From IMG/VR virus record IMGVR_UViG_3300007074_000017, positions 1 to 50,846 of that record: DNA of 50,846 bases, one strand, 5' to 3'. This stretch comes from a virus. Made by a program: the position numbers and the translations under genes. Of the stretch, positions 1 to 50,846 are shown one piece after another; position 1 is the first letter of the stretch, and each line of letters opens with the position of its first letter. The notes below the pieces were generated by a model. It saw nothing but the letters and a program-made list of their open reading frames with translations, ran no database searches and was not told the origin of the DNA.

Positions 1-258
1 AAAAAAAGCGACGTTTTACAGGTAGAAACAGCTACAACTGTAATTGCCTGCGAATTAACCTACAACGTACACAATGTAACTTTGCTAACGTCGCCCCGAC
101 AGGATAACGATCGTAGTCGAGCTCAAGAAAAAAGCGCCATTATCAGTTTTGCTGCACTTAATAAAGCTATAAAAACCCCGGATAATTATTGGAAAAACAT
201 AGCTAATAGGTACACTCATAAACGCATATCGAGTTACAAGCCCAGTCTTCGGTGTTAA
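1..258 (+). CDS. C-terminal end of an upstream gene (5' truncated)
   Basis: An open frame enters from the window edge and runs 85 codons to a TAA at 256-258. It ends with the residues SSYKPSLRC. I do not recognise it. It is followed directly by a good intrinsic terminator, which fits the end of a real transcript, and it lies just upstream of the virion operon, so it may be the last gene of the capsid block. The alternative is a chance open frame, since only 258 bases are visible. Confidence 0.45.
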   Translation, partial: KKSDVLQVETATTVIACELTYNVHNVTLLTSPRQDNDRSRAQEKSAIISFAALNKAIKTPDNYWKNIANRYTHKRISSYKPSLRC

Positions 259-280
259 CACGCATGTCAGTCTAAAATAG

Positions 281-310
281 AAATCCTACCCTAAAAAGTA
301 GGATTTTTTG
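281..310 (+). terminator. Intrinsic terminator between the upstream gene and the connector operon
   Basis: A 9-bp stem (AAATCCTAC at 281-289 with GTAGGATTT at 298-306) with an 8-nt loop is followed by a T-run ending at 309. It separates the partial gene ending at 258 from the operon starting at 352. Confidence 0.75.
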
Positions 311-335
311 TTTTGTTAAAATATTATTACCTTTA
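307..335 (+). promoter_or_regulatory. Possible Bacteroidota-type promoter for the virion operon
   Basis: TTTG at 307-310 and TACCTTTA at 328-335 approximate the Bacteroidota sigma-factor boxes TTTG and TAnnTTTG, with 17 nt between them. The -33 box overlaps the T-run of the preceding terminator. The -7 box ends in A instead of G, so the match is imperfect. Confidence 0.35.
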
Positions 336-351
336 AGCAAATTATTTTGCT

Positions 352-582
352 ATGCCTGACCCTATTCAGCTACCCGAAGTTACCATTACCGCAAGCAGAG
401 TTGACCCTAAAAAGTACAAAACTGCTAAGGCGAGGCTTTACCCAAAAGGAACTATCGAGCAATCTTCCATCGACAGTTTGAAAAAAGCAGGGCACGCTAA
501 AACGATTGGCGAGCCTATGAAGGGTAATCTATACGGACCAGACCAGAGCGATCGGATTAAACAACTAATGCGTAAGAAATGA
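352..582 (+). CDS. Small structural-region protein, unknown function
   Basis: A 76-aa basic protein that starts MPDPIQLPEVTIT and ends in a lysine/arginine-rich tail. No domain is recognised. The 'PEVT' opening is reminiscent of small proteins near connector genes of Bacteroidota phages, but this is only an impression. It overlaps the next gene by the four bases ATGA, so the two are translationally coupled. First gene after the terminator and probably the first gene of the virion operon. Confidence 0.6.
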   Translation: MPDPIQLPEVTITASRVDPKKYKTAKARLYPKGTIEQSSIDSLKKAGHAKTIGEPMKGNLYGPDQSDRIKQLMRKK

Positions 583-1205
583 TTAGTGTCGTAACCCTGT
601 GGAATACGCTGATGCAGTCCGCAAAGTCAGGAACCAGTGGCTACCAGTCTGCCGGTGAGTTCAACCGTGACTTAGCTTCAGTGCAAACAAGCGCTATGGG
701 GTTACTTGCTCCGCAGTACGCTACGAACACTTACGTACAAGAGTTACTAAGCCCATTCGTTAAAAGCGTTGCTGTGTCACTGACTAAGCCTACCGAGTGT
801 TTCTACTTTTTAGGGGCAACTATTAATGATATCGCAGCATACCAAATAAACCCTTTACAAGCACCGATTTACAACTCAAGCCCTATTCGCAAACCAAGTG
901 CGACTAATCCGACAGCTTATTTCTATTTGATAGGTGGCGACATTACCTATATCCACGACGGTGCCTTAGCAGGAACGATGCAGTACATCAGAACGCCTAC
1001 AACAGCTACGATTGTCTTGACACCTACCTCTGACCCAAATCGGGATTACGTAACGCCTACCGCTGGGGCTGACCTAGAGTGGCCTGAAAGTGCGTTCAAT
1101 CTTATCCTTGCACTGATGCAACAGAAATTAGGCGTAGAGATGAAAGAATCATTACTAATGGAAGTAGCTCAACTAGGGCTACAATTTGAAATATCTAAAG
1201 CTTAA
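579..1205 (+). CDS. Connector/ring-type virion protein A, first copy
   Basis: A 208-aa protein related to the protein at 2256-2912. Both start MIS, have 'LLSPFV/LLDPFV' at about residues 56-61, 'KPTxFYxxLG' at about 70-80, and end with a shared block DLEW-ESA-NL-L followed by a helix. In crAss-like and P22-like phages, proteins of about 200 aa at this position form rings between portal and tail hub. The assignment rests on gene order and on the adaptor and hub genes downstream. No catalytic motif is seen. Start is fixed by ATGA overlap with the upstream gene. Confidence 0.6.
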   Translation: MISVVTLWNTLMQSAKSGTSGYQSAGEFNRDLASVQTSAMGLLAPQYATNTYVQELLSPFVKSVAVSLTKPTECFYFLGATINDIAAYQINPLQAPIYNSSPIRKPSATNPTAYFYLIGGDITYIHDGALAGTMQYIRTPTTATIVLTPTSDPNRDYVTPTAGADLEWPESAFNLILALMQQKLGVEMKESLLMEVAQLGLQFEISKA

Positions 1206-1210
1206 ATATT

Positions 1211-1651
1211 ATGGCAAAGAAAGCAGAGACTCCAAAAGCAGAGACTCCAAAAGCAGAGACTCCAAAAGCAGAGACTGCAAAAGCAAAGACTGCAAAAGCA
1301 AAGACTGCAAAAGCAAAGACTGCAAAAGCAGAGACTGCAAAAGAATTAAAGCTAGAAGTTCCTTCTTGGCTAGAAGGAGAAATGGAAGAAATAGCTAAAG
1401 CACAAGAAGAAAGATTCGTATCTGGGATGCTGGCGGGCTCACCTTCTGCTATCACTGAGCATTACGATGGGGTGGAGGTGACAACATTTGAACTTGACGA
1501 GATAGGGCAGATGCCTGAATCAAAGCCTCCAAAAGCAGAGACTCCGAAAGCAGAGACTAAACAATGGGTAACAGATGCCCTAAAACTTAAAAAGTTAGAG
1601 GGTTGCAAAGACACTTTAAACGGCACACTTTATTACGGAGAACTTAAATGA
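1211..1651 (+). CDS. Lys/Ala-rich repeat protein (KAETP/KAKTA pentapeptides)
   Basis: A 146-aa protein. Residues about 4-45 are pentapeptide repeats (KAETP changing to KAKTA), and two further KAETP units occur near residue 110. The rest is acidic (EGEMEEIAKAQEE), followed by a small C-terminal block LKKLEGCKDTLNGTLYYGELK-like. The N-terminal part resembles disordered histone-H1-like lysine/alanine tails and could bind DNA or act as a flexible linker in the virion. It sits between connector genes A and B and overlaps B by ATGA. No homologue is recognised. Confidence 0.7.
   Translation: MAKKAETPKAETPKAETPKAETAKAKTAKAKTAKAKTAKAETAKELKLEVPSWLEGEMEEIAKAQEERFVSGMLAGSPSAITEHYDGVEVTTFELDEIGQMPESKPPKAETPKAETKQWVTDALKLKKLEGCKDTLNGTLYYGELK
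1221..1346 (+). repeat. 15-bp tandem repeat array inside the Lys/Ala-rich gene
   Basis: About eight copies of a 15-bp unit (AAGCAGAGACTCCAA changing to AAGCAAAGACTGCAA) in frame, each coding five residues. A second short cluster of the same unit lies at about 1527-1560. Such arrays change length by slippage, so copy number is likely to vary between isolates. Confidence 0.85.
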
Positions 1652-2259
1652 AAGTCGAGAAACTTGTAGAAAGTGTTTTCTTGATGGTGAACGGTGGTAA
1701 GCCGAGCACTGACGATAATGTTATGCGTGCTGATATCACAGCCCTCGTGCCCGATGCGGTAAACGAGGTCATGGCGTTATTCTATGCGGCAGACGTGCCT
1801 TCTAGCGAAGGAACTGAGCCTAATCCGGTATTCCTACAAGTTTTTGAAGCAGTTGCAATCGCTTTGAGCGCAACCCGTAAAAAGTTCACTTTTACCTTAC
1901 CTAAAACGCCTTTGAGTGTAAACGTGTTCAAATCGGTCAGGTCGGTAGGGCTTATGGATGGCACACTGTTCACGCACTTCTATCCGCAGGATGGGACGTT
2001 AGGGTCGTATAATATCCAAATCGACAGAGCGATACCTGCATATTCCGTAGAAGGAACGTCCGTAGTGCTGTATAACGTACCAACAGGGACGGCAGAAGTA
2101 TTAGTTAAGCAATTAGTACACATCGACGATTATGCTTTGACTGATGAGATAATCGTGCCTTCTGGAACTGAAAATGCTTTGATTAGTAAATTATTTGCTA
2201 TGTTTATGCAGCAGAAGAGCATACAACCCGATAACCTAATTAACGGAGCGACGACATGA
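1648..2259 (+). CDS. Connector/ring-type virion protein B, first copy
   Basis: A 203-aa protein resembling the one at 2909-3526. Both open with a short helix (KVEKLVESVFLMVNGGKPS here, TKNELIGSVLLRVGGGRAT there), then 'READ/RADIxALV-P--N', and end with a domain closing in '-A-AL--KLFAMFMQQ' or '-AIDVLFQMVMGQ'. This is the second member of the duplicated A-B pair. Likely a portal-to-tail adaptor or ring subunit, by position. It overlaps both neighbours by ATGA. Confidence 0.6.
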   Translation: MKVEKLVESVFLMVNGGKPSTDDNVMRADITALVPDAVNEVMALFYAADVPSSEGTEPNPVFLQVFEAVAIALSATRKKFTFTLPKTPLSVNVFKSVRSVGLMDGTLFTHFYPQDGTLGSYNIQIDRAIPAYSVEGTSVVLYNVPTGTAEVLVKQLVHIDDYALTDEIIVPSGTENALISKLFAMFMQQKSIQPDNLINGATT

Positions 2260-2912
2260 TTTCTATACTAAACCTATTCGATTCGGTATGTCACGCTTTG
2301 CCTAATTACAAATCGGGGGTGAATCCTATGCCTGAGTTCAACTCCAAAGTGAATGAGGCGCAGAAAGAACTCATGGATGCTATTGCGGTTAAATACGATC
2401 AAAACGAACGTATCCGCACCTTACTAGACCCTTTTGTACTGAACGCTACAGGAACAGCCGTAGGTTCGATCGTAAAACCCACAGGTTTCTACCGTGCGCT
2501 CGGCATCACACTCACGCATGCTACTAAAACCATACCTGTTTACCAAGCTAAAGAAAACGAATTAATCGCACAGGATTACCTTCCACAGCGCAAGGCTAAC
2601 TTGGATAACGGAATTGCTTATTACAAGCAAGCAGGAACGACTATTACAGTCATCCCTTCTACCAGTGCGCCTTACTCTATGTTTTATCTACGCTCGCCTT
2701 TAGACGCCGCTCTGAGTTCCGTTTACACGGCACTTCCGAGTGGCGAATTGGCGCTTACCGCATCAGGTGTAATCGACTTAGAGTGGGATGAAAGCGCATA
2801 TAACTTATTACTGAATAGGGTTCTGCGCAAATACGGAGTAACGGGAAAAGACGAGTTAGTCCTACAAGCAAGTTCGGCAGATATAAACAGTGACTTAATC
2901 GCAGAGCCATGA
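2256..2912 (+). CDS. Connector/ring-type virion protein A', second copy
   Basis: A 218-aa paralogue of the protein at 579-1205: same MIS start, 'LLDPFV', 'KPTGFYRALGI' and C-terminal DLEWDESAYNLLL block. It is clearly diverged, so the duplication is old rather than an assembly error. ATGA overlaps on both sides place it in the same translationally coupled operon. Function as a ring or adaptor subunit is inferred from order. Confidence 0.6.
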   Translation: MISILNLFDSVCHALPNYKSGVNPMPEFNSKVNEAQKELMDAIAVKYDQNERIRTLLDPFVLNATGTAVGSIVKPTGFYRALGITLTHATKTIPVYQAKENELIAQDYLPQRKANLDNGIAYYKQAGTTITVIPSTSAPYSMFYLRSPLDAALSSVYTALPSGELALTASGVIDLEWDESAYNLLLNRVLRKYGVTGKDELVLQASSADINSDLIAEP

Positions 2913-3526
2913 CCAAGAACGAATTAATCGGTAGTGTATTACTGCGAGTAGGTGGCGGGAGAGCAACCTCAGATATGTCAGTCAGGGAAGCGGACGTTCG
3001 CACACTAATCGCTCCTGCTATGAACTTGGCTATTGAAGCAGGTGATAACATGAATCGCAACGAAGAAGCAGACAGAGATTATCTGACTGAGTTCTACGGT
3101 ACGTATCAAAACGTAACCATAGACCGAACTAACCGCATCCCTACGTTTGCGATAGCTGAGGCTACTGTTCCCCTTAAAGGTAATGGGGGGCTTAGAGCGG
3201 TGTATGATAATTGTGGTACGTTCTACGGCAAGCTGACCGCAGCGGACAGAGCGTCTGTTGTGTATTACAGTGGGCTAACACCGGGCATGGCTTGGTATTT
3301 TCGTTTAGGTGATACCGTGCAACTTTACGGAGTGAACCCTATTGCCGAAACAGTTAATTACGATGCGCTTGTAAGCGTGGATGCAATCGGAGACGACGAC
3401 CAATTACCCTTAGTAGCAGGAACGGAAGCCAAAGCAATCGACGTGCTGTTCCAAATGGTTATGGGGCAAATAGCCAATCCTTACGATAGCAGGATTGATA
3501 AAGACGATATAAACCGAAACGAATAA
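2909..3526 (+). CDS. Connector/ring-type virion protein B', second copy
   Basis: A 205-aa paralogue of the protein at 1648-2259, with the matching N-terminal helix and GGG turn and the matching C-terminal helix ending '-AIDVLFQMVMGQIANPYD'. It overlaps the next start by one base (TAATG). Together with 2256-2912 it repeats the A-B order of 579-2259. Confidence 0.6.
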   Translation: MTKNELIGSVLLRVGGGRATSDMSVREADVRTLIAPAMNLAIEAGDNMNRNEEADRDYLTEFYGTYQNVTIDRTNRIPTFAIAEATVPLKGNGGLRAVYDNCGTFYGKLTAADRASVVYYSGLTPGMAWYFRLGDTVQLYGVNPIAETVNYDALVSVDAIGDDDQLPLVAGTEAKAIDVLFQMVMGQIANPYDSRIDKDDINRNE

Positions 3527-4278
3527 TGAGCAGATCAGTTATAAGCCTTGACATCATAGCGAGCGACATTTGCGGAGACTTGAACGATCCGATGCTCAAG
3601 TATAAGTTCAGAGTGACTCGTCACTTGCTGAATGGGTACAGGCGCATGAATATGTTCCTGTCAGGGCAAACGCAAGTAAAGACTGCCATATTGGATTTCT
3701 CCAATGTGATAAACCTGCCGTGTGATTTTCAGTACGTGACTAAGGTTGGTGTCAGGCGAGCTGGAAGTAGCTGCATCGCTATTCTGTCTGTCAGAGATAA
3801 CGTAGAGCGCAGGGTGCTTAACGACACGGATACGTGCAACTATTTGAACAATATTTGGAGCGGAGCAGAACTTGGTCCACAATACGCTTTCTACAATGCT
3901 TGGACTGCGCAAGGCAATTACTACGGAGAATTGTACGGTATGGGCAGAGGGGTTATAAACTCAGGAACGTATAGCATTGATAAAGGAGAAGGTATTATCT
4001 ACATCGGAAGCAACGTACCGCCCGATTCGGAGGTTATTGTAGAGTATGTGGGTAATGGAATCTCTAATGGGGTGACTATGGTTCCTATGGAACTTAAAGA
4101 GTGCTTGGAGTTTTACGCTAAGTGGAAGTTTTATGCGGACAACAACCCACGCTTGGGTGAGATGAACTACGATAAGTATAAAAAAGAATATAACGTGCTT
4201 AAAAGATATTATAACCACCGCACGCCTTTGCAAATAGCTGTTGCGGTGAACAGTGCCATCAGCCCCACTAATTATTAG
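3526..4278 (+). CDS. P22 gp4-like head-tail adaptor / tail accessory protein
   Basis: A 250-aa protein. The opening 'ASDICGDLNDPMLKYKF' with a following helix, a central beta-rich part with GEGIIYIGSNVPPDSEVIVEY, and a C-terminal helix 'ECLEFYAKWKFYADNNPRLGE' match the general pattern of the crAss-like and P22 gp4-like adaptor that caps the portal. In that family the C-terminal helical region contacts the portal. The product is 250 aa, longer than P22 gp4 (about 166 aa) but in the range I recall for crAss-like versions. It precedes the hub gene, as expected. Ends with TAG. Confidence 0.6.
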   Translation: MSRSVISLDIIASDICGDLNDPMLKYKFRVTRHLLNGYRRMNMFLSGQTQVKTAILDFSNVINLPCDFQYVTKVGVRRAGSSCIAILSVRDNVERRVLNDTDTCNYLNNIWSGAELGPQYAFYNAWTAQGNYYGELYGMGRGVINSGTYSIDKGEGIIYIGSNVPPDSEVIVEYVGNGISNGVTMVPMELKECLEFYAKWKFYADNNPRLGEMNYDKYKKEYNVLKRYYNHRTPLQIAVAVNSAISPTNY

Positions 4279-4281
4279 GCT

Positions 4282-4545
4282 ATGACACTAAAAGAACGTC
4301 TGGTAAGTCAATTAACGGCAAAAGGTATTTCAAAAACAAAGGCCGTAGGTATAGCTGTCCGTAAATTGCAACAGAGTGGGAATTTAGACATGGCAGGTAA
4401 TCCTACAGCGCAAGGATTGTACCGTGGCGACATGACACCTGCTCAAAGAGCCGTACACAGAGCCGTTAAAGAACGAGGTGGTGATTTTACAGACTATAAA
4501 TACAATTCGCTAACTAACAAAGCCGTTAAGAAGTATAAATATTAG
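4282..4545 (+). CDS. Small basic virion-region protein
   Basis: An 87-aa basic protein with an N-terminal helix (LKERLVSQLTAKGISKTKAVGIAV), a middle 'MTPAQRAVHRAVKERGG' and a C-terminal 'YKYNSLTNKAVKKYKY'. Small proteins with this 'MTPAQRA-DRA-K--G---DYKYN--TN-A' pattern are common next to tail genes of several phage groups. Function is unknown. It lies 3 nt after the adaptor gene and 3 nt before the hub gene. Confidence 0.65.
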   Translation: MTLKERLVSQLTAKGISKTKAVGIAVRKLQQSGNLDMAGNPTAQGLYRGDMTPAQRAVHRAVKERGGDFTDYKYNSLTNKAVKKYKY

Positions 4546-4548
4546 AAG

Positions 4549-7500
4549 ATGCCCTCTAAACTGAAACAAGTCGTAACCCACACTTTTACCGAAGGAATGA
4601 ATCGGGATACAGCGCTGTGGGTTATTCCCAACGGTGCGTACTATGAAGGCATCAATGTTAGAATTTTCCAATACGGAAGTCAGTACATCGTCACCAACCC
4701 AAAAGGGAATTTAGAAATTCCTTTTACACTTCCTGCTGGTACTAATTACTGCTTAGGTTCATACGGGGACACTGAAAATAATAAATTCTATTGGTTCAAT
4801 CATAATAGTACTGGCTATCACGGTATCTACTATTATGACTACTTACTGAATAGTGTAACTCCGGTTATCATCAACTTGACCGATACGGGCGGGGTTGACA
4901 TTTTGCAATTCGCTAAAAGGTCGTTAATCTTAATGATTGACGTGATTAAATCTGCATCGGGCGATGACTTAATCTATTGGTGCGATGGGCAGGTCAAGCA
5001 GAAGAAAATCAACGTACAGAAAGCCTTAGACAAAAGTTCTGCGGGCTATGGGGCGATCATAACGCCAACGGATATTAACGCTTACAAGCTCGCCGCAAGT
5101 GCGCCTGCTATGGCTTACTTTACAGATACTACGAGGTCAACTAACTTCGTGTATGGGCATCTCTACAAAGCATCGCTCCGTCAATGGTTCGATGATGGCG
5201 AGATGAACAACTGGTCGGAGTTCTCTATCGTACCGCTTCCTCTGGATAGCGGTTTTGCGGGTAATCCTGCAATCAGTAACGTGAACAATACCATACAGAT
5301 AACTATCGAGACGGGCCCAAGTATAGTAACTCACTTAGAAATTGCGCTTAAAGACGGAAACAAAGATTTTGTATCGGTAGTTGTTCTTGACAAGGCTAAA
5401 CTCAGCATCTCCGATAACAGCACTTACGTTTACAATTTCTACAACGGCAGTACTGCCTATTCAGGCTTAGACCAACTGAACGTGTACCGAGCGTACTCAT
5501 TCATGCCACGCTTAGCGGCTTTGCAGGCTTTCTGCCAGAACGCAATGGTTTACGGTAAAGGCGTAGAGGGGTTTCCCGATGTAGATGTTGTGCTGAGCAA
5601 CGAAACGGTATATTCAGATTTGTTCTTAGCATCCGATGTGGAGAATGAGCTGAACTCTCCATCCTTCGTAGCTACTATCCTAGACACAGACTTCACAAGG
5701 CAAGGCTCGGGCAGGCGCACGAATGCTTTAATAAGAGTAGTGGTGGGTAACGATGTGAAACTAGGTAATCAGTTCCAACTATTCGGTAATAATGGGCAGT
5801 CGGACAACCAGTACTTCACTTACACGGCCACTTTATCTGATACGGCAATTACCGTAGCGGATAACTTCAAGCAACAACTGATAGGCACGGGGAGAATACT
5901 CAGTACAAGTCCTGAGCTACCTGATACGGACATTTGGGATAATAGCATAGACGGTTCGGGAAATGTGACCTTTGAGTTCATTTGGAGGGGTTCGTTTGAT
6001 GAGAACGCTACCACTTTCACAGGGCAAGTGAACCCCGTATCGTTCCAAACCTTGAAAGATAACGGGCAATCCGTCCTAACACAGAAGTCAGGCGATTCGA
6101 TTAATTACGCGGTAATTTATTGGAACGAGGACACTTACCGCTCAAACGCTTACACTTCTAATGGTGGGTTTGTGCGTCACGATTTCGTAACAGAAACCGC
6201 AGGGTTTAAGAAGATAGTCGATAACATCTCCCTCAGCAACGTGCCGCCTGAGTGGGCTACGCATTGGGAATTGGTTAGGACTGCAGGACTTACTTATGGG
6301 TCGCTACCTACGGACTACGTGCAGATTCTCATACAGAAAGCCGTAGAAAGTCAAAGTACGACCGATACGGATTACGTGGATCTGGTGATAGGCTCTCTAT
6401 ACACCTATCAGAAAATGTACCCAAATACGGTAGTTCGTTACGCTTTCGAGAAGAACGACAGAGTTAGACTTATAAAGAAAGAGGATGACGGAACGTACTA
6501 CCCTTTCACCGAAACTATCGTAATTGATTTTAAGGAAGTCGGAACTACACTTACGGTGGACCAGGACGTAACCACAGCAGGAACTTCTACGATAACTATC
6601 GGTGGAGTGACCTCAGCGGACAACATTGGCCGGTTCATCGTGATTGATGGCGTAGAGCGTGAGATAATCGCGGTGCCATCAGGAACTACTTACACCCTAA
6701 ACAGTTCTTTCGGAACGACCGAGACGTACACTAGCTTCCAAATCGTTGACAAAAGAGGAATCATAAGAGTGCGTAAACCTATCGGCGTTGATATTGAAGA
6801 TAATTCTTTAGTGGAGGTGTACAAGCCTGTGCAGAACATCGAGTCGGCGCAGAATAACTTCTACCTATTCGGTCAGAAGTACGCCATCATTAACGCAGGG
6901 ACAGCTACAAGAACCCATAGCGGTAACGTGCAGAACCAAGTCGGTTCTACACCAGCTATCGTATCCGTCTCGCAAGGCACATCATACGTCAGGAACAGAC
7001 AACTGCCGACTAACAACACTATACCTGGTACACAAGCTATAATTGACTTAGTGGAGGATAACAGCTATTCTGACTTCTACGAAAGTGCTTTGAACAACAA
7101 CGGCAAGGTAACACCAGAAGATGATGGCAGTGGAGAGGTGCGCTTCGGCTCACGCCTGCGTTACAGTAACAACTACATCGAGGGCACACGCATCAATGGG
7201 TTGAATGACTTCAATAATCTTGACAGAGAGGACTACAGCGACCCGTGGGGGGATTTCATGCTCTTAAAGTACCGAGATAGACTGCTCTACGCTTTCAAGC
7301 AATTAAAGGTGGGCTACATCGGTGTGCTGAACAGTATAATCACCACGAGCGACGGCAATCCTTCGCTTGCGACCACCACTAAGTTCTTGAATCAGTACCA
7401 GACTTTTGCTTGGGAGGGTGGCATTGGTAATATGCCTGAGAGTTACGCATCTGACCAGACTTGGCAGTATTTTCTATCCCCCAATTCGGGAACAGATTGT

Positions 7501-8424
7501 AGAATAGGTGGCGATGGTGTCTTACCAACCTCACACCAATTCGGTTTGTCTAAAACGGTTAGAGAATACATAGACCTGTCACAGAAATACGGGGCTTTTG
7601 TATTTGGTGAAGTCGACAGACAGAACGTAGAACGCCTATTGGCTTTTGAACCAGTCATTCCTTACATTTACAGAGGTAGCTTCAATCAGGCGAATTGGAA
7701 GCTATTTGATGATGACCTACCACTTGATACAATCTTCGAGATCACTACTCAGCCGGTAAATGGCTCTGATAGCGTTCCTGTGGACGGAGTGACTACCTAT
7801 ACGCCTGACACAGATTTCGTGGGCTCTGACCCGTCCTACTTCAGATGGAGTATCGGCGCAGGGTGGAGCGCACCTAAGAAGATTTGTATGCTTGTGGATG
7901 ACGTGCCTATCCCACCTCCGACAGTAACTTATTACAATGTGGTCGCCTCAGAATGGTTTACTAAGGAAGGTTGCGAAGCAGGTTATCACGGCTCGGGTGT
8001 AGAATACACCGTGGCGGCATTAACTTACTCCTCGCCTTTCAGCCAAGAAGCCGCCGACCAACAGGCGATTGCTGATATAGCAGCTAACGGTCAGGCTTAT
8101 GCCAATGCGAATGGAGAGTGTATTCCAGATGCGCCCCCAGGAGTAACAGAGTATCGTTTGGTCAGCTATTCAAGCCTAGATAGGCCAGAGGCTTGCGGAG
8201 GTTCTATTCTATTAACAGGAAGTCCTATATCGGTATATGCCACATCGGGAGCAGTAACGGATAACAAAACATTATACAACCAACCTGAGTTAATCAGTGT
8301 GTGGCCAGACGTACCGAACGATGGGGATTATGTGATGTTCTTCGTAGCAGGTGCGCCTACTGTAACTTATGTAGGAAATGTCGATATAAGTGGTAATATG
8401 ATTTCAATAGTAATTTGTACTTAA
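4549..8424 (+). CDS. Large tail hub / stabilization protein with C-terminal Ig-like and DUF5977-like domains
   Basis: A 1291-aa protein. The N-terminus (FTEGMNRDTALWVIPNG, then YEGINVRI) is the signature of the P22 gp10-like / crAss-like 'stabilization' hub that closes the portal channel. The long middle is beta-rich. Near residues 1060-1110 is a cadherin/VCBS-like strand pattern (ITTQPVNGSD...TYTPDTDFVGSD). Near 1125-1190 is a region with the 'FTKEGCEAGYHGS...QAIADIAANGQAYANANGEC' layout typical of the DUF5977 module of Bacteroidota surface proteins. The tail ends in another beta domain (1195-1291). Fusion of surface-type domains to a hub suggests host-derived receptor-contact modules. Two bases separate it from 8426. 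Confidence 0.65.
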   Translation: MPSKLKQVVTHTFTEGMNRDTALWVIPNGAYYEGINVRIFQYGSQYIVTNPKGNLEIPFTLPAGTNYCLGSYGDTENNKFYWFNHNSTGYHGIYYYDYLLNSVTPVIINLTDTGGVDILQFAKRSLILMIDVIKSASGDDLIYWCDGQVKQKKINVQKALDKSSAGYGAIITPTDINAYKLAASAPAMAYFTDTTRSTNFVYGHLYKASLRQWFDDGEMNNWSEFSIVPLPLDSGFAGNPAISNVNNTIQITIETGPSIVTHLEIALKDGNKDFVSVVVLDKAKLSISDNSTYVYNFYNGSTAYSGLDQLNVYRAYSFMPRLAALQAFCQNAMVYGKGVEGFPDVDVVLSNETVYSDLFLASDVENELNSPSFVATILDTDFTRQGSGRRTNALIRVVVGNDVKLGNQFQLFGNNGQSDNQYFTYTATLSDTAITVADNFKQQLIGTGRILSTSPELPDTDIWDNSIDGSGNVTFEFIWRGSFDENATTFTGQVNPVSFQTLKDNGQSVLTQKSGDSINYAVIYWNEDTYRSNAYTSNGGFVRHDFVTETAGFKKIVDNISLSNVPPEWATHWELVRTAGLTYGSLPTDYVQILIQKAVESQSTTDTDYVDLVIGSLYTYQKMYPNTVVRYAFEKNDRVRLIKKEDDGTYYPFTETIVIDFKEVGTTLTVDQDVTTAGTSTITIGGVTSADNIGRFIVIDGVEREIIAVPSGTTYTLNSSFGTTETYTSFQIVDKRGIIRVRKPIGVDIEDNSLVEVYKPVQNIESAQNNFYLFGQKYAIINAGTATRTHSGNVQNQVGSTPAIVSVSQGTSYVRNRQLPTNNTIPGTQAIIDLVEDNSYSDFYESALNNNGKVTPEDDGSGEVRFGSRLRYSNNYIEGTRINGLNDFNNLDREDYSDPWGDFMLLKYRDRLLYAFKQLKVGYIGVLNSIITTSDGNPSLATTTKFLNQYQTFAWEGGIGNMPESYASDQTWQYFLSPNSGTDCRIGGDGVLPTSHQFGLSKTVREYIDLSQKYGAFVFGEVDRQNVERLLAFEPVIPYIYRGSFNQANWKLFDDDLPLDTIFEITTQPVNGSDSVPVDGVTTYTPDTDFVGSDPSYFRWSIGAGWSAPKKICMLVDDVPIPPPTVTYYNVVASEWFTKEGCEAGYHGSGVEYTVAALTYSSPFSQEAADQQAIADIAANGQAYANANGECIPDAPPGVTEYRLVSYSSLDRPEACGGSILLTGSPISVYATSGAVTDNKTLYNQPELISVWPDVPNDGDYVMFFVAGAPTVTYVGNVDISGNMISIVICT

Positions 8425-8425
8425 T

Positions 8426-9337
8426 ATGAGCTTTGTAACCCTTAAAAACACCCCAATCCAAATTGACTTAGCGCAGTTAGCCGTCGATAATGGGTGGCGT
8501 ATATCTGGGGGGACTGCCTATCACGACCCTTGCTTTGCAGGCTACATAACGCTTGAGAACACAGCCGTTGTAGCGGATACTTCTTACGTAGTTACTTACG
8601 AAGTGGTAGATTACGTTTCGGGAAGTGTGCGTGTAATCATAGGCACAGAACTTGGTATTAACCGCACCGCAAATGGGGTTTACACTGAAACAATCTTAGT
8701 TCCGGGCGCACCTGCTAACCTGCTAGTGCAGTTCTACTCCGATGGCGAATTGGGTGTGAACTATGTCGAGGCTTATCCTGTGGAGGATACACCAGATACA
8801 GGCCATGTTTTAGGATTCAACATCGAGGAAAACAAATGGACGACCTACTACTCGGGGCAGCGTGAGAATATGCTGAAATTCCTGAATGACTTCTTTGCTT
8901 TCAAAGATGGTAGGTTGTGGAAGATGAACGTAAATCCTATTCGTAATAACTTCTTTGGAATGCAGTACACTTCGAGCATTACGCTTGTCGTGAACACTAA
9001 TCCGACGGAGATTAAGAACTTCTTTTCAATTAGGCAAAAGTCGAATAGCGTATGGGGGGTTCCGTCCATCATAATCCCTCCGAGTGAAGGAAAAGTAAAT
9101 GGTATGGAATCTTTAATAAAAAGTGGTAACTTTATCACGTTGAACAACGGCGATCGCTTCGCTGACTTTTTGCGGGATAAGACCGACCCTCGATTTGGGA
9201 CGGAGTTACAAGCACTTTTCGAGGGAGCGGTATTGCAAGGAAACTATGCAGTTATTACCTTTGAGAACACAAGTACTGAGGAGGTTAGGACTTTGAGTAT
9301 AGATTTTATGATTAGTAAACAAGAATTTACCTATTGA
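8426..9337 (+). CDS. Tail protein resembling the detached C-terminal part of the hub
   Basis: A 303-aa protein. Residues about 1-110 look like a jelly-roll or carbohydrate-binding domain. From about residue 128, 'HVLGFNIEENKWTTYYS' leads into 'FLNDFFAFKDGRLWKMN' and 'NNFFGMQYTSSITLVVNTNPTEIKNF', a run that in other crAss-like hub proteins sits inside the single long stabilization protein. I infer that the hub was split, with the surface-type domains of 4549-8424 inserted before this part. It starts 2 nt after the hub gene, consistent with co-translation and joint assembly. Function otherwise unknown. Confidence 0.55.
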   Translation: MSFVTLKNTPIQIDLAQLAVDNGWRISGGTAYHDPCFAGYITLENTAVVADTSYVVTYEVVDYVSGSVRVIIGTELGINRTANGVYTETILVPGAPANLLVQFYSDGELGVNYVEAYPVEDTPDTGHVLGFNIEENKWTTYYSGQRENMLKFLNDFFAFKDGRLWKMNVNPIRNNFFGMQYTSSITLVVNTNPTEIKNFFSIRQKSNSVWGVPSIIIPPSEGKVNGMESLIKSGNFITLNNGDRFADFLRDKTDPRFGTELQALFEGAVLQGNYAVITFENTSTEEVRTLSIDFMISKQEFTY

Positions 9338-9338
9338 C

Positions 9339-9791
9339 ATGCTACAAGAGATAGATGTAACTACAGACTACCATAAAGGCATGGATGCGATTGAGAGCGT
9401 TATAGCCAATAGTGTCCCTGTAGATTGCCCTATTACGCATCATTTTGTAAATGGAGTGTATTGTAGAGAAATGTTTACCCGTAAAGGGACGGTACTAACC
9501 AGTAAAATACACAAGTCTATGCACCCTTTTATCCTATCTATGGGTGTTATTGCTGTAGTAGATAACGATATGAAGCCCGTTATTTTAGAAGCTCCGCATT
9601 TTGGGGTTACTATGCCCGGTACAAGGAGACTAATTTATGCGTATGAAGATTCAATATGGACAACCATACACCGAACAGACGTTAAACCCGAATCGGATAC
9701 TATTGAAGATATGGAAAAAGCAGCAAAATTAATAGAGGACGACATTATACAGCCTCATGACTTAAAAGAATTAGGATTATGGCCTTCGTAG
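9339..9791 (+). CDS. Cupin-like small virion-region protein
   Basis: A 150-aa protein. 'GVYCREMFTRKGTVLTSKIHKSMHPFILSMGVIAVV' followed by 'ITLEAPHFGVTMPGTRRLIYAYEDSIWTTIHRT' forms a double-stranded beta-helix (cupin-like) pattern. Podoviruses often carry a protein of this size and pattern among tail genes. A role as a tail-tip or host-surface sensor is possible but not shown. It overlaps the next gene by 13 bases. The region after residue 120 is helical and acidic. Confidence 0.55.
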   Translation: MLQEIDVTTDYHKGMDAIESVIANSVPVDCPITHHFVNGVYCREMFTRKGTVLTSKIHKSMHPFILSMGVIAVVDNDMKPVILEAPHFGVTMPGTRRLIYAYEDSIWTTIHRTDVKPESDTIEDMEKAAKLIEDDIIQPHDLKELGLWPS

Positions 9792-10525
9792 CAGCATCGG
9801 CAATAGCAGCAGGAGCAGCAGCTATTCCAAGTATATTTGCAGGTATAAAAAGCATCGGCCAAAGGCGACAAGCCAAGCGCATCCGTGCAAACTCGGTAGA
9901 CCCTGGGTACGAGGTAAATCAAGGCGTGATGCAAAACAAAGAAACTTTGGAGAACCGCTATAACAACTACACGCTTCCCGGTATGTCGCAGCAGATGAAC
10001 CGCATCGGTACCAATGCAGCTACCGCTTTCGGGCAAGGTGCACGGGGGGCAAGCTCCGGTGGTGATGTACTAGACTTAGCCACTAAAATCGCTTACGGCA
10101 CAGGGCAGCAGCAAAACGACTTGATGCTTCAAGAGGCGCAGGGCAAAGAAGCCGCATTGGGGGGATACTTGGGGGCAAATGCCGCTGCAGGAGAAGAACG
10201 TCAGAACGTGAACGCTTATGAGCGTCAGCGATACGAAGCTCAGTTAGCCGAAGCCGCTGCGCTTTACGGGGCGAGCGACCAGAATTTGAACAGTGCAGTT
10301 ACCGGTGCAGCTTCTATTGGTTCAGCGCTTCTTATGAATCCCGAAACTAAAAACCAATATACAAGGAACGCCCAGATAACTCAACGTGCAGGGTATGCAG
10401 GCGTCAACACCAATCAAAACCCTTATCCCAACCCAGTTACACCGAACACACCGCTCCCTGCTCGTAACATTTCGCAGAGAGCGAGGCTATTAGGGGTGAC
10501 TAATACTTCCTATAATGGCCGCTAG
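9779..10525 (+). CDS. Internal virion / DNA-ejection protein (small, Ala-Gly rich)
   Basis: A 248-aa protein. An N-terminal hydrophobic stretch (AAIAAGAAAIPSIFAGI at about residues 6-22) is followed by basic residues (GQRRQAKRIRA), then a long Ala/Gln-rich helical region and a proline/asparagine-rich tail. This resembles the smallest ejection proteins of podoviruses (T7 gp14 and P22 gp7 type), which insert in the outer membrane. Position directly before two larger ejection-type proteins supports the call. It overlaps the next gene by 11 bases. Confidence 0.55.
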   Translation: MAFVAASAIAAGAAAIPSIFAGIKSIGQRRQAKRIRANSVDPGYEVNQGVMQNKETLENRYNNYTLPGMSQQMNRIGTNAATAFGQGARGASSGGDVLDLATKIAYGTGQQQNDLMLQEAQGKEAALGGYLGANAAAGEERQNVNAYERQRYEAQLAEAAALYGASDQNLNSAVTGAASIGSALLMNPETKNQYTRNAQITQRAGYAGVNTNQNPYPNPVTPNTPLPARNISQRARLLGVTNTSYNGR

Positions 10526-12125
10526 TTACGTAAATACAGTCCCTGGAGGACAGATTGGTACTGGCAACGCACAAGTGTTTGGGGCTAACCCTTTGGCTAC
10601 GCAGTTCGCTAATCAATTAGGAGACTTGCGTAAACGCCAAGAGTTCGAGGCGCAGAAAACAGCAAAAGCATGGAAAGATAATCAGCTCGCAGCGTCCAAA
10701 GGACGGCTGTGGGCATCTGACATGGCAGGGCTTGAGAAAGACTTCATCGACCGAGGTATCAAGTTGAAGCAAGGCGGTATCGACCCTTACGGCACCTCGC
10801 AAGAGGCGCTCGATTACCAACGTGACCAACGATACGTAGAGGCGCAGCAAGGATTCCGAGAAGCTAAGGAAAGAGATTACACAGCAGCACTTGCCAAGAT
10901 AAGCGACAAGACTGACCCTAAGAGCATCAAAGCTCTGAACGATTATTTCTTGAATACTAAGTTAGTCGATGCTTTTGCGGGTAATCAAGCGATTCCACAG
11001 TTGAAGGATAGGTTTGACGCTGCAGGAGCCATCAAAGGCTTACGTGCACCAACTATGGAGTCTAAGCGTACCGCTGAGGGCATAACCAAAGAAATTACAG
11101 AAGTGAATACGCCCGAAGCGGAAAACATGGTGCTTGGCGCATTGCGTAACACCATAGGAGGTATGGACTACATTAATAGCGAACTGACTTCTGGTTTTAC
11201 TGTGCCTGATGTTAAAGGATTTGATAAAACTTATCAAGGAAACGCAGATTCGCTCAAAGCTGAAATAGCAGGTAACCCTCCTCTACAAAAGCAATTAGCC
11301 GAACAAGGCATTGCCCCCGATTCGCAACTTATGCAAGAGTACATAAGCGACCAGGCGTATAAGCGTACTGAAGCTAAAAAGAAATTCGATTCGGAGTTAC
11401 AAGCCTTAGTGGCTATGACCGCTACGGGGGTTAAGACTGAGAATTTAGAAACTCCTTATCGTGACCCTAACGAGATGACTGCTGCTCAAAAAGATGCTTC
11501 GACAAGAGGATGGGCTAACCTAAACAGATTAAAGGCTAAAGATGCGGCAGACGCATCGGGTGAGCAGCAAGATCCCCCTAGCGATTTGACTTTTTCTTAC
11601 GGGGTTACAGATCCGAAAACAGGTGTACGCCCTTCTTTTACGGGACTAGGTACGGTTAAGCTTAACTCGACAAAGATGAATATGCATGGCGAGAAAGTGA
11701 TAGATACCACCACAGGCAGACCTACAAAGACTGCCAACGCATCTAGCGAATTTGATTTGGTAGAATTAACGCACGCACCCATCCTTCTTAAAAGTACTAC
11801 CATAACTAAGCCTGATGGTACTAAAGAGATATTAGAAGCTGGGTCAGTGGTTCAGGATAGTTATGCCGAGGCTAACCCTAAATCGGTAGAATATAAGAAA
11901 GTAGGGGTGGTGCAAAAGGATAGGGGTAAGTCCGACCCGCTAACCTATTACATCGACGCAGATTTGATACCTACCAACACTATGTCTAAAATATCGAGGG
12001 GTTTGTATGATAAGTTTATATCAGATAAATCTTATGAGCGAGGGGTTGGAACAACTAGACCTGCTTCAAGTGGTAAAATGTCAAATGCGGATTTTGCCAA
12101 GTATCTAAAATCCAGAAATTTATAA
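10515..12125 (+). CDS. Internal virion / ejection protein (middle)
   Basis: A 536-aa hydrophilic, mostly helical protein (for example 'FANQLGDLRKRQEFEAQKTAKAWKDNQLAASKG' at about 30-65) with a Ser/Gly-rich C-terminus ending in a short helix 'MSNADFAKYLKSRNL'. No enzymatic motif is visible. By position between the small membrane-type protein and the 2614-aa protein it fits the second component of a three-protein ejection set, as in P22 and T7. The assignment is positional. Confidence 0.5.
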   Translation: MAASYVNTVPGGQIGTGNAQVFGANPLATQFANQLGDLRKRQEFEAQKTAKAWKDNQLAASKGRLWASDMAGLEKDFIDRGIKLKQGGIDPYGTSQEALDYQRDQRYVEAQQGFREAKERDYTAALAKISDKTDPKSIKALNDYFLNTKLVDAFAGNQAIPQLKDRFDAAGAIKGLRAPTMESKRTAEGITKEITEVNTPEAENMVLGALRNTIGGMDYINSELTSGFTVPDVKGFDKTYQGNADSLKAEIAGNPPLQKQLAEQGIAPDSQLMQEYISDQAYKRTEAKKKFDSELQALVAMTATGVKTENLETPYRDPNEMTAAQKDASTRGWANLNRLKAKDAADASGEQQDPPSDLTFSYGVTDPKTGVRPSFTGLGTVKLNSTKMNMHGEKVIDTTTGRPTKTANASSEFDLVELTHAPILLKSTTITKPDGTKEILEAGSVVQDSYAEANPKSVEYKKVGVVQKDRGKSDPLTYYIDADLIPTNTMSKISRGLYDKFISDKSYERGVGTTRPASSGKMSNADFAKYLKSRNL

Positions 12126-12128
12126 GAA

Positions 12129-15100
12129 ATGCCAGACTTAAAAGAGCTATTAACAGAAGCGCATAAAATGGGAGCAAGTCAAGCACAACTTGACACTATT
12201 GTAGAACGGTACAATCAAAAAAAAAGCGACGTTGGCAACGATTCACCCGATGCACCGAGTACCTTAAACTCATTTGGGGGTGGTTCAAATCCTTTCCAAA
12301 GTTCCCAAGTAGATACTGAAATACCAACGGTATTAAGTGAAAAGGCAAAGCTAGACAATATTCGTTCCAAGAATATTGCAGGTAAGTTCAAAGTAGATAC
12401 ACAACTACCCGAAAGCCAATTAGGTTATCCAATAGGTAAAATAGGTAAAACTACTATTGATGTACCCTTAGAGAATAAAGTATTCAGAGAATTTGCTGCA
12501 CCTACCATCCAAAGAGAATTTGGGGTTGCCGATATAGACGTAACACAGAACAAGGTAGGTGAAAGCCTTACACGAAAGGGCGGTTTCCAAGACGACATAC
12601 AGGCGACTGAATATGTGCCACAAGAACCAACACAAGAGGATGTAGGCTATTTAGAAAGCCTAAAAAACTCAATAACCAATGTTGGTGTTGGACTTCAACA
12701 GTTTATCCCTAATACACAAATTGCACTTGAAGGCACTCTTAAAACTTTATTAGGTAAAGATTTAGGTACTGACGCATATTGGCAACTAACAAAAGGCGAT
12801 CCTGAATTACACAGAGCAGAATCCTATCAAAAATTAGCCGAATTAGAACCACAATTTAAGCAAACAAGGGGGTTAGTCGAAAGTGGTCAAAACTTTGATG
12901 TGTTTGGTCTTGCAGTAGCAACAGTAGACGCGGGGCTTTCTTTGGTTAGAACAATGGTTACATCAGTACCAACGGCAGGGTTAGGTTTATATTCTGATAT
13001 GGTTGGTGGCAGTGTTGCTTCGTACAATCAAGAGAAAGCAAAGCAAATGGGCCTTAGTGTTAGGGAATTGTATGATAGAGGGGAGAATGACTTTGTTGTC
13101 CCTGCTACAATAGGTACAATTGCTGCACAAATGGAGAAAATAGGATTGAAAGGTGTTAGTAATGCAATTAATAAAAAACTTGTTGGTAGTTGGCTTAAAA
13201 AAACCGCTGTATTTGGTGTAGAGGTAAATAAAGAAGGCTTAACCGAATTGGTTCAGACAGGATTAGATGAAGCAAATAAGTCATTAGCACAGGGTAAAGG
13301 TGCAGTACAATCAAGCAAGGATGCTGCCTCAGCTATGTTATCTAAGAAAGGTCTTGAAAGCTATTTAATGGGGGTTGTAGGGTCAGCAGGTGCAGCAGGT
13401 GCAGCAGGAGTGGGTAGGATAGCCAAGTCTATGATAAGCCCTAAAGCTAAAGAAAAAGTTCAAGCGCAGACAGAAACTATTGAACGCTTAAAGACAGAGT
13501 TAGAAAACCCTAATTTATCCCCTACTGCACAAGAGTTTGTTGCAGCTCAAATCCAAACATCGGTTGCTGATGTAGCCACAGAAGTTGAAACAGATGCAAC
13601 ACTTTACGAAAATCTAAGTACCGAGCAGAAGAAAGAAGCAGACAGGCTGAATGGCGAAATTGAAAAATCAGAAACCGTTATTAACGATCCTGCGCTCTCG
13701 GAAGAAACCAAAGCCGCTGCGGTAGTTGAGAACGAACGACTGAATACCGAATTAGAAGCTAAACTAAATGAGAAGTCTGCTGAAGTAAAAACTCCAAAAG
13801 TAGATACCCCCGCCAAGACGGTAGACGTAGCTAAGGTAGCACCCATGTCTTATACCGAAGACTCGGCAGAACAAATAACAAATATAGTTAATAGCATACC
13901 AGATATTAAAACTACGGAGGGTTTACTTAATAGCACAAAAGGAACTCATTACGAGGCGTTAGCTAAAGCATTAGGCGGTTACCTACAAAATATAAAAACA
14001 TCTATTGTACCCAAACTTATAGATAAATTTGGTATTAGAGAACATGGCGGGCTGTTTGAAGACGGTGTAATAAAGCTAAAAAAAGGCGAAGGCATAACAA
14101 CTTTTTTACATGAAGCATTGCACGCTGTCACATCAGCTAAATTATTAGCCTGGACACGTTTTAATCAATTAAATAGATATAATTTAGAGGGTGGGAAACC
14201 ACAACAATCATTTAAAGAATTAGGATTGCATGATTTATCTAAAAAAGACATTGAGGCAATAAAAAACTTAGAAAGAATCTATGAAGAAAGTAAATTAAAA
14301 GCACATGAATTTTTAGGTGGTGGTAAAGCCGATAGAACTAAAGGGTTTTATGGTTTTACTAATATAGATGAATTTATTTCAGAGGCTTTTACTAGCAAAG
14401 AATTTCAAACTTTATTAAAAAATATAAAAGGAGAAGGTAAGACATCCAATTTATTTAAAGATTTTTTAGATAGTTTGGCTAAACTATTGGATATAAAAGA
14501 CCCTACTATTTTAGATGATATATTTTACCATACTGAAGTCTTGATGGATGGTAAAAAACAAACGCAAGTTAAAGACTCAGCAGAACAAATCACCAAAGAA
14601 GCTAAGCAAGCCGAAGCGGAGATGGCTAAGAACAATGACCCTGCTGAATTTGAGATTAAGATGGAGGCTTTGGATAAGCGGGCTCAGGCGTTGCCTAAAA
14701 CAGGGGAAGTTATTTCTGAAATTAAAAATACAATTGAAGATGAACAAGCAATTACTATTTCGCCTAATGCGAAAGAATTACAATCCAAGGCTAACAACAA
14801 TGAAGAATCGGTGGTACGTAACGAAGCTGGTACGACTAGCAATGCTACTGAAACCGTTACACGAGAAGTAAAACCAACTGCTGAGGTAGCAAAGCCAGAA
14901 CGCACAGGCGATGCTACCGAGAACGAGATTAAGATGGAGGCTTTGGATAAGCGGGCTCAGGCGTTGCCTAAAACAGAAGCCGAGGTAGGAGCATTAAAAG
15001 ATGTAGAGAGTACCGCTAAAGCATTGGATAGTGTTGAATTAGGTGATAAGTTTAAATCACAAGATACTGAAAGTGTATTAGATAGAAATAATTTTTATAG

Positions 15101-18100
15101 AAAAGCACAAGAAATGTTTGTAGAATCAAAAGGTTTAACAAATGACGAAGTGTTTAATAAAAATAAACAAAAAGGCGAGCTCACCACAGAAAAAGGCAGA
15201 ATAGCATTTCAGAAAGAATTTGAAAAGTGGACAGAAACAAATAAAAAACAAATTATTTCAGAAGCCTATCACTCCGACAAAGCATCGGGTAAAGAAACAG
15301 AACTAACCAAAGCAGTAGAATCCCTACTAAAAGAACAACCCACAGAACCCATACAATCTAAAGCAGAACAAACCACTCCTGCTGCTACTGCTGCTGCCCC
15401 TGCCACGACTGCAACAACTGACCCTTTATTAAAAGCAGAAGATGACCTAAAATCTTTAAGTAAGTCAAGCGATAAGCAAACCAAATATGCAGCAAGCGTT
15501 AAGCGGTTAATCGAGGCTAAGAAAGATAGGCAGATCACAGAGAAAGAGTTCAATGATATGTTTAAGCGTTTTGGTGACGTGCTTGCTGCGGATAAGAAAG
15601 CAGGAGATATATTACGCAAGTTAGCTGATAAAATAGACCAAGGCAGGATTAACAAGCTAGGCGGTATGCGTGGCGGTACAGGTTACGACCTAATGTGGGA
15701 TGGCTCACTTACCATTGCCTCCGCATCGTTGCGTGCAACCGCTGATATAGTGGATGTGTCTGTGCGCATAGCTATCGCAATAGAAGCAGGTCTTGCCCAC
15801 GCCAGAAAATCTGATTGGTACAAGAGTTTAAACAATAAGCCTAAGTTCGAGGCCGCCTATACCGCCCATCTTGAGAAAGAGTTTGGTAAGCAATTAGCGG
15901 ATGACGTGGTAACTCCTGAAAAAGAAACCCCAACGCAGGAAGCACCAACGCAAGAAGACCGCAAAGAGTTGAAACGTGCGGCAACCCAGCGCGCATTAGA
16001 TTCAGACCAATACGGGCAAGGCTTCAAAGATGCGCTATCTTACAAAGCAATTCATTATACCGAGTTACCTAACCAAGTAACTGAGCAGGAAGCTGAGGCG
16101 CTTATAGAGATACAAGGCGAAGTGGGTATAGAACGAGATTTGTATGATTTCAATAACGGAATGCCTAGTGCGGTCAGGTTCTCTGTGCTTCAGAAATTAA
16201 TCGACATCTACGAGGCCAAAGGGGATAATTTGAAGGCGGGCGAACTTGCCGAGGAGTTATACTCCAAGGCTACCGATTATGGGCAGGGTATTCAGATTTT
16301 CTCGACCTTTCCAAAACTTTCCAAAGCCACTAACGTCGCTATAGCCAGAAAGACTGTAAAGACCAACAGAGATGTCGTAGCTAAACGTGCTAAGCCCACT
16401 ACCGACAAGCTGACCAAAGAGTTCAAGAAAGCGAATAAAGAAGCCGCAGAGGAAACGGTAGAGGCTGTAAAGAAGTCCATAGGCAAAGCTACCCTTCAGA
16501 AAGGAGCTTCGCTGACAGACCTCCCTCTAGGGTACGGTATGAAAAATAAGGTGTTCACTCGGGCTAAGTATTTGAAGGCTAAACAAAATCTACGAGGGGC
16601 TACTTTCTCTTTTGCAGGGGGTATCCCTATTGAGGATTTAGTGAACATTGCAGGGTACCACATCGAAGCTACCGGAAAAGACTTTACTAAGTTCACAAGG
16701 CGGATGAAAGCTGACTTGGGGGCAAAGATTAAACCTTATTTAAAGGATATCTATGCGAAGTCCAGAGAATCGCTCATCGAAGGTGGGTACGATCCTGCGT
16801 TGTTCTTAACCGATGAGCAAGTGGCCGAGCAGATAAATGCCGAAGATGGGCAAGTGTATAAAGAGAAGTTAGACAAAGCTATCAAGCGCAAATCTGCCAA
16901 AGAGCAGAAGCAAGCCATCGCCAAACTGCAACAGATAAGCAAAGAGGAAGGACTATGGGGGCAGTACAGCAATAGTGCTGCCAGCAGGCTGAAGAGTATG
17001 GTTAAACCTAATATCCAAGCCGATATAGCAGGGCAACCCTCTTTGCAGCAATTCACAGACGGACTTGTCCGCAACATGAAGCAGAAGATGGCTGAGTCCA
17101 TGCCTGAGCAGACTAAGAAAAGGGCTGCTCCTCGCTCAGCTATCGACATCATAGGCGATGCGTACAGTAATTTTGAGAAGTACAAAGACGTATGGGTCAA
17201 AACCCAAAAAGAGTTTCAAGAGGAGTTCGCCGACCAACCTGAGATACTAGAGGCTATAGACGCTTATTTCGGAGAGATTCTGGAAACTCCTTTCTCAGAT
17301 CGAGTGTTAGAGTCTGCGGTGCGTAAAGGTTTGAAAGATATGGATAAGACCATAACCGACCTTGTTGTGCAACACTACACCCTCGTTGACCATGCTAGAG
17401 AGTCTTTATCCGATAAGCTAGTTAACGAAGCTGGGCTATCAGGCGCCGAGGCTAAGCAGCTCGCCTATGAAATAGAGCGTAAGTTTGACGAGATAGCTAC
17501 TAAAAAGAAGCAACAGATATTGGAGCGCATGTTTTCAGCCAAGACCAAAAGGACACCGCAAGGGAAAGCCTTGGAAGATGGTATTGTGAAAATGACCAAC
17601 TTGGGTGGGTTCTCCAACGCTGACATCGTGGAGATGTATGCTGAGAAAATGGGGTGGCCTAAACTCACCCAAGAAAACATAGCAGAAATTGAATTGTTAT
17701 CCGACATCATCCAAAATACTAAAGACCCTATTAACCGCAGACGTGCTACAGAAGATTTGCTCGCCTACCAAGCTAATCTAAAGGGTATATCCGCTTTAGA
17801 TATGGCCACCGCTATATGGTACGCTAACGTACTATCGGGGTATAACACTCAGATAATAAACATAGGAGCTAACGCTATAAACACGTCACTTCTATATGCT
17901 AATGCCGTTGCGCAGAATCCTACTAATGCCGCTTTCATCGGCAGAGGATTGATGCAGGGGTTGAAACGAGGATGGCTAGAGAGCAAAGATACTTTGCGAA
18001 CCGGATATAGCCCTATAAAGGGTAAACCTGAGATACCGTCTCTCCTTGAGCGTATGGATTTCAAAGGAGGGCAGTGGAACCCCGCGAACTACTTAAAGCA

Positions 18101-19973
18101 TGTTAGGCGTGTTATGGTAGCGGCAGACGTTTTGTTTTTTGAAGGGCAGAAAGAAATGAGGGCTTACCAAATGGCTATGAAACAGGCTATGCGGGAAGGG
18201 AAAGACGTACCAACCTTAGACCAACAGAACAGGGCTATCGAGTTAGTGGGTAGAAGTGCGGGTCAGCTTCAAGCTATCCAAGATAAATACCAAGCTGAAT
18301 ATGCTGAGGATTTAGAGCGTATAGAGGGGCAGGATGAATTAACTCCTGCGGAGAAGAAAGAGCTGTTAGGCATTTTAAAGGCGGATACACAGCGTAAGAT
18401 ATTCGATGCAGTAGAAAGGCAACGTAGCGCAGAGATGGTGGAAGACGCAGTGAAGTATGCCTCAGAAGGTACTTACAACTACCAACCTAAAGGCACACTA
18501 GGGGCAGTGGCCAATTTCATAAATCAGTTGGTACAAGACGTGCCAATTCTGAGATACGCAGTGCCTTTTACGAACATAATTGCCAATGTGGCTAATGAGA
18601 CTATAAATTACACCCCTTTGGCTTTTACAAGGTTGAACAGAGGTGGGTGGAGTAAATTTCGCAGAGACACGCTGTCTCAGCAGGACCGAGCCGATTTAAT
18701 GACCAAGGCGATTATAGGCACTACTTTGATGGTGACACTCATGGCTCTTTCCCAATCGGGCGAGGATGACGAACCTATAATCGAAATAACAGCTAACGGA
18801 ACGGGGGATTACGCTAAAAACGAAACTTTGAAGTTAGGAGGCTGGCACCCTTATTCTTTTAGGATCAAACTGCCTTCGGGTAATTACTCGCCTTGGTATT
18901 CCTACCAATACTCCCCGTTAATGGCATCGCTGGGGTTCGTAGGCCACTTTAACGACTTGCAGAAATATAAAGGTGGGGATAGCGAGTTGGGGGTTGTGGC
19001 TAGACTCAGTGCCGCTGCCGGACTGACTGCGACTTCTATTTTCCAAGCCACGTTTCTAACAGGTGTGGGTGATATGTTAGCGGCTTTGCTCGACCCTAGG
19101 AGCAGCGAAGGTCTAATTGATAAAATGGCGAGAGGGGCGGTCAATGCAGCTAGGGGTGTCGCTATACCTAATTTACTTACTCAAACATCTCAAGACTTGG
19201 AGCGCATATTTGACGTGCCTAAGAAAGAGACGCGACCCGTTAAAGATGGCACGGTAAGCGATTACGCCAAGAGTTTGATAGCTAGAACGGTACAAGACGC
19301 TCCCTATGCTCGGAATATGTACTATGATAAAATTAACATCTTAGGAGATCCTATTCTGTACGATACAGATAAATTTGAATCAGCGAATATACCTAATAGA
19401 ATAATCGAACTGTTAGTCGATAAGAAAGCAGTGTTTGCCCCTATGAGCCGGAACGAGCAGAAGATTTACGACGTAGATAAAGAAGTGGAACGTGCGCTCA
19501 ACGATCAAGAGTTCTACGAATACGCCAAGGTAAAAGGTGCTTTCATAAAGAACGCCCTTACGGAAGGATACAAAGATGGGGGTAAGACCTACCTGTACGA
19601 AGACTTCACTAAAATGAGTGAGGACAAGTTCAAGAGTGTACTATCTAAAATAAAAAGGAATGCAACGCTAGAAGCCAAAGCCAGTACAGGTGGTGTGCCG
19701 AGCGAAGTAATGACTATCCAAGAAGATATAGATAATGAATGGCAGTTATCGCCCAAACAAATAAAAGAGCGTATACGTTTAAACAAAGAATACGTAGAGA
19801 ATAATGAGTCTATTCTAATAACCGATACTGAAGCCTATATTAGAGAGGAGGGGCTTACACCTGCACAGGCTAGAGCCAAGGCACTCAAAGATTTATGGCG
19901 CGAGGCGAATAGCAAATCTAAGGACATTCTACTAGCAGACCCTACTTTTAAAGAAAACGCAACTATTAAATAA
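12129..19973 (+). CDS. Giant polyvalent ejection protein with zinc-peptidase module
   Basis: A 2614-aa protein. An early domain (about 150-440) has hydrophobic helices. A zincin motif HEALH lies at residues 661-665, with a possible third ligand near 748-752 (NIDEFISEAF). About 770-1150 is a disordered, repeat-containing linker. The long helical part includes 'MDFKGGQWNPANYLKHVRR' near 1980, resembling large polyvalent-protein domains of the LPD38 type. Near 2190-2360 are hydrophobic helices (TKAIIGTTLMVTLMAL). Such proteins travel inside the capsid and are ejected with the DNA; the peptidase may cut host or virion proteins. No DFDGD-type RNA polymerase motif was seen. Residues 1-1100 are more AT-rich than the rest, which suggests a mosaic. 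Confidence 0.65.
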   Translation: MPDLKELLTEAHKMGASQAQLDTIVERYNQKKSDVGNDSPDAPSTLNSFGGGSNPFQSSQVDTEIPTVLSEKAKLDNIRSKNIAGKFKVDTQLPESQLGYPIGKIGKTTIDVPLENKVFREFAAPTIQREFGVADIDVTQNKVGESLTRKGGFQDDIQATEYVPQEPTQEDVGYLESLKNSITNVGVGLQQFIPNTQIALEGTLKTLLGKDLGTDAYWQLTKGDPELHRAESYQKLAELEPQFKQTRGLVESGQNFDVFGLAVATVDAGLSLVRTMVTSVPTAGLGLYSDMVGGSVASYNQEKAKQMGLSVRELYDRGENDFVVPATIGTIAAQMEKIGLKGVSNAINKKLVGSWLKKTAVFGVEVNKEGLTELVQTGLDEANKSLAQGKGAVQSSKDAASAMLSKKGLESYLMGVVGSAGAAGAAGVGRIAKSMISPKAKEKVQAQTETIERLKTELENPNLSPTAQEFVAAQIQTSVADVATEVETDATLYENLSTEQKKEADRLNGEIEKSETVINDPALSEETKAAAVVENERLNTELEAKLNEKSAEVKTPKVDTPAKTVDVAKVAPMSYTEDSAEQITNIVNSIPDIKTTEGLLNSTKGTHYEALAKALGGYLQNIKTSIVPKLIDKFGIREHGGLFEDGVIKLKKGEGITTFLHEALHAVTSAKLLAWTRFNQLNRYNLEGGKPQQSFKELGLHDLSKKDIEAIKNLERIYEESKLKAHEFLGGGKADRTKGFYGFTNIDEFISEAFTSKEFQTLLKNIKGEGKTSNLFKDFLDSLAKLLDIKDPTILDDIFYHTEVLMDGKKQTQVKDSAEQITKEAKQAEAEMAKNNDPAEFEIKMEALDKRAQALPKTGEVISEIKNTIEDEQAITISPNAKELQSKANNNEESVVRNEAGTTSNATETVTREVKPTAEVAKPERTGDATENEIKMEALDKRAQALPKTEAEVGALKDVESTAKALDSVELGDKFKSQDTESVLDRNNFYRKAQEMFVESKGLTNDEVFNKNKQKGELTTEKGRIAFQKEFEKWTETNKKQIISEAYHSDKASGKETELTKAVESLLKEQPTEPIQSKAEQTTPAATAAAPATTATTDPLLKAEDDLKSLSKSSDKQTKYAASVKRLIEAKKDRQITEKEFNDMFKRFGDVLAADKKAGDILRKLADKIDQGRINKLGGMRGGTGYDLMWDGSLTIASASLRATADIVDVSVRIAIAIEAGLAHARKSDWYKSLNNKPKFEAAYTAHLEKEFGKQLADDVVTPEKETPTQEAPTQEDRKELKRAATQRALDSDQYGQGFKDALSYKAIHYTELPNQVTEQEAEALIEIQGEVGIERDLYDFNNGMPSAVRFSVLQKLIDIYEAKGDNLKAGELAEELYSKATDYGQGIQIFSTFPKLSKATNVAIARKTVKTNRDVVAKRAKPTTDKLTKEFKKANKEAAEETVEAVKKSIGKATLQKGASLTDLPLGYGMKNKVFTRAKYLKAKQNLRGATFSFAGGIPIEDLVNIAGYHIEATGKDFTKFTRRMKADLGAKIKPYLKDIYAKSRESLIEGGYDPALFLTDEQVAEQINAEDGQVYKEKLDKAIKRKSAKEQKQAIAKLQQISKEEGLWGQYSNSAASRLKSMVKPNIQADIAGQPSLQQFTDGLVRNMKQKMAESMPEQTKKRAAPRSAIDIIGDAYSNFEKYKDVWVKTQKEFQEEFADQPEILEAIDAYFGEILETPFSDRVLESAVRKGLKDMDKTITDLVVQHYTLVDHARESLSDKLVNEAGLSGAEAKQLAYEIERKFDEIATKKKQQILERMFSAKTKRTPQGKALEDGIVKMTNLGGFSNADIVEMYAEKMGWPKLTQENIAEIELLSDIIQNTKDPINRRRATEDLLAYQANLKGISALDMATAIWYANVLSGYNTQIINIGANAINTSLLYANAVAQNPTNAAFIGRGLMQGLKRGWLESKDTLRTGYSPIKGKPEIPSLLERMDFKGGQWNPANYLKHVRRVMVAADVLFFEGQKEMRAYQMAMKQAMREGKDVPTLDQQNRAIELVGRSAGQLQAIQDKYQAEYAEDLERIEGQDELTPAEKKELLGILKADTQRKIFDAVERQRSAEMVEDAVKYASEGTYNYQPKGTLGAVANFINQLVQDVPILRYAVPFTNIIANVANETINYTPLAFTRLNRGGWSKFRRDTLSQQDRADLMTKAIIGTTLMVTLMALSQSGEDDEPIIEITANGTGDYAKNETLKLGGWHPYSFRIKLPSGNYSPWYSYQYSPLMASLGFVGHFNDLQKYKGGDSELGVVARLSAAAGLTATSIFQATFLTGVGDMLAALLDPRSSEGLIDKMARGAVNAARGVAIPNLLTQTSQDLERIFDVPKKETRPVKDGTVSDYAKSLIARTVQDAPYARNMYYDKINILGDPILYDTDKFESANIPNRIIELLVDKKAVFAPMSRNEQKIYDVDKEVERALNDQEFYEYAKVKGAFIKNALTEGYKDGGKTYLYEDFTKMSEDKFKSVLSKIKRNATLEAKASTGGVPSEVMTIQEDIDNEWQLSPKQIKERIRLNKEYVENNESILITDTEAYIREEGLTPAQARAKALKDLWREANSKSKDILLADPTFKENATIK
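13860..14594 (+). repeat. Direct repeats flanking the zinc-peptidase module
   Basis: A 21-bp stretch coding DSAEQIT occurs at 13860-13880 and again at 14574-14594 with 18 of 21 bases identical and the same frame. The segment between them is conspicuously AT-rich and contains the HEALH peptidase. This is what an in-frame insertion or duplication of one module would leave. Confidence 0.7.
14652..14976 (+). repeat. Exact 52-bp direct repeat in the giant ejection protein gene
   Basis: The 52 bases at 14652-14703 recur identically at 14925-14976, coding EIKMEALDKRAQALPKT both times. The offset is 273 bp (91 codons), so recombination between the copies would delete or duplicate 91 codons without changing frame. 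Exact identity implies a recent event or gene conversion. Confidence 0.9.
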
Positions 19974-19996
19974 AATATTTATAACTTTATAAAATT

Positions 19997-20479
19997 ATGG
20001 CAGCATTTGAAGTAAGTACTGAAGCATCGCAATCCCCTGACGGACTAACAGTCACGTTCTTGGATACGAGCAATTACACCACTAACGATGAAGGGTATGT
20101 GAAAGCAGATTTTACTACCAACACCATCGTTATTCTGGACGCTTATGGTGCAGTCCTGCAAACAAGTAACTTCTTAGCATCTGACACCGTAACCTTTGAG
20201 CAGACCAAAGATCATTGGTTCACTACTGAGCGGACTTTAGCAGGAGTAGCCTCTTATGAGAAAACAGAGAAGTTTCCGCTGCGGCTCATCACTACAAACA
20301 AGTTACAGACCGTTCTAGGTACAGGATGTTGCCAAGGCGCACAGAATGCGAAGAACTTATGCGAAGCTAATGCGTACATTAACGGGGCGACTTTCGCTGC
20401 TCCGTCTGGCAATAGCGTGGCATGGCAGAAGTTCATTGACGCTGCTAATGCTTACTTAAACATAATATTAGGGCGATAA
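19997..20479 (+). CDS. Small tail protein with cysteine-rich C-terminal part
   Basis: A 160-aa protein: beta-rich N-terminal domain (about 1-100), then 'GTGCCQGAQNAKNLCEANAYINGATFAA' with three cysteines, ending in a helix. It is preceded by an A/T-rich leader after the giant ejection gene and followed 3 nt later by another small cysteine-containing protein and then the fibre. It probably belongs to the tail tip or fibre attachment. No family is recognised. TAACTTTA at about 19982-19989 resembles a -7 promoter box, but no convincing -33 box is seen. Confidence 0.55.
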   Translation: MAAFEVSTEASQSPDGLTVTFLDTSNYTTNDEGYVKADFTTNTIVILDAYGAVLQTSNFLASDTVTFEQTKDHWFTTERTLAGVASYEKTEKFPLRLITTNKLQTVLGTGCCQGAQNAKNLCEANAYINGATFAAPSGNSVAWQKFIDAANAYLNIILGR

Positions 20480-20482
20480 CTG

Positions 20483-21025
20483 ATGGCAACCTATAATGAA
20501 ATAACAGCAGCAATAGAACTCGGGTGGGCTTACTACGTCGAGCAGTTAGAGGTTATTCGGTTGAAGCAGGTGGAGGGTTGCTTTGTTTGTACGTGCAGCG
20601 AGTTATCGTGCCTAGCAAGTGCGATACAGTCCTTAGAGTATGATGTGGAGGTTGAGAACAACTCACCCCTGACAACCATTGCTTACAATCAGCTACTCTC
20701 TTTAATCGCAAACTTCACAGGTGCGTTCACCGCAGATCCGACTGTTCAAATTGCCGGGATAACAATACTAGACGGCAGCACCGCTACGATTGCTCAGACA
20801 GCGGTTGTAACTCCTGGCGATGGGGTTTCGTCTTACGTATTCCCTGAACTGATAGGTAACGAAGCGCTATCTGTTTACAGAGGTACGGGTACTACGCTTA
20901 GAGCACATACTTCTGCGGCCACTGATGAGTTCGCACAAATTAACTATTCCACAGGCACAGTGACCGTGAACTATCCATTTGGGGTGGATGAAACGCTTTG
21001 GGTCAGCTATAAAATAACGACATGA
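20483..21025 (+). CDS. Small tail / fibre-attachment protein with Cys cluster
   Basis: A 180-aa protein. Residues about 30-45 contain a cysteine cluster (GCFVCTCSELSC). The C-terminal half is beta-rich (about 85-180), with 'ALSVYRGTGTTLRAH' and 'FAQINYSTGTVTVNYPFGVDETLWVSYK', a pattern seen in small phage fibre-associated domains. It overlaps the fibre gene by ATGA and follows another Cys-containing small protein, so the two may form a paired adaptor for the fibre. Function inferred from position. Confidence 0.55.
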   Translation: MATYNEITAAIELGWAYYVEQLEVIRLKQVEGCFVCTCSELSCLASAIQSLEYDVEVENNSPLTTIAYNQLLSLIANFTGAFTADPTVQIAGITILDGSTATIAQTAVVTPGDGVSSYVFPELIGNEALSVYRGTGTTLRAHTSAATDEFAQINYSTGTVTVNYPFGVDETLWVSYKITT

Positions 21026-24000
21026 AAAGACTACTAACCTTATTACTTTTAATACCTGTGTTGTTATTCGGCCAACAGCCCAATAACACGAACACGAACT
21101 TCACGAACGGCTTAGGCTCAAGTAAGTTTTTCAACATCCCTCGTGGCACTACACCTCCTACGACGGGTATTTTATCAGGCTCTCTGTTCTACCACACGAC
21201 AAATGGGCTGCAGTACTACGATGGCGCGACGTGGCAGACTTTAGGGGTCAGCGGGGGAAGCGTGACTTCTTTTAACGGAAGGTCTGGGGTTGTCGTTCCA
21301 CTAATCGGTGACTATTCTGGGTTCTTTGCCCCTTTGACACGCACTTTAACAGTTAACAGTGTGGCCTACGATTTATCCGCTAATCGGTCATGGTCCGTAG
21401 GAACTGTCACTTCGGTAGCGGCGACCGCCGGAACGGGGATAAGCGTAAGCGGTTCTCCAATCACTACTAGCGGAACATTAACAGTTACTAATACCGCACC
21501 CGATCAAACAGTTGTACTTAATAACGGTTCAGGGATTGACGTGACAGGTACATATCCTAACTTCACCATCACTAACACCGGTTCGCCATCGAGCGGGACG
21601 GTTACAAGCGTATCGGGCAATTACCCTCTTTCAGTATCTAGCCCGACTACTACCCCCATCATAAGTATTCCTGACGGCACGATTGCTAATGCGAAACTCA
21701 CTAACAGCACAATTAGCGGTAAAGCATTGGGTACTGATTTGGCAACTTTAACTTTAGGAAATGGCCTGACAGGTGGTTCATATAATGGTTCGGCCACAAC
21801 TACGGCAAGAGCGGATACTTCGGTTGTTCAAACAGTAGATAATTTCTTCCCTAAAGGTGATACAAGGTATTTAAAAGGCGATGGTACAGCTAATTTTGTT
21901 CCTTATTATACTGCCGCAAGAACTTTAGCAGTAAGCCCAATTAAAGTGAACGAAGATAGTCTTACTGTTGGCAACACAGCAGGAACGGGCGGAACTTCGT
22001 TATACGGCAAAGTCTACCTGAAAAATGTATCACTTGGCTTGGTATCAGATAGTATTTTGGTAGTTCGTAATGGAAGGATATTTAAGGTGCTGAAAACTAA
22101 CGGAACGGTCACTTCGGTTGCAGCCTTAACTTTAGGCACAAGTGGAACAGATTTATCTTCAACAGTAGCCACAGGCACAACAACGCCAGTCATAACCCTA
22201 AATGTACCTACGTCTTCGGCAGCTAATAGAGGGGCTTTGAGTGCGGCAGATTGGACAACCTTTAATAATAAAACCTCAAATACAGGAACAGTCACCTCTG
22301 TATCAGGAACATCCCCTATATCAGTTGCAACGGGTACAACTACGCCTGTTATAAGTATGACAGCTGCAAGTGCGGCAAATGATGGCTATGTAACAACGGG
22401 AACGCAGACGATTGCAGGAGCAAAGACGTTTAATTCTACAATTGTCGGGAGCGTTAACGGCAATTCAGCAACAGTAACCACCAATGCGAATCTAACTGGA
22501 GCGGTCACGTCAGTGGGCAACGCTACATCTTTAGGATCTTTCACATCTGCAAATCTTTCAACTGCATTAACAGATGAAACAGGAACAGGAAATGCAGTTT
22601 TTTCAGTAAGCCCAGCTTTAACGGGAACGGTAACAGGAGCTGCCGCCAATTTCAGCGGAAATGTTGGCGTAGGAACGGCATCACCATCAAGTAAGCTTAC
22701 TGTTTCAGATACGGGAGGCACAACCTACGGAAGCTCCGACCAATTAAGAGTAACATCGGGAACATCAGGAAATCGATCCGAGATACATTTAACAGATGGA
22801 GTTACTTCGGATGGTTATGTTTCATTCTTACCATCCGCAACGGCAGCAACTAGATTTGTCGAGATTTCTGCAAATGGGTCAGGTGGTGGGATTAAGGTTT
22901 ACGGGAATGGTAATTTAGATGTTGTTTCTTTAGCTGGATCTGGGGATGTTATTGCCTATTCAAACAATTCAGGAGTAGTTGGGAAAGCGGCAATCGGTTC
23001 TGGATTATCATTTTCAAGTGGCACATTATCAGCTACTGGTGGAGCGGCAGGCACTATAACAGGAAGCGGAACGGCTGGCAAAATTGCAAAATTCAATTCA
23101 TCATCAGACATAGGCGATGCTTCAAGTTTAACAATATCAGGTAGTGATTTACAAGTTGCAGGGGTGGTTCAGGGCACAACATTAACATCGACTGTTGCCA
23201 CAGGAACAGCACCATTGACCGTCACATCGACAACACCCGTAACTAATCTTAGTATTGGAGGCAGTGCAGCCACTTTAACGACTAATAGGGCGATTTGGGG
23301 GCAGAATTTCAACGGTTCATCAGCCGTAAGTGGAGCGATAATAGGAGCGACTACAATAGACGCTTCTTCGGATGTAACGGTAGGAGGGAGTCTTTTATTA
23401 GGCTCGACAACTCCTGCTGTTAATGGAACAGGAATTTTTAAGATTATCAAATCTAATAGTGCAACAAATTGGCAGATTTCTACTAATAACACTCTTTCAG
23501 GTGCTTTAGAGCTTACACCATCAACAGCAGAAGGAGGGAGCACTTTCACTACTCCAGTTATGTATTTAACACCGACAAGCATTGTTGCAAATCAAGCTAT
23601 AACAGGGGCTTTAACGGGCAACGCTTCAACAGCAACGGCTTTGCAAACAGCACGTACAATTTCAGGAACTTCATTTGACGGAACGGCAAATATTACCTTA
23701 AATAATTCAGGGATAACCAACGGGGCTGCATATATCACAAGTTCGGCACTTAGTGGATATGCACCCTTAGCTTCCCCATCCTTGACAGGTACACCAACAG
23801 CACCAACTCAAACAGCGGGTGATAACAGTACTAAGATAGCTACAACGGCTTATGTGGATACCAAATTTGCAAGTACATCCAATAGACAGTTGAAAGATTG
23901 GTATGCAGACGCAAATAATGTGAGTACAACCTCAACGGATTTAATGACCTACACTGTGCCGGGTAACACCTTGGTGAATAATGGGGATAAGCTTTCATTT

Positions 24001-24324
24001 AGATTTTCTGGAATATATGCCGCAAATGCAAACTCAAAAACACTTGAAATTAATTTTGCCGGCACTGCTTGGTCAAACTTCCCTTACGCTGTCTCTGGCG
24101 GAAGCTGGGTTATTTTCGGAACAATTATAAAAACAGGAGCAACAACTTACAGAATCAATATATCTGAGCAAAATGTTAATACATCACGGGCGGCATCTTC
24201 TACGGCTGGAACGGTTACTAATTTCACAGGAACAAATGTTTTCAAACTTGCTGCAACAGGCGGAGCTTCATCTGATATAACCGCACAAATGGGAACACTC
24301 GAATTTAAACCGGCAGCATTATAA
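21022..24324 (+). CDS. Tail fibre with N-terminal signal peptide
   Basis: A 1100-aa protein. Residues 1-18 (MKRLLTLLLLIPVLLFGQ) form a textbook signal peptide ending in G|Q. Then come fibre-type motifs: 'GSVTSFNGRSGVV...GDYSG' near 76-95, several 'GTVTSVSG...TTTPVIS' repeats between about 130 and 450, 'NFFPKGDTRYLKGDG' near 275, and 'YAPLASPSLTGTPTAPTQTAGD' near 915. The C-terminus (about 955-1100) is a beta-rich domain that could be a jelly-roll receptor-binding head. Role: host recognition at the cell surface. The part after about 21830 is more AT-rich than the start, which suggests exchange of the distal fibre. A Sec signal on a virion fibre is unusual. Confidence 0.75.
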   Translation: MKRLLTLLLLIPVLLFGQQPNNTNTNFTNGLGSSKFFNIPRGTTPPTTGILSGSLFYHTTNGLQYYDGATWQTLGVSGGSVTSFNGRSGVVVPLIGDYSGFFAPLTRTLTVNSVAYDLSANRSWSVGTVTSVAATAGTGISVSGSPITTSGTLTVTNTAPDQTVVLNNGSGIDVTGTYPNFTITNTGSPSSGTVTSVSGNYPLSVSSPTTTPIISIPDGTIANAKLTNSTISGKALGTDLATLTLGNGLTGGSYNGSATTTARADTSVVQTVDNFFPKGDTRYLKGDGTANFVPYYTAARTLAVSPIKVNEDSLTVGNTAGTGGTSLYGKVYLKNVSLGLVSDSILVVRNGRIFKVLKTNGTVTSVAALTLGTSGTDLSSTVATGTTTPVITLNVPTSSAANRGALSAADWTTFNNKTSNTGTVTSVSGTSPISVATGTTTPVISMTAASAANDGYVTTGTQTIAGAKTFNSTIVGSVNGNSATVTTNANLTGAVTSVGNATSLGSFTSANLSTALTDETGTGNAVFSVSPALTGTVTGAAANFSGNVGVGTASPSSKLTVSDTGGTTYGSSDQLRVTSGTSGNRSEIHLTDGVTSDGYVSFLPSATAATRFVEISANGSGGGIKVYGNGNLDVVSLAGSGDVIAYSNNSGVVGKAAIGSGLSFSSGTLSATGGAAGTITGSGTAGKIAKFNSSSDIGDASSLTISGSDLQVAGVVQGTTLTSTVATGTAPLTVTSTTPVTNLSIGGSAATLTTNRAIWGQNFNGSSAVSGAIIGATTIDASSDVTVGGSLLLGSTTPAVNGTGIFKIIKSNSATNWQISTNNTLSGALELTPSTAEGGSTFTTPVMYLTPTSIVANQAITGALTGNASTATALQTARTISGTSFDGTANITLNNSGITNGAAYITSSALSGYAPLASPSLTGTPTAPTQTAGDNSTKIATTAYVDTKFASTSNRQLKDWYADANNVSTTSTDLMTYTVPGNTLVNNGDKLSFRFSGIYAANANSKTLEINFAGTAWSNFPYAVSGGSWVIFGTIIKTGATTYRINISEQNVNTSRAASSTAGTVTNFTGTNVFKLAATGGASSDITAQMGTLEFKPAAL

Positions 24325-24328
24325 AGAA

Positions 24329-24538
24329 ATGACACAAGAACAATTCAACACCGAAATCGAAGTAATCCAAAAACCTAGAATAGCTGCTATTCCTTTTTTA
24401 TGGGGAGTGCTTAAAGGGTGGGTGTTTAAGAATTGGGAATCTATATTAATATTACTTTTAAAGTTAGCTTTAAGTAAATATAAGGGCACTAAATTGGGTG
24501 CTTTAATTAGGCAAATTTTAAACGAATTACAAAAATGA
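24329..24538 (+). CDS. Small hydrophobic protein of the lysis region
   Basis: A 69-aa protein with a hydrophobic stretch (AAIPFLWGVLKGWVFKNWESILILLLKLAL, about 19-48) that may span or coat the membrane, and a basic C-terminus. It starts 4 nt after the fibre gene and overlaps the next gene by ATGA. Placement before a membrane protein and the endolysin suggests a lysis accessory. No family is recognised. Confidence 0.55.
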   Translation: MTQEQFNTEIEVIQKPRIAAIPFLWGVLKGWVFKNWESILILLLKLALSKYKGTKLGALIRQILNELQK

Positions 24539-24822
24539 CACAAGCAACTAACTTTTTAGAATTCGGCAATCTTTTATTGATTATTGGACTCCCTTTGCTG
24601 GCTGCCGTAATTGGACTTCTATCCTACCTACGTGGTCATTTTAATCATTTAGCTGAATCTCGTAAAGCAAAAGAGAGGGAGGCTAATGAAAATAGGGAGA
24701 TGTATATTAAGATGGTTGTGCAGAGTACGATTGACGTGCAAATTAAAGAGATTCATGATATGATTTCAGAACTTGGGAAACGTATAGATAAACTTTTTGC
24801 ACTATTGAAGAATGGAAGATGA
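24535..24822 (+). CDS. Membrane protein with coiled coil; holin- or spanin-like
   Basis: A 95-aa protein: one strong transmembrane segment at about 12-30 (LLLIIGLPLLAAVIGLLSYL), then a long charged helix to the end (ESRKAKEREANENREMYIKM...). One N-terminal membrane anchor plus a helical soluble domain fits an i-spanin (Rz-like) or an anchored accessory protein; a classic holin is also possible. It sits three genes before the endolysin's end and overlaps the following small coiled-coil gene by 11 bases. Confidence 0.55.
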   Translation: MTQATNFLEFGNLLLIIGLPLLAAVIGLLSYLRGHFNHLAESRKAKEREANENREMYIKMVVQSTIDVQIKEIHDMISELGKRIDKLFALLKNGR

Positions 24823-24961
24823 AATACTTAGAATGACGCAAAACATTGATAAATTGGCAGGTTATATTTTTGAACTGAAAAGCGAGAATGAAAGCCTGAA
24901 AAATGAAAATGAACGACTTAAAGAGGAAATTCAGATGTTATTAAATGAGATAAATAAATGA
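24812..24961 (+). CDS. 49-aa leucine-zipper-like coiled-coil protein
   Basis: ATG at 24812, TGA at 24959-24961. The product is almost one amphipathic helix with heptad leucines ([19 protein letters not shown]). It overlaps the upstream gene by 11 bases and the endolysin start by ATGA, so it is in a translationally coupled chain. It may bind the coiled coil of the upstream membrane protein. Confidence 0.6.
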
Positions 24962-25437
24962 GGTACAAACGCCCGACAACTGACAAAAGGAATTTAAAGT
25001 ACGGAAAAGCTAATCCGCAAGGTCGTGGTTATTTGGTTTGGGTTGACCTGCCTTTTGCGATGCGCATATCTTGGGATAGGAAAAAGAAAACAAAGCGCAT
25101 ACAATGTCATAGATTAATAGCTACAAGGCTTGAAAATGTGCTGCTTGATATATTGGTTCACTACGGGTATGAACGTATTGTAGAGCTTGGTATTGACCTG
25201 TACGGTGGGTGTTTTAATTACAGAGAAATGCGAGGGGGGACTGAATTGAGTTCGCATAGCTATGGAACTGCAATTGATTTAGATCCTGACAGGAATTTGC
25301 TGCATGAAACAGCTAAAACGGCACGATTTGCAAGGCCTGAATACAAGCAGATGATTGATATTTTTTACAGTTACGGATTCATTAATTACGGAGTAGAGTT
25401 CAATTTTGATTGGATGCACTTCGAGGACAGATATTAA
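24958..25437 (+). CDS. Endolysin, M15-family zinc peptidase
   Basis: A 159-aa protein. H100 in '[12 protein letters not shown]', D107 and H154 in 'FDWMHFE' form the zinc-binding triad of peptidase M15 (VanY / L-alanoyl-D-glutamate peptidase type). These enzymes cut the peptide stems of peptidoglycan in the periplasm. No signal peptide is present, so export depends on a holin. The neighbouring membrane proteins support a lysis role. Length is usual for single-domain M15 endolysins. Confidence 0.85.
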
Positions 25438-25450
25438 ATTAAAAAATAAT

Positions 25451-25678
25451 ATGACAAACAAAGTAATTTCAAAACAATTCTCTTTAAAGTCAAGGGATGT
25501 TTTCAGAGCGTTAATCATGGCAGTCTTAACACCTGCATTAGTAATAATTCAGCAATCGGTTGAGGCTGGAATTTTAGAATTTAATTGGCAGGCTATCGCT
25601 ATGGCTTCCGTAGCCGGTGGACTTGCTTATTTGGTTAAGAATTTCCTAGAACCTACAAAAACTATTGAAAAACTATAA
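25451..25678 (+). CDS. Putative holin
   Basis: A 75-aa protein starting at the ATG at 25451, after an A-rich leader (AAATTAAAAAATAAT). Two hydrophobic segments (about 22-38, IMAVLTPALVIIQQSV, and 46-62, AIAMASVAGGLAYLV) and a basic N-terminus fit a small class II-type holin. It directly follows the endolysin. A farther upstream start is possible but would overlap the endolysin by 30 bases. Confidence 0.6.
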   Translation: MTNKVISKQFSLKSRDVFRALIMAVLTPALVIIQQSVEAGILEFNWQAIAMASVAGGLAYLVKNFLEPTKTIEKL

Positions 25679-25761
25679 TGGAAGCGTACCAGATAACCTT
25701 GCTAGTGATGGCAGTCTGCATACTTGCAGGAATGGTGTATAAGATTTGGTTTGAGGATTAG
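25678..25761 (+). CDS. 27-aa single-span membrane peptide
   Basis: ATG at 25678 shares its A with the preceding TAA (TAATG). The product is one hydrophobic helix (ITLLVMAVCILAGMVY) with a short charged end. Last + strand gene of the left arm, ending TAG. Overlapping start and membrane character support a real lysis-accessory peptide, but its size makes this uncertain. Confidence 0.45.
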   Translation: MEAYQITLLVMAVCILAGMVYKIWFED

Positions 25762-25764
25762 TTA

Positions 25765-25826
25765 CCACAATACAGCAGATTATGCCATATTGTGGAAGGT
25801 TTATGGCCACAAGCGATTAGTTATAG
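25765..25826. repeat. attC-like cassette boundary, site 1 (degenerate)
   Basis: This contains the shared edge AAGCGATTAGTTA at 25811-25823, also found at sites near 29947-29959 and 30720-30732, after which the sequences diverge. Inside are CCACAATA/TATTGTGG (25765-25772 / 25788-25795) and TTGTGG/CCACAA (25790-25795 / 25807-25812) pairings. The left core box TAAC is not evident. It lies just beyond the stop of the 135-aa gene and at the meeting point of the two transcription directions, so it could also serve as a terminator. Confidence 0.45.
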
Positions 25827-25831
25827 GGCAT

Positions 25832-26239
25832 TTAAGAAACACGAAATACGATAGACTTTAAATACTCAATTTGTTGAACCATACACGCTTCAACAGATGT
25901 TTTACACCCATCTTTATCAGGTATATTTTCAAATATATCTTCAATTTCTTTATCGAAAGCAAAAAGCCCAACAGTTGTATCTTTATGATGCTCCAAATCT
26001 TTTACATATTTATTATAGCCAATATCTTTTAAATATTGTTCGTGTTCCTCTTTTGAATTTATACCTTCGGGCATACATTTTTTGCGCTCGTAATTATCCG
26101 ACACTTCTTTAATAATATCGTCTATAATTTCATTGAACGGAGCATAAATAATATTTTCTCCTGTTGTACCTGTGCTCGAAGCTTCAGCGATTGTGCTACC
26201 TTCAAAAATTTCTAAAATTATCTTTTTTAAATCTTCCAT
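25832..26239 (-). CDS. Acidic protein of unknown function (cassette-type gene)
   Basis: A 135-aa protein starting MEDLKKIILEIFEG at 26239. A longer in-frame start exists upstream but would run into the palindrome at 26256-26390. It is acidic and helical, with 'YAPFNEIIDDIIKEV' and 'KYVKDLEHHKDTTVGLFAFDKEIEDIF'. No family is recognised. It lies between two attC-like palindromes with its stop next to one and its start 16 nt from the other, as an integron cassette gene would. Confidence 0.65.
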   Translation of the reverse strand: MEDLKKIILEIFEGSTIAEASSTGTTGENIIYAPFNEIIDDIIKEVSDNYERKKCMPEGINSKEEHEQYLKDIGYNKYVKDLEHHKDTTVGLFAFDKEIEDIFENIPDKDGCKTSVEACMVQQIEYLKSIVFRVS

Positions 26240-26255
26240 TGTAATTAAAATAAAC

Positions 26256-26390
26256 GCCCTATAAGATACGCTATAAAAAAGCAGGGGCTTGGTCTGTAAT
26301 TGAAGCGGTGTGCATCTATTTGTCATTTGTGGTAGGCTGAAAGGGTGTGCATCTTAATCCCTGCCTTCTTATAGCGTCAGCCGTTATAAG
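26256..26390. repeat. attC-like imperfect palindrome, site 2
   Basis: An inverted repeat CGCTATAAAAAAGCAGGG (26269-26286) against CCCTGCCTTCTTATAGCG (26359-26376), 16 of 18 pairs. It is bounded outside by CCTATAAG and CCGTTATAAG (GTTA at 26383-26386). The two outer spacers differ in length, as in attC sites with extrahelical bases. The middle carries two copies of GTGTGCATCT. It sits between the genes 25832-26239 and 26400-26630. Confidence 0.6.
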
Positions 26391-26399
26391 CAATAAAAA

Positions 26400-26630
26400 T
26401 TACTGCTTTTGTGCTGTCGGATAGTCTGGTTCTCTGAATTGAAATCCTTTTGGTTTAATCAGAAAATCAGATTCATTGGTGAGCAAATGCCAGTCTCCGT
26501 CATCAATCTTCATTTCAAATCCCATATCTCTCATACAGATATGCAATTGTTTACCTTCTCGTGTTTCAAGTGTAATTGAGTTATACACTTCTTTTAAAAT
26601 AATCTGATTTTCTTTAGTTTCTACTTTCAT
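26400..26630 (-). CDS. Small phage protein of unknown function
   Basis: A 76-aa protein with 'KEVYNSITLETREGKQLHICMRDMGFEMKIDDGDWHLL', a pattern I associate with small uncharacterised phage proteins, and a basic/proline C-terminal tail. Its start overlaps the upstream 42-aa gene by 17 bases, so it belongs to the phage operon. Its stop lies about 10 nt before the attC-like site 2, so it is probably the last native gene before the inserted cassette. Confidence 0.6.
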   Translation of the reverse strand: MKVETKENQIILKEVYNSITLETREGKQLHICMRDMGFEMKIDDGDWHLLTNESDFLIKPKGFQFREPDYPTAQKQ

Positions 26631-26742
26631 TTCCGTATTGATTAGATTTGGCAGTTGTGTTTCTGCCTGCCTCGAATTGGATTATTTGGGCGTTCAGGAA
26701 TTGCGATCCTGCGAGTAGGATTAATAGGGTTAGGTCTTTCAT
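26614..26742 (-). CDS. 42-aa secreted or periplasmic peptide with signal sequence
   Basis: ATG at 26742 overlaps the stop of the upstream gene (TAATG) and has AAAGGAG about 8 nt before it. Residues 1-19 (MKDLTLLILLAGSQFLNAQ) form a signal peptide with an A|Q cleavage pattern, leaving about 24 residues. Pairing with the signal-peptide protein 26742-27161 suggests a two-component periplasmic function, for example spanin-like or superinfection-related. This is only a suggestion. Confidence 0.5.
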   Translation of the reverse strand: MKDLTLLILLAGSQFLNAQIIQFEAGRNTTAKSNQYGNESRN

Positions 26743-27161
26743 TATTTTATCTCCTTTGACATTAAAACATGAATGGTATCTGGAATGTCTATTTTATTCC
26801 CATCGAGATATTTCACGTTGACCATAAGCGGAACAGGTGCATAAACAGAACTTGAGAATCCGCTAAGTTTTGGCGTTATCTGATAATATTCAGACATCTC
26901 CCTGATAGAAAAACCCACCATGTATTTAACCGCAGATACTGTAATCTTACTCGGGGATTCAGCAAAAACGATAAATACAGGTATGGTATCTCTAAATGGT
27001 TTTGAATTATCGGGATAAAAATGAGATAATATCGTAGTACTATCAATTTTTAATGTTCCAGAAACTCCAGTACTAAAGAATTTATTAGTCTGTAAAGTTC
27101 CGCTTTGCCCGTACCCTACCAAACTTGACAGGATTAGTATTGTTGTTATTAGTGTTTTCAT
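26742..27161 (-). CDS. Exported protein, unknown function
   Basis: A 139-aa protein. Residues 1-19 (MKTLITTILILSSLVGYGQ) are a signal peptide with the Bacteroidota G|Q cleavage pattern. The mature part is beta-rich (TLKIDSTTILSHF, KITVSAVKYMVGFSI, PVPLMVNVKYLDG). No enzyme motif is seen. It is expected in the periplasm or at the surface. The next gene also encodes a signal peptide and overlaps it by one base. Confidence 0.6.
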   Translation of the reverse strand: MKTLITTILILSSLVGYGQSGTLQTNKFFSTGVSGTLKIDSTTILSHFYPDNSKPFRDTIPVFIVFAESPSKITVSAVKYMVGFSIREMSEYYQITPKLSGFSSSVYAPVPLMVNVKYLDGNKIDIPDTIHVLMSKEIK

Positions 27162-27181
27162 GGGTTATCCGTTAGTAAATA

Positions 27182-27409
27182 TCAATCCTCCTCCTGAACC
27201 TCTCCAGTCCCTCCGCACTCTTCACACCAATCATATACCCGGGTGAAAATATCTCCACAAGTCAGGCACTTGTCTGATTCTGTTTCGCTCATGTCGTCAC
27301 CACAACAGGACAGGAAAATTGCGCCTGTCCCATCGCATTCGGGGCAATCTTCTGCAACATGGTCAAACTGTTTGCCGTGTTCGATGTGGTCGTGTGTTTC
27401 TTGGGTCAT
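27182..27409 (-). CDS. Zinc-ribbon protein with DnaJ-type CxxCxGxG repeats
   Basis: A 75-aa acidic protein with 'CPECDGTGAIFLSCCG', 'CLTCGDIF' and 'CEECGGTG': two DnaJ-like CxxCxGxG repeats plus a further CxxC. It likely binds one or two zinc ions. It could act as an adaptor or chaperone-like module; its target is unknown. A strong Shine-Dalgarno sequence (GGAGG, inside the end of the upstream gene) precedes its ATG, which is unusual among its A-rich-leader neighbours. Confidence 0.7.
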   Translation of the reverse strand: MTQETHDHIEHGKQFDHVAEDCPECDGTGAIFLSCCGDDMSETESDKCLTCGDIFTRVYDWCEECGGTGEVQEED

Positions 27410-27411
27410 GC

Positions 27412-27729
27412 TTATTTACCTCCTTTAATTTTCTTAATCAAACCTAAAACTCTTTTCTGATCGTCAGCGTCCATACCAACTACGTTGTATAGGATATCCA
27501 TGCGAGCCTCTATATAGGGTTGCAGATGCGGCATTATCTTGCCTAAATCCCTGTGCAGCATATTGATGTTTTGAGTACACAACTTAACCGTGCTCTCCAT
27601 CTTATTACGCTTGTAGTTATCGGTACACATCGTAGTCAGTCCTTCAGCGTATTGCTTCAGTACGTCCGATGCGATTAGCACGCTTACCGCGTAGCTAAAC
27701 TCTATCTCTTCTTTGGTTGGTTTATTCAT
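27412..27729 (-). CDS. Helical protein of unknown function
   Basis: A 105-aa helical protein (MNKPTKEEIEFSYAVSVLIA..., ending LIKKIKGGK). No family is recognised. Its start overlaps the upstream 51-aa gene by 8 bases. The last codons (AAA GGA GGT AAA TAA) supply the ribosome-binding site for the zinc-ribbon gene downstream. Confidence 0.65.
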   Translation of the reverse strand: MNKPTKEEIEFSYAVSVLIASDVLKQYAEGLTTMCTDNYKRNKMESTVKLCTQNINMLHRDLGKIMPHLQPYIEARMDILYNVVGMDADDQKRVLGLIKKIKGGK

Positions 27730-27877
27730 GTATATTTTTAATAATGTTGGATAGGTCTAAGTTTATTTCTATTAATGTTAATATTTTATCCGTGGAAGTC
27801 GTATCTCCTTTTACGTGTGCCGCCATCTGCATAGCTATTAATCGGGCTGCATATTTTTTGTCTTTTGGGCTTAGCAT
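27722..27877 (-). CDS. 51-aa helical protein
   Basis: ATG at 27877, TAA at 27722-27724. The product starts MLSPKDKKYAARLIAMQMAA and is helical. It overlaps the next gene by 8 bases and keeps the operon spacing. Function unknown. Confidence 0.5.
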   Translation of the reverse strand: MLSPKDKKYAARLIAMQMAAHVKGDTTSTDKILTLIEINLDLSNIIKNIHE

Positions 27878-27957
27878 ATTTTTTACATTAAATCAAAATT
27901 ATTTTCCATACCTCAAACCTAACTAAATTATTTGATATTATCTAATATTATTTTAAA

Positions 27958-29340
27958 TTATCCCCAAAGCCAGTCATCTTTTTCTCTTCGGAACGCTTCG
28001 GCTTCTTCTTTGAACGCTTTAAGGGCAGCTATTAGCACGTCTTGTGTCATTGTTTTATCTACCAGACGGGCGGCCACCGTTTCTTCGATCGTGCCCTGCG
28101 TAATCAGGTGTGTGTTAACAACCGACTCTGGTTGCCCTTGTCGGTCTAACCTTGCTACGGCCTGTTGGTATAGTTCTAGTGAGTTAGGTAAACCAAACCA
28201 GATGATGTGCCAACCTCCGAACTGTAAGTTCAATCCGTGCCCAGTCGATTTGGGGTGTGCCAGTAGCACCTCAATCTCTCCGCTATTCCAACGGTCGATT
28301 TCCGCTGAGCCTTCCAGCTTCACTACGTTCTTAATCCTTTGTTTGATCCGCTCGATGTCACTAATGAAGCAGTAGAATACAATCACAGGCGCACCGTTTA
28401 GGCTCTCTATCATTTCCTCCAATGCGTCTAACTTCGCATCGTGTACAACGTGGTAATTATGGTCTGCATCATAAACGGCACCGTTACAGAACTGTAATAA
28501 CTTAGTATAAAGAGCCCCAGCATTGACTGCCGTAATCTCACCTTCCGTGAGTTGTAAGACTGCGTCTCGTTTGAACGCATCGTACTCATCCATGTTAGGG
28601 AGGTTTATTTTATGGGTCACGTCGATAACAGGTTTCAAGTCCAGCCAGTCCTCTTTACGCATCGAGATGCAGATGTCGCTTATTTTAGCTTGGATGGACT
28701 CCTGCGCTCCTGGTCTTGGTACGTACCGCCTCGTATAATCGTTCTTGACAAAATATCTGTTGCGGAAACCTTCCATTGTCGTGCCTAGCCTTTCCCCTTG
28801 GTCAAGTAGGTACATGGGCGCCCACAGGTCGAGCAGCCCATTCGGGGCAGGTGTTCCGGTCAGGTGAATCATGCGCTTAATCTTCTTATGCTTCAGCACC
28901 GATTTCATTTTCTTGAAGCGGAGCGAGTCGTGCGACTTGAACGATGTCGATTCATCCAGAACCACCATGTCGAATGGCCAGAACTCTCCGCATAGATTAA
29001 CGAGCCAAGCGATATTGTCTCTGGAAATTATCCATATATCTGCCTCTGCGGTGAGTGCCTTCTTTCTCTGCGCTGCGCTGCCTATTACTTTGGAGATTTT
29101 GAGATGGGAGACGTGTTCCCATTCCGAAATTTCATCGCTCCAAGTCTTCTCGGCTACCAAACGGGGGGCTATGATTAGAGGTTTGCTGATTTCGCACCAG
29201 TCTAATAAGTCATTAATTACGGTCAGTGTAGAAATTGTTTTCCCTAAACCCATACTCAGCAGCAACTGACAGAAAGGTGTATTGTGGGCGAAAGTAATAA
29301 CTCGCTCTTGGTATAGGTGGAAATTATCTCTTGTTTTCAT
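27958..29340 (-). CDS. SNF2-family DEAD/DEAH-type helicase
   Basis: A 460-aa protein. Motif I MGLGKT (30-35), motif II DEST (129-132), motif III LTGTPAPNG (160-168) and motif VI QAVARLDRQGQ (about 400) are all present in the usual order of compact phage SNF2 proteins. It uses ATP to move on duplex DNA. In replication modules with a VirE primase, VRR-NUC and PolA it is thought to assist replication or recombination. Its start overlaps the end of the HD gene by ATGA. A gap of 80 nt with no gene separates it from 27877. Confidence 0.9.
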   Translation of the reverse strand: MKTRDNFHLYQERVITFAHNTPFCQLLLSMGLGKTISTLTVINDLLDWCEISKPLIIAPRLVAEKTWSDEISEWEHVSHLKISKVIGSAAQRKKALTAEADIWIISRDNIAWLVNLCGEFWPFDMVVLDESTSFKSHDSLRFKKMKSVLKHKKIKRMIHLTGTPAPNGLLDLWAPMYLLDQGERLGTTMEGFRNRYFVKNDYTRRYVPRPGAQESIQAKISDICISMRKEDWLDLKPVIDVTHKINLPNMDEYDAFKRDAVLQLTEGEITAVNAGALYTKLLQFCNGAVYDADHNYHVVHDAKLDALEEMIESLNGAPVIVFYCFISDIERIKQRIKNVVKLEGSAEIDRWNSGEIEVLLAHPKSTGHGLNLQFGGWHIIWFGLPNSLELYQQAVARLDRQGQPESVVNTHLITQGTIEETVAARLVDKTMTQDVLIAALKAFKEEAEAFRREKDDWLWG

Positions 29341-29831
29341 CTGTTGAAAAGGATGTTAAATATACTTACGAATTTATCTTTTGCGAGTGCAGGTTCCCAA
29401 CACCACACAGTATCGTTCCTCAACATCAATGTGTCCCATTCAAACTCCAACAGGACTTTATCTGCGGCTTTAGTCTCCTCACTCAGAATAGGATCGAACC
29501 CAAACTTATCTGCAATTACCCGTAGTAAATTATCTTCTATTTCTTTGTACCCCGTGAGTCTTTTCTTGATCGGGCTCGGAATATCGAGCAGATAGGCCTC
29601 TGCCGAATCGTGCATAAGGGCTTGTAAGGTTCGGCTCATATCTGCTACATTAACACTGTGCTGAGCCACCGAGTAAAACTTTGGCAGGTGCCCCCCGAAT
29701 CTACACTGCATCGACAAAGCATGCGCAATGTCCTCTATGCAAATCATTTCTGGTGTGGGGTCAAATACGTTCATGTAAAGCCCTGTAAATGTCCGAATGC
29801 AATTCGGTTCGTATAAGTTTTCTTTTTTCAT
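29337..29831 (-). CDS. HD-domain nucleotidase (YfbR-like)
   Basis: A 164-aa protein. H58 in 'FYSVAQHSVNVAD', H74-D75 in 'ALMHDSAEAYLLDIPSPIKK' and a later D in 'ETKAADKVLLEFEW' form the HD metal site of YfbR-type 5'-deoxynucleotidases. These hydrolyse dNMPs and affect nucleotide pools. A role in adjusting precursors during phage replication is inferred. Coupled to the SNF2 gene by ATGA. Immediately upstream is the attC-like region at 29908-29962. Confidence 0.8.
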   Translation of the reverse strand: MKKENLYEPNCIRTFTGLYMNVFDPTPEMICIEDIAHALSMQCRFGGHLPKFYSVAQHSVNVADMSRTLQALMHDSAEAYLLDIPSPIKKRLTGYKEIEDNLLRVIADKFGFDPILSEETKAADKVLLEFEWDTLMLRNDTVWCWEPALAKDKFVSIFNILFNR

Positions 29832-29907
29832 AAGTAGCCTAATAATTTAAGTTTATCGTTAATTAACCGCACCAGCAGGTAAGAATTGTTATCATTTATG
29901 GCCACAA

Positions 29908-29962
29908 GCTAACATTATTGGTTCGCTTGTGGCAGGTTATGGCTACAAGCGATTAGTTAGGC
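29908..29962. repeat. attC-like short palindrome, site 3
   Basis: GCTAAC (29908-29913) and GTTAGGC (29956-29962) bracket TCGCTTGTGGC (29923-29933) and GGCTACAAGCGA (29941-29952), which pair with one wobble over 11 bases around a 7-base turn. Box-spacer-arm-loop-arm-spacer-box and a size of 55 nt match minimal integron attC sites, and the two spacers differ in length (9 and 3 nt). It lies 7 nt beyond the stop of the 96-aa gene. Confidence 0.6.
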
Positions 29963-29968
29963 GTAATG

Positions 29969-30259
29969 TTAAAGACCCCTCAACATCCATTCGTTATAAT
30001 CATTACCAAATCTATTTATACCAACTCTAATGATGTTATCAAATGAAACCAACCATTGAGACCAAACATCAAAATTCATAACTAAAGCTTCGTTTGTTTC
30101 AGGGTAAATCTTTTCTACTCTACCACAGTTAATTTGTAGATTTGATGATTTTACCCATACAATGCTACCCTCTTTGATAACATCAGAAACACTACGCATA
30201 ACAGCACCTATATTCAATTGCTGGGCTTCTGCTTCATTCAAGTTTTGTTTTTCTAACAT
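29969..30259 (-). CDS. 96-aa cassette-type protein with a shared N-terminal leader
   Basis: The first 20 residues (ending NEAEAQQLNIGAV) are nearly the same as those of 30730-31050, while the rest differs completely. The shared part lies inside an attC-like palindrome and the variable body begins right at its GTTA core. The body 'SVSDVIKEGSIVWVKSSNLQINCGRVEKIYPETNEALVMNFD' looks like a small beta-barrel (SH3-like) protein. Function unknown. Confidence 0.65.
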   Translation of the reverse strand: MLEKQNLNEAEAQQLNIGAVMRSVSDVIKEGSIVWVKSSNLQINCGRVEKIYPETNEALVMNFDVWSQWLVSFDNIIRVGINRFGNDYNEWMLRGL

Positions 30260-30324
30260 AATTCTGTTTTTATTTAAAGTTTAGTAATTCTAATTCCGCA
30301 ACTAAATATAGCTTCAAAACGTTA
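30199..30324. repeat. attC-like imperfect palindrome, site X, with embedded start codon
   Basis: TAAC (30199-30202) and GTTA (30321-30324) are the outer boxes. ACCTATATTCAATTGC (30206-30221) pairs with GCAACTAAATATAGCT (30298-30313) at 13 of 16 positions. The two spacers differ (3 and 7 nt). The central loop contains the start codon at 30259 of the 96-aa gene. Near-identical in layout to site Y (31002-31128). Confidence 0.65.
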
Positions 30325-30351
30325 GCAGTAATACTACATTCCATCTCCGAA

Positions 30352-30651
30352 TTAAAGTATCAAATCCATATCTGGTGAATTACATTTAAGGGCTTCTTCA
30401 ACATGCTCAAAATTAATCATATCCCTAAATGGATTGTCATCAGTATATTTTATTTCAGCATCGACTATTTGTAATTGCTGGACATGAATAATATGCACAA
30501 GCAATCTAATAGCATCGTTTTTATCCATTTTATCTAATTGTAATATTGCTTGATGCTTGTGTTCGCAATACATAGGGTCATCGCCTTGAACCCCTACATG
30601 ATTAATACCCATAACCATCTTTGCTATTTTCTGTAATTCTTGTTTTTCCAT
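30352..30651 (-). CDS. 99-aa cassette-type protein, unknown function
   Basis: A 99-aa acidic, helical protein (MEKQELQKIAKMVMGINHVG..., HKHQAILQLDKMDKNDAIRLL). No family is recognised. Its own start codon and A-rich leader lie outside the flanking palindromes, unlike its two neighbours. It is flanked by attC-like site X downstream and a weaker site upstream. Confidence 0.65.
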   Translation of the reverse strand: MEKQELQKIAKMVMGINHVGVQGDDPMYCEHKHQAILQLDKMDKNDAIRLLVHIIHVQQLQIVDAEIKYTDDNPFRDMINFEHVEEALKCNSPDMDLIL

Positions 30652-30695
30652 TTTGTTATAAAATTAAATTTAGTGCTGATAATCCACCCAGCAGG

Positions 30696-30732
30696 TAACA
30701 GCGTATAAAAGATATGGCTAAGCGATTAGTTA
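30696..30732. repeat. Weak attC-like boundary, site 5
   Basis: The edge AAGCGATTAGTTA (30720-30732) is shared with sites 1 and 3. TAAC at 30696-30699 is the only plausible left box and internal pairing is short. The TAA stop of the gene at 30730-31050 lies inside the core box (TAAC on the - strand). The block CCAGCAGGTAA at 30688-30698 also occurs near 29872, supporting a repeated element. Confidence 0.4.
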
Positions 30733-31050
30733 GCGGCAATAGAACATAAATCCTGTCTGAACTTTATTACCGCCTTCCAAACCTATTATTTCTCCTTCGA
30801 TGCTATCCGGGTTGTGAACTGTTTTTAATGGTTGTGTTGCAATCATTGGTTCACTCTTAACTTCAATTCCGTGTGCTTTTAATCGTTCGGTTATATCTTT
30901 AGGGTCTTTACAACCTGCAACACCAACTTTGCCGCCTAAATTAAGTTCGGATATCATTGATAAAATCATAGTATTAGTTTTCCCTAATAATCTACCGCCA
31001 CTAACGGCACCTATATTCAATTGCGGGTTTTGTGGTTCATTCAAGTTCAT
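30730..31050 (-). CDS. 106-aa cassette-type protein with P-loop-like motif
   Basis: The first 16 residues end QLNIGAV, the leader shared with 29969-30259. Immediately after it, 'SGGRLLGKTNTMILSM' fits a Walker A pattern (GxxxxGKT), followed by 'GGKVGVAGCKDPKDITERL'. No Walker B is obvious and the protein is too short for a full ATPase, so it may be a truncated ATPase captured as a cassette. Its stop codon lies in the core box of site 5. Confidence 0.6.
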   Translation of the reverse strand: MNLNEPQNPQLNIGAVSGGRLLGKTNTMILSMISELNLGGKVGVAGCKDPKDITERLKAHGIEVKSEPMIATQPLKTVHNPDSIEGEIIGLEGGNKVQTGFMFYCR

Positions 31051-31128
31051 AGTTTCTAATTTAATTTTGTGAATAATTCAAGTTTTGTGCTTCGTAAGTC
31101 CGCAACTAAATATAGCTGCATTCCGTTA
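31002..31128. repeat. attC-like imperfect palindrome, site Y, with embedded start codon
   Basis: TAAC (31002-31005) and GTTA (31125-31128) enclose ACCTATATTCAATTGC (31009-31024) and GCAACTAAATATAGCT (31102-31117), the same arms as site X. Six bases TAACGG match at both ends. The start codon of the 106-aa gene (31050) lies in the loop. On the far side of GTTA the sequence turns into the beginning of an adenine methylase gene. Confidence 0.65.
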
Positions 31129-31177
31129 TAGGTAGTATTTCTTTTGCCATCCGATTTTTACTTCCCATGTATTTCAT
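31106..31177 (-). pseudogene. Truncated DNA adenine methylase (5' fragment)
   Basis: ATG at 31177 overlaps the VRR-NUC stop (ATGA). The first 17 residues MKYMGSKNRMAKEILPI match the very characteristic N-terminus of D12-class (Dam-type) adenine methylases of phages. The reading then enters the palindrome of site Y at CCTATAAC and stops at a TAG after 23 codons. The remainder of the methylase is not seen in the window. I infer that insertion at this core site destroyed the gene. Confidence 0.7.
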
Positions 31178-31464
31178 AATAAATGCCAAAAATATTTGTC
31201 TATAAAAATAGGTATGTCAGTTTCAAAACGAATTACTTCGTGCCTTTGTCGCATCGCTATGCTATCACGCTGGAATATTTTCTGCAAAGGGCTTAAATCC
31301 TTATTGCCGTTCTTAATCTCCACGTACACTGTCACTCCGTCAGGCACCATAACAATCTGGTCTGTAGCGCCTCTATTAGAGGGAGAAACGAATTTATACG
31401 ACCTGCCTCCTGCGATAGCTACTGCTTTTTTAAATTTTGCTTCTAATTTTGCTTCTGGTCCCAT
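31174..31464 (-). CDS. VRR-NUC domain nuclease
   Basis: A 96-aa protein: 'SNRGATDQIVMV' (D35), 'VTVYVEIKNGNK' (E49, K51) and 'LSPLQKIFQRD' are the motifs of the VRR-NUC branch of PD-(D/E)XK nucleases. Stand-alone VRR-NUC proteins next to SNF2 and VirE genes are typical of phage replication modules and probably process branched DNA. It starts 1 nt after the stop of the upstream methyltransferase gene. Confidence 0.88.
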   Translation of the reverse strand: MGPEAKLEAKFKKAVAIAGGRSYKFVSPSNRGATDQIVMVPDGVTVYVEIKNGNKDLSPLQKIFQRDSIAMRQRHEVIRFETDIPIFIDKYFWHLL

Positions 31465-31465
31465 G

Positions 31466-32107
31466 TTAGCTGTTTATCCAATCGTTCCAATCATTCTGAT
31501 CATTCCGATCATCCGTTAGTACTTCCTCGGCACACCTTAGTATGTGTAAACCCATTTCTGGCACTACGCAATTACGCAACACTTTTCGTTTATCTATGCC
31601 TGTGTAGCTGTCCAAGTCGAAGCCTAGTTTTTCAGATAGAAACTTCCTCTCTTCAGGTTTTTTGCAAGTTTCTAACTTCTCGAACTCCATAGGCTCTATG
31701 TGGAAATTACACCAAATGGCGTGCCGGTGTAGTATTGTACTCGGCTTTATCAAAGGGGCGTAGTAAGGTATTACATTCTCAATTACCCACAATCCTTTAT
31801 ACCACTTTTGCAATAGGATTATCTCGGCGTACAAAGTCATATCGGGGTAAACGATTACTTTATTCATTGTCCGTAACCTACTATGTGTAGGGCAAGGAGG
31901 AGATGCCCAAATAATATCAAACTCTTTAAAGTGGTCTAGTAGGTATTGGTGGGCGTCCCCTACAATTACAGTATCGTTTGGGAAGTGCTCTTTGTATATA
32001 GCTGCTATATTAGGGTCGTACTCTACGGCTGTAATTTCGTACCCGTCACCCCATAGTTTTCTGTTACCCCCTATTCCTGCGTATAGATTCAGTATTTTCT
32101 TTTTCAT
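31466..32107 (-). CDS. Cytosine-C5 DNA methyltransferase, short form
   Basis: A 213-aa protein. Motif I 'LNLYAGIGGNR' (7-15), motif IV 'ASPPCPTHSR' with the catalytic Cys at 72, and motif VI 'WVIENV' (about 106-111). It lacks a long target-recognition domain, so it is short for the family. The usual PPCQ/PPCQPFS is PPCPTHS here, as in other compact phage C5 enzymes. The C-terminus LTDDRNDQNDWNDWINS is a small repeat shared with the end of the overlapping frame at 32113-33444. Confidence 0.8.
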   Translation of the reverse strand: MKKKILNLYAGIGGNRKLWGDGYEITAVEYDPNIAAIYKEHFPNDTVIVGDAHQYLLDHFKEFDIIWASPPCPTHSRLRTMNKVIVYPDMTLYAEIILLQKWYKGLWVIENVIPYYAPLIKPSTILHRHAIWCNFHIEPMEFEKLETCKKPEERKFLSEKLGFDLDSYTGIDKRKVLRNCVVPEMGLHILRCAEEVLTDDRNDQNDWNDWINS

Positions 32108-32112
32108 CTTCT

Positions 32113-33444
32113 TTAATTATCTACCCAATCGTTCCAATCATCCGTTAACAAATTCGTTCCACTCTTTTGCTTTTCGCCACAAGTCCCAGAAGGCAAGTTC
32201 GGCGGTTTGTTCGACCACTGAGTTGCCAATGGCACGGTGAAGATCCTCTGTAAAGTTGTACCCATTAATTGAATACTCCACGCTGGATTCAACCGTGCGG
32301 GGCTCTTCCCATTCGTGCTGATAAATTCCTTGACCTGCGGGAAATCGGTGTTCATAACGACAGCATTCGGTAGCTGACTGAGGTGTGGCCTTTCCTTTGA
32401 GTCGAAATGTTCCTGCGAGTTCGCCCCCTTGTAGTCTCTGGTTGCTGGTGTCGGCCAATTCTTCATCTCTCCGTACACTGCTGCATCCCTCATATTTGAG
32501 AAGCTGCTCCTGCCCGGTCTTGTTTCGTTCATCTCCTTGTCTATCGCTTTGTCCGTCTTTGGGGGCAGTTGATCCATCGTTGTTGGTGTTGGCCAATTCT
32601 TCGCTGCATTGCTCAGTCCTTGCTGTTTGCTCTTGGCACTCCTTCTGTCTGAGCAATCTGGTGTTGGCCAATTCAGTGCTTGGTGAGTCAGAGATGTATT
32701 TTTCTTCATTCCGTCTGCCGTGTAATAAGCAGTCCCTTTCCACACCCATCCTAACTCTTTTGCTCTCTCCGGTGATATCTCTCCTTGTTGTGTTGTCGCA
32801 GGGGTCGCCCAGTTCAAAACCTTGCTGTTCAAGTCTATCGTCCATCCCTTCTCCTCTTTGCGTTGGTAATTTCCCGACTCTGGTAGGTCTAGGCTCCGGA
32901 AGTCCCGGCTCTGCGGAGTTGGCCACCCTAATTGCGAGGATGAACAATCTTTCCCGCCGTTGAGGAGCGCCAATTTCTTCCGCTGAGTATATTCCTGCCT
33001 CAACGAAGTAGTCCATTTCTTCCAGTTCACGTTTAACCACGTCGAACCCGAGTGTAAGGTGACCTGCGACATTCTCAAAGAAACACCATCCGGGTTTAAT
33101 AGTTCTGACGTGTTCTCGAATGAAGGGCCACAGGTGACGTGGGTCATTTTCTCCTGCTCGGTTACCAGCCAGGGAAAATGGCTGACAAGGGTATCCGCCA
33201 ATAATTCCATCAATGAGTCCTCGAAACGGTTCCGGATTGAAGGTTTTAAGATTCGTCCAGATAGGTGCTGGAGCCACCAGACCCGCTTCCATTGCAGCAA
33301 GAAGGTTTTCCACGATAAAGGCTTCGATTTCCACATAAGCACAGGCTCTAACTTCTCGAAATATTCTTTCAAGTCCTCTTTCGATTCCACGTATTCCGGG
33401 GCATAGACTGATGATAACGGGTGATTGTTTGGTAAAATCCACAT
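32113..33444 (-). CDS. Full-length overlapping frame with WPTP repeats
   Basis: A 443-codon frame on the same strand starts at ATG 33444, two bases before the methyltransferase GTG (ATGTG), directly after the TAA of the primase gene, and ends 5 nt before the next ATG. It contains five 'NWPTP-x-D' type units (NWPTPTTMDQ, NWPTPATRDYKG) and 'RLNPAWSIQLMG', a block resembling the 'LNPxWVEWLMG' ends of phage proteins near methyltransferases. Its C-terminus LTDDWNDWVDN matches that of the next gene in the same frame. It may be a true overlapping gene or a by-product of the methyltransferase repeats. Confidence 0.45.
   Translation of the reverse strand: MWILPNNHPLSSVYAPEYVESKEDLKEYFEKLEPVLMWKSKPLSWKTFLLQWKRVWWLQHLSGRILKPSIRNRFEDSLMELLADTLVSHFPWLVTEQEKMTHVTCGPSFENTSELLNPDGVSLRMSQVTLHSGSTWLNVNWKKWTTSLRQEYTQRKKLALLNGGKDCSSSQLGWPTPQSRDFRSLDLPESGNYQRKEEKGWTIDLNSKVLNWATPATTQQGEISPERAKELGWVWKGTAYYTADGMKKNTSLTHQALNWPTPDCSDRRSAKSKQQGLSNAAKNWPTPTTMDQLPPKTDKAIDKEMNETRPGRSSFSNMRDAAVYGEMKNWPTPATRDYKGANSQEHFDSKERPHLSQLPNAVVMNTDFPQVKEFISTNGKSPARLNPAWSIQLMGTTLQRIFTVPLATQWSNKPPNLPSGTCGEKQKSGTNLLTDDWNDWVDN
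32138..33442 (-). CDS. Cytosine-C5 DNA methyltransferase (Dcm-like), dual-frame gene
   Basis: A 434-aa protein starting at GTG 33442. Motif I 'ISLCPGIRGIERGL' (11-24), motif IV 'GGYPCQPFSLAGNRAGE' (Cys 86), motif VI 'FENVAGH', motif VIII 'EEIGAPQRRERLFI' and C-terminal 'LHRAIGNSVVEQTAEL' (IX-X) are all present. The middle (about 190-340) has repeated 'ELANT/ELADT' units typical of this phage family. It is overlapped over its entire length by another open frame on the same strand. It transfers methyl groups to cytosine; target unknown. Confidence 0.85.
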   Translation of the reverse strand: MDFTKQSPVIISLCPGIRGIERGLERIFREVRACAYVEIEAFIVENLLAAMEAGLVAPAPIWTNLKTFNPEPFRGLIDGIIGGYPCQPFSLAGNRAGENDPRHLWPFIREHVRTIKPGWCFFENVAGHLTLGFDVVKRELEEMDYFVEAGIYSAEEIGAPQRRERLFILAIRVANSAEPGLPEPRPTRVGKLPTQRGEGMDDRLEQQGFELGDPCDNTTRRDITGESKRVRMGVERDCLLHGRRNEEKYISDSPSTELANTRLLRQKECQEQTARTEQCSEELANTNNDGSTAPKDGQSDRQGDERNKTGQEQLLKYEGCSSVRRDEELADTSNQRLQGGELAGTFRLKGKATPQSATECCRYEHRFPAGQGIYQHEWEEPRTVESSVEYSINGYNFTEDLHRAIGNSVVEQTAELAFWDLWRKAKEWNEFVNG

Positions 33445-35793
33445 TTATATTTGTTTGTTGGTTAATTCTAATTCGTCTATTGCATGTTCAGTACTGCCTA
33501 CTCTAACATAGCTCCTTTGATTTCCATACTTCTTGTAGCTCAGTGTTCCGCATCGCTTCCACCCCTCTAAATTCAGAAGCGCATTATGGATATACTTGGT
33601 ATTGTAAGCGTTCATATCTGCTAAATTGTTGTTGAACAGCTCGCACCAAACCTCTGCGGTGCAAATCTTATCTCTGCGAACTGTTCCTTCCTGATCTCTG
33701 GTGCTGGTGTAGGACACCCGCTCATACCGGCTCATCTGCTCCCAATTCGCTGGAAGTAGCATCTCCGCAAACCCTTCAATGAGTCCTGCACGCTCGTCCG
33801 ATTCGGTGTGAAGTCGTTGTTGTTCTCCCGCCATTTCTTCTAGTGCTTTGGTTAAGTACAGTTTCTCCCCTTCTTTGTATCTGTAAACGGCCTCTGCCCA
33901 AATTTCGTCCGCATTGATCGTTCCAGGTATGTACTTCTTAGTAACCGAAAGCGGCCAAAAACGTCTGCCCCCTGTGGGGTCTTTCATAAAAGACCATTCG
34001 TTCGTAGACCCAAAAAACACACCTTGGCGTTTAAAGTTCGTGTTGTACCTCATAAAAGGCGGACGGAAACGATCTTCGCGCTTAGATATAAAATTCTTAA
34101 CCGCCTCGATATCCCCTTTTTTAATCGCTGATAACTCAGCCATCTCGATGATCCACGCTCCCTGAAGTTGAATGTATGCGTCTTTACCTGTCACGCTGTC
34201 TAAGGTGTCTGAGAACCATTCTCCGCCCAAGTCGTATAAAAGCGAACTCTTACCTTGCCCCTGCCCGCCAATAGTTACGACCATATAGTCGAACTTGCAA
34301 CCCGGTTCGTGAACTCTGGCGACTGCAGCCACAAGCGACTTTCGAGTAACGGCTCGGGTGTATTCCGAATCCGGTGCGCCAAGTTGGTCGATGAACAGCG
34401 TATCCAGTCTAGGCACGTCGTCCCAAATCAGTTTCGCTAGATATTCTTTAACCGGATGGAAGGTGTTGTCTCTACAAGCAAGCACAAAAGCATCCTTGCT
34501 CTTAGCGGTGTGATACATGTTGTAACTTTTTTCAAAGTAGTGTCTCACGCCCGATTCGTCGTCGTCTCCTACCTCTCTAATCTTCTTATCAGAATGCCAA
34601 GGCACACCGCCTTTTGCATAAAGTCGGTAGTCGAACTCATTGGCTGAAAATCTACCTTTGAGATTCGGATCATTGCGAAGAACCAGTAAGAAGTTATCTA
34701 TGGTTGGTGCGTATTCGTGTTGTTTGTTCACTTCCATCTGACCGAGCCAGTCTGTACCCCCTTCGGTAATACTATCACCTAGTTTGAAAATGCCTAGCTC
34801 CTGAATTACTTTTGGGTCTGTCCGTGCTAAGTTATTCATGGATTGGAAAGATATTTTTTGCGTACCATCCCCGTCCATCACCCCAAACTTATGGATGCGA
34901 ACTAGATCGAAAGCATTATGTATGTGACCATTGTTTGCCGGGTCCGTGGAGTGGTGGCTGTACAGAAACTTGTCCTGGTAAACAAGTGCCCCTGAACTAC
35001 CTTGCCCCTCAGTATAGGTGTACCTGCCCTCTCCTGCCTCCACATACGTCTCAGGGATGAACTCTTCTATGGCTTGATGGATACTATAAACCCTGCAAAA
35101 TGCGCCGATCACACCTTCTTTCTCAAGCGGGTCTTCTTGCTTTTTAAGGTCAGAGCGTATAATCTCACTCTCCGTTGGGCAAAGAGGCCATTCCGAGACG
35201 TTCTTCCAATCCCTGTATTCGGCTAAAGTATCGTCTACGCCTAGCCATTTACCTTCTTGCTCTTTAAAGTAATAATCACCGTCCTTCGCCGTAGATGGCC
35301 AGTACATCAACCGCTCAGACTGAAAAGTAGTACGGTCGAAATATTTCATACCTACCCCATCTGCAATCTTGCGCCCTAGCGCCTCGTACTCTTCCGGTGA
35401 TGCAGGTCTGTCAAGCGGCAGTACCAAGCGAAACCTTGGGGCGATCATGGAATGCTTATGGGTGGAATATACGACCGCTGCTATTGGGAAGTACATACAA
35501 AAGTCATCCCACAGTTCAGAGTATCCAAAATCTATATCTAAAGTTAATATTTGACGGTGCTTGATAAACCCTTTAGCCCTTCTGCCTTCTAAAAGATACC
35601 CGCCAACAAAACCACCAACGTCTTTAATCTCATCTTGTCTTGGCCTAGGAGAGGACATGTATGAGGCATAACTCTCCGCTGTCCGGTGAGTTTGAGACAG
35701 ACGCTTTGTAATCTTAGCCCACGGCCACTGCTCGTTGTGATAGGCGGCTTGGCGATGGGGCGTTGTTGCTATGTCTAATGGGGTTGCGTTCAT
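33445..35793 (-). CDS. Primase-helicase: AEP-like N-terminus plus VirE-type ATPase
   Basis: A 782-aa protein. The N-terminal part has 'ILTLDIDFG' (82-90) and 'STHKHS' (about 109-114), fitting an archaeo-eukaryotic-type primase-polymerase domain. The C-terminal half has Walker A 'GGQGQGKSSLL' (about 506-516), 'GAWIIEMAEL' and 'FFGSTNEWSFMKDPTGGRRFWPL', the hallmarks of the VirE (virulence-associated E) family. It would make primers and unwind DNA at the phage origin. It overlaps the methyltransferase gene upstream by ATGA, and its TAA abuts the ATG of 33444. Confidence 0.88.
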   Translation of the reverse strand: MNATPLDIATTPHRQAAYHNEQWPWAKITKRLSQTHRTAESYASYMSSPRPRQDEIKDVGGFVGGYLLEGRRAKGFIKHRQILTLDIDFGYSELWDDFCMYFPIAAVVYSTHKHSMIAPRFRLVLPLDRPASPEEYEALGRKIADGVGMKYFDRTTFQSERLMYWPSTAKDGDYYFKEQEGKWLGVDDTLAEYRDWKNVSEWPLCPTESEIIRSDLKKQEDPLEKEGVIGAFCRVYSIHQAIEEFIPETYVEAGEGRYTYTEGQGSSGALVYQDKFLYSHHSTDPANNGHIHNAFDLVRIHKFGVMDGDGTQKISFQSMNNLARTDPKVIQELGIFKLGDSITEGGTDWLGQMEVNKQHEYAPTIDNFLLVLRNDPNLKGRFSANEFDYRLYAKGGVPWHSDKKIREVGDDDESGVRHYFEKSYNMYHTAKSKDAFVLACRDNTFHPVKEYLAKLIWDDVPRLDTLFIDQLGAPDSEYTRAVTRKSLVAAVARVHEPGCKFDYMVVTIGGQGQGKSSLLYDLGGEWFSDTLDSVTGKDAYIQLQGAWIIEMAELSAIKKGDIEAVKNFISKREDRFRPPFMRYNTNFKRQGVFFGSTNEWSFMKDPTGGRRFWPLSVTKKYIPGTINADEIWAEAVYRYKEGEKLYLTKALEEMAGEQQRLHTESDERAGLIEGFAEMLLPANWEQMSRYERVSYTSTRDQEGTVRRDKICTAEVWCELFNNNLADMNAYNTKYIHNALLNLEGWKRCGTLSYKKYGNQRSYVRVGSTEHAIDELELTNKQI

Positions 35794-36611
35794 TGGTTTA
35801 GCCCTTTAAAAATATGTGCAATTACATCTACTGTCCAGCCGTTTCCAAGCATTTTATACCGGTTTGTTTTTGCAACACAATCGGTATATCCAATCGGTAC
35901 TGTTTGTAATTTTTCACATTCAGTAGGCGTTAGCATACGGTGTGCTTCTCTGTCACCATCTAAAAAGCCTTCTCTTATACTTACTGCTGGTCTTGAACTC
36001 CCTCTTATACCTTTCCAATATGTTGCAGTTAACGTATTGAAAATTTGTTTACGTTTAAAAACTCTATCAATACCGCAACTTGTTGGGAACCCCTCACCAT
36101 CAATATAATCTAAAACATTGTATTCCGATTGTTTCGGTTGTTCTACATTCGGTATATTAGTCCAGTACAATCTTCGCCCTGCTTGTGGTACAAATTTAGC
36201 ACTTGTAATTTCAATAGGTTTTACACCCAATGCTTCTGTAATTACATCTTTCCACTCCTTCTTCATAATCACATTTTCAAGTAAAAAGTAAGTTGGTTTC
36301 ACTTCGTTTAATACCCTTACAAATTCCCAAAACAATTTACTACTTACATCTTCAAAGTTTAACTGTTTCCCCGCAAAACTAAACCCTTGACACGGAGAGC
36401 CACCAATCACCAAATCTATCTTGTGAGGGATGAACCAAGGGTCAACCTGCGTTACATCTCCGATATGGGTGATATCCGGATAATTAGCTTTGCTTACTTG
36501 AATCGCATATTTGTCGATTTCAGAGGCGTAGTAATTGGTTACGGGAATACCAGCTCTTTCCAGAGCAATCCGCCCGCAAGACATCCCGTCGAATAGTGAT
36601 AATATGTTCAT
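35790..36611 (-). CDS. Cytosine-C5 DNA methyltransferase, compact DNMT-like
   Basis: A 273-aa protein. Motif I 'LSLFDGMSCGRIAL' (4-17), motif IV 'GGSPCQGFSFAGKQ' (Cys 74), motif VI 'FLLENV' (about 113-118), motif VIII 'VPQAGRRLYWTN' and motif X 'MLGNGWTVDVIAHI'. The small size and the 'FDGMSCG' opening are typical of Bacteroidota phage Dnmt-type enzymes. Third C5 enzyme of the operon. It ends overlapping the primase start by ATGA. Confidence 0.88.
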   Translation of the reverse strand: MNILSLFDGMSCGRIALERAGIPVTNYYASEIDKYAIQVSKANYPDITHIGDVTQVDPWFIPHKIDLVIGGSPCQGFSFAGKQLNFEDVSSKLFWEFVRVLNEVKPTYFLLENVIMKKEWKDVITEALGVKPIEITSAKFVPQAGRRLYWTNIPNVEQPKQSEYNVLDYIDGEGFPTSCGIDRVFKRKQIFNTLTATYWKGIRGSSRPAVSIREGFLDGDREAHRMLTPTECEKLQTVPIGYTDCVAKTNRYKMLGNGWTVDVIAHIFKGLNQ

Positions 36612-36616
36612 ATTAG

Positions 36617-38599
36617 TTATTTTTTATAGTAAAATGATTCTTCTCCTGCAGCTTTTAAAGGCATATCTTTTGCCCAATCTGGAAGCATTAGCATTAGCCT
36701 GTTAACTTCATCTAACGACCCCACACCAACCGGCATTTCGGTAACTGACTCATCGTGTACATGTAAAACGGTTTTGTATCCTGCTCGGTCTAAGTTCTGC
36801 AAACCGTTCATCAATATATCCCTAGCGGTTGCTTGCGCACAATTTTCCGCCAATTTCCCAGAATACGTGTCCATCTTACACCATTTTTTTTTGGTCTGGT
36901 CAACCCCCCAATATACAATTCGCTCTCCGTATTCTCCTTCCTCGAGAGATGTGCTTATATAGACCAACTCCCTACCACTAGGCAACGTAAAAAATAATGA
37001 ATTACCTACCGTGTGGAATGAAAGTCCTCTATTTGGTGCTAAGTATTCACTTCTTACTAGCGTTTCGTGTACATACACTTTGGTCTTAGTTTTTATAGCT
37101 TGTATAGCTTGTATAGCAGCAGCCTGTAATGCGTACCAAAAACTTACAATGCTTGGGTTAGCGTTGCGCCACCCTTTCACAATAGCGGGCAGTTCTTCCT
37201 CGGTAAGGCCAGAGTTCAGAGCCCCTCCGTTTATTAGCGCACCTACGGATCCCTGATAACCAAGTAAAAGCGTACTTATTTTACCCTTTTGTCGCCAATG
37301 CGAATCTTTGGTTATACTTTCAACAGGTATGTTAAACATTTTGGCCGCTGTCATTTCGTAAATCTTACCGTGTGTACGGAACACTTCGAGCGCCCACTCC
37401 TCTCCTGCGAGCCACGCTATGACAACTCCTTCAATCGCACTATAATCTGAAATGATGAATCGCTTACCAGGTGCGGGTATAAGCGAACTTCGTAATAAGG
37501 AAGAGAGCGTATCGGGTATAGCCCCGTAGGTGAACTCAAGCCAGTCAGGATCATTCAGCATGACTAAATCACGTATAGGTTCTATGTTCTTGACATTTCC
37601 TCTTGGAAAGTTTCCGGTCTGTATCAACCTGTGAGAATCTCTCCCCGTGCGATTAGCACCATAATATTGGTGAACACCTCGAATCCGTCCATCCTTGCAC
37701 ACGCATTCTAGCATCCTCGGGTATTTCTTCACAGAGGTTTTGGAACCCTCTTGGCGTATCTGAAGTACGCGCTTAACCACTTCGCTATCCGTGCTTTTCA
37801 GGATAACGGGTATGCTTTCCTTATTTAAGGATTTTATATCTTCGCCTGTTTCTTTAAAGAGCCACTTCTTCAACTGCGCTACACTCTTAGGGTTATCTAG
37901 TCCTGTCAGTTTCTCCGCTTCGGTAAGTAGGTTAGCTTCATAGTGGTTAATGAGCGCTATAGCATTGCGCACAAAGGGTATGTTAATGCCGACACCGTTC
38001 TTATTTATCTTCATATCTAAACACCACTGTTTATGCTCGAACTCACTTATATTGTAGAAACTTAACTTCTTAGAAATCTCCCACTCTGCTTCTACATCCT
38101 TCTTACAGTAATCTATGAACTGCGCCCACTTGACAGGATCGTGCTCAGGCAGGTTTCGGGTTCTGAAATCATTGGCTTTTGTGGGTTTACAAGGTACACA
38201 AAAATATCTAATTAGTGCAGACCCGCTTTTATCTTTTTGATTCTCTAAGTTTAGAACAGCTGCTGCTTGTTCCAGATTCATAGGCAGTCCACACATTGCC
38301 GTACGCACCTGTGTACATTCCCACTGCTCAACCGGCAATTCTATCCCGAGCCATGATTCTAATTGCGAAATCTCGAAGGCGGCGTTGAAGGCTTTCTTCT
38401 TTATATCCGGATTAGTTAAATCTGAAATTATATATACCGGTATGGGGTTTCCTTTCAGTAAGTCCACGCAGTGCGTAGGGTTGTCATCGTATTTGAATCC
38501 GAATAAAATAACCTCCACTTCCTCAGCATAACGATAAGCTCCGGCTTTCAGCAGATCAATTTCACAATACGTTTCTATGTCGATGTGGAGTGAAGTCAT
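36617..38599 (-). CDS. DNA polymerase, family A, with 3'-5' exonuclease domain
   Basis: A 660-aa protein. Exonuclease motifs: 'LHIDIETY' (D7, E9), 'AFNAAFEISQLESWL' and 'DYCKKDVEAEWEI'. Polymerase motif A 'FIISDYSAIEG' (about 381-391), motif B 'RQKGKISTLLLGYQG' (about 427-441) and motif C 'VLHVHDESV' (about 612-620). All catalytic aspartates are present. It replicates phage DNA. Its start overlaps the stop of the 56-aa gene upstream (ATGA). Confidence 0.92.
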   Translation of the reverse strand: MTSLHIDIETYCEIDLLKAGAYRYAEEVEVILFGFKYDDNPTHCVDLLKGNPIPVYIISDLTNPDIKKKAFNAAFEISQLESWLGIELPVEQWECTQVRTAMCGLPMNLEQAAAVLNLENQKDKSGSALIRYFCVPCKPTKANDFRTRNLPEHDPVKWAQFIDYCKKDVEAEWEISKKLSFYNISEFEHKQWCLDMKINKNGVGINIPFVRNAIALINHYEANLLTEAEKLTGLDNPKSVAQLKKWLFKETGEDIKSLNKESIPVILKSTDSEVVKRVLQIRQEGSKTSVKKYPRMLECVCKDGRIRGVHQYYGANRTGRDSHRLIQTGNFPRGNVKNIEPIRDLVMLNDPDWLEFTYGAIPDTLSSLLRSSLIPAPGKRFIISDYSAIEGVVIAWLAGEEWALEVFRTHGKIYEMTAAKMFNIPVESITKDSHWRQKGKISTLLLGYQGSVGALINGGALNSGLTEEELPAIVKGWRNANPSIVSFWYALQAAAIQAIQAIKTKTKVYVHETLVRSEYLAPNRGLSFHTVGNSLFFTLPSGRELVYISTSLEEGEYGERIVYWGVDQTKKKWCKMDTYSGKLAENCAQATARDILMNGLQNLDRAGYKTVLHVHDESVTEMPVGVGSLDEVNRLMLMLPDWAKDMPLKAAGEESFYYKK

Positions 38600-38766
38600 T
38601 TTGTTAGGTAGGTATTTGGTAAGTTTAAAACTTTAAGTAGTGTTATTATGCCTGTTGGCCCCTCTTTTATTCTATTGCAGTAAGCGCAATCTTCTTTAGT
38701 ACACTCGTGAGTCTGCCCTGTTGTGGTGACTTCGATTTTGTCTAAATATTTTTTTAAGTCGCTCAT
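38596..38766 (-). CDS. 56-aa protein with Cys cluster, first gene of the leftward replication operon
   Basis: ATG at 38766, TGA at 38596-38598. The product has 'HECTKEDCAYCNR', a C-x4-C-x2-C cluster that with the preceding His could bind zinc. It overlaps the polymerase start by ATGA and lies just downstream of a perfect TAnnTTTG promoter box. It may be a small regulator or polymerase accessory. Confidence 0.6.
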   Translation of the reverse strand: MSDLKKYLDKIEVTTTGQTHECTKEDCAYCNRIKEGPTGIITLLKVLNLPNTYLTK

Positions 38767-38776
38767 TGTGGGACAA

Positions 38777-38784
38777 CAAATGTA
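38777..38784 (-). promoter_or_regulatory. Leftward promoter -7 box for the replication operon
   Basis: Reading on the - strand this is TACATTTG, a perfect TAnnTTTG. It lies 11 nt before the ATG at 38766, giving a very short leader. No clear TTTG at the usual -33 spacing is seen; an A/T-rich stretch takes its place. Confidence 0.5.
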
Positions 38785-38831
38785 TAAATTTATTTCAATA
38801 AAAATTATTTTTTTTTATCGAATATTATTTT

Positions 38832-38839
38832 TATGTTTG
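38832..38839 (+). promoter_or_regulatory. Rightward promoter -7 box for the recombination operon
   Basis: TATGTTTG is a perfect TAnnTTTG box, 33 nt before the ATG at 38872. A run of T (38808-38816) lies in the -33 position. With the facing box at 38777 this makes 38767-38871 a divergent control region of about 105 bp. Confidence 0.55.
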
Positions 38840-38871
38840 TAGTCGACAATTGAAGTAAAACAAAAACAGAA

Positions 38872-39063
38872 ATGGAACTACAAGAAACATGGTGGGAGAA
38901 GTTAGATGGGCTAACTACTAAAGAGTGCATGCCTTTAGAGGGCACACCTCAGCAAACCATTTACTCTGCCCTTAGAGATAATAAGCGCAAACTGAAGGGT
39001 CGGCAGTTCCGCATCCAGACAGACAAGAAGAGTAAGGCTCAATTTGTTTGTCGCTTAAAATAG
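38872..39063 (+). CDS. Small basic protein, possible DNA-binding regulator
   Basis: A 63-aa basic protein with a short helix-turn-helix-like region (QQTIYSALRDNKRKLKGRQFRIQTDKK). First gene after the rightward promoter, with the A-rich leader AAACAAAAACAGAAATG. It may regulate the divergent operons, but no family is recognised. Confidence 0.55.
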   Translation: MELQETWWEKLDGLTTKECMPLEGTPQQTIYSALRDNKRKLKGRQFRIQTDKKSKAQFVCRLK

Positions 39064-39078
39064 AAAACCAAAACAAAT

Positions 39079-39594
39079 ATGAAAATAGTAATCAATGTAG
39101 AAGCTGACTCAGTAGAGGAAGCGCAGGCCGCTTTTGCTCAATTAGCAGGCACGGCTCAATTAGCAGGCACAGCGCAAGAAGCTAAAGAAGAAACTGCTCA
39201 GGTAGAAAAGCCGAGAGCATCGCGCGCAAAACCGGTAGATAAAGTTGTAGAAACGCCTGCGGTAGCTGATCCTTTGGTAAACGCTCCTGAGACTAAGGTA
39301 GTACCTATTAATGCTGACCCTCTAGCTGGACAAGCTACATCGGTCGGCCCACTAACTGCCGCTCCGGTAACTCAAACTACCGCTGACCCACTAACTGCTG
39401 CTCCGGTAACTCAAACTGGCCTAATCTCCTTGGCGACGCTTCGTGAGCAAATTGGTAAGATGGGCGACAAGCGTCAGCTAGTTAAAGACTTGATGGGTAA
39501 GTACTTCAAGTCGGACGGACAGCCTTGCGAAAGACCTCCTGACTTACAAGAGAAGGACTACCAGTCATTCTTTGACGCTTTAGAGTGGTTGTAG
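39079..39594 (+). CDS. Linker-rich protein of the recombination operon
   Basis: A 171-aa protein. A beta-strand start (MKIVINVEADSVEEAQAAFAQL) leads to a repeat LAGTAQLAGTAQ, then an Ala/Pro/Thr-rich disordered part with two copies of DPLTAAPVTQT (about 92-112), then a helical C-terminal domain (LISLATLREQIGKMGDKRQLVKDLM...FFDALEWL). The C-terminal domain resembles small helical domains in phage ssDNA-binding or recombination accessory proteins. Leader is AAAACCAAAACAAATATG. Confidence 0.6.
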   Translation: MKIVINVEADSVEEAQAAFAQLAGTAQLAGTAQEAKEETAQVEKPRASRAKPVDKVVETPAVADPLVNAPETKVVPINADPLAGQATSVGPLTAAPVTQTTADPLTAAPVTQTGLISLATLREQIGKMGDKRQLVKDLMGKYFKSDGQPCERPPDLQEKDYQSFFDALEWL

Positions 39595-39598
39595 TATT

Positions 39599-40783
39599 AT
39601 GGGAGAAGCATCAGCACACGCAAAACTATCACCATCGTCTGCAAAGCGGTGGTTAGCCTGCACGCCCTCTGCGCATTTCGAGTCGCAGTTTCCAAACGTG
39701 GAGACTGTGTTCGCCGCAGAGGGCACGCTTGCCCATGCCGTAGCCCAAGAAATATTAGAGTTCAGGCTAGGCTTGCAAACCGAAGAGAGCTACATCGACA
39801 ACCTAATCAAACACCAATCTCATAAGCTGTACGCCGATGAGATGTTAACGCATGCCGAGCAGTACGCTGACTTCTGTCTGTACGATGCAGAAGAGGGTGA
39901 CGTGTGCGCCGTAGAGACTCGGTTAGACATTACGGAGTTCGTGCCGGAAGGGTTCGGTACAGGTGACTTTATGCGCGTTCACATAGAACGCAAAGTATTG
40001 AAGTTCAAAGACCTCAAATATGGAAAGGGCGTTGCCGTTTCGGCTATTGATAACGAGCAGCTCAAAATATACGCATTGGGTGCTCTGGCGTGGTGGGGGT
40101 GGGTGTACGACATCGAAACCGTTGAGGTGAGCATTTATCAGCCTCGCATCAATAACAACTCTACGTGGAGTATATCAGTAGTAGACTTAGTGAACTGGGC
40201 AGAAACGGTCGTTAGACCTAAAGCTAAATTAGCGTTTGTGGGAGAGGGAGAGTTTGTAGTGGGCGACCACTGTAAGTTCTGCCGTGCCAGAGTACGTTGC
40301 CAAGCCTTAGCCGATCATAATTTGGATCTGTTCAAACACGAACTAAAGTCAAGTGAGGAGCTATCCGATGAATCCTTAATCGAAATTGTGAAGAGGGGCA
40401 GCTTACTCGCTGCCTGGTACAAGGATATTGAGGAATATGTGCTGAGTGAGGCGGTCAAAGGGAAGCATTGGGAGGGGTTTAAATTAGTGGAAGGCAAGAG
40501 TAACAGAGTGTTTGTTAGCGCGTCCGCTACGGAGGCTAAACTGCTCGAAGAAGGGTTCACCGATATATACACGCCGGAAGTCTTACTAGGTATAACTGCC
40601 TTAAAGAAGAGTATAGGTGCCAAGGCATTCAAAGCGTTCGTCGAACCAGATTTGCGCAAGCCTGCGGGTAAACCGACTTTGGTGGGCGTGGATGACCCAA
40701 GACCTGCGTTCGATGACGCACTTAGTGTGTTCAAGGATGCTGAGATTTCGGCAGAGATAGGAGAGGAGGGTGATGATGATTAA
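39599..40783 (+). CDS. DUF2800 / RecB-like PD-(D/E)XK exonuclease
   Basis: A 394-aa protein. 'HAKLSPSSAKRWLACTPSAHFE' and 'FAAEGTLAHAVAQEIL' at the N-terminus, a central nuclease core, and 'GDHCKFCRARVRCQAL' (Cys cluster, about 223-238) match DUF2800, a Cas4/AddB-like nuclease family with an Fe-S or zinc cluster. It is a standard partner of DUF2815 and is thought to resect DNA ends for recombination. It overlaps the next gene's start by 8 bases. Confidence 0.85.
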   Translation: MGEASAHAKLSPSSAKRWLACTPSAHFESQFPNVETVFAAEGTLAHAVAQEILEFRLGLQTEESYIDNLIKHQSHKLYADEMLTHAEQYADFCLYDAEEGDVCAVETRLDITEFVPEGFGTGDFMRVHIERKVLKFKDLKYGKGVAVSAIDNEQLKIYALGALAWWGWVYDIETVEVSIYQPRINNNSTWSISVVDLVNWAETVVRPKAKLAFVGEGEFVVGDHCKFCRARVRCQALADHNLDLFKHELKSSEELSDESLIEIVKRGSLLAAWYKDIEEYVLSEAVKGKHWEGFKLVEGKSNRVFVSASATEAKLLEEGFTDIYTPEVLLGITALKKSIGAKAFKAFVEPDLRKPAGKPTLVGVDDPRPAFDDALSVFKDAEISAEIGEEGDDD

Positions 40784-41084
40784 GGAGCAATTTGAACACA
40801 TATCCGACTGGCAAACCAAAACATTCGGTCAAGCCACAGCACTATCTAAGATTGTGCATCTGAAGCAGGAAGTACAGGAGTTGGAAGCAGATATCCGTTC
40901 AGGTAATATAGAACGGAGATTGGAGTATGCAGATTGTTTCATACTTTTGTTCGGCGCGGCATCCTCTGATGGTATGTCGTACCAAGACATAACCGCTTGC
41001 ATTAATGAGAAGATGCGTATCAATGAAAATAGAGTGTGGGGTCTTCCGGACGAGAATGGGGTAGTTAATCATATTAAAAGTTAA
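40776..41084 (+). CDS. DUF550 / MazG-like nucleotide pyrophosphohydrolase
   Basis: A 102-aa protein. 'FEHISDWQTKTFGQAT--SKIVHLKQEVQELE' with 'EYADCFILLFGAAS' is the helical E-E-D pattern of DUF550 (MazG superfamily). It likely hydrolyses nucleoside triphosphates. I chose the ATG at 40776 because GGAGG lies 6 nt upstream; ATG 40773 and GTG 40770 are in frame. Confidence 0.8.
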   Translation: MIKEQFEHISDWQTKTFGQATALSKIVHLKQEVQELEADIRSGNIERRLEYADCFILLFGAASSDGMSYQDITACINEKMRINENRVWGLPDENGVVNHIKS

Positions 41085-41139
41085 ACAAGTAAATCAAGTA
41101 AATCAAGTAAATCAAGTATAAACAATTAAATCAAGTGAA
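41085..41139 (+). repeat. 9-bp tandem repeat before the SSB gene
   Basis: AAACAAGTA followed by three copies of AATCAAGTA in tandem and, after a 10-nt gap, AATCAAGTG, running into the start codon at 41141. It could be a protein-binding operator (autoregulation by the SSB-like protein is conceivable) or a slippage product. It replaces the usual leader of this gene. Confidence 0.7.
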
Positions 41140-41140
41140 A

Positions 41141-41728
41141 ATGTCAGATCTACAATCAAATGAAGTAGTAACCGGAGAGTGCCGGTTATCGTACGTAACC
41201 TTGGCGGAGCCAACGTTAATGAAGGGTGCAGCTAAGGCCACCTACAGTGTTAAAATTCTAATCGCAAAGACTGACACGGCAACGCTTAAAGCGTTAGGTG
41301 CGGCTCGGGATGCGGCTAGAGCCAACGGCGTGGCCGAAGGCAAGAAGCCTTTTTCTACCTACAATGCCGCTAAATTAGCTTCGATGAACTTAACCTTGAA
41401 GGATGGCGATGAGTCAGATCGCGATGAGGAAGCGGGTTGCTGGTTACTGAATGCCAAAACACCCGAAGATAAGCCACCAGGTGTTATCAACGAGAAGAAA
41501 GAGCGTACTAAAGATCCTATCGAGATTTACTCAGGTATGTATGGTAGAGTTCACTTGCAGTTGTTTCCTTACGACACAAATGGCAACGCGGGTATAGGGG
41601 TTAGCTTGCAGAATGTGATGAAGACTAAAGACGGTGATCCGCTAGGTGGCGCACGTAAGCGCCCAGAGGATGTGTTTGGTTCTCCTGCAGATGCAAGTCC
41701 TTTTGAGACAAGCGGAAGTCCTATCTAA
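41141..41728 (+). CDS. DUF2815 ssDNA-binding protein
   Basis: A 195-aa protein starting at ATG 41141. 'GECRLSYVTLAEP' followed by 'KATYSVKILIAKTD', a central acidic part and 'DPIEIYSGMYGRVHLQLFPYDTNGNAGIGVSLQNVMKTKDG' match DUF2815, an OB-fold single-strand DNA-binding protein of phage replication modules. The C-terminus is disordered, as is usual for SSBs. Last gene before a strong terminator. Confidence 0.88.
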   Translation: MSDLQSNEVVTGECRLSYVTLAEPTLMKGAAKATYSVKILIAKTDTATLKALGAARDAARANGVAEGKKPFSTYNAAKLASMNLTLKDGDESDRDEEAGCWLLNAKTPEDKPPGVINEKKERTKDPIEIYSGMYGRVHLQLFPYDTNGNAGIGVSLQNVMKTKDGDPLGGARKRPEDVFGSPADASPFETSGSPI

Positions 41729-41748
41729 TCGTATTAGCTTAAAACAAG

Positions 41749-41778
41749 AAAAGCCTCTCAGAAATGGGAGGCTTTTTT
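41749..41778 (+). terminator. Strong (bidirectional) intrinsic terminator
   Basis: AAAAGCCTCTC (41749-41759) pairs with GGGAGGCTTTT (41766-41776) with one wobble around a 6-nt loop, followed by T's. The left arm is preceded by A's, so it can also stop leftward transcription. It lies between convergent genes 41728 and 41860. Confidence 0.9.
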
Positions 41779-41783
41779 ATTTG

Positions 41784-41860
41784 AGCGGGTAGTGGGACTC
41801 GAACCCACTTTACCCAATCGCTGCAAAACCACGTAGGAATTACAATGCAGGTATACTCGC
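41784..41860 (-). tRNA. tRNA-like sequence, probably degenerate (T-arm and acceptor intact)
   Basis: On the - strand 77 nt begin GCGAGTA-TA and end with a perfect T-arm GTGGG-TTCGAGT-CCCAC, then TACCCGC-T, so the acceptor stem pairs except for one A-C. TGCA (37-40) could give a GCA (Cys) anticodon, but the anticodon stem would be almost all wobble pairs and no D-stem is convincing. It may be a tRNA remnant, an attachment-site-like tRNA 3' end, or a real but divergent tRNA. Its first base is the last base of the exonuclease stop codon. Confidence 0.35.
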
Positions 41861-42444
41861 TACCAATCATCAATAGTTTTACCTTTTACAATATTGTACA
41901 CTTGCCAAGTTAGTTCCAAATCGTAGACTGCATCGTGCAACTTACTATCGTCCACATCAACGCCAACCCATTTAGCGACTCTGTGTAGCTTGAATGAGGG
42001 CATTTTATGACGGTCGGGCATCAAGTACTGTCCTGCTAACACCATAACATCTATCCCATTCTGCCAAAAATAATTTCCGAAACTACTATCCCCCTCTAGC
42101 ACGAATAAATTACGGAGAAATTCATTATCGAACCAGCTATTGTTATACCCCACCAGGAAGAACTTGTCTTCCGGATTGAACAGGTCAATGTGCTTATCCA
42201 ATAAATCCACAAACCTTCCAAACTGAACGGTTCTATGCTCGTAAGCCATAACTGTTTCCGGGTCTACACCAGATACTTTCAAAGCCATCTCATCAATTAC
42301 CGCTTTCTCATGCGGTCTTATCTTCAAATCAATTACTTCTGTAATCTTACCGTCTATGACTACCATAGCGGAGAGCTGGTGGATGCTGTGCTGCCAGTGT
42401 TTAACGCCGGTAGTCTCTACGTCAAACACTAAAATCTTCTCCAT
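41860..42444 (-). CDS. DnaQ-like 3'-5' exonuclease
   Basis: A 194-aa protein with the DEDD pattern: 'LVFDVETTG' (D8, E10), 'GYNNSWFDNEFL' (about 103-114) and 'KLHDAVYDLELTWQVY' (about 169-184; H and D of the ExoIII motif). It probably trims ssDNA or RNA in recombination or replication. Ends TAG overlapping the tRNA-like element. The start overlaps the 47-aa gene (TGATG). Confidence 0.85.
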   Translation of the reverse strand: MEKILVFDVETTGVKHWQHSIHQLSAMVVIDGKITEVIDLKIRPHEKAVIDEMALKVSGVDPETVMAYEHRTVQFGRFVDLLDKHIDLFNPEDKFFLVGYNNSWFDNEFLRNLFVLEGDSSFGNYFWQNGIDVMVLAGQYLMPDRHKMPSFKLHRVAKWVGVDVDDSKLHDAVYDLELTWQVYNIVKGKTIDDW

Positions 42445-42587
42445 CAGTAAAAATTTAAAAATAAACAGCCTCCGTAGTCACGCTTGAATATCGCAAGCGC
42501 CTCCTGTTCGGAGTGCGCCTCTATGCTTACGGTGCGTGATCTGCCGTAATAGTCTTCATATTCTATTTTAAATTCTTCTGTTGTCAT
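42444..42587 (-). CDS. 47-aa protein between exonuclease and RNase H
   Basis: ATG at 42587 overlaps the RNase H stop by ATGA, and TGA at 42444-42446 overlaps the exonuclease ATG. The product 'MTTEEFKIEYEDYYGRSRTVSIEAHSEQEALAIFKRDY...' looks like a tiny alpha-beta domain. Double overlap supports translation. Confidence 0.6.
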   Translation of the reverse strand: MTTEEFKIEYEDYYGRSRTVSIEAHSEQEALAIFKRDYGGCLFLNFY

Positions 42588-43069
42588 AATAAAATATCTG
42601 TTAAATCATAAATTATAGCCTTAAAGCTACCTTTGTTTTTTCGGTGTTGTTTGCTGACCTTATCACACCATCTGTTCATTACCGATGCGTCGTCATGCCC
42701 TCCGGTATGCGCCTTGGCGTGATTAAGTTCTATCAAGTCAAACACCTCACTTGGGCGGTTGCCGTTCTTCAAAGCGAGTCCTATCAGGTTGAACACATAG
42801 GGGTGTTTGATATCTTTCATCCGGTGTATCGCCTCTGTGCTATCTGTGAATATCTCCACCTTGGTCAGCGGTACTAGGTCTTTAGTGAATAAGAGAGTCA
42901 CTGCATCGTTTATTGCGTAAAGTTCTCCTTTAGCAATCTTATCTATGTGATGCACGTAACCTGCGACTCTGTACTCGAACTGGTAGCACTTTATAATGTA
43001 GGCATAGCCACATCCACCTCCTGCGTTGTTCACATTTACCGATGCGTCTGTATAGATTTGGATGTTCAC
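42584..43069 (-). CDS. Ribonuclease H-like protein
   Basis: A 161-aa protein starting at GTG 43069 (TAGTG overlap with the upstream gene). D8 in 'IYTDASVN', E49 in 'AKGELYAIND', D76 in 'EIFTDSTEAI' and the C-terminal 'AKAHTGGHDDASVMNRWCD' supply the RNase H metal residues. It removes RNA from RNA-DNA hybrids such as primers. Confidence 0.85.
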   Translation of the reverse strand: MNIQIYTDASVNVNNAGGGCGYAYIIKCYQFEYRVAGYVHHIDKIAKGELYAINDAVTLLFTKDLVPLTKVEIFTDSTEAIHRMKDIKHPYVFNLIGLALKNGNRPSEVFDLIELNHAKAHTGGHDDASVMNRWCDKVSKQHRKNKGSFKAIIYDLTDILL

Positions 43070-44271
43070 TACAAATCCTCCATTATCTCATAACTAATCT
43101 CACCACCCGTTCTATCCACCATCTCTATGCCCATTTGAAGGTCTTCCTTCTCCGCCCAAGCCAATACCTCTTGTAGTGACACATTGTCTAGCATAGAGGC
43201 GTCAAAGTGCAGCATCCTAACATTACCCACGTTAATTGATGCCAGTTTAAGCGCTGCAATGTAAATAGCGGAGGAGGATAGCTGCTCCTTGGTTAGCGGA
43301 TAGCCGTTGTAAGTGATCCCCTCATCGGCAAAGCCAAAGCCCTTGGGCATCTTAGCGCCTTTAATGAGGGCGTCTTTCTCTGCCATAAGGTCCTTAACGG
43401 CTAAGTCCTTCTCGTGTGCGATGTCTTTAAGCCCGGTCAGGCTCTCTAGGGCGATGCGTAGTCGATTGTTCTCTTCTATGCGTATATTTTGTTGCTTTAA
43501 GGCGGTGAGTGTCTCTGAGAGCTCCGATACGTGCTCAGGCGTCTTAGGTTGCAAGTCCGGTGCGCTTAACTGCTCATCCAGAGTATCCAACTTAGCCCCT
43601 ATCTGTTTCAACTCCTCTAGTAAGGCCTGCTGGCGCCTCATTAGCTCCTCTTCCTGCCCTGTTAATTGGGCGTAGTAGCGGTTGTGGCTCTCTACACCCA
43701 ATAGTTCCTTCTGCAAGTCCTCTGTGGGTGTAGGCTCAAGCGGTAGCTTCTCATCCACGTACTTACCTTTGTAAGTAATCTCCACTCGGTCCACATCCCG
43801 ATTAGCCTCCTTGCGATCTTCGGTCGCCTTGACGTACCGCTCATCAATACCACTAAAGTCAAGCCCTAACAATTTCTCCAAAGACTTTCTCTGCGCTGCT
43901 GGTGATTCGTTCAGGAACTTATCAATGTCAAAACTGCCGGGGCTGAACCACTTGATGATGTCTGTGATGACTGAGGTCTTGCTTCCATCGCTGCTGATTA
44001 GGGTTAACTTCTCCCCGGCTTTGGTTTCTGTGCTCAACTCCCACTCAATCCGATCCCCTGAAGTGAACTCCATGACGTACATACCAGAGGTTTCTCCGGC
44101 CCTGACAAGGTGGTCTGCTTTCAGCTTTAAAAGCCGGTCTTTCAGCGAGCGGAGCAAGGTAGACTTACCTTTGTTGTTGCCCCCCATCAGGATTGCCGTT
44201 GCTCCGTTGAGGTTCAACTCTTGCTCTGCGATGGCTTTTACATTGGTTACTTTAATTCTTTTTACTTTCAT
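43069..44271 (-). CDS. SMC/RecF-like ATPase (AAA_23 type)
   Basis: A 400-aa protein from ATG 44271, chosen because the leader AACCAAACAAAAAAA precedes it; a start 16 codons upstream is possible. Walker A 'MGGNNKGKST' (29-38), a coiled coil at about 150-270 ('QEEELMRRQQALLEELKQIGAKLDTLDEQL'), a signature-like 'LTKEQLSSSAIYIAALKLA' and Walker B 'MLHFDASMLD'. It resembles phage recombination ATPases that work with nucleases (SbcC/gp46-like role). Confidence 0.82.
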   Translation of the reverse strand: MKVKRIKVTNVKAIAEQELNLNGATAILMGGNNKGKSTLLRSLKDRLLKLKADHLVRAGETSGMYVMEFTSGDRIEWELSTETKAGEKLTLISSDGSKTSVITDIIKWFSPGSFDIDKFLNESPAAQRKSLEKLLGLDFSGIDERYVKATEDRKEANRDVDRVEITYKGKYVDEKLPLEPTPTEDLQKELLGVESHNRYYAQLTGQEEELMRRQQALLEELKQIGAKLDTLDEQLSAPDLQPKTPEHVSELSETLTALKQQNIRIEENNRLRIALESLTGLKDIAHEKDLAVKDLMAEKDALIKGAKMPKGFGFADEGITYNGYPLTKEQLSSSAIYIAALKLASINVGNVRMLHFDASMLDNVSLQEVLAWAEKEDLQMGIEMVDRTGGEISYEIMEDL

Positions 44272-44291
44272 TTTTTTTGTTTGGTTAAGGT

Positions 44292-45164
44292 TTAAAAAGG
44301 TTCGCACGACTCTGCGCATCCGCCGTACTCTATTTGGTCTAACTCAAAATCAAAATTAGGCTTATTGGTGTCAGAGTATTTTAGGAAATCTTCATCGATT
44401 AGTAACCTCAAATCTGCCATTGATCGGTTCTCCCTAAAAAAATAATAAGGTGCGTGGCCTTGCGTCCTGCTAGGTGGTGTGAACATAGAGTACTTTCTCT
44501 CCATATCTTCAACCCATGTGTCGTTTGGCGCTTCCAATGCTTGTGTGAGTATTTTCCTGTCTGTTTTTTTATAGCACCTTCGGCAATTACCTTGGTGCTC
44601 CATCAAACCTAGATCAAAAGGCTGCTGTTTAAAGAATTGCAGTACGTCTGCTTTAGCTATCTTCCACTCGTATAGTGGGTAGTACTGTTTCTCAATTAAA
44701 GCCTTTTCGAGTTTAACACGTCCCGGTTCATCGAATCTGTACCCTATCGCCGTAGTGTATTTTTTGTGCTCTCCCCACCCTATACTTTTCATATATGCAC
44801 GGATGGGGTTTGTCTTCAATTCGCGGGTACAGTGGGGGAATTGGGTGTTGGGGATACCATACTTCTTTATGACCTCTTCAAAAACGCTTCCGTCTCTTTT
44901 AGCGGTTTCAAAATTAACCACTTTGTACGTACTTCCTTTTCGCTTGTTGTGATGCACAATAGCTTCGACCCATGTAATAGGTATACCCCAATACTTAGTA
45001 ATATTAGCAACAAAAACCAGCGTTTCTTCTTTCTCCCTGCTGGTGTTGGCAAATACGAAAATCATTTCATACTTTTCTTGGTAGCGGTCATGCAGGAGTT
45101 TAGCCATAAGCGCGGAAGTCCTACCCCCTGATACGGATACTAATAGCTTCTTTTTGCTTAGCAT
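44292..45164 (-). CDS. PAPS-reductase-like adenine nucleotide alpha-hydrolase
   Basis: A 290-aa protein. 'LLVSVSGGRTSALMA' (7-21) is the PP-loop SGGxxS of PAPS reductase/ATP pyrophosphatase enzymes. 'FPHCTRELK', 'GNCRRCYKK' and the C-terminal 'GGCAESC' supply cysteines for a possible Fe-S or thiol chemistry. Phage members of this group are suspected of nucleic-acid or sulfur modification. I chose ATG 45164 because GGAGG lies 7 nt upstream; the longer start at 45245 overlaps the upstream gene by 23 bases. Confidence 0.8.
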   Translation of the reverse strand: MLSKKKLLVSVSGGRTSALMAKLLHDRYQEKYEMIFVFANTSREKEETLVFVANITKYWGIPITWVEAIVHHNKRKGSTYKVVNFETAKRDGSVFEEVIKKYGIPNTQFPHCTRELKTNPIRAYMKSIGWGEHKKYTTAIGYRFDEPGRVKLEKALIEKQYYPLYEWKIAKADVLQFFKQQPFDLGLMEHQGNCRRCYKKTDRKILTQALEAPNDTWVEDMERKYSMFTPPSRTQGHAPYYFFRENRSMADLRLLIDEDFLKYSDTNKPNFDFELDQIEYGGCAESCEPF

Positions 45165-45211
45165 GGGTAATCCTCCGCTAGTATAGAGGTTAAGGTTTCT
45201 AGGGTCTTCAT
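45158..45211 (-). CDS. 17-aa leader peptide overlapping the PAPS-reductase-like start
   Basis: ATG at 45211 follows the operon-type leader TAACCAAATAAATT. The frame MKTLETLTSILAEDYPC stops (TAA) 4 bases after the ATG of the next gene begins, with GGAGG inside it. This layout suits translational coupling or leader-peptide control. It is small, so chance is possible. Confidence 0.35.
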   Translation of the reverse strand: MKTLETLTSILAEDYPC

Positions 45212-45222
45212 AATTTATTTGG

Positions 45223-46158
45223 TTAGGATAGTTCCATTTCAGCACATCTTTTCATGTCTGCCAAAGCGGCCTCGTTGTTTTCAAAAAACCGTGTAGGACT
45301 GACCCGAATTTCAGATGACTTTTTATAGATCATCAGGGCAGCAAAAATAGTGGATGTTCTTTCTTCAAGTTCTTTGCCTTTTTTGCCTGCTAATTGAACT
45401 ACCCACCCAGCCCTGCAATGCGTAGTATCGCAGGTGTGCCATTCTTCCATGTTTAAAGCATTCGGCGCAGATACGGCTTCTAATATTTTGTTGTGTATAT
45501 TTGAAAGTTTAGGTATTGTAATCTTGCTTTTTTTTCCTTTTTCCTTTTTTTCACCTGTTAAACTGTGATATTTGAAACAGTCGGAACATCTGGAACAGTC
45601 GGAACATCTGGAACAGTAGGAACAGTCGGAACAGCTGGAACAGCCGGAACATTCGAAACAGTCGGAACAGCCGGAACAGTCGGAACAGTCGGAACAGTCG
45701 GAACAGCCGGAACAGTCGGAACATCTGGAACAGTAGGAACAGCCGGAACAGTCGGAACATCTGGAACAGTAGGAACAGCTGGAACAGTAGGAACAGTCGG
45801 AACAGCTGGAACAGCCGGAACATTCGAAACAGTCGGAACAGCCGGAACAGTCGGAACAGTCGGAACAGTCGGAACATCTGGGACAGTAGGAACAGTCGGA
45901 ACAGTCGGAACAGTCGGAACATCTGGAACAGTCGGAACAGTCGAAACAGTCGGAACAGTCGGAACAGTCGGAACAGCCGGAACAGTCGGAACAGTCGGAA
46001 CAGCTGGAACAGCCGGAACAGTTAAAACACACCATATTTGTCACATTCTGTTTTTCGTAATCTGGATTTTTGTCTGCAAAATCCTGATCTACGCCGTTAC
46101 TTTCTTTGTCCTCTCTTTGAAGGAAGTCTGAATAGTTTTTAAAGATTTGTGTTTTCAT
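45223..46158 (-). CDS. Cysteine tripeptide-repeat protein with HCRAGW domain
   Basis: A 311-aa protein. After a 42-residue start come about 51 consecutive Cys-x-x units, mostly CSD, CSG, CSY, CSR (about 44-197). This is followed by a basic linker and a C-terminal domain (about 215-311) with 'EEWHTCDTTHCRAGWVVQLAGKKG...' and 'FFENNEAALADMKRC'. HCRAGW-type domains follow varied solenoid repeats in other phage and bacterial proteins. A cysteine every third residue would give a ladder on one face of a solenoid, possibly metal-binding or cross-linked. Leader is TTAACCAAACAAAAAAATG. Function unknown. Confidence 0.75.
   Translation of the reverse strand: MKTQIFKNYSDFLQREDKESNGVDQDFADKNPDYEKQNVTNMVCFNCSGCSSCSDCSDCSGCSDCSDCSDCFDCSDCSRCSDCSDCSDCSYCPRCSDCSDCSDCSGCSDCFECSGCSSCSDCSYCSSCSYCSRCSDCSGCSYCSRCSDCSGCSDCSDCSDCSGCSDCFECSGCSSCSDCSYCSRCSDCSRCSDCFKYHSLTGEKKEKGKKSKITIPKLSNIHNKILEAVSAPNALNMEEWHTCDTTHCRAGWVVQLAGKKGKELEERTSTIFAALMIYKKSSEIRVSPTRFFENNEAALADMKRCAEMELS
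45580..46030 (-). repeat. 9-bp tandem repeat coding for Cys-Ser-x
   Basis: About fifty copies of a 9-bp unit (TGTTCCGAC with changes in the third codon), with longer-period blocks such as CFECSGCSSCSDCSYC repeated twice. The opposite strand is also open here only because of the repeat. Confidence 0.9.
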
Positions 46159-46178
46159 TTTTTTGTTTGGTTAAAGGG

Positions 46179-46292
46179 TTAATTACTGCAAAGCATATAA
46201 ATAGCAGCCAATAAAAAGATTACCTATATCGCACGTAGCACGCTTAGCACCCTACCTTTAAGTGCGTGGTGGCAGTACTTGTAGTTACTCAT
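46179..46292 (-). pseudogene. Small membrane peptide gene interrupted by TAG
   Basis: ATG 46292 reads 22 codons (MSNYKYCHHALKGRVLSVLRAI), meets TAG at 46224-46226, and continues in frame VIFLLAAIYMLCSN to TAA. The sequence around the stop (GTGCGATAT) matches the related gene at 47169-47288, where no stop occurs (SARAILLIFFL). It is either a pseudogene, a suppressed amber codon or a 22-aa product. TAG is a normal stop elsewhere in this window. Confidence 0.4.
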
Positions 46293-46297
46293 TATTT

Positions 46298-46495
46298 CTA
46301 AGTTAAAATGTAATAAATACAAACCACTACCAACAGCCCGAGACCAAACATGCTGCGGTATAGCCACTTTGGATTAGGGTCTTGTAAGTGGTGCTCATGC
46401 GGCTCTTTAGGGTGTAGCGCTTCGTTGTTGAATAGGTACAGCGTGACCATTGCGGCGCACAGTAGTGCTAGAATTAGGATGGGTAGGTAGCTCAT
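46298..46495 (-). CDS. Two-span membrane protein
   Basis: A 65-aa protein with transmembrane segments at about 4-23 (LPILILALLCAAMVTLYLF) and 47-64 (SMFGLGLLVVVCIYYIL) joined by a His-rich loop (HPKEPHEHHLQDP). Leader AAAACCAAACAGAAATG. Function unknown; it may act in superinfection or membrane association. Confidence 0.6.
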   Translation of the reverse strand: MSYLPILILALLCAAMVTLYLFNNEALHPKEPHEHHLQDPNPKWLYRSMFGLGLLVVVCIYYILT

Positions 46496-46507
46496 TTCTG
46501 TTTGGTT

Positions 46508-46927
46508 TTAATCCATATTATCTAAATCGTCCTGAGTTATCTCAAGGCAGTCTATCTTATCTGCGCAGTTCTCCAGGAAAACGTGCAAGAAAGGTTCGTT
46601 AAGTCTAGGCATGATACCTCTTACGAAAGTATGCCCTTCCTTAGATACGAACTTCCACACAGGTACGTTGAACATATCGTGTCCCCAATCGCTACTTTCT
46701 AAAGTCTCATAGATAGTAGGTCTTAAATCAGGACTATCTCCTAAGCGGTTAAACCCTTTGGGCATCCCTAAAAATAGTTTCCCTACGTTTGACATTAGCG
46801 TTCCGGCATAATGCTTTCCGCACCCTACACCTCCTTGAGGATTTTCTAAGAAACAAGAGATACCCCTACCATTAACGCACCCTGCGCATTGGTATTTTTC
46901 TACTGCTTTTTTTATTTCTGTTTTCAT
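46508..46927 (-). CDS. Cys-rich N-terminal protein, unknown
   Basis: A 139-aa protein. 'YQCAGCVNGRGISCFLENPQGGVGCGKHYAG' (12-42) carries four cysteines in a pattern suited to a metal or Fe-S cluster. The rest is mixed alpha-beta ('SKEGHTFVRGIMPRLNEPFLHVFLENC'). I do not recognise the family. Overlaps the upstream gene by ATGA. Confidence 0.6.
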   Translation of the reverse strand: MKTEIKKAVEKYQCAGCVNGRGISCFLENPQGGVGCGKHYAGTLMSNVGKLFLGMPKGFNRLGDSPDLRPTIYETLESSDWGHDMFNVPVWKFVSKEGHTFVRGIMPRLNEPFLHVFLENCADKIDCLEITQDDLDNMD

Positions 46928-47172
46928 ACTATTCCACCGTTAAAATATCCAAGGTATAAGCCTTCAAAATCTTTGCCCTTTACAAACATCAGGTCATAGT
47001 ATGAATTTCTATAATTTCTTGACAATAAAGTCAGCGAATCCCAAGTATTGCTAACTTTTTTATATACTGCGCTTACTATTGTATGTTCGTCTTGAAGGAG
47101 ATAGACCAACTCAATTTTATTTAACACACTTTTTTCTTTTGCCCCGGACGTGAGGTCTATTACTTTAGTCAT
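46924..47172 (-). CDS. 82-aa protein, unknown
   Basis: A small beta-rich protein ('KIELVYLLQDEHTIVSAVYKKVSNTWDSLTLLSRNYRNSYYD'). It overlaps neighbours on both sides by ATGA, which supports translation. Confidence 0.6.
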   Translation of the reverse strand: MTKVIDLTSGAKEKSVLNKIELVYLLQDEHTIVSAVYKKVSNTWDSLTLLSRNYRNSYYDLMFVKGKDFEGLYLGYFNGGIV

Positions 47173-47288
47173 CTTATCTGTATATAAAATTTAATAAATA
47201 TCTCCACTAAAAAGAATATTAACAATATCGCACGAGCTGAGACAATTATCCAGAACGTGATCAGGTTCTCCGGGTCTTTGATTTTCAT
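47169..47288 (-). CDS. 39-aa single-span membrane peptide
   Basis: ATG 47288 and TGA 47169-47171, overlapping both neighbours by ATGA. The hydrophobic segment is 'FWIIVSARAILLIFFLVEIFI' (about 12-32). Its DNA around GTGCGATAT resembles the interrupted gene at 46179-46292. Confidence 0.55.
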   Translation of the reverse strand: MKIKDPENLITFWIIVSARAILLIFFLVEIFIKFYIQIR

Positions 47289-47512
47289 AAAGTCAAAATG
47301 TAAAAGAACACCCATCCGATAATTAAAATACCAATACACAAAGCAAGTGATTGAAAACCCTCTTTAGGATTAGATGACCGTTCTATTGAATGCATCCATA
47401 TTGATTGGTTGCGCAAGGTCATTGTTGGTGGTTCTTCCTCTTTAATCTGATTAACGGTATGAACCTTTGAGATTGAACCATCTCTATTTACTCGGTGTGC
47501 TATATTTCTCAT
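47285..47512 (-). CDS. 75-aa membrane-anchored protein
   Basis: A hydrophilic N-terminus (VNRDGSISKVHTVNQIKEEE) and one C-terminal transmembrane segment (SLALCIGILIIGWVFFYIL, about 56-74). Tail-anchored topology. Function unknown. Confidence 0.6.
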   Translation of the reverse strand: MRNIAHRVNRDGSISKVHTVNQIKEEEPPTMTLRNQSIWMHSIERSSNPKEGFQSLALCIGILIIGWVFFYILTL

Positions 47513-47556
47513 GATATTTTACTCTAATAATTTTAATTAGTTTATAAATTGATCTG

Positions 47557-47688
47557 CTATTTGAACTGTATACAAAGCAATTGATTCGCCTTGGTTAATC
47601 CGATATTTATAGCAGTTACACTACCGCCAAATTCATTTGCAGTATGATATTCAAAATACGATGTCGGTTCTGTTATAATCGCTTTCAT
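47557..47688 (-). CDS. 43-aa protein, unknown
   Basis: ATG 47688, TAG 47557-47559. Product MKAIITEPTSYFEYHTANEFGG..., beta-rich. It overlaps the upstream gene by ATGA. Confidence 0.5.
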   Translation of the reverse strand: MKAIITEPTSYFEYHTANEFGGSVTAINIGLTKANQLLCIQFK

Positions 47689-47816
47689 ATTTTTAGTGTT
47701 AATTGTGAATGTTTAAGTAGGTAAGCCGGCAGCGCATCTTTATGTATGTACTTACCGCTTACCGTGTCTTGGTACCAAGTCTTGCTCTTTTTGATTATGT
47801 GGCGGGGTACTCTCAC
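47685..47816 (-). CDS. 43-aa basic protein with GTG start
   Basis: GTG 47816 overlaps the upstream stop (GTGA) and the TGA at 47685-47687 overlaps the next ATG. Product begins VPRHIIKKSKTWYQDTVSG after the start. It is supported mainly by the chain of four-base overlaps. Confidence 0.45.
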   Translation of the reverse strand: MRVPRHIIKKSKTWYQDTVSGKYIHKDALPAYLLKHSQLTLKI

Positions 47817-47950
47817 CTAGTCGCCTCTTTAAAATTCGCCTGATGCTCAACGCTCAGGCGTCTGTACTCTGGATGGCTAATGGGCTCACCCCATAGATAC
47901 CGCCTGTTAGCCGTTCTGAACGGCATGAGGCATTCATATATTTTGCTCAT
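47813..47950 (-). CDS. 45-aa basic protein
   Basis: ATG 47950, TGA 47813-47815. Product MSKIYECLMPFRTANRRYLWG... . The DNA inside contains two strong hairpins (CGCCTGA/TCAGGCG and GCCGTTC/GAACGGC), which may be regulatory or simply composition. First of three GTGA/ATGA-coupled tiny genes. Confidence 0.5.
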   Translation of the reverse strand: MSKIYECLMPFRTANRRYLWGEPISHPEYRRLSVEHQANFKEATR

Positions 47951-47987
47951 AATCAAATGTAATTAATATATTTTATATTATCTAATA

Positions 47988-48356
47988 TTATTTAAAGTTA
48001 TTGTGTCTTCTTATATACAGTCTACGCCTAGCGCATCTGGTTAGCAGTTTGTAACGCTCCAATTCAGTCATACGAGGGCGGTTATGTAAGCTGAGGCTGA
48101 AAAACCACTCACGATCACTCACGTTCTGGCACGTGCCGTATCCCGCACGTATGAACAGCTCTACGTACAGGCCATAATATACTTTGACTAGGGTTAGTGG
48201 TCTCTTACTACCCACGTGTAAGTTACAATCACCTGTGGCGCGGAACGCGTTGGTGCCGTGCGAAAAGGTGAATTTAGATAGGTGCCGGATCTCTCTACAC
48301 CTGCGGCACTTGCGCGTTGTTGCTATAGGGCTAAGGAACTCGTACTTGCTTCTCAT
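47988..48356 (-). CDS. 122-aa basic protein, unknown
   Basis: Basic protein with 'CRRCREIRHLSKF' near the start and further Cys at about 43, possibly a zinc-binding N-terminus, and an Arg-rich end (RCARRRLYIRRHNN). Coupled to the upstream gene by ATGA. Possibly nucleic-acid binding; no family is recognised. Confidence 0.6.
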   Translation of the reverse strand: MRSKYEFLSPIATTRKCRRCREIRHLSKFTFSHGTNAFRATGDCNLHVGSKRPLTLVKVYYGLYVELFIRAGYGTCQNVSDREWFFSLSLHNRPRMTELERYKLLTRCARRRLYIRRHNNFK

Positions 48357-48763
48357 AGGTTACGGATCTGCATACTAAGTAACCCTTCGAGCACCCTACA
48401 AACGTCTGGAAAGTCGGCACCTATAGGTATAGTGAGGCGGGAGGTTAGGTCTACCCCTTTGACTATAATCACTATGTCGCACGTATCGACGTTTTTATCG
48501 AATTGCTCAGCCTTCCAGGCCAAGTCTTCCAAAGCATTTCTGAGCTTACTTCTTAGCTTATGTTTAGTGTCTTTAGGACCTGCTGGTTTAGGGCCCTCCA
48601 GGCGGGTGAGTTGTACGCTGTCGCCTACTATTTTAGAGGCGTACAAACCAATACCCGCTCTTTTTAAACGGGTAGCGGTTGATAGGATACTGGTGTACTG
48701 TGTTAAGGTAAAGGTAGCGGTCTGTCCGAGGGCTAAACTTTTTAGAATGGGGGATATTCTCAT
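48353..48763 (-). CDS. 136-aa protein, unknown
   Basis: Starts MRISPILKSLALGQTATFTLTQYTSILSTATRLKRAG, an arrangement that looks like a small alpha-beta fold, with 'DTCDIVIIVKGVDLTSRLTI' later. No recognised domain. It is the first gene downstream of the AT-rich gap, so probably transcribed from a promoter within it. Confidence 0.6.
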   Translation of the reverse strand: MRISPILKSLALGQTATFTLTQYTSILSTATRLKRAGIGLYASKIVGDSVQLTRLEGPKPAGPKDTKHKLRSKLRNALEDLAWKAEQFDKNVDTCDIVIIVKGVDLTSRLTIPIGADFPDVCRVLEGLLSMQIRNL

Positions 48764-49144
48764 AGGGTAAAAGTAGGGTTAATAATTAGCATTACAATAC
48801 AAAAAAATAAAAAGTTGTATGTACATGAAAAAGCAGTAAAAAAATAAAATAAAAAATCCATTTTAAAAAGGGTGTTTTGCCTTTACTGAAATTTATTTTA
48901 GATTGTTGTAAAGGTAAAATGCTCCCTAGGATTGAGGTTATTATAAAGAGTATAAGTGTTAATAGTTAAGTATTGCCTTATCAAGTAGTTAAGTATTAAC
49001 CTATTGAAAAATGACATTTTAAAAAAAAGTGTTTAGTTTATAAAAAAGTAATGTTTAGTTTGTGTTTTGGGTGTAAACCTCGTGAAGAGGGGTTTACAAA
49101 ATTAAATATTTCAAATTTGTTGTGTTTACAAATTACGGGTTCAA
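48764..49144. other. AT-rich gene-free region, possible origin or control region
   Basis: About 380 bp without a supported gene and the most AT-rich stretch of the window. It has repeated TGTTTAGTTT (three copies near 49031, 49053 and 49150), a repeat AGTTAAGTATT (two copies near 48966 and 48992), the hairpin GTAAACC/GGTTTAC at about 49072-49096, and GCCTTTAC/GTAAAGG around 48889-48915. An iteron-type origin, an operator cluster or an early promoter region are possible. No single one is proved. Confidence 0.5.
49097..49104 (-). promoter_or_regulatory. Leftward -7 promoter-like box in the AT-rich region
   Basis: On the - strand this reads TAATTTTG, a TAnnTTTG match. A TTTG lies at 49129-49132 with 24 nt between, longer than usual. 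It could drive the genes from 48763 leftward with a long leader. Confidence 0.3.
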
Positions 49145-49483
49145 TTATGTGTTTAGTTTTAGTGGTATTTCGATGAGGGAGTTTAGCTCTTTTATAGCTA
49201 GTGGGGTGAGGTAGGATAGCCTACCATTAAATTCTACAAGTCCTTTTTTAACTAGGAGGCTACGCCTGTCTTTTATGGTTTGTGCGCCACGTCTACCTCC
49301 GTATCTGAACATTCGCATTTGGAATGCCGTTACTCCGCATTGGGTCTTATTGAACATTATGTATATTGCGAATAGGTCCCATATTGCGGCGTCGCTGACC
49401 CTGTATTTGACTCTTAGGGCGTATAATGCTTGTAGTAGTAAAATTGACACGGAAGCTCCGTATAGGCGATTTATCTTGGTCAT
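49145..49483 (-). CDS. Winged-helix-like small regulator or replication protein
   Basis: A 112-aa protein from ATG 49483 (MTKINRLYG). 'AIWDLFAIYIMFNKTQCGVTAFQMRMFRYGGRRGAQTIKDRRSLLVKKGLVEF' fits a helix-turn-helix with wing, as in MarR-like regulators. The longer start at 49552 lies inside the terminator hairpin and is rejected. It is flanked by a terminator upstream and the AT-rich region downstream. Confidence 0.6.
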   Translation of the reverse strand: MTKINRLYGASVSILLLQALYALRVKYRVSDAAIWDLFAIYIMFNKTQCGVTAFQMRMFRYGGRRGAQTIKDRRSLLVKKGLVEFNGRLSYLTPLAIKELNSLIEIPLKLNT

Positions 49484-49534
49484 AATGGCATAATTTAAGA
49501 TATAAAAAGATAAAATTACAAAATTTTTTGCACT

Positions 49535-49571
49535 AAAAAACCCCCTTCGCAATACCGCAAAGGGGGTTTTT
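49535..49571. terminator. Bidirectional intrinsic terminator
   Basis: AAAAAACCCCCTT (49535-49547) pairs with AAGGGGGTTTTTA (49559-49571) around an 11-nt loop. A-run and T-run on either side make it work in both directions. It ends the leftward transcript of 49583-50792. Confidence 0.92.
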
Positions 49572-49582
49572 AAAAAACGGCC

Positions 49583-49768
49583 TTAAAATCCGTACTTTTT
49601 TAAGACCGGAAGCAGTTTTGTCATACTTTTTGCACCGGGCAGTTTTTTTTCCTTAATTCTCCTATAAAGTGGCGGCTCGGTGATCCCCGCTTCGGTACAA
49701 ATTCCTTTGACATTTATTCCCGGCCGGTCAAGGAATTCTTTGAATTGTTTAAATGTTAAGTTTTCCAT
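49583..49768 (-). CDS. Small HTH protein
   Basis: A 61-aa basic protein. 'INVKGICTEAGITEPPLYRRIKEKKLPGAKSMTKLLPVLKKYGF' resembles a Cro/C1-type helix-turn-helix. Likely a DNA-binding regulator. Last gene before the terminator. Confidence 0.65.
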   Translation of the reverse strand: MENLTFKQFKEFLDRPGINVKGICTEAGITEPPLYRRIKEKKLPGAKSMTKLLPVLKKYGF

Positions 49769-49778
49769 GTTTAGCGTA

Positions 49779-50015
49779 TTATATAATTCTAAAATAACCG
49801 CAATCGTGCTGCGACATTACTTCCTGAATTGATTTTAAAGTTTCTATTGTGGCGGGATCTGAGATTAACTCAAGAATCGCATCGGGGGTGTATAAATGCT
49901 CCTTAATGACTAAATCTCTGTAATCCTCTGTGCCTTTTATTTGTTTGATAAATTCCGGCGTGAAGTAATCAGAATCTAAGTCTACTATTTTTACTATTCC
50001 TATTTCCATTTCCAT
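49779..50015 (-). CDS. 78-aa acidic protein, unknown
   Basis: Acidic, 'YFTPEFIKQIKGTEDYRDLVIKEHLYTPDAILELISDP' helical. No family recognised. Part of the right-end leftward operon. Confidence 0.6.
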   Translation of the reverse strand: MEMEIGIVKIVDLDSDYFTPEFIKQIKGTEDYRDLVIKEHLYTPDAILELISDPATIETLKSIQEVMSQHDCGYFRII

Positions 50016-50017
50016 AT

Positions 50018-50215
50018 TTATTTTAAGTTTTTTATAATTTGTTTAGCTCTACAGATTTTCAAGTTAAATTCAAGTGACCTGTAGAGCTGCATATAATCTA
50101 TAGTTTCCAGGTCGTGCGCAATTTCGGCATCTAATTTCCAAAACTCCAAGAGCTGCGCGTGGCTACTTTGGACTGCTAAGTCCTTGGCACCAGCATAAAC
50201 GAATAGCTTATTCAT
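50018..50215 (-). CDS. 65-aa protein, unknown
   Basis: Helical product (MNKLFVYAGAKDLAVQSS...). It overlaps the upstream gene by 8 bases and precedes the next by 2 nt. No domain recognised. Confidence 0.55.
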   Translation of the reverse strand: MNKLFVYAGAKDLAVQSSHAQLLEFWKLDAEIAHDLETIDYMQLYRSLEFNLKICRAKQIIKNLK

Positions 50216-50483
50216 GGCTTATACGGACTAATATTACTGTTTTAGGAATATTCAGAAGCGCTTCGCCTTTAGGGTTAAATTTCCTTTGCGTGGCGTAGTA
50301 AGGCTTAGTTATAGCTTTATCAGAAGTATATTTTTGCCCTGGTAAGCCAATGTCAAACAAACTTTGCATTTTTTGCCTGTGGATCTCTGTCAAGTAGTTT
50401 CCCGCTTCTTTATTTGTACCGACTTCCTTTACCTCAGTAGTGGAAACCCCCGCAGGGGTTGTCCGTGTTACTTCTATTTTCAT
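50208..50483 (-). CDS. 91-aa protein, unknown
   Basis: Start 'MKIEVTRTTPAGVSTTEVKEVGTNKEAGNYL' followed by a basic middle and 'NIPKTVILVRISHE'. Probably a small early protein. Leader is AT-rich (ATTATATAACATG). Confidence 0.6.
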   Translation of the reverse strand: MKIEVTRTTPAGVSTTEVKEVGTNKEAGNYLTEIHRQKMQSLFDIGLPGQKYTSDKAITKPYYATQRKFNPKGEALLNIPKTVILVRISHE

Positions 50484-50507
50484 GTTATATAATATATAAG
50501 GAGTGAA

Positions 50508-50792
50508 TTAATAATCCGCCGGGTCAAGCGGCTTTGAATGGTCTATTTGCTTTTGCTTCACTAACGGACTGATCCAGCTCCGCCGCATCACTCGCTTATC
50601 GAACCAAACTTTTGCGGTCTGGTACGATTTGAATAACCTTTGATCTGCATCAGTCCATCCGCTGTACACGGCGAACGCGCTCCCGTCCGCGTAGGGTCTG
50701 CTAAGCTCTATCATATTAATAAAGCTCCCATCTTTAAAGTTCGCATACTCAATGAGCGGCGAATTAAATACTCTTTGTGGTAATTTTCTCAT
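50508..50792 (-). CDS. 94-aa protein, unknown
   Basis: Basic protein 'MRKLPQRVFNSPLIEYANFKDGSFINMIELSRPYADGSAFAVYSGWTDADQRLFKSYQTAKVWFDKRV'. Function unknown. First complete gene of the right-end operon in this window. Confidence 0.6.
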   Translation of the reverse strand: MRKLPQRVFNSPLIEYANFKDGSFINMIELSRPYADGSAFAVYSGWTDADQRLFKSYQTAKVWFDKRVMRRSWISPLVKQKQIDHSKPLDPADY

Positions 50793-50799
50793 AATTATT

Positions 50800-50846
50800 T
50801 TAAGTTAAATTTTTAAGTATTAAAGCCTTAGTTTCTATTGGCGACA
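50800..50846 (-). CDS. Possible C-terminal end of a further leftward gene (partial)
   Basis: Reading from the window edge, one frame gives SPIETKALILKNLT then TAA at 50800-50802, seven nt before the next ATG. The spacing fits the operon. Too short to be sure. Confidence 0.3.
   Translation of the reverse strand, partial: SPIETKALILKNLT

Follow-up and report, generated by a model that had tools for sequence, protein, structure and literature searches.

A doubled pair of ring-type genes upstream of a crAss-type muzzle gene in a viral contig

Results

Two head-to-tail copies of a ring-gene pair

A 50,846-nucleotide viral sequence (IMG/VR record IMGVR_UViG_3300007074_000017, positions 1 to 50,846; hereafter, the window) carries two alternating copies of a ring-type gene pair, A-B and A'-B', just 5' of a split crAss-type muzzle gene. 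The copies are ancient and the two-pair arrangement is old, and gene trees suggest that the block B-A'-B' (1648..3526) probably passed from one lineage to another as a module. On balance, we consider it fairly probable that the array gives rise to a tail barrel with separate extra ring layers, longer by one A-B unit, and that the block was exchanged as a module.

All genes of the region lie on the plus strand. A small ORF (352..582), with homologues at the same position in the related contigs L001 (51% over 74 aa) and L002 (40% over 68 aa), precedes gene A (A1; 579..1205), which by profile and fold encodes an R3/R4/R5-type ring protein of the predicted muzzle-proximal layer. Following K (1211..1651), which encodes a low-complexity Lys/Ala/Glu-rich protein, gene B (B1; 1648..2259) specifies a ring-like, weakly R2-like protein, as indicated by its family profile and by the fold predicted for its homologue B'; it has an orthologue in contig L029. 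A' (A2; 2256..2912) encodes a second R3/R4/R5-type ring protein that likewise has an orthologue in L029 and scores 91.6 against the ring profile of Cellulophaga phi38:1-type phages. B' (B2; 2909..3526), again ring-like and weakly R2-like, falls in one subfamily with the B that relatives have as a single copy, and is closest to L029 B'. A single copy of C (3526..4278), an R1-like ring or adaptor protein by profile matches and predicted to be portal-proximal, is followed by the main part of a muzzle/nozzle-like protein (4549..8424; phrog_14478, E 8e-46), which matches 84 records of Flavobacterium, Cellulophaga and other phages. The crassvirus muzzle C-terminal domain is present as a gene of its own (8426..9337; Pfam crAss_MUZ_C, PF25729, E 5.1e-7, 30.5 bits vs a cut-off of 27), and in the 11 relatives where it was found it is likewise an independent ORF further downstream. 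Its product additionally matches PHROGs 38031 and 18548, as does phi38:1, a non-crassvirus by its record.

As the initial annotation had placed them, A, B, A' and B' are four intact ORFs with ATG starts; a 4-base overlap is present at each of B/A' and A'/B', and the paralogs are of similar length (208/218 aa for A/A', 203/205 aa for B/B'). Among the ten proteins of the region, blastp aligned A with A' (29.0% identity over 214 aa, E 3.4e-24) and B with B' (26.2% over 191 aa, E 1.3e-10), with no significant cross-match between A and B. Global alignment Z scores (200 shuffles) were 32.6 for A-A' and 17.7 for B-B', with |Z| < 1.3 for each of the other 13 pairs, and hhalign with deeper profiles gave 99.8 for A1-type against A2-type (E 2e-27) and 99.7 for B1 against B2 (E 2e-25). 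The initial annotation had proposed a tandem duplication from motifs recurring in the same order and had named profile-profile alignment as the check. Paralogous units indeed stand head to tail in identical order, by blastp, shuffled alignments and hhalign alike, and the lack of alignment that would have told against the proposal was not seen. We reject an assembly artefact, as the A-B-A'-B' order recurs in L029 and the copies are only 26-31% identical. Base composition gives no sign of recent import, the GC content of the four genes (0.45-0.47) being similar to that of most neighboring genes.

Assignment to ring families

In phicrAss001, according to its structural description, ring R1 is formed by gp43, R2 by gp40, R3 by gp35 and R4/R5 by gp34, and the genes are arranged as the rings are when read from the muzzle towards the portal (R4/5, R3, R2, R1; PMC10172136). 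By profiles, folds and gene order, A corresponds to rings R3-R5 with good support, C to R1 with moderate support and B to R2 weakly. Against the crassvirus ring families, hhalign probabilities were one-to-one (A family to R3-R5, 68.8%; B to R2, 12-14%; C to R1, 44.4%), the family labels in crassvirus genomes besides phicrAss001 having been set by position and annotation. Against phi38:1-type phages, hhalign gave 97.2 for A with their ring protein and 88.9 for C with their second protein (95.1 with a deeper family profile; this adaptor family included some muzzle ORFs, resulting in a 1726-column alignment of which C aligns to the first 253 columns).

Structure prediction points the same way for A. 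Its model, which was good in one of five runs only, has the ring fold of three conserved helices plus a beta-sandwich and matches phicrAss001 gp34 (7qoj_E; Foldseek E 4e-6, Z 12.3, rmsd 4.4 Å over 187 residues). The B' model, of low confidence (pLDDT 57.5), hit gp35 (Foldseek E 8.9e-4), and its top Z of 7.9 to the R2 protein gp40 was equalled by the P1 connector; the 21 viral matches of this poor B-type model at E <= 0.001 include crAss-like phage proteins (best E 4e-5, cr6_1). Tail adaptors of the T7 gp11/P22 gp4 type (SU10, GP4, KHP30, P1 connector) also resemble the predicted fold of A (Z ~4-10) and, weakly, that of B. At E <= 1, neither CrAss_Ring_1 nor CrAss_Ring_2 of Pfam was listed for the window's C or B-type proteins, nor at E <= 0.1 for the B-type proteins of L001, L026 and L029; the positive controls phicrAss001 gp43 and gp40 were listed. 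Nothing relevant came from searching PDB sequences with A' and C or from profile searches using alignments of A, C and B.

Relatives carry a single pair

The decisive scan used a four-row muzzle alignment on viral contigs, and of the 315 stretches it confirmed, the best 80 were kept, so that further duplicated arrays may exist. Within these best 80, a single A-B pair was found in 11 of the 13 related loci in which both A and B are present, counting the window, and A-B-A'-B' only in the window and in L029, which also has the full A-B-A'-B'-C array. A duplicated pair, as the initial annotation had it, set against a single pair as the norm in relatives is thus what the loci present. More distant loci among the best 80 that possess a phi38:1-type ring gene had, unlike the window, one A-type ring gene and no B (66/66). 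Searching nine relatives over their whole contigs revealed one A gene in eight and two in L029 only; L001 and L002 each gave a single match to A' and to B. Scanning viral contigs with A alone recovered L001 and L002, and alignments of A and C recovered the same contigs. Scans of viral contigs with A', B or B' as single queries found no relative; tblastn against 50,697 phage records, with A', A, C and L001 B as queries, gave no useful match, and scanning genome contigs with the muzzle gave none.

The major capsid protein (MCP) and portal genes of the window fall outside the contig start; the order from MCP to muzzle is visible in L001, L029 and others. Several paralogous ring genes lie between the two in the order R3-5, R2, R1, with the assignment of B to R2 being weak. 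Eight IMG/VR contigs (L001, L002, L022, L024, L026, L027, L030 and L033) have the window's gene order but a single A-B pair; identity to the window is 32-76% for A in all eight and 38-75% for the main muzzle gene in the seven that hold it. This layout resembles that of phicrAss001, where several paralogous ring genes likewise separate the major capsid gene from the muzzle gene (R3-5, R2, R1, muzzle), and the modeled fold of A matches gp34/gp35. It likewise resembles Cellulophaga phi38:1 and phi46:3 and Flavobacterium elemo phages (PHROGs 14543, 13977), which are arranged MCP - X - ring - second ring/adaptor - muzzle. The L001 portal had no crassvirus-labeled match; of the three phage records that it matched, two belong to Tenacibaculum phage Gundel_1 and the third is uncultured.

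Discordant histories within the array

The genes of the array do not share one history. In phylogenetic trees, window A grouped with L001/L002 (100/100), C with L001 (98/99) and the muzzle with L001 (100/100), whereas B' grouped with L029 (100/99). AU tests, for groups named once the first trees had been seen, rejected B' with L001/L002 (p 2.7e-4; 0.013 without the N-terminal columns) and A with L029 A (p 2e-5). Identities show the same split: L001 and L002 are 70% identical in A and 72% in B, whereas the window and L001 are 76% identical in A and 43% in B'. As B-A'-B' shares its history with L029 and A, C and muzzle share theirs with L001, the block probably moved as a module, and because the window and L029 arrays share block ancestry, they do not represent two independent gains. 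The two lineages are only 36-51% identical in B, A' and B'. B' and L029 B' are most alike at the two protein ends, so shared constraint from contact with A' could contribute to their likeness.

Recent duplication in this phage's own lineage is rejected, as neither A+A' (AU p 9e-5) nor B+B' (p 4e-11) forms a clade within the window; the simple duplication in place implied by the initial annotation does not hold, given these tests and the discordance of the block with A and C. B is itself uneven, being 46% identical to single-copy B in the first 39 alignment columns and 14-19% in the remainder, compared with an even 38/37% for B' (L034_B was excluded from the identity and column-block alignments). 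A block permutation, with the best break point sought alike in the data and in every shuffle, and pooling the window and L029 although these are related, gave 19/5000.

A candidate tail barrel with added ring layers

We propose that the phage is short-tailed, of the crAss/Cellulophaga-phage kind, and that the genes of this region build its tail barrel. Relatives with one pair would have three ring-type genes, A (R3/R4/R5), B (R2) and C (R1), followed by the muzzle gene, and the window five, A-B-A'-B'-C. Most likely, every copy would form a dodecameric ring of its own, making the barrel longer by one A-B unit. Since gene order in phicrAss001 follows ring order in the description cited above, the predicted stack is muzzle-A-B-A'-B'-C-portal, in which A would retain the contact to the muzzle and B' that to C, with B and A' as inserted inner layers. 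The block would probably have been exchanged between lineages rather than recently duplicated in this phage. We offer more tentatively, as a possibility short of an even chance, that B-A' is a tail-length cassette and that B-A'-B' passes in one piece from one phage lineage to another, taking the place of a single B. Insertion at the A|B gene junction would then add two layers and leave the end interfaces of the barrel (A-muzzle, B'-C/portal) untouched, and exchange of a 1.9-kb module would switch ring number and, with it, barrel length and cargo volume.

Other readings of the array differ in what they ask of the proteins and of their past. Vertical descent from a four-gene array, with most lineages, L001/L002 included, losing B-A' and the remaining B changing later, would require no transfer. 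In the trees, A' and B fall outside the A1 and B2 groups and close to the single genes of L023/L028/L034 (98/95 and 100/98, the B tree being without outgroup), as such a history would allow, and grouping A' with the remaining A genes, those of the three contigs excluded, is not rejected either (AU p 0.19). It predicts, however, that B' should join the L001/L002 B genes as A and C do, the very grouping that the AU tests rejected, and we give this history roughly one chance in four. The initial annotation had also raised hetero-rings, in which A with A' and B with B' would co-assemble in the same dodecamers (for instance as alternating 6+6) at an unchanged number of layers. The similar lengths and shared families of the paralogs would suit this, as would the 12-to-6 symmetry change at the phicrAss001 muzzle, but each phicrAss001 ring is described as consisting of one gene product with paralogs in separate layers (PMC10172136), A' is ~30% identical to A and B 26% to B', and B has diverged over most of its length. 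By analogy with phicrAss001, the extra layer is favored over hetero-rings, which we deem improbable.

Slightly less improbable is that the inner pair B-A' builds another structure, such as a collar or a fiber-docking ring round the barrel, contributing no tube layers. The low identity of B to single-copy B outside its N-terminal part would permit a new role, and a hub candidate was not identified, the A, B and C families having no match to the phicrAss001 hub proteins THA/THB in profile comparison (the THA family contained gp38 twice). Yet B and A' are still recognizable ring-family members by the profile scores given above and are retained in tandem order in two lineages. That the additional copies are functionless and heading for loss appears very unlikely: the extra pair is missing from 11 of the 13 A+B loci (window included) among the best 80 of 315 stretches, but the array has four open frames that overlap at start/stop codons, and it persists in two lineages as divergent as these. 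The preferred reading remains a barrel with separate extra layers.

A short phage tail typically carries a single adaptor ring, and crassvirus tails can lengthen via stacked paralogous rings. The initial annotation's premise that one copy of each ring is normal stands among the relatives, with their single pair, but needs qualifying because crassviruses stack several paralogous rings (PMC10172136). The same source describes gp34 and gp35 as more recent paralogs (30.6% identical) and links the ring-protein set to an extended barrel. Multi-ring tails are already known from gut crAss-like phages, and variable ring-gene number is documented in Crassvirales. Unlike phicrAss001, where one R3/R4-type gene is doubled, the window has an R3-5-type plus R2-like unit doubled in alternation, within a block that has its own history. 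Doubling of a two-ring unit as a single block looks like a new variation; no published report of a doubled R3-5/R2 pair was found in open-licence papers. If our reading is correct, phages can gain and exchange a repeating unit of two rings as one block, and the window and L001, with identities of 76% in A and 75% in the main muzzle gene, would form a natural pair differing in ring number, allowing a direct test of ring number against tail length and of how contacts between neighboring rings evolve. L029 and the 11 single-pair relatives offer intermediate divergence for modeling ring interfaces.

The Lys/Ala-rich gene K

K, between A and B, had been taken as an insertion in the initial annotation. 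However, single-pair relatives hold K in the same place, so it was not inserted with the duplication; its homologs are the ORFs that separate A from B in L001 and L002. Similarity to these is concentrated in a conserved C-terminal stretch of ~30 aa (61-64% over 28-33 aa), and within K a 15-bp repeat occurs 8.3 times (1220-1343).

A duplicated pair of ring-type genes

The initial annotation had proposed a tandem duplication of a gene pair, A-B and A'-B', and we found all four plus-strand ORFs as predicted (A, 579-1205; B, 1648-2259; A', 2256-2912; B', 2909-3526). Both homologies held up, each with a full-length alignment: identity was 29% across 214 aa for A/A' (E = 3.4e-24; shuffle Z 32.6) and 26% across 191 aa for B/B' (E = 1.3e-10; Z 17.7). 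Shuffling gave |Z| < 1.3 for each of the 13 remaining protein pairs tested, and A and B had no sequence similarity to each other. From these alignments, the ring-gene pair of this crAss-like tail barrel is a real and old duplication.

Among the listed matches from the muzzle scan (best 80 of 315 confirmed stretches) and earlier scans, 13 IMG/VR loci, window included, had both A and B; L017-L020 are repeats of contigs already counted. A single A-B pair was present in 11 of them (L001, L002, L022, L023, L024, L026, L027, L028, L030, L033 and L034), and the A-B-A'-B' array in two, the window and L029. Whole-contig search of nine relatives returned one A gene in eight and two in L029; L001 and L002 gave one match each to A' and one each to B. 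The ring gene of Cellulophaga phage phi38:1 type was single, and without B, in 66 of 66 distant loci where it was found among the matches listed, many of these being near-copies of one another; no ring gene was seen in one further distant locus, L057. In L029, a 285-aa ORF (8396-9253) with a hydrophobic, signal-like start lies between B' and the ring/adaptor-type gene C, and in L030 the C gene is represented by two adjacent ORFs of 168 and 79 aa (9203-9949).

The Lys/Ala-rich gene K (1211-1651, plus strand), initially described as inserted between A and B, did not arrive with the duplication: the single-pair loci L001 and L002 carry K at the equivalent position, and part of its C-terminus is conserved (61-64% identity across 28-33 aa). 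ORFs occupy this position in L027, L029 and L030 as well, L022 has a different ORF there, and L024, L026 and L033 have none of at least 60 aa. Within K, a 15-bp tandem repeat (x8.3) spans 1220-1343.

Relation to the crAss001 tail barrel

Family profiles, built from 15 sequences each for A and B and eight for C, were compared with the crassvirus ring families R1, R2, R3 and R4/R5 (in phicrAss001, gp43, gp40, gp35 and gp34, respectively). The A family matched R3/R4/R5 (68.8, E = 4.5e-5), C matched R1 (44.4, E = 2e-4) and B weakly matched R2 (12-14, E = 0.002), with no better match for any of them among the other crassvirus ring or hub families. In hhalign, phi38:1-type phages provided matches for A in their single ring protein (97.2) and for C in their second protein (88.9). 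For A, AlphaFold gave just one good model out of five (pLDDT 74), with crAss001 gp34 as its top match (Foldseek E = 4e-6; Z 12.3). Predicted fold and profile together show A to be a ring protein. For the poor B' model (pLDDT 57.5), the sole PDB match below E 0.001 was gp35 (Foldseek), the best Z was 7.9 to gp40, level with the P1 connector, and the top of 21 viral-library matches at E ≤ 0.001 was a protein of crAss-like phage cr6_1. The profile by itself is too weak to assign B to the R2 type, but the gene order agrees, A-B-C-muzzle equalling R4/5-R3-R2-R1-muzzle in crAss001. B is thus a probable ring protein, and C a probable ring/adaptor protein.

In crAss001, each of the paralogous ring proteins builds its own dodecameric layer, the whole set giving a longer barrel (PMC10172136); a review notes that ring-gene number differs among Crassvirales, implying differing ring number and tail length. 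By analogy, the order would be muzzle-A-B-A'-B'-C-portal, the duplicated copies most likely adding ring layers to the barrel, with B and A' as predicted inner layers facing new neighbours. The conservation pattern fits this predicted stack, being that expected if B and A' were inner layers. A resembles single-copy A genes (close relatives L001 and L002 included) along its whole length, and in 12 of 13 stretches it is at least as similar to them as they are, on average, to one another; A' has diverged throughout. B resembles single-copy B genes at 45-46% in the first 39 alignment columns only (14-19% in the remainder), and B' evenly (38-39% and 34-37%), the single-copy genes having 49% and 41% among themselves.

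Muzzle genes downstream

B' is followed by C (3526-4278, plus strand), a small ORF, a muzzle-like gene (4549-8424; 1291 codons; phrog_14478) and a separate muzzle C-terminal gene (8426-9337; 303 codons; Pfam crAss_MUZ_C, the crassvirus muzzle C-terminal domain), both muzzle genes on the plus strand. Whereas a single 1324-aa protein spans both parts in phi38:1, the crAss_MUZ_C domain is its own gene here, and a separate downstream ORF recurred in 11 relatives, all those where it was found. The window muzzle gene matched 84 phage records, from phages of Flavobacterium and Cellulophaga plus a single uncultured phage. Fragments of two other IMG/VR records, L005 and L006, are 100% identical to it; they start within the gene and are thus uninformative on rings. 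As the window (50,846 bases) is apparently a fragment of a virus genome, the portal and capsid genes, which lie 5' of A in relatives, would fall beyond its start.

Differing histories of the block and its flanks

In trees, window A grouped with L001/L002 A (support 100/100), and C and the muzzle with their L001 counterparts (98/99 and 100/100). B, A' and B' each grouped with the corresponding L029 gene (100/99, 99/94 and 100/99). Two alternative clades were rejected by AU tests: B' together with the B of L001/L002 (p = 2.7e-4), and window A together with its L029 counterpart (p = 2e-5). Between window and L001, identity is 76% in A, 67% in C and 75% in the main muzzle gene, but only 43% in B'; L001 and L002 are about equally identical in A (70%) and B (72%), and B is therefore not inherently fast. 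Trees, AU tests and uneven identity thus argue for a history of block B-A'-B' (1648-3526) that differs from that of its flanks. The block was probably exchanged, either in the window lineage or in that of L001/L002, and the ring-gene pair is probably carried as an exchangeable module. Counter to exchange, window B' resembles its L029 counterpart most at the protein ends, and in the middle is about as similar to L001. The grouping was kept without the N-terminal columns (98/98; AU p = 0.013). In the trees, A' and B joined single genes of L023/L028/L034; for A', a placement among the remaining A genes was not rejected (AU p = 0.19). The muzzles of these three loci are 36-38% identical to that of the window, whereas their major capsid protein is only ~26% identical to that of L001 and their C only 24-31% to that of the window, a contrast that again points to exchange of modules in the tail region; the muzzle tree carries a long-branch warning.

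Elsewhere in the window, an ORF of 2614 aa (12129-19973) had no PHROG match at E ≤ 0.01, and two separate ORFs (31466-32107 and 35790-36611) matched DNA methyltransferase families.
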